A stretch of DNA of 64,000 bases, from NCBI GenBank assembly GCA_009760855.2, contig WPIO01000023.1:993501-1057500 (forward strand), in the 5' to 3' direction. The position numbers were made by a program, and so were the translations under genes. Positions 1-64,000 of this stretch are shown here, piece after piece. This DNA is from Cristatella mucedo. Its lineage: Eukaryota > Bryozoa > Phylactolaemata > Cristatellidae. The stretch's first letter is position 1. Each line of letters begins with the position of its first letter. The notes under the pieces are model-generated. The model saw nothing but the letters and a program-made list of their open reading frames with translations, searched no databases and was not told where the DNA came from.

Positions 1-43
1 GAGTAGCTTGTCTCTGATTGTGGAAGTAATTATACTGAGAAAG

Positions 44-241
44 TCATTTTGAATTTGAGGATACAGATAACAGATTAACTTGAGATTCTTTCTGGAATGG
101 TCCAGGTGTATATGCAGAATAGGATCGTTCTGAGTTAAAGGGAAAGACGTTCAAAGATGTTTTTAATGTGTTATCCACCAGCCAGGCCATGACTCTCGTA
201 GTGACCAAAGACGCCAGTTGTGGATAAACCAAAACTTGGTT
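44..241 (-). CDS. Possible terminal exon, unidentified protein
   Basis: On the minus strand an open frame of about 65 codons follows a plausible acceptor (TTTTTAGCAG) and ends at a TGA at 44-46. The composition is mixed and protein-like, with motifs such as RVMAWLVDNT and YSAYTPGPFQ, and it is not obviously a LINE frame. I recognise no domain. It lies on the same strand as the SAMHD1-like exons, 14 kb further on in the direction of transcription, but nothing links it to that gene. It could be chance. A transcript or protein hit would be needed to accept it. Confidence 0.17.
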   Translation of the reverse strand, partial: NQVLVYPQLASLVTTRVMAWLVDNTLKTSLNVFPFNSERSYSAYTPGPFQKESQVNLLSVSSNSK

Positions 242-665
242 CTGCTAAAAAGTCTCTGTAGGACTTCTTGCCATTTTTGCTTTTTCGATAACATTTGTGG
301 TTAAAAAACAGTGTCGATTTTACTTAATTTTAGGAGTCTCTTCTCAGTTTCTGTCCCTGCGGCGAAAACGTGACAGTGAAAGGGCTATTTGCATTGGCAA
401 AGTATTCTTTAAAGTTTAAAATACTGGATAAACCCATTTGCCAATTTTTTCAAGTGACGATCACAAATACTAAGTAGACATAGGGAAAAGCAAACAACGA
501 AACAGTAACATGCTTACCGTTTTGATGGAGTTAGACTAGCCAAGTAATGCGAGCTTCATCATTATTTGCATGTGGCATAGTGAACCAGACTGTGCTCATG
601 GCTCGACCACCTTTTGGAGAAAATGGACCTTCTTTATTCCAATACGGGCGTGATTATAGTAAGGG

Positions 666-1226
666 TTAGTTATGAGTTAGAAGTTGCTGTGGAATGACAT
701 GTAAAACAGATGTTTTGTCAAACTTCAGGTTGCCAATATCACTCAGGGTCAGCACTTGGGAAGTGGCAGTAGATCCCTTATCATTTTTTCTTACGGTTGC
801 TCTTACACTCCTATCGACAAATTGGTGACTGCCTTCGTCTTCACTGAGCAAAGCTTTTTTTTCATGAATTTTGCACTTACCAGATTTTGTTGTCTTCAAT
901 GATAATGTGCCTCCTGCCTTCACTTCTTTCCTCCTCTACACTATTTTTGTCATTTTCTCGGCTCTGCTTGATTTCTTCCTCCAAACTCTTCTACCTTATT
1001 TTCTCTGCGATTGTCAACCGTTTCCTAGTGTTTTCTGTGTCTTCACTCTTCTTCGGCTTTTCCTTCTTCAAGAAACCTTGATTTTACGTTGCTGAACTTG
1101 CTTGCTTCTTTTTTCTACTTGAGGTTTCGTTTTCTGTGCTGGGCGACCCAGTTGCTTGGCACTTGCTTTTGGTGACCCCTTGACCTTGTCTGTACGTCTA
1201 TCCTCGTCCTCATTATTATGCCACGG
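666..1226 (-). CDS. Candidate Lys/Glu-rich coding block, broken frame
   Basis: After an acceptor-like GGTAG at 1227-1231 the minus strand reads a charged sequence (PWHNNEDEDRRTDKVKG, then KPQVEKRSKQVQQRKIK). One frame shift near 1080 leads to KKEKPKKSEDTENTRKR and, after one in-frame TAG, to SLEEEIKQSRENDKNSVEEE. A strong donor (CTG then GTAAGT, at 880) could open a 37-bp intron ending in CTCAG at 844. The frame then continues as EDEGSHQFVDRSVRATVRK to a TAA at 666. It reads like a lysine-rich nuclear-type protein, but I recognise no domain. Purine-rich strands give K/E-rich frames by chance, and the shift and stop argue for a pseudogene or a false call. Confidence 0.22.
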
Positions 1227-1399
1227 CTACCGTTGAACACCTGTAACTATCGACTACTGTCAAATCGACTAGTCTGCGCTACAGATACAGACTTGTCATG
1301 CTTTGTTACGAGCGCTCTTTGTCACTGCCGTGATCCAGTGTATCCTGTCGGAATAATGGAGCACATCGGAGCAGGATCCACGGGTAGCTAGCCGTTCTA

Positions 1400-3190
1400 C
1401 AAAGTTTGGGCATCATTATTATTCGTCGTGCATCGACGGAGACCATGGTGAGCGCTGTGTTTGTGGCCTAGTTTCAATCGAACGTGGAACCCGCACACCA
1501 CGTTGGTAACAATCGTTCGGGCGTTCGGAAAAACTATAGCCAGCCGAGGATAAGCTCTCAATAACTGAGGCTCTTTAAATACTGTGTACAACCGTATGAA
1601 AAAAGAATGAGATATTTTCTTTTTTGCTGTTTTGAAAAAGTGGATCAGTGCAAAATAAAATATTTCCGCTTTATGTCTATTGGGCTACCAAGTGGCGCTA
1701 GAAATAATTGTTCATTCAAAGTACCAATACGAAAGCGGTGTGACCCCTTCCACGTCCGGACATGAATAGGGCGTAAACACAGCACCCGTAATGCTGCTAG
1801 TCTTAGCTGCTACTTGCAAAATACCAGGGAAACTCCAGCCCTAATATCAAGGCTATTGACAAGATAATAGTGGGAACACAGCCATTTTGAAGGGCATCCA
1901 AATCCTAAAATAGCGAGTCCCTTTACAAAGTGAAGATAATTACAGTCGACAGAGACGGAAGCTTATAGGTGCCTAACATTAGCCATTGGGTAGGTAGCCC
2001 ACAGCCCCACTGACTTGCTGACCGGAAGAAAGCTTCAAGCGAAACTCAGGCCTGGCTTAAAGCCTGGAGCATAAATCCTCGAGCTCATCTAACTGACTAC
2101 TCCATTACGGTGGCTTTTTAATACCCCCAGACCTTGCATTATCAAATAATCTGTTTCTAGCCATTACAAGTGAAGAGCCAAGAATCGGGAATGTATCAAT
2201 AGTCGTAAAATTGCAGAACTAGATCGCTTCAGTTTCAGTACACCAAGCTAACCTATTTGAAACTAAAAATTTGACCTAAGTCGTTCGCGAATATTAGGGT
2301 AGTACAAATTAATCACCATGCCACAATGAAATATGCCCGAAGGCGTACTTGCAACAGTTTACTATACTGGCTGTCAGTTTTTTTTTACTTGGGTTTATTT
2401 GAAAAGTAGACATCACGGCATCTTCGGATAAGCAGGAAAATTTTTGGTAGATAAACAGGAACATGTTTTGAATTTCCAAAACTTGGGCAATACCCTGCAA
2501 TTGAATATTCTCGTAGCGAAAACTCTGACTTGTGAGGCTTCACGTACGAGTCGGAAGAAATGTGCCATGCATCCATGCATCAATCAATCATGCAATCATA
2601 ATCAATTTAAAAGTGAATATGCCGCTTACCTGATCAAGGAAGCATATTTTGTTCTTGATGACCCTAGCACACTTTATTAGACGCTGGTGGTCGAAACCAT
2701 TCCGAATGCCCAAATGATGACAATCTCTCGCAATATAGTCAAAGCGAACCACGTCAACACCCGTTTCGCTTGAAATTATCTAAACAAAACATGCTCATGG
2801 AGCAGTATTTGTCTCAAAAGCTGTCTTACTTCAAAGCCTAGAAAGTCACTAAAGCTTCTATTATAAAGGACTCTATTAAATTTGACAGGATTACACAGTT
2901 AAATTTTATTTTGACTCTTTCTATGCATTGTCTCCCATACAAGTGCAGTAATGAGCAATGACCTCAAATGCCAACCTCATACCAAAAGACTAGGCTGGAA
3001 TAGATAGTTCACCAAAACATCGATAAAGCCAACTAGAAAAAACATCAAGCCACTGTTGAGTACATTAAAAAATGGCTCTGGGGGCTAAATAACGAGCCGC
3101 GAACGTAAGTTCATCATAACGTAAGCAGTCACATGCAATTTTTATTCACCCGAGCTTCGGGGTGAGATGGGGTGATGGGGTGACGAGCCG
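1400..3190. other. No recognisable gene; AT-rich unique-looking sequence
   Basis: I see no convincing exon, repeat or element. Small features are a run of ATCAATC-type words near 2575-2600 and a GGGGTGATGGGGTGA direct repeat at about 3168-3183. Short open frames here have no protein-like features I recognise. Confidence 0.5.
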
Positions 3191-3194
3191 CCAA

Positions 3195-3370
3195 CTCAAT
3201 TAAAAAAATATTTAGCAACCTCATTTCTGTAGAGGCACCAGAGCCTTAACGTCTATTATCACTACTTGCAGTTGGTAACGGAGAATTGCCAACTGCAAGA
3301 CTTGAACCCACGACTTACGTCATGAAAAGCAAGTGCGTCCAGCACCTTCTTCCATAACCCCTGGGATGAG
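3195..3370 (-). repeat. tRNA-Lys-like SINE copy (same family as 6193-6349)
   Basis: Read on the minus strand, the block contains TTGCTTTTCATGACG, then GTCGTGGGTTCAAGTC, a good RNA polymerase III B box (GGTTCAAGTC). It aligns with the plus-strand SINE at 6193-6349 (TTGCTTTTCACGA..., GTCGTGGGTTCGATTC). The TTTT run in the anticodon-loop position suggests a tRNA-Lys origin. Downstream, a shared CTGCAAG word and an inverted repeat occupy the SINE body, and a T/A-rich end lies near 3200. It is an old copy with many substitutions. The family assignment rests on this pairwise likeness only. Confidence 0.5.
3265..3299. repeat. 11-bp perfect inverted repeat (hairpin) in SINE body
   Basis: CTTGCAGTTGG at 3265-3275 and CCAACTGCAAG at 3289-3299 are exact reverse complements around a 13-base loop. 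It sits just downstream (SINE sense) of the B box of the minus-strand SINE, so it may form a stem in the SINE RNA. Confidence 0.75.
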
Positions 3371-4840
3371 ACCCTGAGGTTATGTAGAAAGGTGCTGGGT
3401 GTTCCGTAAAGCCTGCATCCTAATGTGAAAGTCACCAGCCAGCATTGCAAAATACTGAAAGGCTAGTCAAGTATACTACATTTAATTATTGGCACACACA
3501 ATTCTTGTCATTAGAAGCTACCAAAAATTGCTAGATCTGAAGCATGGCTAGAGATTCCTACAAAAAAGGAAAATATAGTAATAATACTTTTCAGCTGAAT
3601 AGGCCCCGGTTCACCAATGAGGGTTTTTTGAGTGAGGAGAGCGATAAGAAAGCCACTGACCTCTGCTCTCTATTCCTAGAATAAGTGTGGTAGTAGTTTT
3701 GCCTCTCCTGTCCAGTTTAGGTTAGCGTGTAGCATTTGCGAGTTTCGCTACCTCCAGATGACTGCAACGTTTATTTTTAAATTCGTTTGGCCAGGCTAGA
3801 TTCCCTTGATATATTGATCTGCGAACGACCTAGACGTACAGTGAGTTTTTCACCTACTTTCATCAATTATAGAGAGCAACTGGTATTTTCGCTGTCGTTC
3901 GCTGAGATTGATTCGATCGAAGGACCCTGATAATCAATTGCTACTTGATGCGAGTAAATAATCCCCATACAAACAGACAAGCTAAGCAGTTTCCAGTATA
4001 GTTAATGTTTCAGACTTGTATTCATTTTATTTTTTGCACCGAAGTTGATAGTGCGTTTCTACGCTCATTTGAGATTAATTTTTTTATGCGACCTGTAATA
4101 AAAATTTGATTAAATTGAAAACTATCGCCTTGTTCGATTATCTCTGGCGAACCAAAATGAGAGTTTTTAATCAAGCGTTCACTGCATAAGTGTCATTTTT
4201 AATGATCCACGACTAATAAATCCTAATATTTCAATTTCTTCACTGTAATTAGGTTACATATAGTTGGATATTTTTTAGCACCGGGATTTGCTTGTGCAAA
4301 TGTGAAATTAAAGTTTTTACAGGTGTTTTATTGTGATCATTTTTAACTTGATTGCGTCTGCTTTCGTCTGGATTTCCAAAACCACAATTGACTTCAGCAT
4401 TATGCCAAGAAAGGAGGAGAACAATTTAAGCTTAAAGCCACATTAATTTTTTGGCTCTAACTATTAATGGTACCATAATAAAACTTGTACTAAAAAGCGG
4501 CTTTTAAAATAAGAAAATGTATTCTCTCCTTTCAATTTTTTAGGTAATCTAAAAAAAGCTTACACTCTTCCTCTACATTTATCTATATCGTAAGGGCTTG
4601 CCTAGATGCTTATATCACAGCTAAGCTAGTTCGTGATTTTTGACGTAATTTATAAACGTCTGTATCTCACTACTCCACGAGATTTTTCTTGTGCAATGAA
4701 ACGCTTACAGGTAGTGCACTAGTCTGCAGCTAGGCATAATATTGCTATTGGCAACTCCCTCGTTATTTCATTAAATTATAGGTACTTCTTAAATTTTATT
4801 TCTAGGAAGTTATTTAAAATTCTCTAGATTGATCAATCCA
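3370..4840. other. No recognisable gene; AT-rich
   Basis: No supported exon, element or array. The stretch is rich in A/T runs and looks like intergenic or intronic sequence. The window does not show which gene, if any, it belongs to. Confidence 0.5.
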
Positions 4841-4842
4841 TA

Positions 4843-4913
4843 ATTCAGTAGCTCAGCTGATAGAGATAGACTATTCATTCAGTTCCTAGGCCCCAAAGTC
4901 AGACACCAACGCT
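4843..4913 (+). repeat. Degraded tRNA-like sequence (tRNA pseudogene or SINE head)
   Basis: TAGCTCAGCTGA at 4849-4860 is a near-perfect tRNA A box, followed by TAGAGATAGAC and, about 45 bases on, a weak B-box-like AAAGTCAGACACC. The spacing suits a tRNA-derived promoter. Arms cannot be folded convincingly, so it is not a functional tRNA. A SINE head and a tRNA pseudogene are both possible. Confidence 0.35.
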
Positions 4914-5122
4914 CTCGTAAAATGACAAGATCATCTTACTGGAAATAAAAGAAGCTAAAAACAAGCCTGTACGTCTCAGGATTCACTTTTGTGCAATTGA
5001 ACTCCTATGAACTATTGCGTACTGAAGTAAACATGTTGTCACTAATCTCTCAGAATGGTTCCTTCCAGTAGATGTAAATCACATTAACAGAGATTTATTT
5101 CAGTTGTGGGGTTCAGTAAACA

Positions 5123-5227
5123 GATTTTGCTATATTAATAGGGACGCTTCTGTGCGACCGTCACCGCGAGATTAAAATGTAGATGCGGCCTTTGACAATT
5201 GCCAAAACATTTGAAAGTTTTGTTGAG
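5123..5227 (+). repeat. Family B LINE fragment, near-identical to 7851-7955
   Basis: The 105-bp block matches 7851-7955 with two substitutions that I can see. Its core (GTGCGACCGTCACCGCGAG) is homologous to the post-RT part of family B LINEs at 12555-12620 and 19070-19125 (VRPSP... region). It is therefore a short LINE piece rather than a new repeat. It begins abruptly at GATTTTGC, while the 7.9 kb copy continues further upstream in LINE sequence. Confidence 0.6.
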
Positions 5228-5303
5228 AAGTTTCTTTATGTTATTATTTTTTATCATCATATAATTTCATGATAGTATTCAATTTGTGCCCCGACCTTTA
5301 CAG

Positions 5304-5665
5304 GTAATAATAACAATAATAATAATAATAATAAAACTGTACAGCATCCACAGAGAACATAATCTCTTTAGGCATTTTACAAATGCTGCATATAAGCATT
5401 ACCAAATGTGTGGTGGTAACATCCACAAACGGCAGGCATAGCGTAAGGAGCACATGCACACGATGAACAAAAATTACAGAGACCCGATAAATGCTGTAAT
5501 AAACAGGTGTGTTTGAAGCTTCTTTTTAGATGTGGTCGTGTCAATAGACCTTGTGATGTGCGCCCGTAGTGAATTCCAGGCTTTAGGAGTAAGCGAATTA
5601 AAGGCACTGTCTCCGACGGTTTCAAATTGTGTACGAGGTGTGGCTAAAGGAATCTTCCAAGTCGC
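5304..5665 (-). repeat. Family A LINE, 3' end with (AAT)n tail
   Basis: On the minus strand this runs from the C-terminal ORF2 region (a counterpart of the AFSSYAPKAWNSLP motif, decayed) through the 3' UTR into GTAAAATGCCTAAAGAGATT and GTTCTCTG, ending in (ATT)n, seen here as (AAT)n at 5304-5335. This matches the 3' end of the best copy at 59820-59900. It is strongly 5'-truncated. Confidence 0.65.
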
Positions 5666-5935
5666 GGCATTTTTACCAAACGTCTGTCGCAGAATTTTTC
5701 TTGCAGTCTATTAACATTAAATCCTCACTGAAAAGCCGTCTGCTGACCAAGACTTACTATGATCAGCTGATTTCTAATGCTGAGCAACTCATTTCTATTA
5801 GCATGCTTCTTCTAGCTTGTTCAATAATTGGGCTATGTTTTCCATTTCGCTTCCTGTAGCCATGCTTTTTTCATTTTTAACAACTGATTGTGCACGAAAA
5901 AGTCTCCACCATTAGTGGCAGAAGTCATTTCACTG

Positions 5936-5956
5936 TTCTCTCTCTCTCTCTCTCTC
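5936..5956. repeat. (TC)n microsatellite
   Basis: About ten TC dinucleotides are seen directly in the sequence. No associated gene is recognised. Confidence 0.9.
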
Positions 5957-6192
5957 ACATTTACAAAATACCTAGTCTCCAAAATATACGACGAGTACCT
6001 AGAAGCTTATCGTTCCATGAAGCACAAAAATGCCTTAAAACATTAATTAACTATTGGCTTTGGGTTTCAGAAGTGAATTACTAAATAAGGACAGCCGATT
6101 GAACGGCAAAGCAAATACTGTATCGAGTTTCCATTCGACTTCTGGGAGTGTATTACTAAGCTGCCTCATATACTCCCAGACTCCGACTAATT

Positions 6193-6349
6193 GGTGAGCA
6201 GTGATGGCACACTAGGTAAGGCGATTGCTTTTCACGATCTCGCTTCCAAGGTCGTGGGTTCGATTCCCGCAGTCGCTGATTCTGTATCGCTGCTGCAAGC
6301 GGTGGCACTCGCCATAAATGGTCTTCTGTCGCTATTGAAAAAAAAGGCT
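6193..6349 (+). repeat. tRNA-Lys-like SINE
   Basis: The head folds like a tRNA. Acceptor strands CAGTGAT and GTCGCTG pair with G-U allowed. GATTG and CGATC close a seven-base loop CTTTTCA, with TTT at the anticodon. GTGGG and CCCGC close the T arm TTCGATT. The A box is TGGCACACTAGG and the B box GGTTCGATTCC. A long variable region and a tRNA-unrelated body of about 65 bases ending in A8 (near 6341-6348) show that it is a SINE, not a tRNA gene. A second, inverted copy is at 3195-3370. The tail does not resemble the family A LINE, so it would depend on a different partner. Confidence 0.65.
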
Positions 6350-7780
6350 GTTTAATCAGCTAGGAATTATTTAAGTAAATTTTAAACAATATAATGCGTT
6401 ACCAGCTTGAATACTTCGCCGAATGTCGGCCAGCGGCTCACCTTACTATTTGGTGCGACTCAATTCATGGGGATTTCATATTAATCTATGTTTTGTGGTT
6501 TTTAATTACGCTGAAGTGAGAGCCCTATACTGAGGCGTACGTAGCCTGATACTCTAATCTCACGATTTCATTTGACGGGGTAGATCATTCGAGCGTCTCT
6601 ATACTAATTTAACAAAAATATCAAAGTATTAAACCATAATAAAAATCTAGTCAAACCTAGTAAATCAAAGAACAGAGATAGAAAATGCTTATAGGAAAAT
6701 GAAATTACCTGGGTCAAGAAGCTCTTATCCTGAACTTCATTTCCTGTCATCTAAAATAGAAGGTTTCTTAATACATTCCAGCACCAGAGTATAAAAATTT
6801 AATTCATACAATAACGGCGCTTTTCAAGCTCCTTGGTTAGCAGCTATTACCGAAATGGTTATTGATTTTCAACAATGACTACTTTTTGCCGATTCACTAT
6901 TTACCGATTACCAATGAAATGAAAAAATAAAGGCTAAGATAAAGCTAGTTCAGAGAAATCATCGGTGCGCCTTTGAACAAAGTCAGCTCCTTTAGTACTT
7001 TGGCTAACTATTAAAAAGTCTCAGATTTGATTGACCGTAGCACGCGAATAATGCCACCATGCTAATCAAGCAACTAGTGCACTTGTCTTGGATAAAACGG
7101 CAGGATATCCGGTATTCCTCGCTAGAACTTATGGATGCATATTTAATAGCGAAAACGCATGTGCTAACATTGGGTGCATTGGCGTTACATACCTTTTGAC
7201 TATTCTCTCGGCATAAGAGTCTTTGAATAATTTCAATGCGAAGGTTATATTTACTAAACAGTGGCTTCAGATCCTCGTTTTTTCCATGAGATATTGAAAC
7301 ATTTTGAGCGACTCTTTTTTCGCCTATGAATAAAAAAAGGTGTTACCTCTACAATAATTATATATTGCATGAAACGAAACTCAGCCATAATGAGCAGTAA
7401 TCAACAGATTTTTTTACGGATAATAAGGAGATAACATAAAAGCTGCACGATAAATCGGCAAAGTAAGTTAGTCGTCTGGAGCCTGCCGAGCACAAATGCG
7501 TAACCAGTGGTCTTCCAAAATTGTAATTAAAAAGTAACTGAATTGACAGCAGAGTAGCAAATTAGCTGGGCTGTGAGCAGATGTCAAGCCAGTCATGAGT
7601 ACGGGAATGAGAAGATAGGAAGGGTGTATTCATGAATCGCCAGTGGTAGGTAAAACGAGTGGCTTTTTCTGCTGATGGTATTCAGCATGGTTTGACCTAT
7701 GGGCCGTTGGAATGTGCTGGATTTATTGATAAAGTGAATGCTTACTTTGACGGAATTTTATCCTGAATTTCTGTAAATCT
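6350..7780. other. No recognisable gene; AT-rich
   Basis: Nothing I can support. No splice-bounded coding block, no tandem array and no LINE motif is recognised until the family B fragment near 7785. Confidence 0.45.
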
Positions 7781-7784
7781 ATTT

Positions 7785-7960
7785 AGACCCAATGACGGTA
7801 AAACTGTGCTGCTACTCAAAGGACATTCCAACTGTGTTGCTGGAATAGAAGATTTTGCTATAATAATAGGGACGCTTCTGTGCGACCGTCACCGCGAGAT
7901 TAAAATGTAGATGCGGCCTGTGACAATTGCCAAAACATTTGAAAGTTTTGTTGAGTAGAT
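7785..7960 (+). repeat. Family B LINE fragment (post-RT region)
   Basis: The piece reads AATGACGGTAAAAC (decayed LNDDK), then GTGTTGCTGGAATAGAAG, and then the 105 bp shared with 5123-5227. The order matches the family B copy at 19010-19130, where the words are LNDDKSELLLVGH, AGLKGLAL and VRPSP. Both ends are truncated, and the downstream edge passes into the satellite-like region. Confidence 0.55.
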
Positions 7961-8039
7961 TGCCTCAACGGTAGGTCCGACAAAACAACTGCAATACTTT
8001 GCGTTGCAGCTGCCATATCTAATATGAACTTTAGATAAC

Positions 8040-8510
8040 TGTGTTAGTTTTAATTCCAAATTATACAGACTCGTGTTGCTGGTTTGCCCACAAAGTTTCA
8101 TGTAATTGCACTTGCTCGTTCTCAATCTGCGACCGAAAATGGCCCGGGCTAGCCAACATTTTTACACGTTTGAGCAACGATACTTTTGCCATTTTATAAA
8201 TGATTTGCGAAACTGTGGTTCCGATTCTATATCCTGTAAAACAGTGTGTCAAGTTTACCCACCAATTTAATTCGATTTCGCTTGGGCATTCTCATGCTAT
8301 GGTCTCGGATGAACCTGGCCAGGAGGCCTCGTTGAAAAATCAAACTGAGCTACAGCTACTATTTCCAAAGTAAGCCTTACACAACTGCATTTTTAATTCA
8401 ACACGATAGGCAACGGTGTTCCGGCTTTACCCACAAAATCTCGTGAAATTTCGTATGCACATACTCATGCCATCACCTCCAATGGCGCTAAGCCGTCGTG
8501 CAATTTCGGT
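8040..8510 (+). repeat. Degenerate ~170-bp tandem repeat (satellite relic), three units
   Basis: Three successive blocks share a word order: an AATTC..A start, a GTGTT(G/C)..GG element, a (C/A)CCAC(A/C)AA element, a T..AATT or GAAATT element, and a (T/C)ATTCTCATGC(T/C)AT element. The CCCAC words fall near 8091, 8258 and 8430, a period of about 167-171 bp. A fourth, separated unit is at 9340-9445. No protein or transposon signature is visible. The units are strongly diverged, so this is an old array or a multi-copy element piece. Confidence 0.45.
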
Positions 8511-8674
8511 CTGCAAGAGAGCTGCGGATTTTCTTATAGGCTTGCAACCACGGTTTGACTTCGCATTGTATACTCGAGTGTTTAGTGCTTACCTGCAATA
8601 TACATTTCTTAGCACAGAGCACGGGGGTTGTCATGCGATGCTCTCCAATGGCCGATGGTGAGCCAGCCTTCCTC

Positions 8675-8835
8675 ATTACCTTTATATAGGACTCATCTTA
8701 TACGAAGTTTTACATACCCCGCACCCAGAGTGCATCTTATATGACGTAGCTTTTACACCAATCGTCGAAACCCGCTTCTTATATGAGGGTGTCTTATAAT
8801 TAGGTATTTCTTATATCTGCGAAAATACTGTAATC
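8675..8835 (+). repeat. TCTTATAT-rich repeat ending GCGAAAATACTGTA, copy 1
   Basis: The block has recurrent CTTATA(T/C) words and ends in CTTATATCTGCGAAAATAC then TGTA. The same layout recurs at 9125-9298, ending GTGCGAAAAATACGGTA. The terminal (T)GCGAAAAATACGGTA followed by TA resembles ends of non-autonomous DNA transposons, possibly pogo-like; that family link is from general memory and is weak. No opposite inverted end was found. Confidence 0.4.
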
Positions 8836-9124
8836 CCACTCATCGAAGACTCGGCCTGGCAGATCAAGGACGCCGTCTTTACATCTGGCGTCTATAGTTT
8901 CTAGAAACTAAATACCTGATACTCAACCCATCAGCTGTTGGCCCGGTGGTAGATAAGAATAGACAATAATCGTTGCGGTCTTGCCTCGGTCAATTCTTTG
9001 ATCTAAACTAAAAATGGTGATGAAGCCATTTTTGCATCCGACGGGTGATTAAATATTGGACATATTTTTAATTTAAGAAAAAGGAAAGTAAACCACTGGA
9101 TATAAATTGTTCAGTGTGGCAGAT

Positions 9125-9298
9125 GGCTAGGCCGCGTGCGTCTTATGTAAAATATTTTATACAAATTGTCACAACCCTGTCTTATATATGGGTGCGTCTT
9201 ATGTAGAATACTGTTTACACATGTCATCCAAACCTGAGTCCTCTATATGGGTAACCTATAATTTGGTGAGTCTGATATGTGCGAAAAATACGGTAACC
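9125..9298 (+). repeat. TCTTATAT-rich repeat ending GCGAAAAATACGGTA, copy 2
   Basis: This is a direct partner of 8675-8835: GCGTCTTATGTAAAATA, CTGTCTTATATATGGGTGCG, TCTTATGTAGAATACTG and a final GTGCGAAAAATACGGTA. The two copies lie in the same orientation about 450 bp apart, with another piece of the ~170-bp satellite following copy 2. Confidence 0.4.
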
Positions 9299-9339
9299 GA
9301 AATGCAATACAGCAGTCATTTCCACAGCAGGTTTTGCAA

Positions 9340-9445
9340 AATTTTAGTTGTGATTCCCAAATTATAGAACTTATTATTTCTAGTTATCCCAACAAACTCC
9401 GCGAAATCTAGCATGCGTGTTCTAATGCTACGGTCTCAGATGGTC
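9340..9445 (+). repeat. Isolated fourth unit of the ~170-bp satellite
   Basis: The block carries GATTCCCAAATTATAGAAC, then CCCAACAAACTCCGCGAAAT and TTCTAATGCTACGGTCTCAG, parallel to the units at 8040-8510. The best match is CTCATGCTATGGTCTC at about 8292. It lies beyond both TCTTATAT repeats, so those may have inserted into the array. Confidence 0.4.
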
Positions 9446-9854
9446 TGGAAAATCAAAGGCCATAGCATTACAACGCTTTAGCACAATCGCATGAAATTAG
9501 TGAGTAAACCCCGTGCACTGATTTCCACAAAGGGCAAACCAAGCGGCAGATTTGCGACGCCTATTTCTTAGATATTAGTTGCATTTTGTCGTTCAAAAAT
9601 GCAAAGCGGGCAGGGCCATCGTAGGCCATTGGACGATTCTACCCATGCACTATATAAATGTTTGATTGATGAACAAGGAAACCAATTTATTTACCATGCA
9701 GAATCAAAACCACAATTGCATGACGCCTATAATTATAATACTATTTGGAATAATACATGTGTAGAGCTTCATCAGAGTACTTTATCTCTTTCTAGGCACG
9801 TGAAATATTCTATAAAAGAAACTGGATCGAATGGTTAATGAGAAGCAAGCTAAA

Positions 9855-10727
9855 TGACAACAAGCATAACTTGGATAGAGGTGACTTGCACAGGGTCAGC
9901 CTGCAAACATGGTTAGTGGCCTCAAGCAGAGTTTAGGCATGCCTATGCACAATGGACGATTGATATGGGCGCAGTAAACGCTGTGATAATTAGAGGCGTC
10001 GTTGGAGTCTTTTTTAATGTTGTCAAGTCAGGGTTGGTCGTGACGCCAGTCAGAAGTGAGTTCCGGGATTTGAGAGCATTGGAACCAATGCCAAGATCTC
10101 CAAATGATTTGATGTTCGCACGAGTTATAGATATACGATGAGCTTCCGAAAAGCCGGTGGTACGATGCTTAGCCTGGTGGGAGAGTGGATCTGATAGGTA
10201 TGTTGCAGCCGAAAAATAAAGGGACCTAAAAGTCAGTGACAGAAACTTGAAGTCGAATCGTTGCCTGACTAGAACAAAATGCAGGTCGGTGAGAAGTGGT
10301 GTGATTTGGCAACTGTGACGCATACGACAGGCAAAACTAGCTACACAGTTTTGCACCAGCTGTAAGCGCCTGATTGCACAAGAAGGAGAGCCTGCAGGCA
10401 TTGGGTTGCAGGTTGCAGTCGAGACGGAGTGTCGCAGATGCTTGAATAAATGTAGACGTATTATCTCTGTCTAAACAAGTCTAATTGTAGCAATGTTATG
10501 TAGCTGAAAGTTGGAAGACTTGACTGTGGAGCTGATGTGGTTGTCCACTGAAACGTTCCTATGGACAACGACACCTAGATTTTGTGCAGGTTCAATAGTA
10601 GATATGCTGCAGAGCCGATTTTGAGCTTTTACCTTTCCAATTTCTGAGTTATACTTGCTTTACTAATAGCTAGTAAGTTGGTTTTATCATCATTCAATTT
10701 AAAAGATTTTGCTGCTAGCCACTCATT
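9855..10727 (-). repeat. Family A LINE relic (post-RT ORF2 to 3' UTR)
   Basis: The minus strand encodes a nearly open C-terminal ORF2 block with IRRLQLVQNC, ITPLLTDLHF, LSHQAKHRTTGFSE and NIKSFGDLGIG. These are the counterparts of IRRLQLVQNSAARL, ITPLLADLHWLP, HQAKRRTTRFSES and LKSFGDRAFSS in the 58-59.9 kb copy. Upstream it decays into the LKLNDDKTNLL region near 10690-10720. The 3' UTR words (GACATGCACAGGGTCAGC type) are visible at 9885-9910. Its 5'-truncated end directly abuts a family B LINE in the opposite orientation. Confidence 0.8.
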
Positions 10728-11345
10728 ATGGCTGTGGTACTGAAAAAGCTGCTAGGCCTTTGCAGCTGGTGATAGATATGGCTGCAAGGCTAGTTGAAAA
10801 ATCCCAGAGGTTTATCATGGGTCTCCTTTTCTCAAAGAGCTGAATGGCTGACGGCCAATTTACGGACATAAGTTCCTACGCTAACCTGCGAAGCCTGACA
10901 CGGTCTGACTCTTTCATACCTAGCTGAACTCCTGTACCAGTTTTACCTTTCTCGCTCTCTCTGGTCCTGTACAGACAATAAATTAGCTTCTCCATACCTT
11001 CTTTTAAAGACCATTTGCGAAAGAAGCTTTTGCTGCGCAGGTCATATACTTCGGAACATGCTCCCACAATTCTTATGAGACTACACATATTTCCCTGCGG
11101 CCGACTGTGGCTTACATTTTCCCGTCTTCTTTAGCTGCTACGTTTATGCTACTCACTTCCTTGACTTGCTTCTTGCCTCCGCTGTGCTGCAGACTTTCCA
11201 TTATTTTTCTTGGGACTTGTTTAGCTACATTTTGCACATCCGAAGCCACTTAGACTTTACGTAATATATAGCAAACTCCCCTACGAAACTTGCACTTAGT
11301 CTTTGAGGCTTTGTGGTAACATGCAGCGATCCGTTACGTTGCATT
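10728..11345 (+). repeat. Family B LINE relic, C-terminal part and 3' end
   Basis: The plus strand matches the family B copies at 12.5-13.4 kb and 19.0-19.9 kb in order: CTAGGCC..TGCAGCTGG, the KELGWLTVDQRI region (AAGAGCTGAATGGCTGACGG), the PSYLAELL region (ATACCTAGCTGAACTC), and the ..CAGAAGCTTTTGCTCTGCAGG region (GAAGAAGCTTTTGCTGCGCAGG). It then runs into a 3' UTR ending near a TTACGTTGCATTAG tail. All frames are broken. Confidence 0.65.
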
Positions 11346-11463
11346 AGCAGGGATGGGTTGATGAAGGAATAAGTGTAGTTTTAAGAAGTAGATGGCAGCA
11401 GGGACCTGATTCTGACAGCTCCTATGTATAAATGAGAGTATTTTTTGAGGACTGAAATGTGTA

Positions 11464-11690
11464 ATAATATTAATGCAATTGCATAGGCACCCACAGATAA
11501 CTTAATCTCTTTGCTGGCACTTTACTGGGGCTGTGGAAAAAGCATGACTGAAATTGCAGTCGTAATATTCGGAATGTCATTAATAACATTGTTAGATGTG
11601 ACATGCACAGGCTAAACTTTTCGAAATGACTTGTAGCAGCTGGCACAGTGATAGGAGGCAGAGGCATTAGCATTAGCCGGCATTATCTGA
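11464..11690 (-). repeat. Family A LINE, 3' terminal fragment
   Basis: ATGCAATTGCATAGGCACCC, then ACTTAATCTCTTTGCTGGCA and CTTTAC, matches the complement of the family A 3' end (ATGCACTTGATAAAGCGCCC, AACTCAATCTCTTTCTAGGC). The GACATGCACAGG word at about 11597 belongs to its 3' UTR. It is heavily truncated. Confidence 0.55.
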
Positions 11691-11699
11691 GTCGTAAAA

Positions 11700-12490
11700 T
11701 TTAAGGGGCGTCAAGTTGCCATGAAAATGAAGCAGTACAAAGTGGGTATGCACATCCAACAAGCTTCATGCATGTACCTCGATCTAATCAGGTTCAACAA
11801 GGTGAGAAGTGCATTTTACATGATGCAGAGATGGCTCGCTGGTAAATTGGACTCGCCGTCTGTAAACGAATCTACTATGCATGTTGTCTAAAACATATGC
11901 ATTCTATTTTTTATCCGACAAGAGGATTTGGTTTGCTTGGAAGAGTGTGACTGCTTTTAGATCCGGGCTCATCGTATGCCCCTGTAGATATCAATAATTT
12001 GGTGTATTCCTCTAGCTTTTCAGATATTTAAATTTATATTTTGGTATTTACCCAGTTTTTCATATTCCCCGCGACATATTCACTTCTACCCCCTAGCACA
12101 GCGCCGCCACGTATTAATCCTAATCAAAAGCAGACGAGGTTTCCAAACGCACCCTATTATTGCCACCCAAAGGGAAAAGAGCTCAATCTGGCACTAGGTC
12201 TACGGCACATGCCGGTCCAGAAGAGGACCCTCGGCAACCAGGCGTCACCTAATGCCATTGCACAAAGACAGCGTCCTGCTTGTTTTTATTCGGCGAACAG
12301 TAGCAGAAGCTCATAACTCGTAATACAACAACGTATTTTTTAGGTTTCTTACTGTAATCGATTCACCGAGCAGTTACAGAATACAAATTATTGGGGAAGC
12401 AGCAGAGATCGGAGAGATAATAAAGACATGGGCTATAGCTTTATCGACAAAATCTCCGCTACGACACAGACAGCCATGGTTCCGGTGCAA
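11700..12490. other. No recognisable gene
   Basis: An open frame of 91 codons at 12041-12316 (plus) shows no features I recognise, and nothing else here is supported. Confidence 0.4.
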
Positions 12491-12494
12491 TGCA

Positions 12495-13405
12495 GTCTCT
12501 TCATCTAAGTATCCTCCACGCGTATGGCTTGACTGGCTTTGCTCTTCTAAAAGGTAATGCTGCTGTGCGACCCTCTCACTACATGCTCAAAATCTAGGTG
12601 CCCTACTTGACAACTCCCTAATTTTTTAGAGCTTCGTTAACAAGACTACTGTCACAGTTGTCCATCACGTTTGATCCCTATCTAAAATTAGGAACTGTCT
12701 ATCGAGGTGGCGTGCATACTATTTAACTAGCTCCTAGGTTCTGTCTCGGTTAGATTATTATAATTACTTTTTGGCAAGGCTACCGATAAAAGCCACTAGT
12801 CTAATGAAACTGGCAATTAATACGGCTGCAAGGGTATTTTACGAATACAAGTGGTTTGACTCTGTGTCTCATTTGCTGAAAGAGTTTCGATGGCTGACGG
12901 TAGATCTACGGACAGCTTTAAGTTCTTACGTCTACCCTAAAGGCCCAAGACAGCTTGACTCCGTCATACCTAGCCGAACTGCTTCACCAGCTTCATCCTC
13001 CTTGTGCCCTCAGGTCCTTTATATACATAAAATTAGGTGCTTTATTCCACCACTTAAAGATCGTTGGCGACAGAAGCTTTTGCTCTGCAGGTCCTAGACA
13101 GTGGAACTCACCTCTACCATTCTTACGCAACGACAACTACTCTCCTGCTGCCGCCTATGCCACATTCTTTCCTTCCATCCTGAGCTGATAATTCCATGTT
13201 ACTCACTACCTCTAATTCCCTCCTGACTCTGCTTTGCTTCCCACTTTCTCTTTGTTGCGTGAGACGAAGTATGTTGGCTACCGAATGCGTACCGAAAGCC
13301 GCTTGAGCTTTGAGTTCGCTATGGAAAATTCTCTTGCATAACTCCCACTTAGTTTTTGTGATAGTGTGCAGTTACTGACGAGGATAAATTAACTTACATT
13401 ACATT
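12495..13405 (+). repeat. Family B LINE relic with ATTAC tail
   Basis: The 5' edge is in a decayed LVGHPK..AGLKGL region. It then reads VRPS, LAPRFCLG*I (LSSVLSRLDY counterpart), LLKEFRWLTVDLRT, LDSVIPSRTAS, and CRS*TVELTS, with ACTCTCCTGCTGCCGCC following. The 3' end at 13388-13405 is TTACATTACATT, the (ATTAC)n tail that marks family B. Open frames at 12771-13188 are fragments of this ORF2. Confidence 0.7.
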
Positions 13406-13753
13406 AACCTCTCCCTGGAAGCCATGGCATTCTGTAACTATTGGTAAGCAGTTATGCATTTTACTTTGGCAACATTTGGAAAACGTGTTGAATATCATGC
13501 GGCCCTTGGAACAATGAATAAAAATATAGGCGAGACATTTCAAGATGTCATCTTCTTGCGATTTATTGGTGACAAACACATTCTCAGATTTTGCTGCAGC
13601 CATAATCTTCACAACTAAAGTGAAAAATTCCGTCACGCCGCAATTTGACACACTTGCGTCACGTGGTAAAATAGTTCTCTTACGACAAGCGGCAAGATGG
13701 AGCAGCATTGTCTTCAGTGACGGGACTATTATGACTCGGCGAAGCGATTTCAC
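13394..13753 (-). CDS. Unidentified 119-codon open frame
   Basis: This is one of the longest non-LINE open frames in the window (119 codons including the start; motifs ILPRDASVSNCGVTEFFTLV and KIMAAAKSENVFVTNKSQ). It lies on the coding strand of the SAMHD1-like gene, about 480 bp beyond exon c. It does not resemble the SAMHD1 part expected next (HE..S..MFEHLI type), so I do not join it to that gene. No domain is recognised. It may be a chance frame or a remnant of an element. Confidence 0.18.
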   Translation of the reverse strand: MKSLRRVIIVPSLKTMLLHLAACRKRTILPRDASVSNCGVTEFFTLVVKIMAAAKSENVFVTNKSQEDDILKCLAYIFIHCSKGRMIFNTFSKCCQSKMHNCLPIVTECHGFQGEVNVM

Positions 13754-13919
13754 AGGCGTGAGCTGTTCGTAGTGGAGGAAGAAGGAGTACCAATAAAATG
13801 ACTTTAAAGTGAAGCAAAGTTTCTAAATTGGTTCGAATAGTTTGGATAAAATTAATTTTCATTTCATAATGTCAGTTGCCTTTCGTGAAGGACCTACTGT
13901 AACCCAAGAAAGCTAGTAT

Positions 13920-14112
13920 TGTCGGCGCGCTTTTTGGCACAAATTTTAGGCGGGCTTTTTTCCGAGCTTTTTTCCTGTGCTTTTTCCAACTCAATTTTTA
14001 CGGCAGGCTCTATTTGACGTGGTTTATTTGGTACGCTTTTTTGGAGCGCTTTCGTCCGCACGCTTTTATTGGCACGCTTTTTCCGCGAGCTTTTTTCTTG
14101 TGTGCTTATATG
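13920..14112 (+). repeat. Degenerate GC(A/G)CGCTTTTTT minisatellite
   Basis: A short G/C-rich core followed by a T run recurs irregularly at 14-30 bp spacing: GGCGCGCTTTTTGGCAC, GCGGGCTTTTTTCC, GAGCTTTTTTCCTGTGC, GGTACGCTTTTTTGG, GCACGCTTTTATTGGCAC, GCTTTTTCCGCGAGC, TTTTTTCTTGTGTGC. It lies 120 bp beyond exon c of the SAMHD1-like gene, so inside the next intron if the gene continues. Confidence 0.6.
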
Positions 14113-14231
14113 GCGGCGTTGACATAGACATAGTGAGCGTTTTATTAGCCAGAAAATGAACTGAATCTATGAAGGAGAAGTGGAAGCGATTTTTACCAGG
14201 TTTCTGTGAACGCACTGCCTTATTTACTTAC

Positions 14232-14308
14232 CGACCATTGTGACGTAGCGTTTGGAAAAATAGATGGCATTACATGCCGATCAAATGTTCGTGAGAATGG
14301 ACCTTGGC
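14232..14308 (-). CDS. SAMHD1: SAMHD1-like exon c (HD-domain active site part)
   Basis: Acceptor CATTTTAG at 14309-14310, donor GTAAGT at 14226-14231. Two bases complete a Gly codon shared with exon b, then 25 codons begin GQGPFSRTFDRH and end NATSQWS, in phase 0. Human SAMHD1 has GHGPFSHMFDG and then KWTHE at this place, so the exon boundary falls just before the HE of THE. The aspartate matching human D218 is kept. Human H210, a catalytic histidine, is Gln here (codon 14304-14306, CAA), and human H215 is Arg (codon 14289-14291, CGA). These changes suggest lost or altered dNTP hydrolysis, a diverged paralogue or a decaying gene. The next exon, which should start with a HE-type motif, was not found down to position 1. 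Confidence 0.85.
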
Positions 14309-14378
14309 CTAAAATGATGAGCTGGCTGAAGTCTTTACAGTGATTAGCCTAGCGGTCTGCAGCAAGAGATGAGTTTAC

Positions 14379-14497
14379 CTAGATCATGGCAGAGCCCAGC
14401 AATTTTCACACAAAGAATGTCTTCATCAGTAATTTTTAGATCGTCGTTCTGGCTCTCTTTCAGATTTTGCACAAGCTCGCCAGCTAAGTAGCATACT
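14379..14497 (-). CDS. SAMHD1: SAMHD1-like exon b (HD motif)
   Basis: Acceptor TTTCATTTTAG ends at 14498 and donor GTAAAC starts at 14378. One base completes the Gly codon of exon a (GG plus A), then [32 protein letters not shown], and one base of the next Gly. Human SAMHD1 has VGYLAGCLV and [15 protein letters not shown]. The CHD triplet holds the metal-binding H206 and D207 of the human enzyme, so the HD motif proper is intact. The exon is 119 bp, open throughout, with phases that fit exons a and c. SAMHD1 enzymes are dGTP-activated dNTP triphosphohydrolases. The function of this copy is inferred from homology only. Confidence 0.9.
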
Positions 14498-14734
14498 CTA
14501 AAATGAAAGATAACAATTAAAACGGGTGTAAGCAATTAAACCAGCTTAAGTCCAACATTTTGTAATGCTCTCAACAACCCCATACTCTTTTATCAGCTGC
14601 AGTTATAAAAAATGACATTACATTTATTAGGCATCTTTACGGCGAGGGCAAGAGAATCACTGGTCACAGGGAGCAAAATTTTCTTTTTAAACAGCCAGCA
14701 AACGGTCTGCTCGTTTACGCGTAACTACGATGTA

Positions 14735-15000
14735 TTAAATCTCCGTCTCTAACTCTACAAGTCTACTAAGATTATGTGGATGTTACGTGTGAGAGTTTTC
14801 TATAGCCGACTCAAAGCCTAAGTGGCTTTCGCAACTCCTTCGGCAACCAATGGAATTCATCTGATGCAACAGAGATAAAGTGAGACGCATAGATGAACCA
14901 GGAGAGCAGTTGAAGTAGTTAATAGCACGGAAGTAGCAGCTCAGGAAGGCTGGAAAGAATATGCCACTGTCTGCAGCAGGAGGGTACATGTTGGGTGTCG
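14735..15000 (-). repeat. Family B LINE, 3' end
   Basis: Minus-strand CTCCTGCTGCAGACAGTGGC, TTTCCAGCCTTCCTGAGCTG, TCTCACTTTATCTCTGTTGC and GAAAGCCACTTAGGCTTTGA match the 3' portion of family B at 13130-13320. It ends with GGAGATTTAATACATC near 14735, like the family B end at 40260. It sits in the SAMHD1-like 15-kb intron. Confidence 0.6.
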
Positions 15001-15114
15001 TGTAAGAATTGTGAAGTTAATAACAATACTGCGTTAGTGTTGCCCCTCAGAGAACTGAATCTGTTTCTGAGAACTTAAATGTGATGCATACAAAGTCTTA
15101 CAAAATTATTGTAT

Positions 15115-15765
15115 TGTTACATATGGAAGCAGCAGGCACATGGTAAGCAGGCATATGTCCAGGAAAGATGAATCACAAAGACCCACTACATGTTGTCACA
15201 AACAAGTTTGTTTTAGTAAATGTCGTCAAGTCAGGAGACTCTGCCAAGTTCATTGATCGTGAGTTCCAGGCATTGGACGCAGGCTAACTAAAGGCATGGT
15301 CCCCACAGAAATTGGACTCATTTCAAGGCACAGCCATCGATTTAAGTTCTAAAAGCGAGTGGTAATATGCTTAGCCTGCTGAGGGAGTAGTTCTGATAGG
15401 GAGGCCGGAGCTCGAGAACGAAGGGACATGAATGTAAATGATGGAACCTTGAAATCGATAGGCTGCTTGATTGGCAGCCAGTGCATGTCAGCAACGAGCG
15501 ATGTGATGTTGCAACTGCGACTTTCACGACAGACTAGCCTAGATGCAGAATTATGCATTCACTATAAGCACCCGATTAAACACTCAGATAGACCAGCAAG
15601 CAGTGCGTTATAGAGGTCGAGATGGAATGTCACAAATATGGGACCAGTTTAGATGTATTGTCCCTGTGTAGGCAAGCGTGAATTTTGGAAACGTTGTGCA
15701 GTGAAAGAAGGTAGCTTTGTCTGTGGTGCTGATCTGGTCAATTAATGAAACTCAAAGTGTGTTTT
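15115..15765 (-). repeat. Family A LINE relic, 3' half
   Basis: The minus frame reads NSASRLVCRESRSCNITSLV, MHWLPIKQPIDFKV and LLPQQAKHITTRF, the family A C-terminal ORF2 block. It is followed by 3' UTR words (GACCCACTA and GATGAATCACA in complement). The 5' end near 15765 abuts a family B copy in the same orientation. Confidence 0.7.
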
Positions 15766-16740
15766 ACAGTCTAGAAACTACAGAACAGAAGCTTTCGTGA
15801 CCAATTAACATAACAAAAAATGTATTGTCCGTACAGAAACTGAGGGCATGTTGAGGCTTAAACTGCTGCAGTTCAGCTAGGTATGAAGGAGCAAAGCCTT
15901 GGCCGGCCTTGTGGGTCAGCACGTCAACTGGTAGTATTCCTTGATCAATCGGCAGCAATCCAAGATTTGTAGCAAAGGATACGCATGGTCAAACCGTCGG
16001 AATTTGTTATCAGTCATGGCATTTACATTAACTAGCAGCTGCAGTAGCCTAATGGCTTTTTCCTGTAACCAAGCAAAACGGAATTACAATAATTTAGCCG
16101 AGGCAGAACCAAGTAGCTAGTCAAACGTTTTGAAATTCACCTTGTAAGACAATGACAATGTTACATGCAGATTGGACATGCCGATTAGCTATGGAAGCAG
16201 TCTACTTTCTTTTCAAATTATAGGCAGCTATAAAGGACTGATCCTAAATCGAGCACATAGTGAGGGTTGCCCAACAAAGTCGCCTATTAAAAGATCATAG
16301 TCTTTTGGTCCTGCCTAGTGCTTGATGTCTGCTATGAGGTGCAGTTCAGTTTAATCATCGTTTATTGTCAGCAAAGTTTCCAAAATCTAGAATCAAATGT
16401 CTGCATGCCAATCATTCAGTTTATCAGTCGCTGCAACAGATTCCCACAGTTCTGATACAAATTACAGCTGAGTATTGTCAGGATACAAGCGATAGCCTAT
16501 TCCACTTGCCCAAATTACTTTTCCAAAGATATTTAGTATAAATTGAGAATAAAAAATGACGGGGGACGGACCCTTTGGGGACTCCTCAAGTTACTGATTG
16601 TGTGGATGAGGCCGGACCCCCATATCATATGGATTGAACACGACCGAACAAGTCCAAATTGAACCAAGCCAGTGCCTCTTCTGCTTGACCGATTGTTGTT
16701 CAAAATCTTCTAGGTAGGCGCTCAATAATTTCCATGGTAA
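15766..16740 (-). repeat. Family B LINE relic including RT motif B
   Basis: The C-terminal part reads PIDQGILPVDVLTHKAGQG, PSYLAELQQF and GHESFCSVVSRL, the KELGWLTVDQRI to CRSRTVELTS stretch of family B. Further upstream (higher coordinates, minus strand) GVPKGSVPRHFLFSIYTKYL at about 16520-16585 is the reverse-transcriptase motif B (GVPQGSVLGPLLFTLY in related elements). A broken YADD-like region lies near 16480. It is frameshifted and inactive. Confidence 0.65.
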
Positions 16741-17170
16741 TTGAGAGATCTATTACTTCTATGGCAGTAAGATTCCCGTCATCTTTGCTGCATATTATGT
16801 CATTGTTTACGTGGAGGAGAGCAGTTTCAGTGGACAGCTATTACTTGAACCCAGACACAAGTTTCCTTTCTTTTTTGGGTCTCTCTGGCCGGACTCGTAT
16901 TTTGATTACAAAAAAGAAGCCCTATCGTTTCTAAGTTTCCGATTGTAGTCTAAAAGGAATTCTTTAAAATTGACTGAGTAATCATCACTTCCTATCGGAA
17001 TTCAAGCCTGCCATTAATAAGCAAGCTCTTTAAACATACTTGGTATGTTCAGGTGGGACTCGATGGCAAGCTTATACTGGTTGAGTCATCAGCCAGGACG
17101 GGGCGAGGACTGCAGACAACCCGAGTGCAGTTACAAGCGCGAACATTGTTTTACAGAAGCTTTAGAATGC
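16741..17170. other. No recognisable gene
   Basis: I see nothing supportable between the two family B LINE blocks. An open frame at 16734-16934 has no recognisable features. Confidence 0.4.
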
Positions 17171-17171
17171 A

Positions 17172-17465
17172 GTGAACGGAACTGCTGAAAACGCCGTGCC
17201 CGTCTCAGTCAAAGAAAGCCTTGAGCAACATTCTGAGATGGCTGGGGGCTTCCAGGCAGATTTGGACAGGGTTGCCGAATATGAAGCTCGGAATTATTGT
17301 AGTGTAAGCATGACTGTGGCAGAGCTATTTATGCAGGACACGGCAGAAGAAATACGACTAGATGAGAAACTGAAACGAAAACTTTTCTTTTGGGATGTCG
17401 TACAGAATCTTTTTAATCATTATTTGTATTTATCTCTGCATGGGGATAATACAAGTCTCAGGTAA
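17172..17465 (+). CDS. Unidentified 97-codon frame upstream of LINE endonuclease
   Basis: An ATG-started frame rich in acidic residues (SVKESLEQHSEMAGGF, DTAEEIRLDEKLKRK) lies a few hundred bases upstream of the family B endonuclease remnant and on the same strand. Position would suit an ORF1 remnant, which in L2/CR1 elements precedes ORF2. I see no zinc knuckle, PHD or esterase motif. A host exon or chance frame is equally possible. Confidence 0.2.
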   Translation: MNGTAENAVPVSVKESLEQHSEMAGGFQADLDRVAEYEARNYCSVSMTVAELFMQDTAEEIRLDEKLKRKLFFWDVVQNLFNHYLYLSLHGDNTSLR

Positions 17466-17639
17466 TGACATAGGCGCCGATCAGTAAGGCTGTAGAAACA
17501 GCTCAAAAAGCCCAAGTATCCACGAAATCTTAGTCCGTACCTATTATCGTTTTGTTATCATCGTTTAACTGCATTTCTACATGCTATTGGTGCTGCTAAG
17601 GTTCGTAAATTATGCATAATCAAAAAAAGCACCCCTGTT

Positions 17640-19880
17640 CCGACGCTGGGTATGGAGCTAAGAGCCCTCTCGTTCGATATTCCTAGCAAATCACGAGCCG
17701 TTCAGCTCATTCTCCGTCTTACGTTGCTGTGAATCTCTCTTAACTTTGTCATCGTCATGCCTGCTATAACTCCTCGTCCCACCTTAATTCTTGTCTTTGA
17801 AATATTTACTCAATGTGCAGTGAACGCCTATAAATAAGGATGACCTTGTTTTTGGAAAAGGCCTCGAACTGCTCGCCTTGACCATAACCTGGTTACAATT
17901 GGTTAACTACCTGACCAGTAGCGAACCAACATCGATGGGCTTCTTTATTCACAAACTTTTTGCACTCCCCTCGAAGCTGTCTTTTGAATGTATCGCATTA
18001 AGTTCACCTGAAAAAAAGCACTTAACGTGACCGTAGTCTTTCTCCCCCAGGTACCAATTATTCCTGTATCACACATTTATCTTATCTCATTTATATTCCT
18101 TGTGCTGGTAATCGATCCTTCGATGCTAAGGGTAATTTAAAATTCTTTTTGATAACTTAGCTTACGCCTACGCACAGAATTTCTTACACTGACTTATTTT
18201 TGTCTTTTGTGGCTCATCTGCATGGCCCCACTCACATCAAGTGTCACACACTAGACCAAATTTTCTCATACAACTGCACTTGGTCATCGCCAATTATCAC
18301 CAAATTCTGGCTATCTGACCACATGCCGATCTCATTTGTTGAACAATAAGTGCCCCCCCGCCTCAACAAAAATAAACTTTGAGTTCCTAAACCTTGAGAC
18401 CATTGGCGTCGATTCTGTCGGTGTGAGAATGTCTTCTTCGCCTCTGATGCTCAATCCTTTTTCAAATCTGCCATCACTGGTTGATTGCTACAACACGACA
18501 CTAGCCGACACGCTTGACGAGTTGGCACCTCTGACTAAGCCCATCGGGCGCCATTGCCTAGACGGCCTATGGTTTACCACAGACATTAAACTAGGTAGGT
18601 CTACTAAGTGCTCATGTAAAAAGCATGCAAAAGATCAGGACTGCCCATCGACAGCCATACGAGGAATTCTGTAGATATTGATAATCGATCATAGCAAAGG
18701 CCAAGTCTACTTTCCATAAAAACAATGTTGAAAAACAGATGCATAATCAAAAATGCTGATGTTGAAATCAGCAAGCTCAGTAACCTCTCCCAGGTTAGCT
18801 CTTTACCTAGATATAATTGTGATGGTCTAGCTGATCGCTCCTCTAGCTTCTTTACGAACAAGATAGACACGATCAGTGATTCCAGACCTAGGGATGGAAG
18901 CATCACTTTGTATCTTGTCCTCAATTCCATGCTGTACCTCAATGTCCACATTGAATGAGGAAACTGACGATGGAAAATTTCTCGTAACTAAATGACGATA
19001 AATCCGAACTTCTGCTCGTAGGTCATCCTAAGCATGTGGCTGGATTAAAAGGCCTTGCTCTTTTAATAAGTGATGTTGCAGTACGACCATCACCAGGAGC
19101 CCGAAATTTAGAGGTCGTTTTCGACAGCTGATTAAACTTTAAAAACCTTCATTCAGGAGATTACTTCTACAGCTAGACATCACGTCCTATCCCTATCTAA
19201 GATTATAAGCTGTCTTCCATAGTTACTTGCAAAACATTTAACTAGCTCCTTAGTTCTGTCTCGGCTTGATTATTGCAATTCCCTCTTTGCTAAGCTACCA
19301 CAAAAAGTATCTAGGCCACTGCAGCTGGCTTGAATATGGCTGCAGGGCTAATTTTTAAGTCCCAGAGGTTTGACCACGTGTCTCTTTTGGTAAAAGAGCT
19401 GGGATGGCTGCGGTTCGACCAACGGATACAGACCAAAGTTCCAACTTTTACCCACAAGGCCACTGCGGCTAGGCTCCTCCACTGCTGCACCAGTTTCAGC
19501 CTCCTCGTACTCTCAGGTTCTGTATGGAAAATAAGTAAACTTTCCATTCTTCTGCTTAAAGACCTTTGGCAACAGAAGCATTAGCTCTGCAGGTCGTAGA
19601 CTGTGGAACTCACTTCCATAATTCTTACGCAACGACAACTACTCTCCTGCTGCCAACTATGGCTCATCATTTCAGTGGTTCTGTGTTGATACTCCAATGC
19701 TATTCCCTAGCTCAACTGCTGCTGCTACTGACTCTGCTATGATTCCCACTTTCTCTTTGCTTCGTGAAATGAAGTCTATTGGCTTCTGAATGCCTACCGA
19801 AAGCCGCTTAGGCTGTGAATATGCTATACAAACCCTCTTTTTAACACCCTTATAGTCTGTATTGCCTTGTTGAGCTACAG
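17640..19880 (+). repeat. Longest family B LINE: endonuclease, linker, then C-terminus; RT palm missing
   Basis: From about 17850 the plus strand reads GLELLALTITWLQ (APE endonuclease N-terminus, GLxxLALTETWL type) and SFECIALSSP. Next are a decayed VVVxYRPPG stretch and HTLDQIF (the HTLDLIF of L2/CR1 endonucleases). The EN-RT linker follows: YNTTLADTLDELAPLTKP, WFTTDIKLGR and LADRSSSFFTNKIDTISDS. At about 18960-19000 it jumps straight to a decayed LNDDKSELLLVGH, skipping the fingers and palm including the FADD box. It then continues to KELGWLRFDQRIQTKVP and the 3' end. It has many stops and is a dead, internally deleted copy. Confidence 0.7.
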
Positions 19881-19894
19881 AGGTGATAGATTAC

Positions 19895-20515
19895 GTTCCA
19901 TGATTGCTTCCTCAAGTTCATATCCCAATTAAAGAAGACAACTAGTCCTCTAGACCTTCATCAAACTGCCCTGCTTTTACGATGCATAGATCTGCTGCTG
20001 TCATGCATAAGTAACTTCATAAATACGTCGTTGGCCTCAGGTCAAGACCCAGTAATATTCAAGAAGGCTGTAATCAGGCCACAACTAATAAAATCACTAC
20101 ACCACGAGAACTTGAGCAACTTCCGCCAAGTCTCCTTTCTACGGTTCAATAAAAGACATACGAACGAGTCGTGGAAGACCAGCCGGACTCATACATAGAA
20201 AATTCAAATCTTGCTAGTAAGTACCAGTCTGGTTTTAGGGCTTCACTTCACTAAACCTCCATTGCTTTGGTGTATAATGACCTAATTATGACAGCAGACA
20301 TGGGTAGAGTCTCACTGATTGTTTGGCTCATTATTTTGGCAGCTTTTGAAGCGATCAGTCGCCAAGTCCTTCACAAGCACTTCTTGTCCAGCCTGGGCAT
20401 CACTGGCACTGAAATGCAATGATCCCTGTTCAACATCAGTGGGACACTACAGCATTAATGTGCTTGGACGAAAATATTCCGAGAGGCCTCTGAAGCATGA
20501 AGTACCAAGTAGGCT
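19895..20515 (+). repeat. Family A LINE relic, RT fingers/palm part
   Basis: Reading along the plus strand with frame changes one finds FISQLKKTTSPLDLHQ, then SLASGQDPVIFKKAVIRP, ENLSNFRQVS, SKYQSGFRAS, MGRVSLIV, AAFE and SLGITGTEMQ. These align in order with the RT domain of the 58 kb copy. It ends in the EVPLKYGVP region, which the next family A copy repeats from its own start. Confidence 0.7.
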
Positions 20516-20566
20516 TTTGTAGTTCGATTGCATGCAGGCTCCTCTGATAAGTCACCAGCGAACAGC

Positions 20567-20867
20567 TGTTAGAAGCATCACCTAGAGGGGCCGGTGCACA
20601 GCTGTGGTTTGACTGTGATGTGGCCTAGACACAGGCCGGTAGCATGCCGGTGAACAGATGGTGAATTCACCATCAGGGTCGGCCGGCTCACGGTTGTGGT
20701 CCTCCTAGATGAATCGTCGGGTTGACAGGGGAAAGGAGGAATCCATGAGGGTAGTCGATTGGGAGAAGGGGGATTAGGGAGCCATCCGTGCTTCGGCTCC
20801 ATGGGTCGTGCAATAAACTGTCTGGTTTGTTCATCGACTGGCTCTCTGCTGTGCGAAACGAACGACA
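20567..20867 (+). repeat. Probable solo LTR (Ty3/Gypsy type)
   Basis: A GC-richer ~300-bp block sits between two family A fragments. It starts TGTTAGAAGC and ends CGAACGACA, and has a polyadenylation signal AATAAA at 20812-20817, about 50 bp before the end, as expected of an LTR. ACAGC lies at 20562-20566 and again at 20865-20869. If that is the target duplication, the LTR would end at 20864 without the usual CA, so the exact right edge is uncertain. No internal retrotransposon sequence adjoins it. The gag relic at 41.5 kb is not shown to belong to it. Confidence 0.45.
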
Positions 20868-20904
20868 GCTTTATCCTGCTTCCACTCGTCTTCATTGTTT
20901 ATAT

Positions 20905-22130
20905 ATGGATTGATGCGAACGGACAAGGACCATGCCAGATACCTCTGAAATATGGGGTACCTCAGGGATCCGTGCTAGGTCTGGCTCTTTTCACGGTTTA
21001 TACTCTCCCTCTTGCCGATGTGATTGCCAGGCACAATCTAGGCATTCACTTCTATGCAGGTGGTACTCAGTTGTACCTTTACTTTAATCCCTCCAGCTCA
21101 GCATTTTAATTTCTCTTAACTCTCTTGCTGCATATATTGATGATATCCTAACATGAATGCTAGCAAACATTCTTAAATTTATTGATGATAAAGCCAACTT
21201 CCTTTTTATGGGAAAATCTTGCGCGATTAAGAAATTGGAAAGGTCAGTGCTCACTGTCGGCTCTGCCAGCCCATTTGTTAAATCTGCACAAGATCTAGGT
21301 GTCGTGTTTAAAGTGACCTTCGTTAGACGACCACGGGAGCATCATACTCAAGTCTTCCTAGTTTCACCTACACAGCATTTCTAAATTAGCGCTTAGACAG
21401 GGATACCACATCTATGTTGGTCCATGCATTTGTGGTATCTTGTCTTGACTTCTGTAAATAACTGCTTGCTCGCCTTCCGGCATTTGTAATCAGGCGCTTA
21501 CAGCTGGTGCAAAACTCAGCAGCTAGTCACGTCTGTCGTGAGCGTCTCAGATACAACGACATAGTTGCCTGCGACCTGCGCTGGCTCCCAGTCAATTGAG
21601 CTATCGATTTTAAGGTTCTGTCATTCACTTTTAGGACCCTATACTTTTTGGATGCAGCCCACCTATCAGGTCTATCCCCTCTCCAACCTAAGCATTGTAC
21701 CACTTGGTTTTAGGAGTCTAATCGTGTACCATTATCTCGTATGAACCTCATATCCTTTGGAAACTCGGCCTTTAGTTCCAATGCTCCCAAAGCCTGGAAC
21801 TTGTGTATTGCACATCTTTCGTTACAAGATCCCCCTGACTGTACCACGTTTAAAAAGAATCTAAGATGCATCTACTTGTTACAGCATTTAGTGGTTCCAT
21901 GTGATTTGTCTTTTGTGTGCTTATGTGTGCTAACGCTGTGCATGCTGCCACTAATCATATTGAATGGAGATCTACTGCCTGTTAACTCTAACCATGTTAC
22001 ACTTTGTGCCATTTAGGATACTACCACTAACCCCTCGATTGTGCTTCCAGTTGCAAATGTGAAGTGCCTAGAAAGCGGGTGAGTTCTCTATGGGTGCTGA
22101 AGCTAATGTATTAGCATTAGTATTACAAAC
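20905..22130 (+). repeat. Family A LINE relic from RT motif B to 3' end
   Basis: It starts at GQGPCQIPLKYGVPQGSVLG (RT motif B), then TLPLADVIARHNLGIHFYAG, where the YADD box reads YAGG. It continues through decayed LKFIDDKANFLFMGK, the IRRLQLVQNSA stretch, KAWNLCIAHLS and CDLSFVCLCVLTLCMLP to a 3' end with GTGAAGTGCCTAGAAAGCGG. Replacement of the catalytic aspartates plus frameshifts make it inactive. Confidence 0.75.
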
Positions 22131-22139
22131 GGAGGGAAT

Positions 22140-23250
22140 CGAATCTTGACAAGATATGCTTTGACGGTCACATATGCTTTGACGGCCTCTGCATGCCCGA
22201 CAAATATGTGATATGGTTAATTAAAGCTTTGCTTTGATGCATTTCAATTCATGCAGAATTATTATAGTAGCGTGGTTGAAACTGGGCACAATAAGCTCTC
22301 CACGAGTTTTAGTCTACCAGCACACCAGCCAGCATCAAAACTGCAGTCACCATGTGTTCGATAACAAGCAAATCGTTAGAAAGTGTGCAATAAACGTTCA
22401 AGTTAACATTAAGAATTATCTAGAAAATTTTGGAAAACTTATAAGTAAGTGACTTGTCGTCTTTTGCTGAAGGTTGGTTAGTTTGCATTGCCGATTATTG
22501 TGCTTGGATAGCTGCAGAACCATCCCGGTGATACCATGAGTATTCGACATGTCAATAGAGGTAAAAGAAAAACTCAAATTACAAGCTGAGGCATAGGAAT
22601 ATGGAAGAGAGTACGTGTGGCCTTGAACGGTCTCCTCGCATTGTCCTGAAGCCGAAGTGGTACCCGAGCTAGTTGCAGCCGTTTGGCATCACTATTCACG
22701 TTCTAACGATCGGCTTCATCTCTCAAATTTAAGACAACCTGTTTTTCAGAGTCGTGGCTACGCCTAACACAATAGGGCCGTTTTCTAAATTTATCTGAGT
22801 TCTAAACACACGGTTGTGCCTATAGGAATATGCTGCACATTCTTAAGGTTGCCTAGAGCCTAAATAAACTTCTTAATCTGATAAATGGGCACATTTTATT
22901 CGTAATGGTCGTTTTTTCGAGCACCATTCGCCTATCTTGTTACGAACGTCTTTGAGAGAAATTGTACTTTTCTACAGATCGCTAATACCTGGAGACCCTA
23001 TTGAAGTAAGTCGGTGGGGTCTCATTCCATCAAAAATGCTACTCCAATGACCGGATTTTAGTCTTTTGGTGGTAGTAAAAGTGGTCAGCAGGTAGAAATC
23101 GCTACGGTAGATCTGGCATCGACAGAAGCAGCACCATTTCAATAATCACCGGTATCTGTTCCTGGCACATTAGAAAAGATATTCAAAATCCACCAGAGAT
23201 ATTATTTTACGCAAACATTTTTTTTTTCGAAGGGGAATCAATCCCCCATT
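22140..23250. other. No recognisable gene; small direct repeat
   Basis: ATATGCTTTGACGG occurs twice at 22155-22190. Otherwise I see no supported exon or element. Confidence 0.45.
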
Positions 23251-23259
23251 CCTGCTTAC

Positions 23260-23316
23260 CTTTGCCGGAGTAAACCCTTATTGATTTCAGCCATTCAAGT
23301 AACTCGGGCATAGCAG
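23260..23316 (-). CDS. Weak candidate mini-exon in the SAMHD1-like intron
   Basis: A 57-bp block has acceptor CTAACTACAG and a strong donor (AAAG then GTAAGC) on the minus strand, encoding AMPELLEWLKSIRVYSGKG. The frame is open further upstream (EPGKGCLTTA). It lies between SAMHD1 exons a and b, which join without it. It could be an alternative exon, a nested minus-strand gene or chance. I recognise no domain. Confidence 0.15.
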
Positions 23317-23399
23317 CTGTAGTTAGGCACCCCTTGCCTGGCTCTGCATTGGTCTCTTGTATGCTTCCCCAGTCTCTGGTCATCAAACCCACCGGATTT

Positions 23400-24000
23400 A
23401 ATGATTATTGGTCCCCAAATAGCTACTTTTAACTGTGACACTTAATTTAGAAAGTACACCAAGATCCAAAACGAGCATTTAGGTGGAAATATAAACACAA
23501 TGCATTCGACCATTCGTCTATGAGATAACTGGATCAATAATACGAAGTACCTCGAATTCTCCCCCTCTCAGTGAGTAACTTGCTGGTCAGCGTTCCACGT
23601 CAGACGGCAATTGATTTGTTTTTACTTGAAACTACACACCAATTTTTAAGTTGCTAGGCTTAAGTGATTAATTAATTTCATGCAATTTTTGTGCTTGTAG
23701 TGTCATTCATTTTAACTTTGTATTGATACAGTTTAAATTTTCAAATGAGTATGCACACAGCAATTGTTTTGGATTATATGCAAATGTATATCTAGAACAA
23801 ATCCCGTACCCTCTTTCCCTTTTATTAGTATGCTGTCCTAGAACGACTTGCCAGTGGATGAGTACATTTCTTCGACTACATAAGCGGGTACTTTTGATTG
23901 AGGAACATTACACAAATTATGGCCTGTCGGCCCAAAAGTGAGAGAGCACATTTCATTCAACTTCGATGACATCCGCTTCTGGGTTTTCGCAATTTCTTTC
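23400..24000. other. No recognisable gene
   Basis: This AT-rich stretch shows no exon or element I can support. Confidence 0.4.
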
Positions 24001-25340
24001 GTGTGAGGCAAGGTAATGCGTCTCAGTCCGTAACTGTAAAAGGCCACTAGTACAAAGTGGGGCTCTGCAAGATAGTTTTCTACTGCCCACTCATGGCCTA
24101 AACGGTTTTCGGTACCCATACACGAGCCTTAATCGCACGAAACCAAGAGAAAGCGAGAAGTGCGGCTGCGTCCGGAAGAAAGCCTGGAAAATGATGCGAC
24201 AGCCCTCCGTTCGATTAGTCGTCAGGCTGAGTAATGCGACCTAGCAGCAAATATCCGGCCTACAGCAGCAAGCAATTTATTTGCAGAAACCACACCTACC
24301 TACCCCAGTCTAGGCACTCTGGACGGCTTCCAGTGTCTAGTGGTCTAGCCTTCTCGCTCCTGCTCGCTCCTGCTCCTCTCCTTGCTTACTCTTCCGGCAG
24401 CCCTTATCTTCCATGCACGCATCGTTTTTGCACTGACCAGCCATTGATTTAGTTAAACAAGCCCGACAGCTGACCACAGTTTATGTTAGAAAGACGCCAC
24501 TCCCCCAGCCTAAGAGGCAGCCCATGCATGGATTTGTGCCAGACTGCCGAGTCATCAGCCCAGAGCCATTCTCCGTCTCTCAACCACTCGAGAGCCTTCG
24601 GCGGCAGTCCGATCCTTCGTAGAGCCTCCGCCCAATGCTCGCCGGCTCCTGAGTTACGATCCCTCACGACTGAGTAGCAAAGAAGTAGCCGCTCAGGACG
24701 TCATGAAATGATGTGCTATAGTGGGCAGCGGGAGAGATGATGTCGTGAGTAAAACTTGTGCGTGTGAGCTACACAGTCTGAGACATGGAGAGCAAAAGCT
24801 TGTGTCGCCAATAGTCCTTAAGCATAGGGCGATTGGACAGGTAATTTATCATCAACGGAGAAACGGAGAGCACAAGGAGGCTGAAGCTGATGCAGCACCT
24901 CAGCTAGGTGTGAATGAGCCGAGCAATCGCCGGCGAGTCCTAACCAGGATTTCGCTCTGTATCTGTTGATCATAAGGAGCTATCTCACCTAGTTCAGAAG
25001 CAGAGACACCGGGCTGGACCTCTGACATTTGTTGACTAGCCTTACTAGCCACATTCATCGCCACATGCAGAAGCTTAATTGCTTTTTCCGGTAGCTAAGC
25101 CAAAACGGAATTGCACTCCAGTAAACTAAAAAGTCATTGAGGCATGTAAAGTTTTGGTAAGACACATTAATGTTAGACAATCTGAAATTTAAAGACAATA
25201 ATAAAACTGAATGGCTAGCTGCAGAAACAGCATTCTTAATGACGCTTCCACACTGTATTCAAGACTGTAATTGTGCCCTAAAGAAAAAACAGAAATCAGC
25301 CACTCATGTAGTCTTTGCCAACTGCAGATGGCATCACACA
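24000..25340 (-). repeat. Family B LINE relic, split by a GC-rich insert
   Basis: The minus-strand 3' part at 24000-24165 (CACTTCTCGCTTTCTCTTGG, GTACCGAAAACCGTTTAGGC in complement) and the C-terminal ORF2 part from 24665 upward belong to one family B copy. The second part includes words matching CTCCTGCTGCC, CTGCAGG, CTAGCTGAGG and the GGCTTAGCTACCGG stretch. Their order is that of 13130-13320 and 15766-16100. Between them lies about 500 bp that the other copies lack. Confidence 0.55.
24165..24665 (-). mobile_element. GC-rich insert in LINE B, unclassified
   Basis: The insert interrupts a family B LINE. Its minus strand has a 72-codon open frame with AGEHWAEALRRIGLPPKALE and WLRDGEWLWADDSA. 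The pattern W..IG.P..VLEWL..G is reminiscent of the start of DIRS-like or Gypsy-like reverse transcriptase regions, but the catalytic core is not visible, so this is only a hint. The plus strand contains repeated CTCGCTCCTGCT words near 24353-24377. Confidence 0.25.
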
Positions 25341-25554
25341 TCATTTTAGTGCGAACGTCACAGGCTCCTTACCGAGCACCGAATTTCTCTGTGGCCTAAG
25401 CTAAAGTGGATTACATTAGCTCGCTCATCGGAGATTATGGTCAACCGATCACCTCCCTCTGAGATTCTCGCCCTTGCCTGTAGCTGTATAAAATTGTCTA
25501 ACAGAGATCATATATATAGCCTTATACTTGGTTGCCAAGTTTGTTTTTTATGCA

Positions 25555-26790
25555 TGCCAATTCGCCTGTACGTCAGTGGCACTGGTCTTCAACGGTTACG
25601 GTTCTATCTCAACGAGGGACTTGTAAGCCTTGATATCAACTGGCAGCCGTTATCCGGAAAACCTAAAGTATAGGATAAGTCAGGGATATGTGCTTAGTCT
25701 ACTCTTTTCAAATTTCTATTCTCCCTCTTGCAGATTTAATTGTCTAACCAAGCGAAAGCATGTGATTATATTGAGATGACAGTCAAGTGCACCTATGCCA
25801 AGGTACTTACCTGACTTTGAGCTTGATTGCACTATCTTAACTCCATTTCTGCATGTATTCGCCATGCTGGTTTTGCCCAGTGGCTAATGTGCTCACCTCT
25901 ACCAAGGGCAAAGTGACTGTATTTGATGACCGAGGTCGCAAGCTCGAGCCCCATGCCATACATGTGGAGCGCCAGAATAGAAATTAAGTTTTCTTAGGGT
26001 GCTATAAAAACGAATTATATTGTATATTTATTTCTTACTTTGCCCTTGGATGGTAGCAAAAGTTCTTCAATTCACGACAATGAAACCAATTACCAATGGT
26101 TAAATCTTTTTTGGAATTACTTGGAATTAGGAAAACCGAACCTAAAACATGAGCTAGCCCGGCGTGACTTCTGCAGCATCTGCAGGCAAGCTGGATGTCT
26201 TGCACTGAAGAGACCTTCAACTAGACGGCCATAGCAGTTCAACGGTCGAGTACACATGCTTTCAGCTAAGTGCTATTTCAAACAATCGGGGCTGCTTAGA
26301 CAAACTCAAAATAGGCTCCTTATTTCATCTCAACCTTTTAAACTCATTACTCAAAGGTCTTTCATTCTTACTACGAGACATTCAAAGGCAAAGCGAAACC
26401 CAAAAGCTATGCTTTCCTGTCACGGACGTAGCAGTTGATAAAATAAGCCACCTCTCAATGATCTGCAGTAGCTCCCTATCAAAAGGCTTATCGATTTATA
26501 GTTGTTAGCCCTCACTTTTGGTCGCCCACTTCTCTAGCTCCAGTCATACTACCCAAACTACTTCCAAATCCGGCTTGGCATCTTACCACCAGCTCTTCTC
26601 ATTCAAGTAGTTCAGCTGTGCACTGACTGACATCACATTCGTTGAAGATCGTGTCATTCGTTCGTATGCATCAAAAACCTCGAGCTCACTCCAGACTGGC
26701 GAAATGGAAATCAATTCCCTGACTCAGCAAAATTTGAAACGAAGTTGAAAATACAAATTTACCTACCAGCATTTTCTGAGTGCATTTGCA
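25555..26790 (+). repeat. Divergent family A-like LINE, split by a SINE
   Basis: The left part (25555-25862) reads VSGTGLQRLRFYLNEGLVSL, LDIN, a decayed GVPQGSVLSPLLF and SISACIR. The right part (26036 onward) resumes exactly where the other copies do, with a decayed WMAANFLKLNDDKTN (TGGATGGTAGCAAAAG). It continues through a decayed STVKSAYFQLS to LIDL*LLALTFGRPLL. The nested SINE at 25863-26035 accounts for the gap. It is older than the SINE. Confidence 0.6.
25863..26035 (+). repeat. SINE with family A LINE-derived tail, nested in a LINE
   Basis: The tRNA-like head reads GCTGGTTTTGCCCAGTGGC (A box region), then GAGGTCGCAAGCTCGAGCCC (B box region). The tail GGAGCGCCAGAATAGAAATT, AAGTTTTCTTAGGGTGCTAT, AAAAACGAATTATATTG matches the family A LINE 3' end (AAGCGCCTAGAAAGAGATTA, AGTTCTCTGAGGGCGCTTTA). 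It aligns along its length with the minus-strand copy at 56505-56650. Confidence 0.65.
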
Positions 26791-26799
26791 TTTTTTTTG

Positions 26800-29540
26800 T
26801 TTCGTGCAAAACACTCATGGAAACTAAGCGATTCATTACTAACCACTTGATGAATACTTTTCAGCAAATTTAAAGTGCCTAAATACAGATTTTAATATAG
26901 TCGTGTGTTGTGCAAATTCTTTCATGCCATTATTGTTTCGACCCGGAGGGGGTACTAATTTTTTGCATTAATGCACAGGATTACGAAAGTGGTATCAACC
27001 TGCCTGCATGTCACCGTTAGCTGCAACATTTAAAATACTAATTCTTCTCTACTTGAATCGAAGAAACCTGTTTTCACGTAGCTTTCATCCTTAAGTGGTA
27101 AGGATCGCCTGTGCACTAAAAATATGTGACCTATCCTGTAGGAACAAAGGGTAAGAATCGAAGAATAGAGCTACCACCGATACCCATCATTTTGTAATCA
27201 ATCCTGGACAGATCGCGATGTAGTATACAGAAAACTTTAGACTATAGAACTAAAACACAAAGTTGACGGGAAAAGGCTATTTAGAACACACTATCAATGG
27301 TGGAACCAGTGGCTGGGGAATTCCCCTTACAGCAGGCAGCGACCTGTGCTGTTCCTATTCCTAGACACAATCACCAGCTACGACGCCATTACGTCTTAAT
27401 TCTGATTTATGGCTAAGCGCCTAGTTTTTATAGACTAAAAAATTAATTTTGCTATAATTTGTATTCCTGGCTTAGCCATACGTACATACAAATCTGGCTG
27501 GTCTGGCCTTACAAAAGATTTTGCAGGTCTTGTTAACTAGATGAAAATCCTGGCTCTGCCACTGAGTAGCCTTATTCGCATGCACTGAGGAAGAAATTAT
27601 TTTTCATAGCCCAGTTTGATGCCTCCATAAGATTCGAATTTTAAAATTCCTGGTTTCGTATGTAGGACCCTAGCCTAACAAGATTATGGTTTGCCTGCTT
27701 GTCTAACAACGGTGCGATGCATGCCACAAAGCTTCACTAATTGATTTTCTTGCAGCTGGTTGATATAAAAGCACCTGGATAGAAATTTGGTTTTCTTAAT
27801 CAGGTAAGAAAACAAAATTTTATATTCATTTCACTTTATAGCTCATCTATAGTAAATTTAGAGGCATGCGTTTTTCTGATTTCTTGCATTCCCACACATG
27901 ATGTTGGGTAAAAACATCCCTGCAAGGCCGATCATAACACTGCTGTAAATCTTTTACCGGTTACTTTTGGTTACAAAATGAGGTTTCCTGAAACTTGCAA
28001 ACAATTTCAATCGCAAGAGTACAACTTTTATCAGTTTTACATACAGTAAAGTAGATGGAAAAAGCTAGGATAGCTAAATTCGAAATGCTGGGTTATATTC
28101 TCTCCCTATAGAAAAACGTTTTGGTTAGTGATTTTTTAGCAGCTCATTGCGTCTCAATTTCGAATAAATTTAGAATAGCATTTACCTAGGTTTATATGCA
28201 AATTTATATAATTCATAAGAGTATATCTCCATTAAGTATTTATACCCCATAGATATATTCTGGAACCCAAATATTTCCCCTGCAAGTATAAAAACTACGT
28301 TTCGTCAGTTTGAAAGTTACAGGTAACCAGCTTTGGCAGCCATACCGCTCAACACGTATCATTCATCGTGGAGACTTACATAAATGTATCCATTAGTGCC
28401 GCTTCGCATCGGATTCGGTTAGGCTTCGCTTTGATTCTCAAACCTGTACTATGCTTATATTCTGTTTGTTTTGCTTCTTTTCTCCAAATCGATTGCTGTA
28501 AAAACACGCCAGTCCAAAATCTTGGGTGGAAACTGTTTCCCGTGCAGAAGATTGTGAACGTCAAACGCTTACCCAAAGCGGGCGCAGCTTTAATTCCGGT
28601 CGGTCACGCTCACTCCGGCAGGTTTTCAAAACTCCAACCCAGCTGGTCATGGCGGTAGCTGGGAAACTCCAGAAGCGTCAGTCATCACGTCGAGCGTTGT
28701 GCTGTATTTTAAAACTTCTGAGTGCCTTTTAAAAGACCCCTATAAGTTTATATCCGTTTATTTCTTGTAAGTTCTAGATAAGCATATGTTCTAGTGTAAG
28801 TATACGATCTAGTATAAGTTCTTATGTCCACATTACATGTAAGCTTGACAGTGGATGTTCAAGCAATGTATGCAAATTTGTAAGTTTTAACCCCACCCTT
28901 TTGGACAGTCATCATCGCTCTACCTCTGTTGTGCAACTATATAGGCACCATGAAGGTTACTACGTCAGGTGCGGATAACGGATTGAGTAACCAACAAACT
29001 TAACTTTCCACATGGCCTTGTAAGCATGTGCAAGCAATGCTAGTTTGATTGTATCTTAACAATACATTTTAATCTGTGTCTACTTGTGCAGCCTGTAGTT
29101 TGTTGTTTGCTAACGTTAGTTTCCATATAGGAAGGCAGTTTTGTTTCCGTGATCTTATAGGTGCAACTGATCACGTGTCTTTGATTCCTTTTGGTTTAAA
29201 GAAAACATTGAAATAGCTATAGGTATTTTGGGTTGGCTCCAAAAAAGTGCTAGCTCAGTCTGTTAGCTCTTGCTATAGCCAAATAGTAAAAATCTATAAA
29301 AACACATGGAGCTTCAATTTGGTTTCTGAGTAAGTCGTTTTCTCACTTTATGTGTGTGAAGTATTAGCAATTAATTAGCGTCATCCGTGCATCCAAAACT
29401 GTCGAATGTGTCTACGATTAAAAAATATTTCTACTAATTACTTATTTGTATTACTGCTCGCTTTGAATTGTAAACTCTACCAAGCTTTTGTCACTGTCTC
29501 AAATAATACACAAGTTAAAACTGCTTAATTCATTGAAAAC
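26800..29540. other. Intronic sequence, no element recognised
   Basis: This lies inside the 15-kb intron between SAMHD1 exons a and b. It holds no LINE, SINE or array I can recognise. A cluster of CTAGTGTAAGT-like words at about 28775-28830 is the only local repetition. It is the longest element-free stretch of this intron. Confidence 0.5.
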
Positions 29541-29548
29541 TGTCTTAC

Positions 29549-29709
29549 CCGATACTGTGCTCAAATCGAGTGTGAGTGGCTCCAATAAACACGCGGTTAG
29601 CACCTCCAAGTTGCTTGATGTCTCGGAGTCTTTGAAACTGGGGAGTATTGATTATTTTGACCAGCAAAGGGTGAAGCTTGATGCATCCATGCACAGGATC
29701 AGTCCATAT
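29549..29709 (-). CDS. SAMHD1: SAMHD1-like exon a (start of HD domain)
   Basis: Acceptor CCGGTTTCAG ends at 29710 and donor GTAAGA starts at 29548. Fifty-three codons plus two bases read [34 protein letters not shown] and [10 protein letters not shown]. Compared with my memory of human SAMHD1 ([37 protein letters not shown]) about 70% of positions agree. Arg/His of RFEH match human R164 and the metal ligand H167. Human D137 in allosteric site 1 is Asn (29647-29649), and N119 is Thr. Human Q142 and R145 are kept. The 5' exons, including any SAM domain, were not found upstream to 64000. The 15-kb downstream intron leads to exon b. Confidence 0.9.
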
Positions 29710-29719
29710 CTGAAACCGG

Positions 29720-31100
29720 CAGGTCATTAATGTGAATTGAATGACTAGCTAAACCATTTGGATATTTTGGCTAGCCTGGAGAAAAAATACAGTAAAAAAG
29801 GGCAACGGATTTTTTTGCACATGCATAGCGCTATAAAGCATGTCAATTTAAGGAAAAACTTTGTGGTAAAATACCACGGTCCTAATACGTTGGTATTGAT
29901 ACTTTGATAACTACTATTGACCTTGAATGACCAACTCAGTTGTAGGCTACTGCTTTTTTTTAATGCAACTGGAATCTTTCATCGCAATGCCAAGACAAAT
30001 TTAAACTGTTATACTGTGCCAACCAGCTCTGCCTCATGTGGGCTAAACATTAAGCGGAAAAGTATTAAAGAACTATGCTTTAATCGAATCATGATGTGCT
30101 ACTTAAAATACTTTTGCATTTTAAATACAAAGCCTCCATTTAGTACTAGTTCTTAAGCTGCAGCACCACAGCATGGGATATCGATCAGAATTGGTAGTTA
30201 GGGATCACACGGACGACTATTTAAAAATGTATTATGAGAAACATCTTTTAATGTTGGCTTTGCCATATAATCACTGTCCACAAAAGAGATTAAGACGTTT
30301 TTAAAAATTACCAGTGACAAAAGCAACGATATTAAAATAGTCTTTTGCGTCTTGGCTGCCGTTGGCGTGCTGCTTCACATACCACCCTCATATGATAATT
30401 TCAAACTTCTTAGCACATCAGTGTGATTTTAGATAATAGATGACAAAAACGGTACATTTAAAGCTTCAGCTTTAACAAAAACCAGCCGGTTTCTACTGGT
30501 TGGAGCAACTTCCGCCCCCTCAAACCTAATGCACAGATGAAATCAAACTTGCTTTCTTATGTGGTATACCGTTTACAATCGATGTTTTTGGCAATATTGA
30601 TCACCACCATGTGATGGTGTTCTAGAGTCTTTGCACAAAATAGATTCTTGCACAAATGAAGAAGACCAGAACTGTCGTTGAAAGTGTTTAATGTTTCGAG
30701 GATTTAGCTGATGATTTACGGAAGATTTATAGGTTCATTATTTACATCTGCCTCTTGGGTATTCGGCCACTGACGAATCGCCGATGACACGGTGACGACT
30801 AACCACCACGCAAGGTTTTCCTTACTTGCCTGCAACAGCGTTCGTTGTGCAGTATTTGTGCTGTTATCTTTAACCATGTTAGACATAGGGTTGTAGTTTG
30901 GCAAACAGTTTACACAATTAATCGTTAACCTTCGTTCGTGCATAATGCAACTATTTAGCAGTAGTATGCAAGTGGCAATTTAAAGCAGAGACTTTAAAGC
31001 CGTGTGTTTCCCGCCGAATAAAAAAAGTCTCGGTACCTCAATCAGTAGATTGTTTATAAGATAACTCGGATGGTGGAGAAAAGTTTCTTGCTGGACACGA
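29720..31100. other. No recognisable exon or element
   Basis: This is upstream of exon a on the minus strand and probably intronic. A 75-codon frame at 30716-30943 (minus) shows no features I recognise. Confidence 0.4.
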
Positions 31101-31104
31101 AATA

Positions 31105-31250
31105 CTAGTTCGGCAGTCGGTCAAAGAAGAGTCTGACAAAGAAGCTAGAGAAACAATCGGCTACATCACCACTAGGATCAATAGGTATGAAGCTAACCTG
31201 AGAGCAGTTAAGGAGATTGTCGATCGTAGACATCAGCATTTTTGGTATGT
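31105..31250 (-). repeat. LINE EN-RT linker fragment
   Basis: The minus strand encodes NLLNCSQVSFIPIDPSGDVA then DCFSSFFVRLF, closely paralleling the linker NLSQVSSLP..GLADRSSSFFTNKI of the family B copy at 18780-18870. It is short and isolated. Confidence 0.5.
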
Positions 31251-32164
31251 GCGCTTGTAATTTAACAATACTTTGATAAGCCAGGCTTACCCTTTGCTGG
31301 GATGTAATAATGTAATATAGCATAGCCTTCGTATGCCTACCTATGGACATTCAGTCCTGATCTTAAGTATGCTTTCTTAAGCTTAGGCTTAGTTACCTCG
31401 TATGTAGTAGGTGCTTTGGTTGGGTTTCCCTGAGCCCTGAAAAGAAAACCAGGTCAATAACTCAAATATTTCTTAATTAAAGTCTGTTAAATAAATTTGA
31501 TTAAATAAAAATTAATATTATTTTAACGATAAAAGCCAAAAAACAGTAAACAGATGTATTAGCTGTTGTTCTTGCTGTAACCAACTTATATATTTCGAAC
31601 TAAGGCTATTTACATTAGCTACCCTTTATGCATTCGATTAAACAATTTATTTGTAGCATGGTTGTGTCGTTACTTTAAAAATAATTTGGGCGCTGGCAGC
31701 CCTGAAGACTAGTTTTACCACAGCTCGGGAACTTCAGGTTACATGGCCAACATGGACTAGACCTTATTTCATTAGGAGATGGTCACGTATTTTCTGCGGC
31801 CTTCAAGGTCGACTGCAGGAGAAGCATGGGCCTCAGTGGGTGACCAGAAGAAGGTGTTATAATGCCCTTAAAACGATCACTTGGGCACTTGCACCCACTT
31901 CTTGGCCTAATTTACATAGCCTGACGGATTGTTCATTACACGTAATTAAACTTACTGCTAGTGCACGTATTTTGTAACTTTTGAAGGTGATTTCACAGAA
32001 AAGCTCAACGAAAGCTAATTACGCTAAAATTCTATAGGCAGAAAACTGCATTGTTGGTGGTTTGGTTACAAATTAAAACTTAATGTTAAATTATTGTTCG
32101 TCAGACTTGGAAGCGTGATAGCCGTGTACAAGATTTCCTTGTATAATTGAACTGAATAAGGAAA

Positions 32165-32800
32165 TAACTTAAAATACTGCAAGAACTTATCAGGATTGCG
32201 CCCATCGATCACGATCTTTCAGTTGGAACTGGATACCACTGATTAAACTTGAGCAATAGACGGGATTTGAGAGGCGCATATTCAATTGATAGTACCACGT
32301 TTATATACGGCACGTTATTCTGCATAGTAGGAGAATGGTGCAGATTGGTGGAAACTACTGCACAACATAGACAATGCGTTCATTACCATATACAAGCCAA
32401 GCCTCAGAGCTCTGCCTAATTCATTAGCATTATATTTCTTAGGCAGGATAATCTAAAAATACTGATTAATAGAAATAAATTTTGAATTTCAGAGATTCAT
32501 CTTCCTAATAATCTTTGCTATCTCTATCTAAGAAACCCCGAATTCTTAGAGTATTACATAGGTTAAAGTGGGCTTATGTGATCGTCCACTGATGACAAAT
32601 TCCAAACAGAACAACGAGAATATTTTCCGAGGCTGCCAGATATTTTCCGGCTAAGCTAATTTGAGGGGCTAAGTTTTTAAACTTAAAGATAATAATATGT
32701 TTAGAGGGAATTAACAGAGTAGTTGTCGTGATCCAGTTTGAGAAAACACGGTCACTAATACACTCTGCAAGGAAGTTGATAGTGTTTTCTTGTAGGCAAC
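32165..32800 (+). repeat. Segmental direct duplication, copy 1
   Basis: The order of words (GATTAAACTTGAGCAATAGAC, GTGCAGATTGGTGGAAACTACT, GGCAGGATAATCTAAAAA, TTCCGAGGCTGCCAG, CAGTTTGAGAAAACACGG, GGAAGTTGATAGTGTTT) recurs in the same orientation at 33700-34330. The copies are clearly diverged, with indels, so the duplication is old. No coding content is recognised. Confidence 0.6.
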
Positions 32801-32875
32801 CTTCGTTGAGCTACGGGCTGACCTATTTTTTCACTACTGGGGACACGTCCGTTATCCTAGACGTCGTGATTCAGT

Positions 32876-33187
32876 TTGAAAATAATAAAAAATTCCCTCG
32901 AAATGGTTGTGTGCCGCATGAACAACAAGCAAGCAAGCATCGTGAATGACGTTCTGGCTCAATGGTGGAGAAATGCACCCGTGCTGCATTTTCGCTGCGA
33001 GCTAAGTTGGGTTGCAGTATCCTGTAAACGGAAGCTACTTCGATGCTCCTTGCATGCTCCGGAACAATCTGTAGCAGTTTGGGAAGCTCATCATGAATTA
33101 AGCGATTGGGGGCAGCGAGGTGCTACTTTAGAAATTTTCCAGCAGCAAGAAGGGGATCTTGCCGTCCTTCAGGAAGCCTCCAACTAG
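32876..33187 (+). CDS. Unidentified 103-codon frame between duplication copies
   Basis: An ATG-started frame (MNNKQASIVNDVLAQWWRNA, HHELSDWGQRGATLEIFQQQ) ends at TAG 33185-33187. Composition is protein-like and rich in Trp, Gln and Glu. It lies in sequence unique to the first duplication unit. No domain is recognised and no splice pattern is seen. A short intronless gene, an element ORF or chance are all possible. Confidence 0.2.
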   Translation: MKIIKNSLEMVVCRMNNKQASIVNDVLAQWWRNAPVLHFRCELSWVAVSCKRKLLRCSLHAPEQSVAVWEAHHELSDWGQRGATLEIFQQQEGDLAVLQEASN

Positions 33188-33699
33188 CTTCAGAAGGAGA
33201 ACGATCCAACAACGATGACTGCCTAAGCACTAAATGCAAACCTTATGAAATTACATAGAAGTTGTAGGATAGTATTACGACAAAATATAGCGCTATAAAG
33301 TGGCTTCTAATATTCATGGCGATCCAACTTGGAATCAAACGGCGGATTAGGTAGATGATAGCTCTTCGGTCAACACTAGTGGGCGTGGCGAAGTAATTCC
33401 TAAATGGCATTTGTATCTGTTTTGTAATTCTTGTGTATCCAAATTTTGAAGTTTAATGCTCTACTAAATCTCGAAGACTGCCAACTTAACTATTATTAGT
33501 TTGTTTGTAAATTTCATTGCTAGCGGCTTGTTTAACTGCAACGACTAAGGTGAACTTTAGAACTTTATTCAAAATTACTGCTTCTTTCAGACATAGAAGC
33601 ATCACCATAAGGTAGTGAATTTATTTATTTAAGGAAAACAAAATTAAAAAATGTGAAATAATATACGAAATGAACATGCTATTACCCTGCCATAACGGT

Positions 33700-34330
33700 C
33701 TTTGAGCTATGAGATAGATAAAATTGATTAAATTTGAGTGATAGACAGGATTTTGAGAAGCGTGGTATTAACTTAATGTAACAAGATTTATGAACTACTT
33801 CCAATACTGTTTAATAAGGAGCTAGTGCAGATTACTGACAACTGCTGTGCAGCATTAATTTTTCGATGGTTGTTATAGACCAGACAAGCTGCAGAGCCAT
33901 GAGCTCGACATTTCGGTTATACATTGCCGGCAGGATAATTTACAAGTAGTGAGTCATATAAATCAAATAAGATATTCGCTGATTCGTCGAAATGGTCATC
34001 CAGGGTATCTTTATTCAAGCAAGTTCAAATGCTGACAATATTACGTAGATTAAAGTATGCAGATTTGAGTGCGAGCCTGATGTGCTCGTCTGGTGACAAG
34101 TAATTTTAAACAAAACACCGAGATTTATTCCGAGGCTATCAGGAAAACTTCCGGAAAGCCAAATTGAGGCGCCATGCTTTAAAATGTTGAACGATTCAGA
34201 TATTTGACGTGTAATTAGTTAAGTATTTTTCATGATCTAGTTTGAGAAAACTGTCTATCATTTAAGAATGATGGTCAAGAATACATACTGCATGGAAGTG
34301 GATGGTGTTTATTTTGGTGTTAGAATGGTC
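33700..34330 (+). repeat. Segmental direct duplication, copy 2
   Basis: This is the partner of 32165-32800, offset by about 1.53 kb: GATTAAATTTGAGTGATAGAC, GTGCAGATTACTGACAACTGCT, GGCAGGATAATTTACAAG, TTCCGAGGCTATCAG, CTAGTTTGAGAAAACTG, GGAAGTGGATGGTGTTT. A word from its middle, AGTAGTGAGTCATATAAATCA, occurs again at about 35013-35033. Confidence 0.6.
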
Positions 34331-34672
34331 GCAGCACAAGTAAAGCTGTGTCTGATCTATATAGAAAACTAAGGCCCGGATTGTTCTTGAAGATCACGGA
34401 AGCGAGAGTTAGAGTAATAATTGCTAAGATGAACCTAAAAAAGATGCTTGGAGTTTGTCAGATTTCGAGGGGCTAATAGATGAACTTGCAAAATGGGCGG
34501 CCTAATGAAAAACACTGATCGTACCAGAGAAACGATTGTACTGCCACATTTATCGAACTGAATGAATGTTTGTTCTTGCAGTACGGCATTATGACCGAGT
34601 TTTGTGGAGCATTAGGGGATCTTAATGCTGGGCACTTGGGCACTATTTTCTTAAAACGCTGGCTGAGCAGCA

Positions 34673-34980
34673 CATCAACTATTTTTAACTACATTCAAGT
34701 CCTGTGATTAATAGAATAGTTATTATTGTCACCTCTGGAAAAAATAGTCAAGGTTTGTAACGCCTTCTTAAATCGCACTAATGTATTGTTTGTGTTTTCA
34801 TAGAGCGGTACTCCTTTTACCACATACTATTAACGAAAGACTATAATGCCTAACACCATCATACCAAGATTAAAAATGATTGGTATACAACTAGTATTGC
34901 AAAATTGTTTCTGCCAAAATACTTAAAAGTGCGTGTCATCGTTACGAAAAGACTGTTCAGATTATATGCCATGCAGGCTT
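34673..34980 (+). repeat. Second local duplication, copy 1
   Basis: CATCAACTATT, TCAAGGTTTGTAACGCC, AAATCGCACTAAT, CCACATACTA, AACACCATCATAC and TCTGCCAAAATACTTAAAA recur in order at 35042-35346, an offset of about 370 bp. It is noncoding as far as I can see. Confidence 0.75.
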
Positions 34981-35041
34981 AAGTTATGCATTGCATGCTG
35001 GATATTCCAAAAGTAGTGAGTCATATAAATCATTAATTAAC

Positions 35042-35346
35042 ACATCAACTATTGATAATTAAATTTAGCTCCTATGATGAATGGAATGGTATTTGATGTT
35101 ACATCTGTAAAAGATAATCAAGGTTTGTAACGCCATCTCAAATCGCACTAATTTCTTACATGTGTATTCATTTGAGCAGTATTCCTATACCACATACTAC
35201 TGACGAAATACTACAATACCCAACACCATCATACGAAGATTACAAATGATTGGTATGCAATGAATATTGTAAAATTACTTCTGCCAAAATACTTAAAAAT
35301 ACTTGTAATAGAAACGAAAAGCAAGTTTAGACTATAGGCCACGCTC
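35042..35346 (+). repeat. Second local duplication, copy 2
   Basis: This is the direct partner of 34673-34980 with roughly four-fifths identity by eye and few indels. It looks younger than the 32.2/33.7 kb duplication, so this region seems to have duplicated at least twice. Confidence 0.75.
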
Positions 35347-35384
35347 GCTTACCCATCTAGCTGTCCACTGCCAATAACTTCGGC

Positions 35385-35480
35385 TGGAGCACCAGCCTCG
35401 GCCATGGCTATTCTGCAAAACATTGCTCTGTATTGGCTCCTGCAATGCAGATCTGTACCCAGAGAAGGAAAGGCTTGATA
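35385..35480 (+). repeat. Unclassified old repeat, segment 1 (partner 55600-55680)
   Basis: GGAGCACCAGCCTCGGCCATG and CCTGCAATGCAGATCTGTAC correspond to GGAGCACCGGCCTGAGCGAT and CCTGCAAAGCAGATCTGTAC at 55.6 kb. It is the first of three collinear matches between 35.4-40.1 kb and 55.6-56.5 kb. Confidence 0.45.
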
Positions 35481-35679
35481 GCCACAACGGCTTCCACACC
35501 TGAGTCAAACTCAGGTATTTTAGAAGCCTGATCTAAATAGTGGCATACGTAGCTGACGATCATTCAAAAAAATAAAGCTACAACGAAAAATGACGACAGT
35601 AGCAAAGCTCTACAGTAACCACATTGCCAATTCCTTTTGTTAAAGCTAATTAACTAGTTATAGGCAAGCCAAGTGTGAT

Positions 35680-36570
35680 TTAGAAATTACAAAGGCTAAC
35701 GCACAAAATCAACTCTGCCAGCGTATCTCCTTTTGGATCCGCACAAAATCTCTCTGTCGCATTCCAAAGTGGCTTTGTTTTTAACAAACACATCAGCTCC
35801 ATAGTCAAGTCTGCCTACTTTCAGCTACATAACAATGATAGAATTCGGGCTTGCTTAGAAAGAGATACGACATCTAAATTGGTCCGTGCATTTGTGACAT
35901 CCGATATTAACTTCTGTAACTCACTGATTGCTGGTCTACCGGCCTGTGCAATCAGGCGCTTGCATCCGGTGCAAAGCTCTGCAGCTAAGCTCGTCTGTCG
36001 TGAGCTTGGCAGTTTCCGCATCACTCACTTCTCGCCGACCTGCACTGGCTCCTAGTCAAGCAACGCATCGACTTCAAGGTTTTTTCACTCACCTTTTAGG
36101 TTTTTAGGTCCCTTAATTAATTAATTAGATTAATTTAGGTCCTTTGATTTTTTGGCTCCAGCTTACCTATCAGATCTACTGCTCCACCAAGCTAAGCATC
36201 GTGCCACCCGTTCTTCGGAATCTAACTGCTAAACCATACCTCGTACAAATCTCAAATCATTTGGAGACCTTGCTTTAGTTAGTCTGGTCCAAAAGCCTAG
36301 AACTCACTCCCGACTTGCGTCAAGACATATCCTGACTTGTCCACATTAAAAAAGAAACTAAAAACGTATCTATGAATGTCAGCAATTTATGAGTCCTGTG
36401 ATTCGATCTGTACGTGCTTAGGTGTCCTGACACTGAGCATATAGCCACTAACCATACAAGTTAGCAGACCCTGTGCAAGTCACAATTAACCATGCTATTG
36501 TTGTCGTTTATTCAGCATACTGCCACTAACCATTTGATTATGTTTCCTTTGCAGCAAATATAAAGTAACT
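35680..36570 (+). repeat. Family A LINE relic, C-terminal ORF2 to 3' UTR
   Basis: In order: a decayed STVKSAYFQLHN, IRACLERDTTSKLVRAFVTS, CAIRRLHPVQSSAAKLVCR and RIDFKVFSLTF. An internal TTAATTAATTAATTAG insertion follows near 36112-36135, then LLLHQAKHRATRSSES and a 3' UTR ending in CAGCAAATATAAAGTAACTAG. The 3' tail proper is missing. It sits within the older repeat described at 35385. Confidence 0.75.
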
Positions 36571-36729
36571 AGATTCATAAACAACGGAGACGACCGCCAG
36601 AGCTTAATACTAAGCAGCCATCTTGGAATTTTTAGTACAACAAATAAAACATATGTCGTAAAGGAAGCAATATTCCATGTTAGTGGTAAAATGCACAGTG
36701 TCTAAACAAAACAATTGGTTAGTCGTATT

Positions 36730-37040
36730 ATGCAAAGTTTGTTGGCGGTACGATGCTTAGCCTGGAGGGGGGGAAGTTAAGATTAGTAGGCTGGAGATAG
36801 ACAACGAAGGTTCCTAAAAGTGAGTGTCATAACCTTGAAGCGAATACGTTGCTCGACTGAGATCCAGCAAAGATCTGCGACAAATGGTGTATTGTGACCA
36901 ATGCGAAGTTTAAGAAGAATCAGAAAATTAGCTGCAGATGATTGCAAAAAGTTTAATGGACTATTTTTGCATGCCTGCCGATGACCTGGAGCATTCGAAC
37001 TTGCTGTGAAAAAATATGCTATATGAAACTTTGATTGCAC
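36730..37040 (-). repeat. Family A LINE fragment
   Basis: The minus strand reads IGHNTPFVADLCWISVEQRI, RFKVMTLTFRNLRCLSPAY and the complement of the HQAKHRT stretch at 36745-36765. These match ITPLLADLHWLPVKQRIDFK and SLQSMAPAYL of the best copy. It is truncated at both ends. Confidence 0.6.
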
Positions 37041-37499
37041 TTGTATTAACTGACAATGTCGCGATTAAGTAAAGACTGGTCCTCTTAACTGACGTCTTTC
37101 ACAATCGTGCAGCTCCAGGGCGTGAACCTTTTCCCCAGCCGCCATTTGTCATGCCGGCTGCTCCAGACAAAAGCTATTTACACTTGAGGGACATATTAAG
37201 TAAACGAAGACGCTTCGTCTCGTATAGAGCAGTTGTTAAATTCAGTAAAGCATTTAATACTAGACTTAAAGTTAGAAGTCGTCTACATTTTGCAGTAAAT
37301 TCCTGCCTAAACTCTCCGGCCACTTGTACATGCATGTCTAAGAAGGGCTCGTTCTACCACAGTCCAGAAAATTGCGTTTGGCTTCAACCAGGTTAAGTTA
37401 TTTCAGTAAAAGCTTATAAATGGCAGTGTAATATCGACACTATGATTGCTAACAAGTATCTAGAAGTCAGGAAAAGCCGACGAAGCTGTATTGGATGCT

Positions 37500-37620
37500 T
37501 ATTCCGACCAAGATTGAGGTAAATGCATTTGATAACCGAGGTCGAGGGCTTGAGACCCGTGGCACATTTGAAATGCCTGAATAGAGATTAGGTTCTTTTG
37601 AGGCTCTGTACAAACAAATA
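37500..37620 (+). repeat. SINE with LINE-derived tail, 5'-truncated
   Basis: The B-box region (GCATTTGATAACCGAGGTCG, GGGCTTGAGACCC) and tail (AATGCCTGAATAGAGATTAG, GTTCTTTTGAGGCTCTG) match the copies at 25863-26035 and 56505-56650. The 3' end runs directly into the CA/TA/TG microsatellite, as expected if the microsatellite grew from the SINE tail. Confidence 0.5.
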
Positions 37621-37623
37621 TAG

Positions 37624-37647
37624 GTACACACACACACACACACACAT

Positions 37648-37685
<38 letters not shown>

Positions 37686-37703
37686 ATATATTTATATTTA
37701 TAT

Positions 37704-37799
<96 letters not shown>

Positions 37800-37806
37800 T
37801 GAGTGT
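37624..37806. repeat. Compound (AC)n-(AT)n-(GT)n microsatellite, inverted
   Basis: AC repeats at 37625-37680, AT-rich repeats at 37680-37718 and GT repeats at 37719-37805 form a large near-palindrome. The AC arm is reverse-complementary to the GT arm around an AT core. It could extrude a hairpin and favours Z-form DNA. It begins at the 3' end of a SINE. Confidence 0.95.
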
Positions 37807-38359
37807 ATATATCAACCGGAAGCGGGCGAAGAAGCACTTCCCGGCAAAAAGACTTGAGTGGTTTCTTAAGTCTATTAGACGGTTGGCATAGGAAGGTATG
37901 CTGATTTGAAAGCAAACATAGGGAAGCAAACAGTTTCTATAAAAAAATATTGGACGATATTGGCAATATCAGCGATGTGGTCGAAACAAATAGATAACCT
38001 CAAACTGGTAAAGCGGGCTTAGATAACGAATTTGACCTTCCATAACAGTAGCACAAATTCAAATGAATGCTGTTTAAAATGCTGTCTCACCTCATTCAAA
38101 AAACCTACAAAATACGAGTCTTCTCAGCGGCATGTCAGCATTCACTTGATACCGTGCAGACTTACCTTTTTGCTACCTGCCGTAAAAAGATTCGATGGGA
38201 ACACCAGCTTGAGAAATGGTTGCTCTGCTAAAAATGCACGGTCTATGCAGTGGCAAGTCAGACCTCTGAGAATGATCTGCAATTGCAATATATATGTCGA
38301 TAGACCATTGCAATCAATGAGGCCTAACCTGATACCGATAAGATAAGAATTCATGGAAA

Positions 38360-38480
38360 AGTATGAGCCTCGATTGCTATCTAACTATAAGGGAAGTCTA
38401 ATGTCAGCCTTGGCTACCAGGTGTTCACATTGTGATTAGGAAATATTGACTTTCCCTTATCTAAGAACGAGAAACCATAA
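38360..38480 (+). repeat. Unclassified old repeat, segment 2 (partner 55815-55945)
   Basis: GATTGCTATCTAACTATAAG, GTTCACATTGTGATTAGG and GACTTTCCCTTATCTAAG correspond in order to TTTGCTATCTCACCTCTTAA, GTTTACCTTGTGATTAGACT and TTTTCCCTTTCTCAAAA at 55.8-55.9 kb. Confidence 0.4.
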
Positions 38481-38550
38481 GTGATGACCTCTGGAAGGTT
38501 GTCAGAGTTAATTCATTGATCCACCGAGCTACAGCTGGTTGAGTATTCTT
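38455..38550 (-). repeat. Possible tRNA-derived SINE head
   Basis: The minus strand reads GCTGTAGCTCGGTGGATCAA, close to a tRNA A box (TAGCTCGGTGG). It is followed by ACTCTGACAACCTTCCAGAG and GTCATCACTTATGGTTTC, the spacing of a decayed B box. It overlaps the old repeat segment at 38360-38480. Confidence 0.3.
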
Positions 38551-39959
38551 CTTTGAGTGTGCAAATTACAACTTAGCATCTACCTAACAGATGCATTAAA
38601 CAAGTAGTAGCAGGTGCCACTCAGTTTGTAACACCGCATGCCAGCAGTGAGACGGCAATGGGGAGCGGGCTCCAGTGCTGCTGAAGTGAGTCGCCCACTC
38701 CCGACTGGCAATCAGGAGCAGGAAAGCCCGATGGGTTGTTCATGATGCCCAGAGCGTATAAGGAGCTACCCAGCTATCCTAGATGCAGATTTCCAAGTAT
38801 TCTTATACATTTAGTCACTGCCGATGATAAGGTTATTTCTACTTTATTCTGAACTGCACAATTGCGTTTCCTTAAAACGGGTGAGGCACGTCCACTAAAG
38901 GAATTAGATGTTATCATTAAAGTCAATTAATTTTTCAGATTTAATCGGGCAGCTATAGGATATTTGCTTTCTTTCCTCCGCTAATAGAGCTCAACTCCCA
39001 AGGCAATACAAAAAAATCCTTCAATATTATATCCTTTTGACATTAAGGGGAAGCATGGTGAAATCCGGTGGATCTTTGCAAAGCTGGAAAGTTGTGTGTC
39101 CTGAGCCCACGTTAGTATATTATACCAAGCTATCTGGTTCATCCGCGTGAGCAGTAGGCGTTGTAGAGCCTAACCATTGTCGAACATTGTCAAATAAACT
39201 TCTTGAAATTTGTGGAAATGTCCTCATCAGTGATTATCCATCCGTCAGGCGTATCAGAATATAACACTGCCCATGGAGCTTATCCTCTCAACAGCTCTTA
39301 GAGTAACCTTCTCACTCAATGACATAAAAAATTTGTGCTCAAAGTAAAAATTTTGAGTTTTTGGCTATTATAGATTTAGGAGAGTACGATCATTAACGAG
39401 TCTAATTAGTGTGACATCTGAAAATGTCGCGATGGTGTTTACAGAGGCTCAATAGGCCTTGACACTCGTAAAGCTCTAGTCATGTCATAGCTGAGCAACG
39501 TGCAGGTTCACAATGACACAGTAATTCATTCTAGCATAAGGAAAGACCTTTTAAATCATCAGTTAACATAGTTAGATTTGCGAGGCTAAAAGCTTGTTGA
39601 TAGCATCTCTTAGTGTGAACTGAAACTTTAGTTTCTTTTTATTGCCAGATTATACAAAGTTGCATTCATGCCGAGTTAGATAATGGTGACATTTATTACA
39701 TTAATCTACAGTGAATTTCTGCTTGTTTTGCTAAATTTTATGGGAGGTTTCCATTTTAGGAAGTCGGATTATTACCTATCATGTGATTTTGATTAGCTCT
39801 ATATGAGGTTACTATAGAAATTGGATAAAAAAGATCACGCAAAAATCATCTAATTATTCTTGCTTAGCCAGCAGTGTTATCGAAAGGTGCAAAATACTAG
39901 CCAAGGCTGAGGTCCACAGTGTCTAAATTGCACGTCATCTTGGACTTTACTACTCAAGA

Positions 39960-40080
39960 TTGACCCGGCTCTAGGCACGTTTTATTGTCAATAAATTCCG
40001 TTGTCTGTGAGTGCTAGCTTTTATGGACGTTTCGATATAGGATTCTTTCAAGTCCATCGAATTTTGACCACACTGCTATC
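39960..40080 (+). repeat. Unclassified old repeat, segment 3 (partner 56380-56468)
   Basis: TTCCGTTGTCTGTGAGTGCT and ATAGGATTCTTTCAAGTCCA correspond to TTTCGTTATCTGTGAGTGCT and ATGGAATTGTTTAAAGTCCA. This is the third collinear match and the clearest one. Confidence 0.5.
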
Positions 40081-40254
40081 CTGGTCCAAAGCAAGTTACA
40101 AGCCGCATTCTCTTCTACCGACAAAAAGCTCTGGCGGGAAGCTATCTAGATTAGCTGTGTAGCTGACGGAGAGAGCCTGATTGTTTGGTACATCCACTCG
40201 GCTTGTCTCAGTTCAGTGATTTCATAGCAGCCTATCTAGGTCCCCAGCTACCAA

Positions 40255-40545
40255 GCTCTGGTGTAATGTAATGTATCTCCGTCTTTAGATACACAAAGCC
40301 ATAAAGACGTGGATGTTAGGCAGGAGAGTTTTGTATAGCGCACACACAGCTTAAGCAGCTTTCGGTGCACATTCGGTAGCCAACAGACTTCATCTTATTC
40401 AACCAAGAGAAAGTGAGAAGCATTGCAGAGTCAAGAGAGCAGTAGCATAGAAGTAGCAGCTCAGGACCGCTGGAAAGGATGAGCCATAGTCAGCAGTAGA
40501 AGAGTAGCTGTCGTTGCTGAAAATCTGTTGTATTTTACTTCGACC
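40255..40545 (-). repeat. Family B LINE, 3' end with ATTAC tail
   Basis: On the minus strand: GCAACGACAGCTACTCTTCT, CTTTCCAGCGGTCCTGAGCT, CTTCTCACTTTCTCTTGG, GAATGTGCACCGAAAGCTGC, then AAAGACGGAGATACATTACA. The order and the ATTACATTAC end at 40262-40274 match family B. Confidence 0.65.
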
Positions 40546-41520
40546 CTCATGGAATATGATGTCTTGACTAAAAGTAATGTTACTTTAGCCAAGCTTTGTT
40601 ATTCGCCCGACAAGGAGCTGTGTTTAGGCAATAGTCAGTGTAAAACGATGCTAAGAAAATGCTAGCTGAATCAGCAGCCTCTTTTGTGTAGTGACAGAAG
40701 AGCCTTTATGGAAATCCCCACCTCTGCAGTAAAGGATCACCCACTGCAGCATTCCAACCAACAATCTCTTCGCCGAAGTGTTAAAAAGCAGCAGCCTTTC
40801 TGATTGTGCCACCATGGCTATATGTCACATGCCCATGCTACACATTAAAGAAGAGGATTACCGTCTATATCACAGAACTCCACATTTCAACGGTGAATAC
40901 TGTTAGCCTGCTTCGCGACTTGAAGAAACTTCTCTCACATGCCATTATATCTTAGTACCTTCTTCTGTGATAACTCCATCGCCATCGCAGCATGTCAAAT
41001 GCAATTTCTTCATTATCGATTACGTAAATTTCGATCATGCTCGATACATTACGAACTTGCTAGGGTTTCAGAATTGTCGTATCCTATAAAGCAAATGCAC
41101 TGGACTTCTTGTTCTTATATAGTTGTAAGAGATTTTGGACATCGGACGTTGTATGTCTTACCCCACAAACTATCTGAACAGGCAGACGAGACTGGAATTC
41201 TAAGGCAACGCCGGTACTAAGCACGATAAGACGTAGTGGCTATTGCTCATGCTATATATCTGGGACGTCTACTCCTCCCATTGCTTCGTGTACTAGTCAA
41301 GCTCTAGTATGACATCGTTTCTGGTATCTGGTAAGCCAAAGCTGCAGTTAAAGGTTCTCATCTGTCTCCAGGTTTTAAACTCTGAGGGTGCCAGCAAGAA
41401 TATTTGTCTACGTGAACCTGCTTCGGTGTTTAATGCGTTGTAGAGTACGTTCTGACGAGATATTTAAACTACACAATATTTCAGCACGAAGCTGAGTATA
41501 AACGTAAAATTGACGGAAGA
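40546..41520. other. No recognisable gene
   Basis: A 93-codon frame at 40939-41220 (plus) has no motif I recognise. No array or element is seen. Part of this may be 5' sequence of the Gypsy relic that follows, but no LTR or primer-binding site is visible. Confidence 0.4.
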
Positions 41521-41525
41521 AGCAA

Positions 41526-42215
41526 TTTCGAAATTTGACGGAACCGGAGTCTTGCCCTAGTGGCTAACTCGGTTCGAGAGATTGGCCAAGACGCATAGAG
41601 TTGATGACTTGGGCAATTTTCCACCACGTTTTCGGTCGTGTGGGGCCTATGACATATACGAAGGTGTCCATGAGGCGGTTAAGGAGGACTATGCCAAGGT
41701 AAAGAAAGGGCTGCTGGCAGAATTCTCGCCTAATTATCTTGATGCCTACGAGTAATTCGTATCTCTTCACCTTGAGGAAGGCAAACAAGTAGATGTTTAT
41801 TGGTATGACTTAAATCGGTTAGCTGGGCTGACGGCTGGAGATTTTGTTAAATGCGTCTTTTTCGCTGGACTGCTGGAGGCCGTACAGGGGCGGCTCCAAG
41901 CCTCGTGAAACCTTCTAGACATGCCGGCTCACACACTTGCCATGAAGGCTGGCGTCACAATGAAGGCTCCCTGAACTCCTAGTGCAGCAAATTGTTGCTT
42001 GGCTTCCGGTGCTCGTTCGGGTTGGCCTGCTCAGGCACAGGCTCATTGACAGGTTGTATTTTTCTTGTGCGAGGCGGTCGGATACACGAGTCGTGGCCGT
42101 CCGACCAAAGCCGAGCACAGCAGCGACGTGACGCACCCACCGTTGGTGGTAGCTCTCATCCTTCCTCTAACTACTCAAGTCAGGCCGTCGTACCGTGCTG
42201 GCAAAAAATTGAGTA
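41526..42215 (+). pseudogene. Ty3/Gypsy-type gag relic
   Basis: One plus frame, with three stop codons, reads FDGTGVLP, WLTRFERLAKTHRVDD, AYDIYEGVHEAVKEDYAKVK, KGLLAEFSPNYLDAYE, FVSLHLEEGKQVDVYWYDLN, RLAGLTAGDFVKCVFFAGL and EAVQGRLQAS. This is the capsid-region pattern of retrotransposon Gag (WL.RFE, a DY.K.K..LL..FS block, V..Y..DL.RL, F..GL). Gag would form the particle that packages element RNA. Some stops are one transition away from a sense codon (TGG/CAG-type changes). No pol follows; a family A LINE starts at 42235. LTRs are not seen. Confidence 0.7.
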
Positions 42216-42234
42216 GGGGGAGTATAAGAAAAAT

Positions 42235-42795
42235 ATAATATTTAAAATGCACTTGCTAAAGCGCCCTCAGAGATCTCAATGTCTTTCCAGGTGCTTTACG
42301 TTTGCTGCAAAGGCAAACACTATTGAATGGTGAGTAATATCAAGGTTGATAAACAACATGAACAATATGATTAGGGGTGACATGCACAGGATCAGCATGC
42401 AAGTGTGGTTAGTAGCAGCATTCAAAATGTCAGCACACGTAAGCAAATGAAGGACAAATCACAACGACAAACTAAATGATGTCCTAAATAGGCATGTCCT
42501 CAAGTTCTTTTTAAAGGTTTTAAAGTCTGGAGATTTGTGAACGCAACTCGGTAATGAGTTCCAGGCTTTGGGAGCATACGAACTAAATGCACGGTCACTA
42601 AGGATTTGAGGTTTTTACTAGGTATTTGTAAACTGTTGGATTCCGAAAAGCGGGTGGTACGATGCTTAGCCTGGTGGGGGAGTAGATGCATTACATTACA
42701 TTACATCTGAGAGATAGGCTGGAGGAAAATAATGAAGTGACCTTAAAGTGAGTGACAAAACCTTGAAGTCGATCCTTGCAGTGGCCAAGTGTGGC
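42235..42795 (-). repeat. Family A LINE, 3' end, with ATTAC insertion
   Basis: It starts with AATGCACTTGCTAAAGCGCC (complement of the family A 3' end) and GCACTTGC-type tail words. It runs through the 3' UTR to complements of KAWNSLP, HQAKHRTTRFSESNSL and the FKVLSLTLRSL stretch near 42760. ATTAC is repeated three times at 42690-42704 between AGTAGAT and CTGAGAG, where other copies have no insertion. The 5' edge meets the GT microsatellite zone. Confidence 0.75.
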
Positions 42796-42863
42796 AAATG
42801 TATGGCAACTAGTGAATATATTATGTATTTATGCAAATACATATGCATATGTATAGGCCTACA

Positions 42864-42982
<119 letters not shown>

Positions 42983-43036
42983 ACCTGCATGGATATATAT
43001 TGTATGCATTTATTATTTATTTAGATTGATAAAGTT

Positions 43037-44470
43037 CAGTGCCAGCACACAATTATTTGCACCAACTGAGGGCCCCTTTGCTTTTTGAGTTACGACGAAT
43101 GCATTCAAAATAACTGCTCAAAATAATTATGGAATACTGATACAATATGTTTTCTGTGTAACGATAAATGTTAAAGCTCAAAGGGTTCATCTTCTATCGT
43201 ATCACGGACGTTTTAATGTAGTGAAATCGAAAATCACCATCACCAAGGGCACTGGAGGTATCTACCTATTTCCAAAACTAGTGCTACGTGTTCAGGTAAA
43301 CATAACCAGCCTGCTGCACCAAATCACTCAGGAATGTCGGGATAAAATTGCAAGCCTTCTGGGTACCACTCAGCTTGGCCATTTTGGGTTAAGAGGCAAT
43401 ATGCAGTAAGCAGGGATCAACCTAAGGTGACCGAATTATACAATCTCTCGGAGTGCGAGAAAGGTGCGCCCTTGCATTGAAGAACAAGGATTCTTCTTAT
43501 CGAGAAATGTCGATTAAGATCAATATTACACAAGGAGCAGTGCAGTGCAATTTGAAAAAGCTAGAACAGACCAGAATGATGAATCTCTTGGTCGTTCGGG
43601 CAGGCATCGCTGCACTGCGATATGCAAGGACCAGAAGATAAGATAGCTGGCTGCCTAGCAGGCTCACCAGCTGTTTGAAAATGCACGAAGAACTTTAGTT
43701 CTAATGGATTACTTTCCAAGAAAGAGCTATCAGGACGGGGCTCAACGAGCATGGTAAGTCGTCCTGAGCAGCTAAGAAAAATCAGCTATATAATTTTATG
43801 CACAAGCTTAGGAGAATTGCTTTTGCCCGTAAGTATTGGCAGTAAACTACAGCTAAGTATAGCAAACTTCCATAGACTGCAAATCTACTTTCACTCTCCT
43901 TGCAACCTCACGGGCACCCAGCGGTTTTAGACCAAAGTAGGAAGCCTAAATATGTAGCCCAAAAGTAGGTGAACTATGATGGTGGATGGTTGGCTTGGGG
44001 CTGTTTGAGTAGAAAGCTTGCTCCAGGCGGAGGGAATAATGAATGCAGAAAGCTACTTGAAAGTTCTTAAGAATGTTCAATTCTGTCAGCTCGTACCACA
44101 TATGGTTTGAAAATTAGTTTTAAACACAGCAATGATCCGAAGCACACCTCTGGTATTACACGGGACTTTGTTAATAACGCTATACGTTGAGACTGCAGAA
44201 TATTCCGTATTAGCAATGGCCAATCAGAGTCGAGATTTTAACTCTATTGACCGTTTGCGGCCGAAGTGTTTACATAAACTAGGCAAACATTTCCCCTTTT
44301 CACGAAATTTTAATGAATTATTAACATTTCTGCAGAAGAAATGGCAGAAAAAAACATGTAAGGTAACTACTCTCAATGCTAAAATAGTTCGGTAAATACG
44401 ATTCAAGCAATGCAAAAATTCAAATATGCCGATTAAGACGACCTCTAATGATTTCTATGTGCAGGTGATT
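43037..44470 (+). mobile_element. Tc1/mariner transposon relic with broken transposase
   Basis: A candidate left terminal repeat at 43037-43063 (CAGTGCCAGCACACAATTAT then TTGCACC) resembles Tc1-type ends. The transposase starts near 43425 with LSECE. It continues as ALKNKDSSYREMSIKINITQ and GAVQCNLKKLEQ, the paired-type helix-turn-helix that binds the ends. A region GIMNAESYLKVLKNVQ lies near 44030-44075 and NDPKHTS at about 44133-44153 holds the second Asp of the DDE triad. Frames change several times and stops occur, so it is dead. The right terminal repeat was not found. Confidence 0.65.
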
Positions 44471-44479
44471 CCTTCGATT

Positions 44480-45200
44480 CACTTGCTCTCCTAGTTTAAG
44501 TGGTGTATGCGGGAATTCCGAAGAAGTGGGTCAAAATCACTATTTTTTAATTAACCATTAATTAGAAAACTAGCTGAAAACTGCAATCCTAAAAGTTGGT
44601 AATCAACAAAATTAAATTAAATATAAAACGGATTAGAAACCTACCCAATGTTCACACCACAATAAAAGGTAGTTACTTTTTGACTGATTTATTGTTGTTA
44701 CTGGCTTAAATCCTCTCGATTTACCCCGTTCCTTTCCTGAACCTACAAGAAGTGGAAAATGCATTACTCCGAAGTCCAGTTAATAATTATAATAAACTAA
44801 GAATTAACGGTTAGAAGCCAATTTTTTAGAGCACCTCAAAAGTTGAATCAAACCTTGACCTTATCGATTTCAACAATTGAGCCATACAGCAACTTCTCCA
44901 CCGCCCGTTACTGAAATGTTGGCCAAAGCCATTTCATGCAATAAATTCAACCGACGAAAATTATTCATTTCGAATTCCCAGGGGTATTTTGAATATGAAC
45001 CATCCTCTCTGAAAACTAATTTTGAATATTAAAGCTTCACTTATGCGGTGAGTCTTCTGTCCTGCTTGCTTTTGTTCAACTCAAAGTTGCAGTGCATCTA
45101 TCATCAAAACTCGAAGGTTTAGTCCAAGACATATGTAGGAATTTATGAAAACTCGGCAGCATAATGAGGCTCTATTTCTTGAGCAAGACGAGCATGCTCC
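44480..45200. other. No recognisable gene
   Basis: This AT-rich stretch sits between the Tc1 relic and a family A LINE. I see no exon or array. Confidence 0.4.
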
Positions 45201-46640
45201 AACAGAAAAGAAATCTCGTAAAACTTCATTGGCAAGCCTCTATGGCTTCTCTGTCATGAACATAAATAAGATTGTGGAGACCGTCCCTAAGATTGCAGCG
45301 TCTCTACTGGAATGCTGTCCCTCAATTCCATGTAGCACCTCAGTGTCTACACTCAAGCAAGTTACTAGTGACATCGTCCTGAAGTTCATATCACAATTAA
45401 AGAATACGACAAGCCCTTTGGACCTGATTTCCACTCTCCTGCTTCAATGATACATTGATATGCTGCTGCGATGCATAACTAACATCATGATTATGTCATC
45501 GGCCTCGAATAATGCATCCGCACCTTTAAGAAGGCTATAGTCAGGCAAAACTTTATAAAGCAACTATAGACCAAAAAAACGTAAGGGTCTTCAGCCCAGT
45601 CTCCCTTCTACCGTTCTGATCAAAGACACACGGGAGGGCAGAGAACCTGAACTCATAGGAAACTTCAAACCTTGCAAGTTCCAGCCTGGTTTTAGACGTA
45701 TTCACTCGACAAAGTCAGGACTGATTCGGATGTATGAAGAACTACTTAGCAATGTAAACGTGTATAGGTTTTTTGCTCGATCTCTCTGCCGCTTTTGATA
45801 CTATCGATCACCTAAGTCCTTCTTGAACGCCTCTCATCTCGCCTGAGCACCCCTTGCATTGCTTTGCAATGGTTTAGGTCTTGTCTCTGAGAGACTCCAG
45901 AGTGTTTATGTGAATGGACAGAGATCATGCAAGGAACCTGGAAATGTGCGGCATCCCAAGGCTCTGTGCTTGGTCTAGTTCTTTTCACTTTCTATACTCT
46001 ATTTCTTGCAGATGTGATTTCTAAGCACGATCTAGGCTTTCACGTCTATGCTGACGACTCTGAGGTGTAACTTTGGTTCGATCATTCCAAGCCCTATGGC
46101 ACATCGAATTCTCTTAACTCCCTTCTGCATGTATTATTGACATCTCAACGTGAATGGCAGCACATTTTCTTAAATTGAATGCTGATAAATCCAACTTACT
46201 AGCTATAGGCAAACAAAGTGTGGTTCGGAAATCGGAAAGGCTGACACTCAAAATCAGCTCTGCCAGCAAATCTCCTGTTGAATCTGGGCGAAATATAATT
46301 GTGACGTTCCCAAGTGACCTTTCGTTAGACGACCACATCAGTTCCACAGTCAAGTCTGCCTACTTTCAGTCACACTGTTACTACTACGTAGGCTTGTTAA
46401 AACCGGAATACAGCATATAAACTGGTATTGAATTTGTGACATCCCGTCTTGACTCAGTAAGTTAATGCTCTCGGGTCTACCGGCTTGTGCACTCAGGCAC
46501 TTGTAGCTGGTGCAAAACCCAGCTGCTAGGCTTGTCTGTCGTGATCATCGCAGTTAACACATCATAACACTTCTCGCCGACATGCACTGGGCTTGTCTGT
46601 CGTGAGCATCGCAGCAAGCACTACTTTGGTAGCCTTTGGT
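45200..46640 (+). repeat. Family A LINE relic, linker through C-terminal ORF2
   Basis: It reads IPCSTSVSTLKQVTSDIVLK and FISQLKNTTSPLDLISTLLL (linker to RT). It continues with a decayed RT including SLCRFFYYR in place of DLSAAFDTIDH, LGFHVYADDS (YADD box present) and FLKLNADKSNLLAIGKQS. Next is LSLDDHISSTVKSAYFQ. Near 46525-46620 the CTTGTCTGTCGTGA(T/G)CATCGC block occurs twice, a local tandem duplication. The 3' end is missing; it breaks off by 46640. It is opposed tail to tail to the copy at 46850. Confidence 0.75.
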
Positions 46641-46849
46641 GGCCATTTGAAACTGTGCCGTTGTGACACAACTGAGAATCCTCTATGGAGCTGCAGACGA
46701 AATGTGTACCACTAGACCACCATCTAGAGGAGCTCTACGATCCTTGTAACCACTACTTACATCCTGTTAAGCTTAGCATTATGGGCAATCGAGCTTTCAC
46801 GATGGGAGCCGGAGTTATCATTTCCCGTATGTGAGCCTGAGCAACTTAC

Positions 46850-47755
46850 CTCTTTATGGGGTACGATGCTTAGCTTGGTGAGAGAGTAGATCGGAAAATT
46901 AGGCTGGAGCCCAAGAATGAAGGGACCTAAAAGTGAGTGAACAATTCTCGAATTCGATGCGTTGCTTGACTGGGTGCCAGTGCATATTAGTGAGAAGCAG
47001 TGTGATGTGACAACTGTGACGCTCACGACAGGCAAACCTAGGTGTTGAGTTTTGCACCAGCTGCATGGACCTGAGTGCATAGGCTGGTTGGCTATTAAGC
47101 ATTGACTTGCAGGAGTCACGACGGGATGTCACAAATGCATTGACGAATTTATATATAGCATCCCTATCTAAACCAGCACGAATTATAGCAATGTCATGCA
47201 GCTGAAAGTAAGCAGAATTGACTTTGGAGATGATGCAGTCGTCTAATGAAAGACTACTTTGCAACATGACACCTAGATTGTGTGCAGATTCCACTAGAGA
47301 TATGCTGGCACAGCCAGTTTTGACGGTATGCCTTTCCAATTTTGGAATCATACTTGGTTTTCCTGTAACTGGTAAGTTTTTTTTTCAACATTAATTTTAA
47401 GACAGCTTGCCGCCATCCATGTAGGAGGTCATAAAAACATGTAGTAAGGGAGTTGAGACAATTTGACGTGCCCGAGGGTTGGGAGGGATCAAAGCATACA
47501 CACAACTTGGTGTCATGCACACAGAAGTGATACCAATTTTGTGATTGATAGATTGTGCTTGGTAATCACATCGGCAAGAGGAAGATTATAAACCATGAAA
47601 AGAACTAGACCGAGCACACAGCCCTAAGTTATCCCTTATTTCAGAGCTTCCCTGGATGATCTTTGCCTGTTCACTTCTATAATCTGGTCTTCCACTGAGA
47701 GAGGATCCGAACCACTACCGTGCAGTGCCAGTGATTACAGCTTAGTATATTAAAA
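46850..47755 (-). repeat. Family A LINE relic, RT motif B region to C-terminus
   Basis: The minus strand reads HDTKLCVCFDPSQPSGTSNC (after the YADD box), KLERHTVKTGCASISLVESA, SLDDCIISKVNSAYFQLHDI, AYALRSMQLVQNSTPRFACR and the HWHPVKQRIEF stretch. Upstream complement words for GVPQGSV and RSYLSGRLQ reach 47755. It lacks the 3' UTR. Confidence 0.75.
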
Positions 47756-47759
47756 GTGC

Positions 47760-49050
47760 AACCACGTCCTTTCAAAAGAAAGTGAACGTGGAGTCAATGG
47801 CAATGCACGACCACAATTCGTTTCCAATTGACGAGAAATGTATGCGTTCAAAGATTCGATTATGATGCCACGTAGCGTTAAGTGTGAGCCCACATAATTT
47901 GAACCAATTTTTACCATTCAATCTTTGACAATACACGGAAAAATAAGATTATGACCTGTGAGACAATATGAAGAGATATGACGCTCTGCTAAAATTTGAG
48001 GCTATATCTTTCGATAGAAGATATAACTTTTCTGAGTAGTAGATTGCCCACTGCATTCAAAGTGCGAACTCACACTTTCGCCAAATCACGAATACACAAT
48101 CGACGGGAATGCACTGAAGTCACCTGCATCAGCCTATCAAATTACGGCAATCTATAAAGGTTAGCTAAATTTAGACCAAAAGCTGCTGTTAGGATCTGTC
48201 AGTATATTTCTCTTTTAGTATAGTATTTTTTAATGCACTCCAGATATGTCATAATTACTGCTAGCTCCCAGTCACTACCCTACAATCAATGGCTATTACC
48301 TTTGAAAATACAGAACTATTCTGAAATATGTCACAAACAGAATTTAAATAGTGCGTGAAAGGTTTAAGTATACCAGAGTTGATATATCTTATTATTTTAA
48401 AGTGTATTTAAATCGTATGAACCCAATGGGTTTGTTAAAATCTTGGCACTGTACTACGATCTGTGGCTAATTCTCGGGCAAAGACACAATTAATTAGAGC
48501 CTCTAAAGAATTGCCCGCAAATTTGCTATGGATAGCTGAAATTATAATTGCACAGTCTGAAATGAGATTGTACATGTTGAAAGGTAATCCGAAAATCTTC
48601 AAGCCGTTTCGCACATTTATTGTCGGGCTTTGGACTGGGAATTCTTTGGTCTTCTAATACGACTTTGCTCAGCTTTATAGCCGTGTTCTGCTCCTTGCAA
48701 CCACCCTACACTAGCTTCGGCTAAATTTCTTCCATTACTTCACGATTGGTCTCCAATGTAAGCGATTTCACATCAAAATATGGGGCACTGATTGAACGTC
48801 GCTCTTGAAAATATACCTCAGCGAGCAATAACAATGCTTTTAGAAAATAAGGTCATATTATATGTTACGGCAAACAGGAATGATGCAGGTGTTTTGTAAC
48901 TCTTATTAACGGTCACTGAAACCTAAGTTGAGTTCTTTAGTACCTACAGCTCCATCGGGTCACTGCAGCCAATTAAAAAATCCGTAGATGATCTGAACAA
49001 GCAAGAATTAGAAGCGTTTGTATGCTGCGAGCCATACTTGCATCCTCACA
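47760..49050. other. No recognisable gene; perhaps ATTGC-type repeat
   Basis: Words such as GATTGCCCACTGCATTCAAA and ACGGCAATCTATAAAG at 48045-48165 resemble the region at 49.4-52.9 kb, but weakly. A 64-codon frame at 48463-48657 has no recognisable feature. Confidence 0.35.
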
Positions 49051-49057
49051 TCTCAGG

Positions 49058-49175
49058 TTACATTAGAAGATGATGGCCGACATACTGGATGGAGCATTCA
49101 TTTAACCTTTTACTACACCTTAAACATATTTTGCTGCCAGGCTCGATTCGAGGATTCTTGTTTTCGTGTGCGAGA
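49058..49175 (-). CDS. Weak candidate exon with CxxC motif
   Basis: After an acceptor-like GGCCCTAG the minus strand reads LAHENKNPRIEPGSKICLRC then SKRLNECSIQYVGHHLLM and stops at 49058-49060. PG.K.C..C..R(L) is a motif seen in several zinc-binding domains, but the fragment is too short to assign. It may be a remnant of an element or chance. Confidence 0.2.
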
Positions 49176-49394
49176 CTAGGGCCTCTCGGCAAGCAGGCTC
49201 CTTTTTGGCCGGATTTCCAGCATCGTCTCAAGGGTGAATGGACAAGCAGAAAACCATCTGAGGTCCCAACCACTTGTCATAAGCCGTCTGACCCTGGACC
49301 CCAAAAACAGCTAGCCGTTATCCGTGGTCAACCGTGTCCTTGGAGTTGTACAGATGTGGCTAAACATGAACGTACACAGTGAAATGCAATATAC

Positions 49395-49745
49395 CGTTCC
49401 TTTTGAAGCTTGTGGTAGATAATTCCTATGCAATTTAAGACGGATTACGATCAAAGCCGGGCCATTGCCGTATTTTGCAGGCAATGTCTATGCTTGAACT
49501 CTCAAATGTGGTGGGCAGTGTGTAAGCTTGCAGTGAACGCTCTGTGGAATTATGAATGAAGTTTCAAACAGCCACATTGTACTCGATTTCAACGTATTGC
49601 AGACGAAGACCTGCAATTGCCATCTATTGCCGTAAATAGTTATCAATTGCTCGTTCACGATTGTTTTGAAAGGATGTGGTTGCATTTTAATGGTGTGCAG
49701 TAATACGCAAAACAAAGTGTGAGCTCCTCCCAGCCTCAATTTATC
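49395..49745. repeat. ATTGC-rich degenerate repeat, left part
   Basis: GCAATTGCCATCTATTGCC at about 49614-49632, AAAACAAAGTGTGAG at about 49709 and GAATGAAG..TTT..CAGCC-type words recur in 51165-52950. The block ends exactly where a family A LINE 3' tail begins, so the LINE likely inserted into this repeat. Confidence 0.4.
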
Positions 49746-49747
49746 TT

Positions 49748-51160
49748 TATAATAATAATAATGCACTTGATAAAGCACCCTCAGAGAACTCACTCACTTC
49801 CTAGGCGTTTTACATTCGCTGCTAAGGAAAATATGATAGAATGCTGAGGAATATCATGCTTGATAAAAAACATGAACAACGTGGTTAGGGGTGACATGCA
49901 CAGGGTCAGCATGCAAATGTGGTAAGTAGCAGCATGCACAGTGTCAGCACACATAAGAACTTGAAGGACGAATCATAGGGACCCACTAAATGCTATCCTA
50001 AATAGGTGTGTTTTAAGTTCTTTTTAAACGTGGTCAAGTCAGGGAATGTTGTGATGCAAGTTGAGAGGCAGTCCCAAGCTTTGGGAGCATATGAACTAAA
50101 TGCACGGTCTCCAAAGGATTTGAGGTTCGTACGAGATAGTGTTGAAGTGTTGAATTCCGAAAAGCAGGTGGTGCGATGCTTGGCCTGGGGGGTGATGATC
50201 TTAGAGACAGGCTAGAGCCAAAGAATGAAGTGACCTAAACGTGAGCGATAGTACTTTGAAGTCGATCTGTTGCTTGACTGGTAGCCAGTGCCGGTTAATG
50301 AGAAGTAGAGTGACATGACAACTGCTATGTTAACGACAGAAAAGTCTGGCTGCTGAGTTTTGCACAAGCTGTTATCTCCTGATTGCATATGCCAGTAGGT
50401 CAGCAAGTAGCAAGATACAGAAGTAGAGTCGTGATGTAACAAATGCATCGACCAACTTGGACGTGGTATCCTTATCTAAACAAGCCCTAATTTTAGCAAA
50501 GTTATGTAGCTCAAAGTAGGCAGATTTGAATGTGGAGGTGATGTTGTCGTCTAACGAGAAGTCACTTTGGAACATGACACCCATATTTTGAGCTGATTCA
50601 ACAGAAGATATGCTGGCAGAGCCAAATTTGAGCGTCGGCCTTTCCAATTTGTGAATCACACTTGGTTTGCCCATAACTAGTAAGTTAGTTTTATCATTGT
50701 TTCATTTTAGAAGATTTGCTGCCATCCATGTGCGGATGTCATGAATACATGCAGCAAGTGAGTTTAGAGAATTCGAGGTGCTCGAAATCTGGGAGAGATC
50801 AAAGCAAAGGTACAACCGAGTGTCATCTGCATAGAAGTGAAAGCCTAGATTGTGCTTGGCAATCACATCAGCAAGAGGGACATTATAAGCCATGAAAAGA
50901 ACCGGCCTAGCATGGAGCTCTGAGGTACCCCATATTTGAGAGGTACCTAGGATGATCTGTGTCCATTCATGTCATTACTCTTGAGTCTCCCACTGAGATA
51001 TCATCTGAACCATCGTATAGCAATGCCGGTAATGCCCTGGCGAGATGAGAGGGGCTATAAAAGAACTTTGTGATCGATGGTATCAAAAGCTGCCGAAAGA
51101 TCGATAGAAACAAGCAGAGACACTCTGCCTATGTCTGCATTCCTAATTAGATCGTTGTCT
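49748..51160 (-). repeat. Family A LINE relic with (AAT)n tail, RT to 3' end
   Basis: (AAT)n at 49749-49762 is followed by the family A 3' end (AATGCACTTGATAAAGCACC, CTCAGAGAACTCACTC). The 3' UTR and ORF2 are read on the minus strand: HYFSLTGTGYQSSNRS, CLDKDTTSKLVDAFVTSRL, SLDDNITSTFKSAYFELHN, SIEKLERPTLKFGSA-type, ADVIAKHNLGFHFYADDTRL (intact YADD) and complement words for LDLSAAFDTIDH at about 51070-51100. Frameshifts remain. One of the better-preserved copies. Confidence 0.85.
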
Positions 51161-51164
51161 TTAT

Positions 51165-52950
51165 ATTACAACCGTTACGGATTGATCATTTACCATTAAC
51201 GAGCAAAGTCACTTGCCAGTTCCACGGTTTCACTTTGAATTCCGTGAAATGTTATAGGTATCGGCAATTTGCCCTTTGCCTGGCCAATTTCTCATCGATT
51301 TACAATGGGTTGGAGATTTTCCTCGTGCTCTTACTGCCAGTTGCCATTCACTGCTCGCACTTTTACGTGCATAACTTATTAAATGATGTCGAAATTTAAA
51401 CAAAGTGCAAGGTGATACCTGAAAAAATTGGGCTTGGCCAAGATACTATCAAGTTATTTGCTGTGGATAACAATGGATTGCCCATATTATTGGCTCTCGC
51501 TGTTGATTGCTATTTACTTCCTGAAATTGAGCTCACAAATTGGTTTACAATTATTCGAGAGCCACCCCAGTAAAATGCTACGTGAAATGGTAAATGAAGC
51601 TTTGTGCAGCCGATATTGTGTCCGGTTTTCGATGAATTGTGGTAGTGGGCCATGCCATTGCTGTCTGTCGCCTTGAGTTGTGGACAATTTGCGAGTAAAA
51701 TAACTTGAAAATGTATCTACTTTTGAGTCTGAGCATAATAAAATGTTTATGCAATGGCAATTGGAGCTTCACACAGCCATTATGTGGCTGACTGGCCATG
51801 GAGTGTTCTTGATTGCTGATTCGAGCCGAGCCACTACTGTAGATTGCCATCCATTGCCCAAGATTATCTAGTGTAACTGAAAAACAACTATATGATTGCA
51901 CTTAAAACAAAGTGCGTTGTAATATGCATTCAGAATGCGAGGAGTATGGAGCAACTTTCTTTTGGGCATTGTTCAGACGAAGGCTGTGTATTGGAGTATT
52001 CGCCTGACCAACTGCAGCTGATTGCAGTGCATTGCTGCAGAATGTGGAGGAAATATAACTAAATTATGTGGAAACATTAAACAGAAAGATTGGATCCCAC
52101 GTCTATTGTAATTAGATTTTCAAGTTATTTTCTCTGGTCGTTTTATCTTGGACTGAGGTGGATTGCAGTTAAATTGCCGTAAGAGACTGGACAGTTGCAG
52201 TCGTGCATTGCATTAGAACGCCAATTTGGTGGGATTTCTTAGGTACACTTTTAACTGAGTCTGGACTTTTATGATTATAACTAAAAGCTTTGTTTCGAAA
52301 ATTTGAGGGTGGTTGATATTTGCCAAGGCAATTTCAGGAATTTGCAGTGCATTATCAGAATCTGCTTGTGCAAATTTATTAAATTTACGTGGGCGTGCAC
52401 ACCACACAGTGCCATGTTGATCGGTAGGAAAAACTCGAGCTCGGCACAATCTACTTCAAGTCCTGTTTTGAGTGAATTTTTGTGGATTTCACGATTTTGC
52501 CTGACCATTATAGTTAATTGCAAGGCGTTGCACCAAAACGCCAGTGCCAATACCAGCCAAATTTCGTGAGCTTAATGTTTACAGGCTGTACTGTTACATG
52601 CAATCAAAAAAGGTGCCGTACTCTATTTTATGTTTTGAGGTGGAATGCAGTGAATTATTTTTCATACCCAGGCCATGGCTATCTATTTTATTTGATTTCC
52701 TGAAAACGCCTTACCAGCATTGCTGGAAGTCTTGCAGATACACGTTAAATGCAGAATTGTTTCATATTCCAAACTGCTGCTGCTTGGCGTACCGACTTGT
52801 GGCAGATTTGAGGCAATCTAAAATTAATTGAATGCGTTGTGGAGAGCTGCTTGCCTCGTTCTTTGCTGCTCGTTTGCATGAGTGAGCTCTTACAAATTAC
52901 ATTAAATACAATTTCAAAATGACATTCGGTTGATACAAAAAACTGCGGAT
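51165..52950. repeat. ATTGC-rich degenerate repeat region, right part
   Basis: The stretch is dense in ATTGC, GGCAATTTG, GATTGCAGTG and GCATTGC words. AAACAAAGTGC occurs at about 51393 and 51905 (about 511 bp apart), and again in the left part near 49709. GATTGCCATCCATTGCCC at about 51841 matches GCAATTGCCATCTATTGCC in the left part. TTTTGAGTCTGAG (51722) and TTAACTGAGTCTGG (52250) are another pair. It looks like an old, heavily mutated repeat of about 0.5 kb units. I recognise no coding content. Confidence 0.35.
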
Positions 52951-52956
52951 ATAAAA

Positions 52957-54300
52957 ATAATAATTATAATGCACTTGATAAAGCGCCCTCACAGAACTCA
53001 ATCTCTCTCTCTAGGCGCCGTACATTTGCTGCAAAGGGAAATGCAATTGAAATGTGAATAATATCATGCTTGATAAACGAACTAAATGAATAACATGGTT
53101 AGAGGTGACATGCACAGGGTCAGCATGCAAATGTGGTTAGTGGCAGCATGCACAGTGTCAGCACACATAAGCACATGAAAGACGAATCATTGGGACCCAC
53201 TAAATGCTGTCCTAAATAGGTGTGTATTTAAGTTCTTTTTGAATGTGGTCAGATCAGGGGATGTTCTGACGCAGGTCGGGAGGGAGTTCCAGGCTTTGGG
53301 AGCTAAGAACTAAACGCACGGTCTCCAAAGGATTTCAGGTTGTACGAGGTAGTGGTAAACTGTTGGATTCCGAGAAGCGGGTGGTACGATACTTGGCCTG
53401 ATGGGGGAGTGTATCTGACGGATAGGATGGAGCCAGAGAATGAAGTGACCTAAAATTGAGCGACAGAACCTTGAAGTCGATCCGTTGCTTGACTGGGAGC
53501 TATTGCAGGTCGGTGAGAAGTGGTGTAATGTGGCAACTGCGACGCTCACGACAGACAAGCCTAGCTGCAGAGTTTGGCACCAGCTGCAATCGCCTGATCG
53601 CACATTCTAGTAGACCAGTAAGCAGTGAGTTGCAGAAGTCGAGACGGGATGTCACGAATGCATGGACCAACTTGGACGTGGTATTCTTATCTAGACAAGC
53701 CTGCATTTTAGCAATTTTATGAAGCTGAAAATAGACAGATTTGACTGTGGACCTGATATGGTCGTCTAACGAGAGGTCGCTTTGGAATATGACGACTAGA
53801 TTTCGAGCTGATTTAACAAGAGATATGCTGGTAGAGCCAATTTTGAGCATCAGCATTTCCAATTCGCGAATCAGACTGAGTTTGCCCATAACTATTAAGT
53901 TAGTTTTGTCATCGTTTAGTTTTAGAAAATTTGCTGCCATCCATGTTCGGATGTCATTAATACATGCAGCAAGTGAGTTGAGAGAATTTGAGGTGCTTGA
54001 AGGCTGGGAGGGATCAAAGCAAAGGTACAACTGAGTGTCATCCGCATAGAAATGAAAGCCTAGATTGTGCTTGGCATTCACATCAGCAGCAGCCTGGGTA
54101 TAAACCGTGAAAAGAACCGGACATAGCAAGGAGCCCTGAGGTAGGCCATATTTCTGAGGTACCTAAGATGATCTTGTCCATTCACGTCAATACTCCGGAG
54201 TCTCCCACTGAGATTGAACCTGAACCACAGCAGAGCAGTGCCAGTGATGCTCGGGTGAGATTAGAGGAGCTCTAGAAGAATTTTGTGATCAATTGATCCT
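52957..54300 (-). repeat. Family A LINE relic with long open C-terminal ORF2 block
   Basis: An AAT-rich tail at 52957-52975 is followed by the family A 3' end. The minus strand then has a 209-codon open stretch from VLCPVLFTVYTQAAADVNAK through HFYADDTQLYLCFDPSQPSS, AACINDIRTWMAANFLKLND, SLDDHIRSTVKSVYFQLHKI and TSRLDFCNSLLTGLLECAIR to VCRERRSCHITPLLTDLQ. It holds an intact YADD box. Frameshifts occur on both sides, and the fingers and 5' half are missing. It lies right against the ATTGC-rich repeat. Confidence 0.85.
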
Positions 54301-54309
54301 AAAAATTTG

Positions 54310-55055
54310 AGTTCGGCCATGTCAATTTTTTTTTTAATTTAGCCTTATTAGATTTGATTTTGGTGAATTGTTGAAATTCGTTTAACCCGTGCATGTCAGT
54401 GAGTATCTGCTATTATGGTCCCTCAAAGCCTGGTGAAACTGCATGGGTAATGTCTGCAAGACCATGGTCGAGGAAGGATTGACCGATAGGACTACTGGGG
54501 TCACTCAGTACTACTGGACGGCGTGCATGGGGCGCATGCTGACTGGAAAGCAAACAAATTCATTAAGCATGGGAAATAAATCTACTGAATTTCATTTGAT
54601 CTATCTTTCTGTAATTGTAGTCAGAGAAAAGGGTTCAGCAATGATAAGTGACCAAAAAAGGCAGAGAAAGGAAGACACGTGGCTACTATGCACAAGCAGC
54701 CAGCAGTTGCAAATGACTAAAGCTTCATGGGAAAATGAATTGTCTATGATTTTTTAAAGGTTGGCCACGGCGTTTCCTAACTTAAGCTATGCACAGTGAC
54801 CCCAGTTGCCGAAGACTGAGTGCTTCCGGACTTCCGGCACATACTGTGCTTTCGATGCTTCCGGAACTTCCACTTGGACTCGACGAGTTGGCCTATTGAA
54901 AAGCCATCCTGTGGGGTGTAAAGCTAACTTTAAATTAGCAATGCCCAGCTTTAGAATTACGGCTTCGTTAAATAGCTGCAAGCTAATAGTATACTTTGAA
55001 CTTCCAGCCAGATCCCTTGCTCGAGGAATATCATATAAGACCCTGAAAGAAAAGT
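54310..55055. other. No recognised gene; open frames of unknown meaning
   Basis: A T11 tract followed by AATTTAG near 54327-54344 looks like a splice acceptor on the plus strand. A 104-codon plus frame at 54443-54757 (GLTDRTTGVTQYYWTACMG) follows. No domain is recognised and no donor is evident. Confidence 0.3.
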
Positions 55056-55061
55056 AGCTGA

Positions 55062-55262
55062 ACTCGAAGAGCCATTATAGCCTGCAATGACGAATCTGAG
55101 ATGCGCCGGAAGAGTCTGCTGAATGGTGCGCTCTTGAGGCTGAGAAAAAAAGACGTTCTTGCGAGCAGCAACATGGCGCAGACCGCAATGGAGCAGCAGA
55201 AGAACGACGAATTTGCGAAGCTGGAGCCAATCATAAGTCACACGAGCAACATTGTGCCGTGA
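55062..55262 (+). CDS. Unidentified 66-codon charged frame
   Basis: Between stops at 55059 and 55260 the plus frame reads CNDESEMRRKSLLNGALLRL, RKKDVLASSNMAQTAMEQQK and NDEFAKLEPIISHTSNIVP. The charged, helix-like composition and lack of low complexity make it one of the more protein-like unknown frames. It precedes the 55.6-56.5 kb repeat, so it could belong to that unknown element or to a host exon (an AG lies just upstream in CATTATAG). No family recognised. Confidence 0.25.
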   Translation, partial: TRRAIIACNDESEMRRKSLLNGALLRLRKKDVLASSNMAQTAMEQQKNDEFAKLEPIISHTSNIVP

Positions 55263-55599
55263 AGGCTGGGGCAAATGCACGAGAATGAATTCGCAAGTCC
55301 CATGTGTCCTATCTTAGTTTAAAGACTAAAAACTATTAAAACATAACTTTTTACTAGATATTTTTTAAACGGGAGAACTGGTAAAAGAAAAACAAGTAAG
55401 CGTCAAATAGATTTAGTGGTATCAGATTCGGAGTTTGACTCTGCACAGCAGTAGTGCAAATGACTTCTTTTTGTAATGCAAGCTCACTTCTGATGACGTC
55501 CCTACAAATAAAAATTCTTCACGCTTGGCAGTCAACTTTTAATTGACTTCAAGAAGACTAACCCAATTTTCTGTCTGTCGCTAGCGAGTTAAGTGGGAG

Positions 55600-55680
55600 C
55601 ACCGGCCTGAGCGATAGTTGCCGTGAAAATCAAGCGTTGTTTGTGCCCCTGCAAAGCAGATCTGTACTGCCGATTGGGAA
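55600..55680 (+). repeat. Unclassified old repeat, segment 1
   Basis: Partner of 35385-35480. Segments 1, 2 and 3 occur here within 870 bp, whereas in the other copy they span 4.7 kb because of later insertions and extra sequence. Confidence 0.45.
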
Positions 55681-55814
55681 AGTCTAGAATTGGACACGGG
55701 TTCTCTTGGCTTCAAAAAAAATCATTTAGGCATAAAGCTGTAGCCCAAATACGTTATATATGGAATTTATGGTTGTCATCGTTATGCCAACTATAGTAAA
55801 TATATCATTAAGGT

Positions 55815-55945
55815 AGATGCACGAGCAGTATCGTTTGCTATCTCACCTCTTAACAAGCCCAGGGTGCCTTTGGTGTCTAGTGTTTACCTTGTGATTAGAC
55901 TAGATTGGTTTTCCCTTTCTCAAAATTAAGGGGAGGATGGATGTG
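55815..55945 (+). repeat. Unclassified old repeat, segment 2
   Basis: Partner of 38360-38480; matching words are TTGCTATCT, TTGTGATTAG and TTTCCCTT in the same order and spacing. Confidence 0.4.
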
Positions 55946-56379
55946 TCATTCAGTGGCTCCTCGTTTCGCCTTCGCCATGGCATAAGTGTTCGAATGAAAT
56001 AGTACACCTGTCATAGCTGTCGCGGGCACGAATTAATATGCTAAAGTACATCTAAAAGTGAACTAGGATATAAGTAAAAACGCAGTGAAGAATAACTTTA
56101 TTTTAGCTAATGTTGTAATGCATGCCAGTCAACTGGATTGTGTGGTCTCAGTCACGATAGTGCCGTTGCCTTGGTTTAGAGGAGCAATTAGTGAGGGGAG
56201 CATGAATTACTGCAGTACTGTTTATTCCCCAGCGACAGTGTAACTCCCTTGTGTAATAGTTGTGATTGGCGCGTTCAGCATATTCTGTCGTACTTAGGCG
56301 TACTTGGTTCAGAGCCTGGCCAGTGTTAAAGTCCGGAGGGCACCCTGCAGGTGACTTCATTACTTGAAATTAGATTGGC

Positions 56380-56465
56380 TATATTTACTTTCAGTTATGA
56401 TTAATTTCGTTATCTGTGAGTGCTCACTTTTAAGAGATTTTTTATATGGAATTGTTTAAAGTCCA

Positions 56466-56468
<3 letters not shown>
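56380..56468 (+). repeat. Unclassified old repeat, segment 3
   Basis: Partner of 39960-40080. GTTATCTGTGAGTGCT and GGAATTGTTTAAAGTCCA are the best-preserved parts. It ends at the (AT)n tract that forms the tail of the adjoining minus-strand SINE. Confidence 0.5.

Positions 56469-56508
<40 letters not shown>
56467..56508. repeat. (TA)n microsatellite, SINE tail
   Basis: About 20 TA units lie directly at the 3' end of the minus-strand SINE and probably are its expanded tail. Confidence 0.9.
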
Positions 56509-56509
<1 letters not shown>

Positions 56510-56650
56510 CTCATTCGTATAGCACCCTCAGAGAACTTGTTATATATTCAGGCGCTTCACCTATGCCTCGGGGCCTGAGCCCATGACCTCAGCCAGACCT
56601 TTGACGGGGTGAACACCTTAACCGCTGGACCAAACCAGCTCGGCGCTCGA
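56505..56650 (-). repeat. Best copy of the SINE with LINE-derived tail
   Basis: Minus strand: GAGCTGGTTTGGTCCAGCGG (A box TGGTCCAGCGG), GTTAAGGTGTTCACCCCGTC, GAGGTCATGGGCTCAGGCCC (B box region), then GTGAAGCGCCTGAATATATA, ACAAGTTCTCTGAGGGTGCT, ATACGAATGAG and TATATA. The tail shares AAGCGCCT, AAGTTCTCTGAGGG and GCT(A/T)TA with the family A LINE end at 59820-59870. A further GC-rich 200 bp upstream (56650-56850) could be part of a longer composite head, but has no recognised match here. Confidence 0.7.
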
Positions 56651-56849
56651 CTTTGACTACGCTTCTTTCCCAGCAGAACGCATTGATAAGCCTCATGTTG
56701 TTTTGCTGATCTGGCTCTGTTGGGCAGCTATCCCAACTATCTGTGGGGTTGATGGGGACCGCCCCTGTGGTTGCTAAATCCACAGGACTAGTCTTTGTTG
56801 CCGATCATTCGTAGCAGCCGACCTTGATCCCCAGCTGAGTGCGTGACAG

Positions 56850-58090
56850 TACAGCGTGTTCACTACCCAGAATACGGGAAGTTTTGCAAAAGGAAATGAC
56901 GAGCTAACTTGTTTGTTAGAGATTTTACTAGCCTTCCCGGCTAGCCATTACAGGCCTGGAGCAGTAAGTGTTCTCTTTTGTAAACGGTGGCGTGCTAACC
57001 CTTGCCTACTCCAACTCTTACTCAGCATTTGCCGCCACCATTGCCCTGCAATTTGCACCATTCTCCATGGCTTACTGAACGCCCTATTTGATGAGTAATT
57101 TGTTATCACTCTGTTCATTTTTCTTTCACCGTCGGCTGCCTATAATTAAAGCTAGAAAGAGCAAGCTTTCAATTTTAGAATAGTGCAATTCGGATCGGTG
57201 GGACCACCAATGCAAAATGATGTATTTTAATTTAGAGTCTGTAAGGCTTATCAAGGATTCATGTAGTTGTAGTGCCCAAACTTTGGAGGGGATGACAGCT
57301 GCAAATAATACCACATATCCGGCGAACAGCCTCGAATCTCAAATCATGCAATGCCTCACAATGTGAGACAGATGATCTTCTCGTAGGCTAGCGTGAATTA
57401 TTCCATAGTGTGCTAAGCCACCAAGAAGGTGAAGAGGCTCACTAGAGACTGGATCATTTGTCTCACAGTGTATATAGATTGATGTGTTCCACTGCAATAG
57501 CTAGATAATTCCCTGTATTGTGCTCCTTTCTGAAAGGTATTGAAGTAAGGATTTTGTCCTTTCCTAAGTATACTGAACCTCAGAGCTACAATATTGGTGA
57601 AAAAGGCTTGAGATACTTCTTCTCTACAGGTATCTATCTGGATGAAGGGATTCGAGCAGGATCTCGCTGGCACAGACTGGGAATAGTAGTACATATCTTT
57701 GTTATCTAGAGAGCCCCACCCTCACATTCCTGAATTTGTTCGTCCCTATGCTACTCATCCCTTAAATGATGAGGTATATTAGACATGAAAAACATACACT
57801 ACACGCCATAAGCACCTACTTTATTTTTTATTTAAAAATCTGTATTAGAAATATATATGTGCTAAATGAATTTATAGAAATATGTTTACATATATATATA
57901 TATATCTAAGATAATTTTTGCAATTGATTGCAGTTTGCTACTGAATAAATAGATTCCTAGATTACCTTTGATGATCCTGAGAGTTTGCTAAGGTTAGATA
58001 GATTTAATTTTAGAGATTTTTTAACTTTCAATTGTGAATAGAATAGTATGATTGCTGAAAGAAAAGATGTAGTGGGCATTTTATTAAATG
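56850..58090. other. No recognisable gene
   Basis: Open frames at 56856-57098 (plus) and 57413-57694 (minus) carry no motif I recognise. (AT)n runs occur at about 57893-57905. Confidence 0.4.
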
Positions 58091-58094
58091 TTAA

Positions 58095-59867
58095 TAAATC
58101 ATTATTTTAGGGAAGTTACTTATTTATATACAAGTCCTCTGGACCCTATTCCTACTGTCCTGCTCCTACGTTGCTTTGATCTGCTGCTGCCATGCATATC
58201 TAACATCATTCATATGTCATTAGCCTCAGGTCATGTCCCAGCACCTTTCAAAAAAGCTGTAGTCAGGCCTCTCCTTAAGAAAGCAACACTAGACCAAGAG
58301 AACTTGAGCAACTACCGCCCAGTCTCCCGTCAACCATTTCCATCAAAGACACTGGAACTGGTCGTGGCAGACCAGTTAAACTCATATATCGAAACCTCAC
58401 ACCTTGATAGTAAGTTCCAGTCCGGCTTTAGAGCTAATCACTCCACAGAGTCAGCATTGCTTAGGGTATACAACGACCTACTTAGGAATGCAGACATGGG
58501 TAGAGTGCCTCTGCTTGTTTTGCTCGATCTTTCGGCAGCTTTTGACACCATCGATCACAAAGTTCTTGTAGAGCGCCTCTCATCTCGCCTGGGCATCACT
58601 GGCACTGCTCTGCAGTGGTTCAGGTCCTATCTCAGTGGGAGACTCCAGAGTATTGACGTGAATGGACAAAGATCATCTGAAGTACCTCTGAAATATGGAG
58701 TACCTCAGGGCTCAGTGCTAGGTCCGGTTCTTTTCACAGTTTATACTCTGCCTCTTGCTGATATGATTGCCAAGCACAATCAGGCTTTCACTTCCATGCG
58801 GATGACACTCAGTTGTACCTTTGCTTCGATCCCTCCCAGCCTTCGAGCACCTCAAATTCTCTAAACTCACTTGCTGCATGCATTGATGACATCCGCACAT
58901 GGATGGCAGCAAATTTTCTAAAACTTAACGATGGTAAAACTAACTTACTAGTTATGGGCAAACCCAGTGTGATCCAGAGATTGGAAAGGCTGACTCTCAA
59001 AATTGGTTCTGCCAGCATATCTCCTGTCGAATCAGCTCAAAATCTAAATGTCATATTCCAAAGCGACCTCTCGTTAGACGACCATATCAGCTCCACGGTC
59101 TAAGCTGCCTATTTTCAGCTTCATAATATTGCTAAAATTCGAGCTTGTTTAGATAAGGATACCACGTCTAAGTTGGTCCATGCATTCGTGACATCTCGTC
59201 TCGACTTCTGCAACTCACTGCTTACTGGCCTACCAGCATGTGCGATCAGGCGATTGCAGCTGGTGCAAAACTCTGCAGCTAGGCTTGTCTTTCGTGAGCA
59301 TCGCAGTTGCCACATCACACCACTTCTTGCCGACCTGCACTGGCTACCAGTCAAGCAACGGATTGACTTCAAGGTTTTGTCGCCCACTTTTAGGTCCCTT
59401 CAGTCTATGGCTCCAGCCTATCTCTCCGACATACTCCCCCATCAGGCCAAGCGTCGTACCACCCGCTTTTCGGAATCCAACAGTCTAGAAATACCTCGTA
59501 CAAACCTCAAATCCTTTGGAGACCGTGCATTTAGCTCGTATGCTCCCAAAGCCTGGAACTCCCTCCCGACCTGCGTCAGAACATCCCTGACCTGACCACA
59601 TTTAAAAGAAACTTAAAAAAACACCTATTTAGGACAGCATATAGTGGGTCCCTGTGATTCGTCCTTCACGTGCTTATGCATACTGACACTGTGCATGCTG
59701 CCACTAACCACATTTGCATACTGACCCTGTGCATGTCACCCCTAACCATGTTATTCTTGTTTGTTTTACAAGCATGATTTTACTTACCATTTAATTGCAT
59801 TTCTCTTTGCAGCAAATGTAAAGCGCCTAGAAAGAGATTAAGTTCTCTGAGGGCGCTTTATCAAGTA

Positions 59868-59868
<1 letters not shown>
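58095..59868 (+). pseudogene. Best family A LINE: reverse transcriptase and C-terminal ORF2, inactive
   Basis: A 258-codon frame (58088-58861) holds the RT: TSPLDPIPTVLLLRC, VRPLLKKATLDQENLSNYRP, FQSGFRANHSTESALLRVYN, LLVLLDLSAAFDTIDH (motif A) and PLKYGVPQGSVLGPVLF (motif B). A one-base deletion near 58781 shifts the frame just before motif C, which then reads FHADDTQLYLCF (HADD instead of YADD). The second frame runs through LNDGKTNLLVMGKPS and LSLDDHISSTV to a TAA at about 59101. It resumes as AYFQLHN, HITPLLADLHWLPVKQRIDF, HQAKRRTTRFSES and AFSSYAPKAWNSLP to 59595. The 3' UTR ends AAGCGCCTAGAAAGAGATTA, AGTTCTCTGAGGGCGCTTTA. The endonuclease is absent. L2/CR1-type by motif pattern. Confidence 0.9.

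Positions 59869-59899
<31 letters not shown>
59869..59899. repeat. (ATT)n tail of family A LINE
   Basis: About ten ATT units directly follow the LINE 3' end TCAAGTAC. The same tail in complement, (AAT)n, starts the minus-strand copies at 5304 and 49749. Confidence 0.95.
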
Positions 59900-59901
<2 letters not shown>

Positions 59902-59904
59902 GAT

Positions 59905-62035
59905 AGATTACGGCAGAATACAGTTAAATTAAAAGAAGAAACATAGAGAGGTAAGCAACATAAATCGAAAGAATTCTTCAATAAATTGTCACACGTTAGA
60001 GAATTGTGTCAATACAAGTCTTATGTAGATTCAGGGCATGGCTTAGTGCTCGTGAATTAATGAATGAAGCTAATATTAAATAGGAGTATGGGTAAATCAA
60101 CAAAACTAAAAGAATCTCGAGAATTTAAGGAAAAATATGAATACTGAGATTTCCCCTAAGAAGTTACAAACTTAATTTCAAACACTGGTACTTGCTATAT
60201 GAATTATGTCCACATAACACATGAAGAAGTTTTAAAAGTTGGATATTTGAGAATAACTTATACAATGACTTAATTTTACCTAATTTTAGTTTTGCTAATA
60301 TAAATTGCAGTGAACAAAAGATTTGAATAGTATACAGAAAAAGTGTGGAGTAGAGATGAAAGACATTTGAGTAAAAGACATTCAGGATGTCAAGTATAAA
60401 TTGCTAGGATTGAAGCTGAATTAAAAATATAATATAAAAATATTCATTATTTAGCTCCTGATAATTTGCGAATTATGATGCACAGAAGAGAGACGTGTCA
60501 TGCATACACAGTGAGAAACCATGAGCTTACTTCATTTTTTTAAGTGCAGGATAAAATGTCAAGACTGAGGGATTAAGTGAAACAAACTCCGACAGCAAAC
60601 AAGCGAGTAAGCCTCCTAATGGCTTGACCAGGGAGGAAATATATAGTCCATTTTATATCTCCATTCCAATGACTTGTCTCTGCTTTATAATATCTGACAA
60701 ACAGCTCAGCAATTCGCCACATTCACCGTACTTTTACGATGCGGTAACACGGGTTCAACACATGCAAATACACTTAACGGAGCCTAATTATAAATAATAA
60801 CTACACTATAAATGGGGATAAATGAGTTACCCTTCTTTTAAAGTATAGGTCGAATGGTTTTTTGAGGTTTCTAGTTCTCCTGCTATGATATAATAGCACA
60901 CAATTTTTATTCAGTCAAAATATGAAGGTATGATATCATGTGATGAGACGGCATTGCACATCAAAAATGGGAACATTGTCTAAAGCACAAGCTATTTCAC
61001 AAAATATACAGGAACAACTTTAAAACATGAAGTAATAGCACAGTAAACGTTTTGTAAACATCACAAATAGTTTCCTACCATGGGGCATGCCAGTATTTCA
61101 TCGATTACTGAAGAGGGCATAAGAGTACCTACTTAACTAAGGAGACACTTGATATTGAGACCAGCTTTACTTGCGGTCCAAGAGGCTTACAAATGCACAG
61201 ATATTTGTGTTATTGAGCTAAAAACTAGATATATAATGAAGCAGCAATCGTAAATGGCCTAATTAAATTGTATTGGCATTAACACTAACTAGTGGCTGCT
61301 TTCCCCCTCCGGGGGTGGATGCCATATAAGTAGTCGCTCAGGCGAAGAAAAGATGAAGAGGATTGCCTTCACGATCTTCACCCAGACTCGACAACCACAC
61401 TGATGTAGTGAGTAGCACACTTACGAGTGCCCTTGACGAGAATGCAGCCATGCAATGTTTCCTTGTATAGAGTCAGAGATTTTAATTAATCGGAAAAAAC
61501 CTTCCTAGATTCACTGCGTTATAAGTAAGCTTGCACTCCACAATAGGAAGTCTCCGTGATGACAATCTAGTCAATGTAAAGGACTGCTTTCTAGTCTACA
61601 CGGGAATCATAGAAAATCCATGGCTTCTTTTTGCTGTCGAAATCCTAAGTCCTGCCAGTCAAACTTGAAACGGATTAACACGAAGGTAATCAGTTTTAGT
61701 GTGTGTTGCTTGTACCTTAAAGAAGCCTAGTAGAAAACTCTCGTCTCCTGAAGATCCTACGTCATCAGCCCAGCAACTTTATTGGCAGAAAAACTTAGCC
61801 CAGAAATTACTGAGATTCGTAAAACTGCTTTAGATAATAGGGTTTTACTCTGGTCCGTGGAATCGGTTATCATTAGACTGAAACATGAAATGTCTGGATT
61901 GCTTTCGGAGGTTTCAGCAAACTATCACTGAGATTCCTTTTTCGTTGAATATTCTGAAAATGGCTGCTAATCAGCTTGTATTACAGACTGAAAAGAATGA
62001 AGTGTCAGAAAATGTATATCGGGTTTCAAGCTGCA
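59905..62035. other. No recognisable gene
   Basis: AT-rich sequence without a recognised exon, element or array. A 66-codon frame at 61885-62085 runs into the next LINE fragment. Confidence 0.45.
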
Positions 62036-62039
62036 CTGC

Positions 62040-62580
62040 TAAAGTGGTGCACCCACTGAACAGATCTAAAGGGACTCTTCACTAGACTTGACAAAAGCTG
62101 CACAGTCAAGTTTGCCTGCTTTCAGCTATGGAACATGATCATTTTTAGGACTGCTTAGTCAGGGATAACCAATCCAAGTTGATCCGCGTGCTTGCAGTAT
62201 CGTGTCTCATGTAATTCACTGCTGCTGTTCTACAGGTCTATGTAATCGGGCACTTAATATTGGTGCAAAACCCTGCAGCCAGGCTGGCCTGCTGGTGCCA
62301 CTTTACATCACTTCGCATCGACCTGCACTAGCTCCCCATCAAGCAAGGCTCTTCATCGAGCAGCACGCCGACTTTAAGGTTCTGTGCCTCACGTTTACGT
62401 CCCTCCAATCTTTGGCCCCAGCCTACCTCTCAGACCTACTCGCCCATCACGCTAAGCATTATACTGCATGCTTTCTGAATCTAGCCATTGTCTACACCTT
62501 ATGTGAACTCAAATCACTTGGAGACCTCAGCATTATCATGCATGCTTCACTAGCCAATATTCACACGGGCGTGAAAATGA
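62040..62580 (+). repeat. Divergent family A LINE, C-terminal ORF2 part
   Basis: It has a decayed STVKSACFQL, VRVLAVSCL-type words, then ADFKVLCLTFTSLQSLAPAY, LSDLLAHHAKHYTACF and ELKSLGDLSII. These correspond to IDFKVLSPTFRSLQSMAPAY, LSDILPHQAKRRTTRF and LKSFGDRAFSS. No 3' UTR is recognised and the copy is more diverged than most. Confidence 0.65.
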
Positions 62581-62599
62581 TATTAGTAAAAGGTAGGCG

Positions 62600-64000
62600 T
62601 TTAGCTTCTTATTTAGCATAAAATTAAAATGCACTGCTAATAGAGCTGCACGTAATAAACATATGTGAACCTAAATAACCTGAGAGATCATAAGATATGT
62701 TCACTCTTCAATGAAAAAAATAATGCATGAGACTTTATGAAGCCTCTCTAGCCCACAGCACTAATAATAAAATTAATTACATCATATGACGACCATGTGA
62801 TTGAATTTAAATACCATCTGGAAATTCCAAAACTACGTAGACATTTAGTTATTTAACCGCTAGTGTGTTGGTATAAACTGTGCACACTCACAATATTTAC
62901 GAGCGATTTTCATTTTAATGAAAGATTGAATGGTGTTTGAAAATAAATCTTCGTGATCGAAGAGTTGATCTCGGCATAAATTTTAATGAGGAGAAGTTAC
63001 AAAGAATGCAGTCTCCATCCAAGGATAAACATACAGCGACTTCCCGGTTACACTATGTGAGCTTTTTAAGAGAGAGAGCTAACCTCTTTGGCGTCACACC
63101 AACACAAAGACTAAGGCAATATAAGGTAGTAACTTAGTAGCGATTAAAGCTTGTGCAAACGGATTTTTAAGCAGAGGATTAAGCAGAGGATTTGCTTCTA
63201 GCTCTGTAGAACTAGTGGTATGTGGTGACTGGTCCTCTTAGCAGACATAATAAGTCATGTGTAGAGTTGATTTTCTGCAGACGTCTAAATGCCACATGGA
63301 ATAATTGCTGGTGTTATGCTGGCTGCTGTCTTTTCTCCCGCATGCTTTCGGTGTAAAATTTATTGTTGGGCGGTTGTAGTGGTTTGCTAAAGTAAGTCAT
63401 CGAAGCTGCGATGGTGGATTTCATTCATACATTGCTGAAATTTTGCTCAATATTTTGTTCGTCGTTGTTGAGGTGGATGCTCTTTTAAGACAGCAAGCAC
63501 CATGCTTTAATTCTGGACTGATTCACCATTTCTAGTGTGAGAGCCCATCTTGTGGTTTTCTAGGCTGCACTTTCGGCAAGAGAGATCATAATTTGCCCAA
63601 TAACTTGCTTTCTTACTTTGATTTAAAACCCTCTCTTGCCCTGTTGAGATGAACAACGTTGCAACGGAAATATCAGTCATGTTAAAGAAGCCAAATTCAC
63701 ATTAGACAAGTAATTGTATACTTTGTCACAACGTAGTATTTGAGACTAGGGCCACTTGGCTCATGGCAGTACTTGCCAGTGATGCGGATAACCGTTCTCA
63801 ACTTTTAGGTACCTAGCTTAGCATGAGGACTTAATCATCGCCAAAGTGATATTTTGTGTACCATGCAAGTCAACCCACTGTAAATTGCTCAATTGTAAGC
63901 GCTTGCTTATAGTTATGCACTGGATTACTGTTAATGAGAGCTTTGGCTAACAACTGGCAGTCAAGCACTCCTTTTTCTACAACAACTAATTGCAATCTGT
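62600..64000. other. No recognisable gene
   Basis: A short frame at 62937-63137 (plus) and a TAAGCAGAGGAT direct repeat near 63168-63192 are all I see. Confidence 0.45.

Follow-up and report, generated by a model that had tools for sequence, protein, structure and literature searches.

SAMHD1 hydrolyses dNTPs in animals and acts as a restriction factor. According to excerpts of the respective reports, the human H215A variant has no measurable activity, yet it tetramerises and binds nucleotide (PMC7311409), and the D311A, H210A and H233A variants are defective, with nucleotide absent from the catalytic site of H210A (PMC7045340). Roles of SAMHD1 beyond hydrolysis are, in the excerpted text on LINE-1 (PMC4489885), a matter of debate. 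Loss of catalysis in a maintained paralogue present beside active ones is described, in the part of the source used here (PMC3688503), for inactive myotubularins; these belong to a different enzyme family, and the pairing with active members is reported there, whereas for the genes analyzed below it may only be proposed.

In this work, we analyzed a SAMHD1-like gene (c5) of the window, i.e., the whole stretch of 64,000 nucleotides. Ten exons (A–J; 1.2 kb in total, with AG/GT sites) were modelled; in addition to exons A–C, three (D, E and F) are localized in the window and four downstream:

Exon A: 29549..29709, minus strand; human residues 117-169; IWTDPVHG...; R164 and H167 kept, N119T, D137N
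Exon B: 14379..14497, minus strand; human residues 170-208; VCYLAGELV...IAGLCHDL; H206 and D207 kept
Exon C: 14232..14308, minus strand; human residues 209-232; GQGPFSRTFD...QWS; H210Q, H215R, D218 kept
Exon D: 7193..7323, minus strand (C155:1000693-1000823 on the contig); human residues 233-about 284; 131 nt, frame-broken; H233 is Ala
Exon E: 6709..6750, minus strand; human residues about 285-299; MTGNEVQDKSFLTQ, open
Exon F: 2630..2779, minus strand; human residues 300-353; IISSETGVDVVRFDYIARDCHHLGI...; D311V at 2747-2749; Y315, D319 and R333 kept
Exon I: C155:967319-967223, outside the window; 97 nt, frame-broken

Exons A–C (161, 119 and 77 nt, together 357 nt) join in phase, as an earlier note on this DNA had claimed, into a single open frame of 119 residues, with AG/GT at all six splice sites and stops in the two remaining frames. 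The translation shows 62% identity to human SAMHD1 (PDB 7ujn and others; phmmer E about 1e-41 for the human SAMHD1 chains), which is homology far beyond chance, and its Pfam HD score (35.3 bits, cut-off 22) places the HD core among those of SAMHD1 and HD-domain dNTP triphosphohydrolases. The residues read by that note were confirmed at their codons, i.e., R164, H167, H206, D207 and D218 are retained, while the human H210 position is Gln (CAA, 14306-14304), the H215 position is Arg (CGA, 14291-14289), N119 is Thr and D137 is Asn. The "intact HD metal site" it described had to be rejected: three of the four ligands (H167, H206, D207 and D311) were covered, and the fourth, D311, is Val in exon F (2779-2630). 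The catalytic set H210, H215, D218 and H233 is likewise incomplete in c5 (Gln, Arg, Asp and Ala).

The frames, reported earlier as free of stops, are open in exons A–C, but not along the whole gene. The two halves of exon D, AKKESLKMFQYLMEK (7323-7279) and EDLKPLFSKYNLRIEIIQRLLCRENSQK (7276-7193), do not share a frame, and the frame of the first half, when read onward, reaches a TGA at 7269-7267; both the AG acceptor and the GT donor of this exon are present. Its length (131 nt) differs from that in the related copies c1 (129 nt) and c3 (141 nt), and exon I has 97 nt versus 99 nt in each of them. These frame-disrupting lesions, located outside the exons considered before, are of the kind expected in a pseudogene and fit the early pseudogene that had been offered as one option. 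One of the breaks lies inside an A run, where sequencing errors are common.

Within 0.42 Mb of a single contig (C155) lie six SAMHD1-like genes in tandem, c5 among them. The mitochondrial COX1, in which TGA is read as Trp and AGR occurs at positions usually occupied by Ser, suggests that the genome is that of a bilaterian invertebrate. A genome search with exons A–C as the query gave 13 matches, all on C155 (15 candidates were scored). Four of the other copies are localized as follows:

c1: C155:683.5-721.9 kb; sister of c5 lacking the catalytic histidines
c3: C155:818.5-853.8 kb; sister of c5 lacking the catalytic histidines
c4: C155:900.8-935.9 kb, minus strand; canonical
c6: C155:1071.5-1105.9 kb, plus strand; canonical

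The canonical copy, for which a search in the same genome had been suggested, is thus represented by copies adjoining c5: the motifs GHGPFSH, HE and DVDRWDY, as well as His at 210, 215 and 233, are retained in c2, c4 and c6 (the c2 model is without exons E and H, and the exon D end of c4 is not fixed). c4 and c6 share the exon order and the contig with c5, but differ from it in these motifs and in the presence of a SAM exon; c4 has Glu at position 218. Searches with the SAM domains of human SAMHD1 and c6 detected no SAM-domain exon upstream of c5 (34 kb), c1 (8 kb) and c3 (6 kb), and the genome search for such exons gave, on C155, matches for c4 and c6 only.

The copies c1 and c3 resemble c5 in having Gln210 and Arg215, in the loss of H233 (Pro in c1 and c3, Ala in c5), in W313F and in exon structure, and the three form one clade (support 100/100, with c5+c1 at 97/92, in a tree of 11 rows). 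They differ from c5 in that their frames are open where found (10/10 exons, A–J, in c1 and 8/8 found exons in c3, versus 8/10 in c5) and in that all four metal ligands are present, the loss of D311 being private to c5. In c3, exon E was not found, and neither was exon J in the stretch from 813 kb up.

Comparison of conserved columns revealed that 84 of the 125 positions invariant in human SAMHD1, c4 and c6 (and c2 where present) are kept in c1, c3 and c5 alike, and that 16 are changed in each of these copies, with 210, 215 and 233 among them (P=0.0018 if random). Nine positions that we take to form the dNTP pocket were checked. Q149, L150, R164, Y315, D319, R366 and Y374 have the human state in c1, c3 and c5, while at K312 and H370 every one of the six copies, the canonical ones included, has Arg and Tyr, respectively. 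The first seven, which were our own choice for the conserved-column test (312 and 370 came from a separate residue table), are kept in 7/7 cases among the 125 columns.

The best 80 prokaryotic relatives have His at both 210 and 215 in 80/80 cases, and D311 is Asp in 79/80. H233 aligned with His in 59/80, the others showing gaps or different letters (some probably loop misalignments), and in the D218 column 47 of the 80 have Glu and 33 are gapped. As for the allosteric residues, Q142, R145, R333 and R451 are kept, D137 is Asp, Val and Asn in c1, c3 and c5, respectively, and the remaining positions are variable. The earlier note had proposed altered regulation from the changes at N119 and D137; this argument appears weak for c5, and we rejected these changes as evidence of new regulation, since position 119 is Ser in the canonical c4 and R/Q/A/H/K in the same 80 relatives, and Asn at 137 occurs in three of them, all of which retain the remaining catalytic and metal residues.

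The selection tests (without exons I and J; exon E entered the pairwise dN/dS only) were performed on alignments from which gapped columns were dropped, leaving 303 codons for three copies and 295 for five, and which in no case included the two bases at the break in exon D. The c1, c3 and c5 clade evolved with an omega of 0.375 (omega=1 rejected, 2dlnL 58.1; 295 codons, 5 taxa), compared with the lower 0.241 for the canonical copies plus stem in the two-rate model. When the stem was given a separate rate, the values were 0.38 for the clade, 0.44 for the canonical pair and 0.08 for the stem. The pairwise NG86 dN/dS was 0.34-0.43 within the clade and 0.40 for c4-c6. Within the clade, purifying selection was absent from exon D (omega 0.8-1.0; 43 codons) and weaker in exons G-H (omega 0.56-0.70; 92 codons). 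A dN/dS estimate had been recommended before; purifying selection is evident for the clade, and for the c5 branch, with an omega of about 0.51, the rejection of omega=1 is modest (2dlnL 4.49).

We consider it fairly probable (roughly 0.7) that c5 belongs to a SAMHD1 lineage that is catalytically dead and maintained by selection, and that c5 itself began to decay recently. The homology, the residue changes, the clade, the selection and the frame breaks in the assembly can be read from the sequence. Most simply, the ancestor of c1, c3 and c5 would have lost three catalytic histidines (H210Q, H215R and H233P or A), while keeping H167, H206 and D207, the exon structure and the residues that form the dNTP pocket in the neighbouring canonical copies. 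Selection would then have kept the lineage as a pseudo-dNTPase that presumably bound, but did not hydrolyse, its ligands (metal and dNTP, or nucleic acid), e.g., acting as a sensor or joining the canonical copies in complexes as an inactive subunit, and c5 would recently have lost its function, with the metal ligand D311 gone and two breaks, taken as real, in exons D and I. Loss of the catalytic histidines, open frames and purifying selection occur together in the clade and in c1 and c3, as expected of pseudoenzymes, while c5 lacks the open frames; the non-canonical paralogue with changed histidines, suggested earlier, was a correct call and describes the lineage well.

Could the whole clade be a set of ordinary pseudogenes under neutral drift? 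Its catalytic residues are gone, c5 is broken and the omega of exon D is near 1, but omega=1 was rejected for the clade (2dlnL 58), the exons found in c1 and c3 are open, the pocket residues are kept in 7/7 cases, and no stops were seen in 309, 318 and 304 codons of c1, c3 and c5 (the last counted outside the breaks), where drift would give 7.5, 10.6 and 6.8 (branch lengths derived by us from pairwise NG86 comparison). Neutral drift of the entire clade was thus rejected, and we regard this explanation, already disfavoured, as highly improbable. Just as hard to accept is that these proteins are still active hydrolases of altered chemistry, with Gln210 and Arg215 serving as general acid and substrate residues. 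Retention of H167, H206, D207 and D311 together with D218 in c1 and c3 would suit such enzymes; against them stand the invariant histidines 210 and 215 of the 80 best prokaryotic relatives, the human H215A variant, inactive in the excerpt of its report (PMC7311409), and the additional loss of H233.

The frame breaks themselves might be assembly or sequencing errors, c5 then being an intact, expressed pseudo-dNTPase in which D311V is a further step away from catalysis. We find this unlikely, although it deserves more weight than the other alternatives: the exon D break adjoins an A run, the ten modelled exons have AG/GT sites, the 304 codons that lie outside the breaks are free of stops, and omega=1 is rejected on the c5 branch. 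However, two independent breaks fall in 1.2 kb of c5 exons versus none in the 18 modelled exons of c1 and c3, no long homopolymer occurs at the break in exon I, and D311 is lost in c5 alone. The omega of about 0.51 and the lack of stops imply that the decay is recent at most, or that the breaks are not real. A shorter c5 protein, produced if exons D and I are skipped, would be compatible with the other explanations. The end of exon C, the starts of D and E, the end of H and the start of J are all in phase 0, and since D and I of the sisters both begin and end in phase 0, joining C to E and H to J preserves the frame. Nevertheless, D and I have their splice sites, which means that skipping would not be obligatory, and loss of D takes out a part of the HD core; we judge such a product quite unlikely.

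Returning to the decaying member of a maintained lineage, it is tentatively possible, with the odds somewhat against it, that c1, c3 and c5 constitute a standing pseudo-dNTPase family, in which metal and dNTP would be bound, hydrolysis would be impossible, and selection would keep proteins that sense dNTP, bind dNTP or nucleic acid, or tune the adjoining canonical copies as inactive subunits. The nucleotide-free catalytic site of human H210A, as given in the excerpted report (PMC7045340), counts against dNTP binding retained at that pocket. If true, the replacement of catalytic histidines with the pocket, the metal ligands and the frames kept would make c1 and c3 a natural separation-of-function experiment.

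In the remaining analyses, Rfam and tRNA scans of the whole window gave no hits, none of nine proteins (eight window pieces and exon F) scored above the Pfam cut-off, and no relatives were found in the viral contigs scanned. Retrotransposon remains are abundant in the surrounding genome stretch.

On the minus strand of the window, the three exons of a SAMHD1-like gene proposed in the earlier note (A, 29549..29709; B, 14379..14497; C, 14232..14308) were confirmed at these positions. All six of their splice sites are AG/GT, and the joined exons form a single open frame of 119 residues. The encoded protein matched human SAMHD1 chains with an E-value of about 1e-41 (62% identity across the shared stretch) and scored over the Pfam HD domain cut-off. 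Its Gln210 (codon 14306-14304) and Arg215 (codon 14291-14289; human numbering throughout) were also found as described there.

The 572-Mb assembly of Cristatella mucedo (688 contigs) was then searched with the exon A-C query. All 13 matches were located on the contig of the window, C155 (WPIO01000023.1; the window spans 993501-1057500), and were assembled into six genes:

C155 683.5-721.9 kb, minus strand: c1
C155 773.4-791.1 kb (modelled extent), minus strand: c2
C155 818.5-853.8 kb, minus strand: c3
C155 900.8-935.9 kb, minus strand: c4
C155 963.6-1023.2 kb, minus strand: c5, the window gene
C155 1071.5-1105.9 kb, plus strand: c6

The second, canonical copy sought in the same genome is present here, in that c2, c4, and c6 carry GHGPFSH, HE, and DVDRWDY (residue 218 of c4 is Glu). 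The copies c1, c3, and c5 share GQGPFSR, with Pro, Pro, and Ala, respectively, at position 233; H167, H206, and D207 are retained in all three, and D311 in c1 and c3. In a tree of 11 rows these copies formed one clade (support 100/100), within which c5 grouped with c1 (97/92), while the branching among the canonical copies and human SAMHD1 was not resolved. The simplest history is a single loss of H210, H215, and H233 ahead of the c1/c3/c5 split. In c2 (C155:791127-790967), no GT donor follows exon A and a GC donor follows exon B, so this copy may be damaged or use non-canonical sites. SAM-domain exons were observed in c6 (C155:1071454 and 1077467, plus strand) and c4 (935806-935898, minus strand); a genome search and human and c6 SAM queries upstream of c1 (8 kb), c3 (6 kb), and c5 (34 kb) revealed none for the dead clade or c2.

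A total of 125 columns are invariant in human SAMHD1, c4, and c6 (and in c2 wherever it is represented). The copies c1, c3, and c5 all retain 84 of them and all carry substitutions at 16, with 210, 215, and 233 among the 16 (random P=0.0018). The dead copies keep all seven pocket residues at 149, 150, 164, 315, 319, 366, and 374; positions 312 and 370 show the same departure from human across c1-c6. In the best 80 of 198 confirmed prokaryotic relatives, H210 and H215 are His in 80/80, H167, H206, and D207 are retained in 80/80, D311 is Asp in 79/80, and His is aligned at H233 in 59/80; at position 119 these relatives carry R, Q, A, H, or K, and D137 is Asp in 74/80 and Asn in 3/80. Given this conservation, the changes at catalytic positions stand out as extraordinary. 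Those at the allosteric positions 119 and 137 do not, so they fail to indicate altered regulation.

The remaining exons of c5 were placed as follows:

window 7323-7193, minus strand: exon D (weak matches and splice-site scans)
window 6750-6709, minus strand: exon E (weak matches and splice-site scans)
window 2779-2630, minus strand: exon F (tblastn with human SAMHD1)
C155 984720, downstream of the window: exon G
C155 972141, downstream of the window: exon H
C155 967319, downstream of the window: exon I
C155 963700, downstream of the window: exon J

Exon F reads DVVRFDY vs. DVDKWDY in human, which makes the fourth metal ligand, D311, a Val; the metal site described as intact therefore keeps H167, H206, and D207 and lacks D311. 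Exon D is clearly matched and is bounded by a good acceptor and a good donor, and its first residue, aligned with human H233, is Ala. Its two halves, however, are in different reading frames, with a stop (7269-7267) after the first, so that freedom from stops holds for the joined exons A-C and not for the whole gene. The frame is broken in exon I as well, which measures 97 nt vs. 99 nt in both c1 and c3. Open exons amount to 10/10 found in c1, 8/8 in c3, and 8/10 in c5.

Selection was assessed by NG86 dN/dS, which within the clade (c1-c3, 0.34; c1-c5, 0.43; c3-c5, 0.36) resembled that of the canonical pair c4-c6 (0.40), and by our own GY94 code (five taxa, 295 codons), which gave omega 0.375 for the dead clade and 0.241 for the canonical copies plus stem, with omega=1 rejected for the dead clade (2dlnL 58.1). 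When the stem was given its own rate, omega was 0.38 (dead), 0.08 (stem), and 0.44 (canonical). For c5 by itself omega was 0.51, and omega=1 was modestly rejected (2dlnL 4.49). By exon block (c5 / c1+c3), omega was 0.30/0.22 for A-C, 0.17/0.22 for F, 0.70/0.56 for G-H, and 0.81/1.00 for D, which indicates that exon D is unconstrained. Neutral drift would be expected to leave 7.5, 10.6, and 6.8 stops in c1, c3, and c5, respectively; none was observed in the frames used. The two earlier options, a paralogue or an early pseudogene, hence apply at different levels: omega 0.375 and the open c1 and c3 speak for a paralogue lineage, and the broken exons D and I for a pseudogene in the case of c5. Carrying both the D311V change and two frame breaks, c5 is most likely a member of the dead lineage that decayed recently.

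As to function, the mechanism proposed for human SAMHD1 assigns the role of general acid to H215, and the H215A mutant is reported to have no measurable activity, yet to form the tetramer and bind nucleotide as before (PMC7311409). H210A and H233A each disrupt catalysis, D311A is inactive, and the catalytic site of H210A contains no nucleotide (PMC7045340), which counts against nucleotide binding there. LINE-1 inhibition is lost in H233A, D311A, and H206A/D207A (PMC4489885); the same paper cites other work reporting that LINE-1 inhibition persisted in a 311A mutant. From the mutant data in these three papers, we infer that neither c1 nor c3 is a dNTPase; the dead lineage could act in sensing, bind nucleic acids, or supply an inactive subunit. 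No description of a maintained, catalytically dead SAMHD1 lineage was recognised in the titles and abstract openings of papers listed by searches of the open PMC library, and passages of PMC6744909 and PMC7232136 name none; similar copies may be annotated elsewhere, in subscription papers or animal sequence databases beyond these searches.

The window also holds non-LTR retrotransposon reverse transcriptase fragments on both strands (58088-58861, plus; 53503-54162, minus), one below the cut-off (20726-21109, plus), and others recognised by eye (59104-59595, 46899-47384, and 50372-50701); one lies within the exon A-B intron of c5 and the others upstream of exon A. Long dinucleotide microsatellites (AC/AT/TG; TG 44.5 copies, 100%) occur at 37626-37806 and 42892-42980. 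Elsewhere in the assembly, the 21-kb contig C688 is mitochondrial in appearance (COX1 at 15615-16955, minus strand, TGA = Trp), and COX1 pieces on contigs C166, C83, C549, and C299 resemble nuclear copies of mitochondrial DNA.
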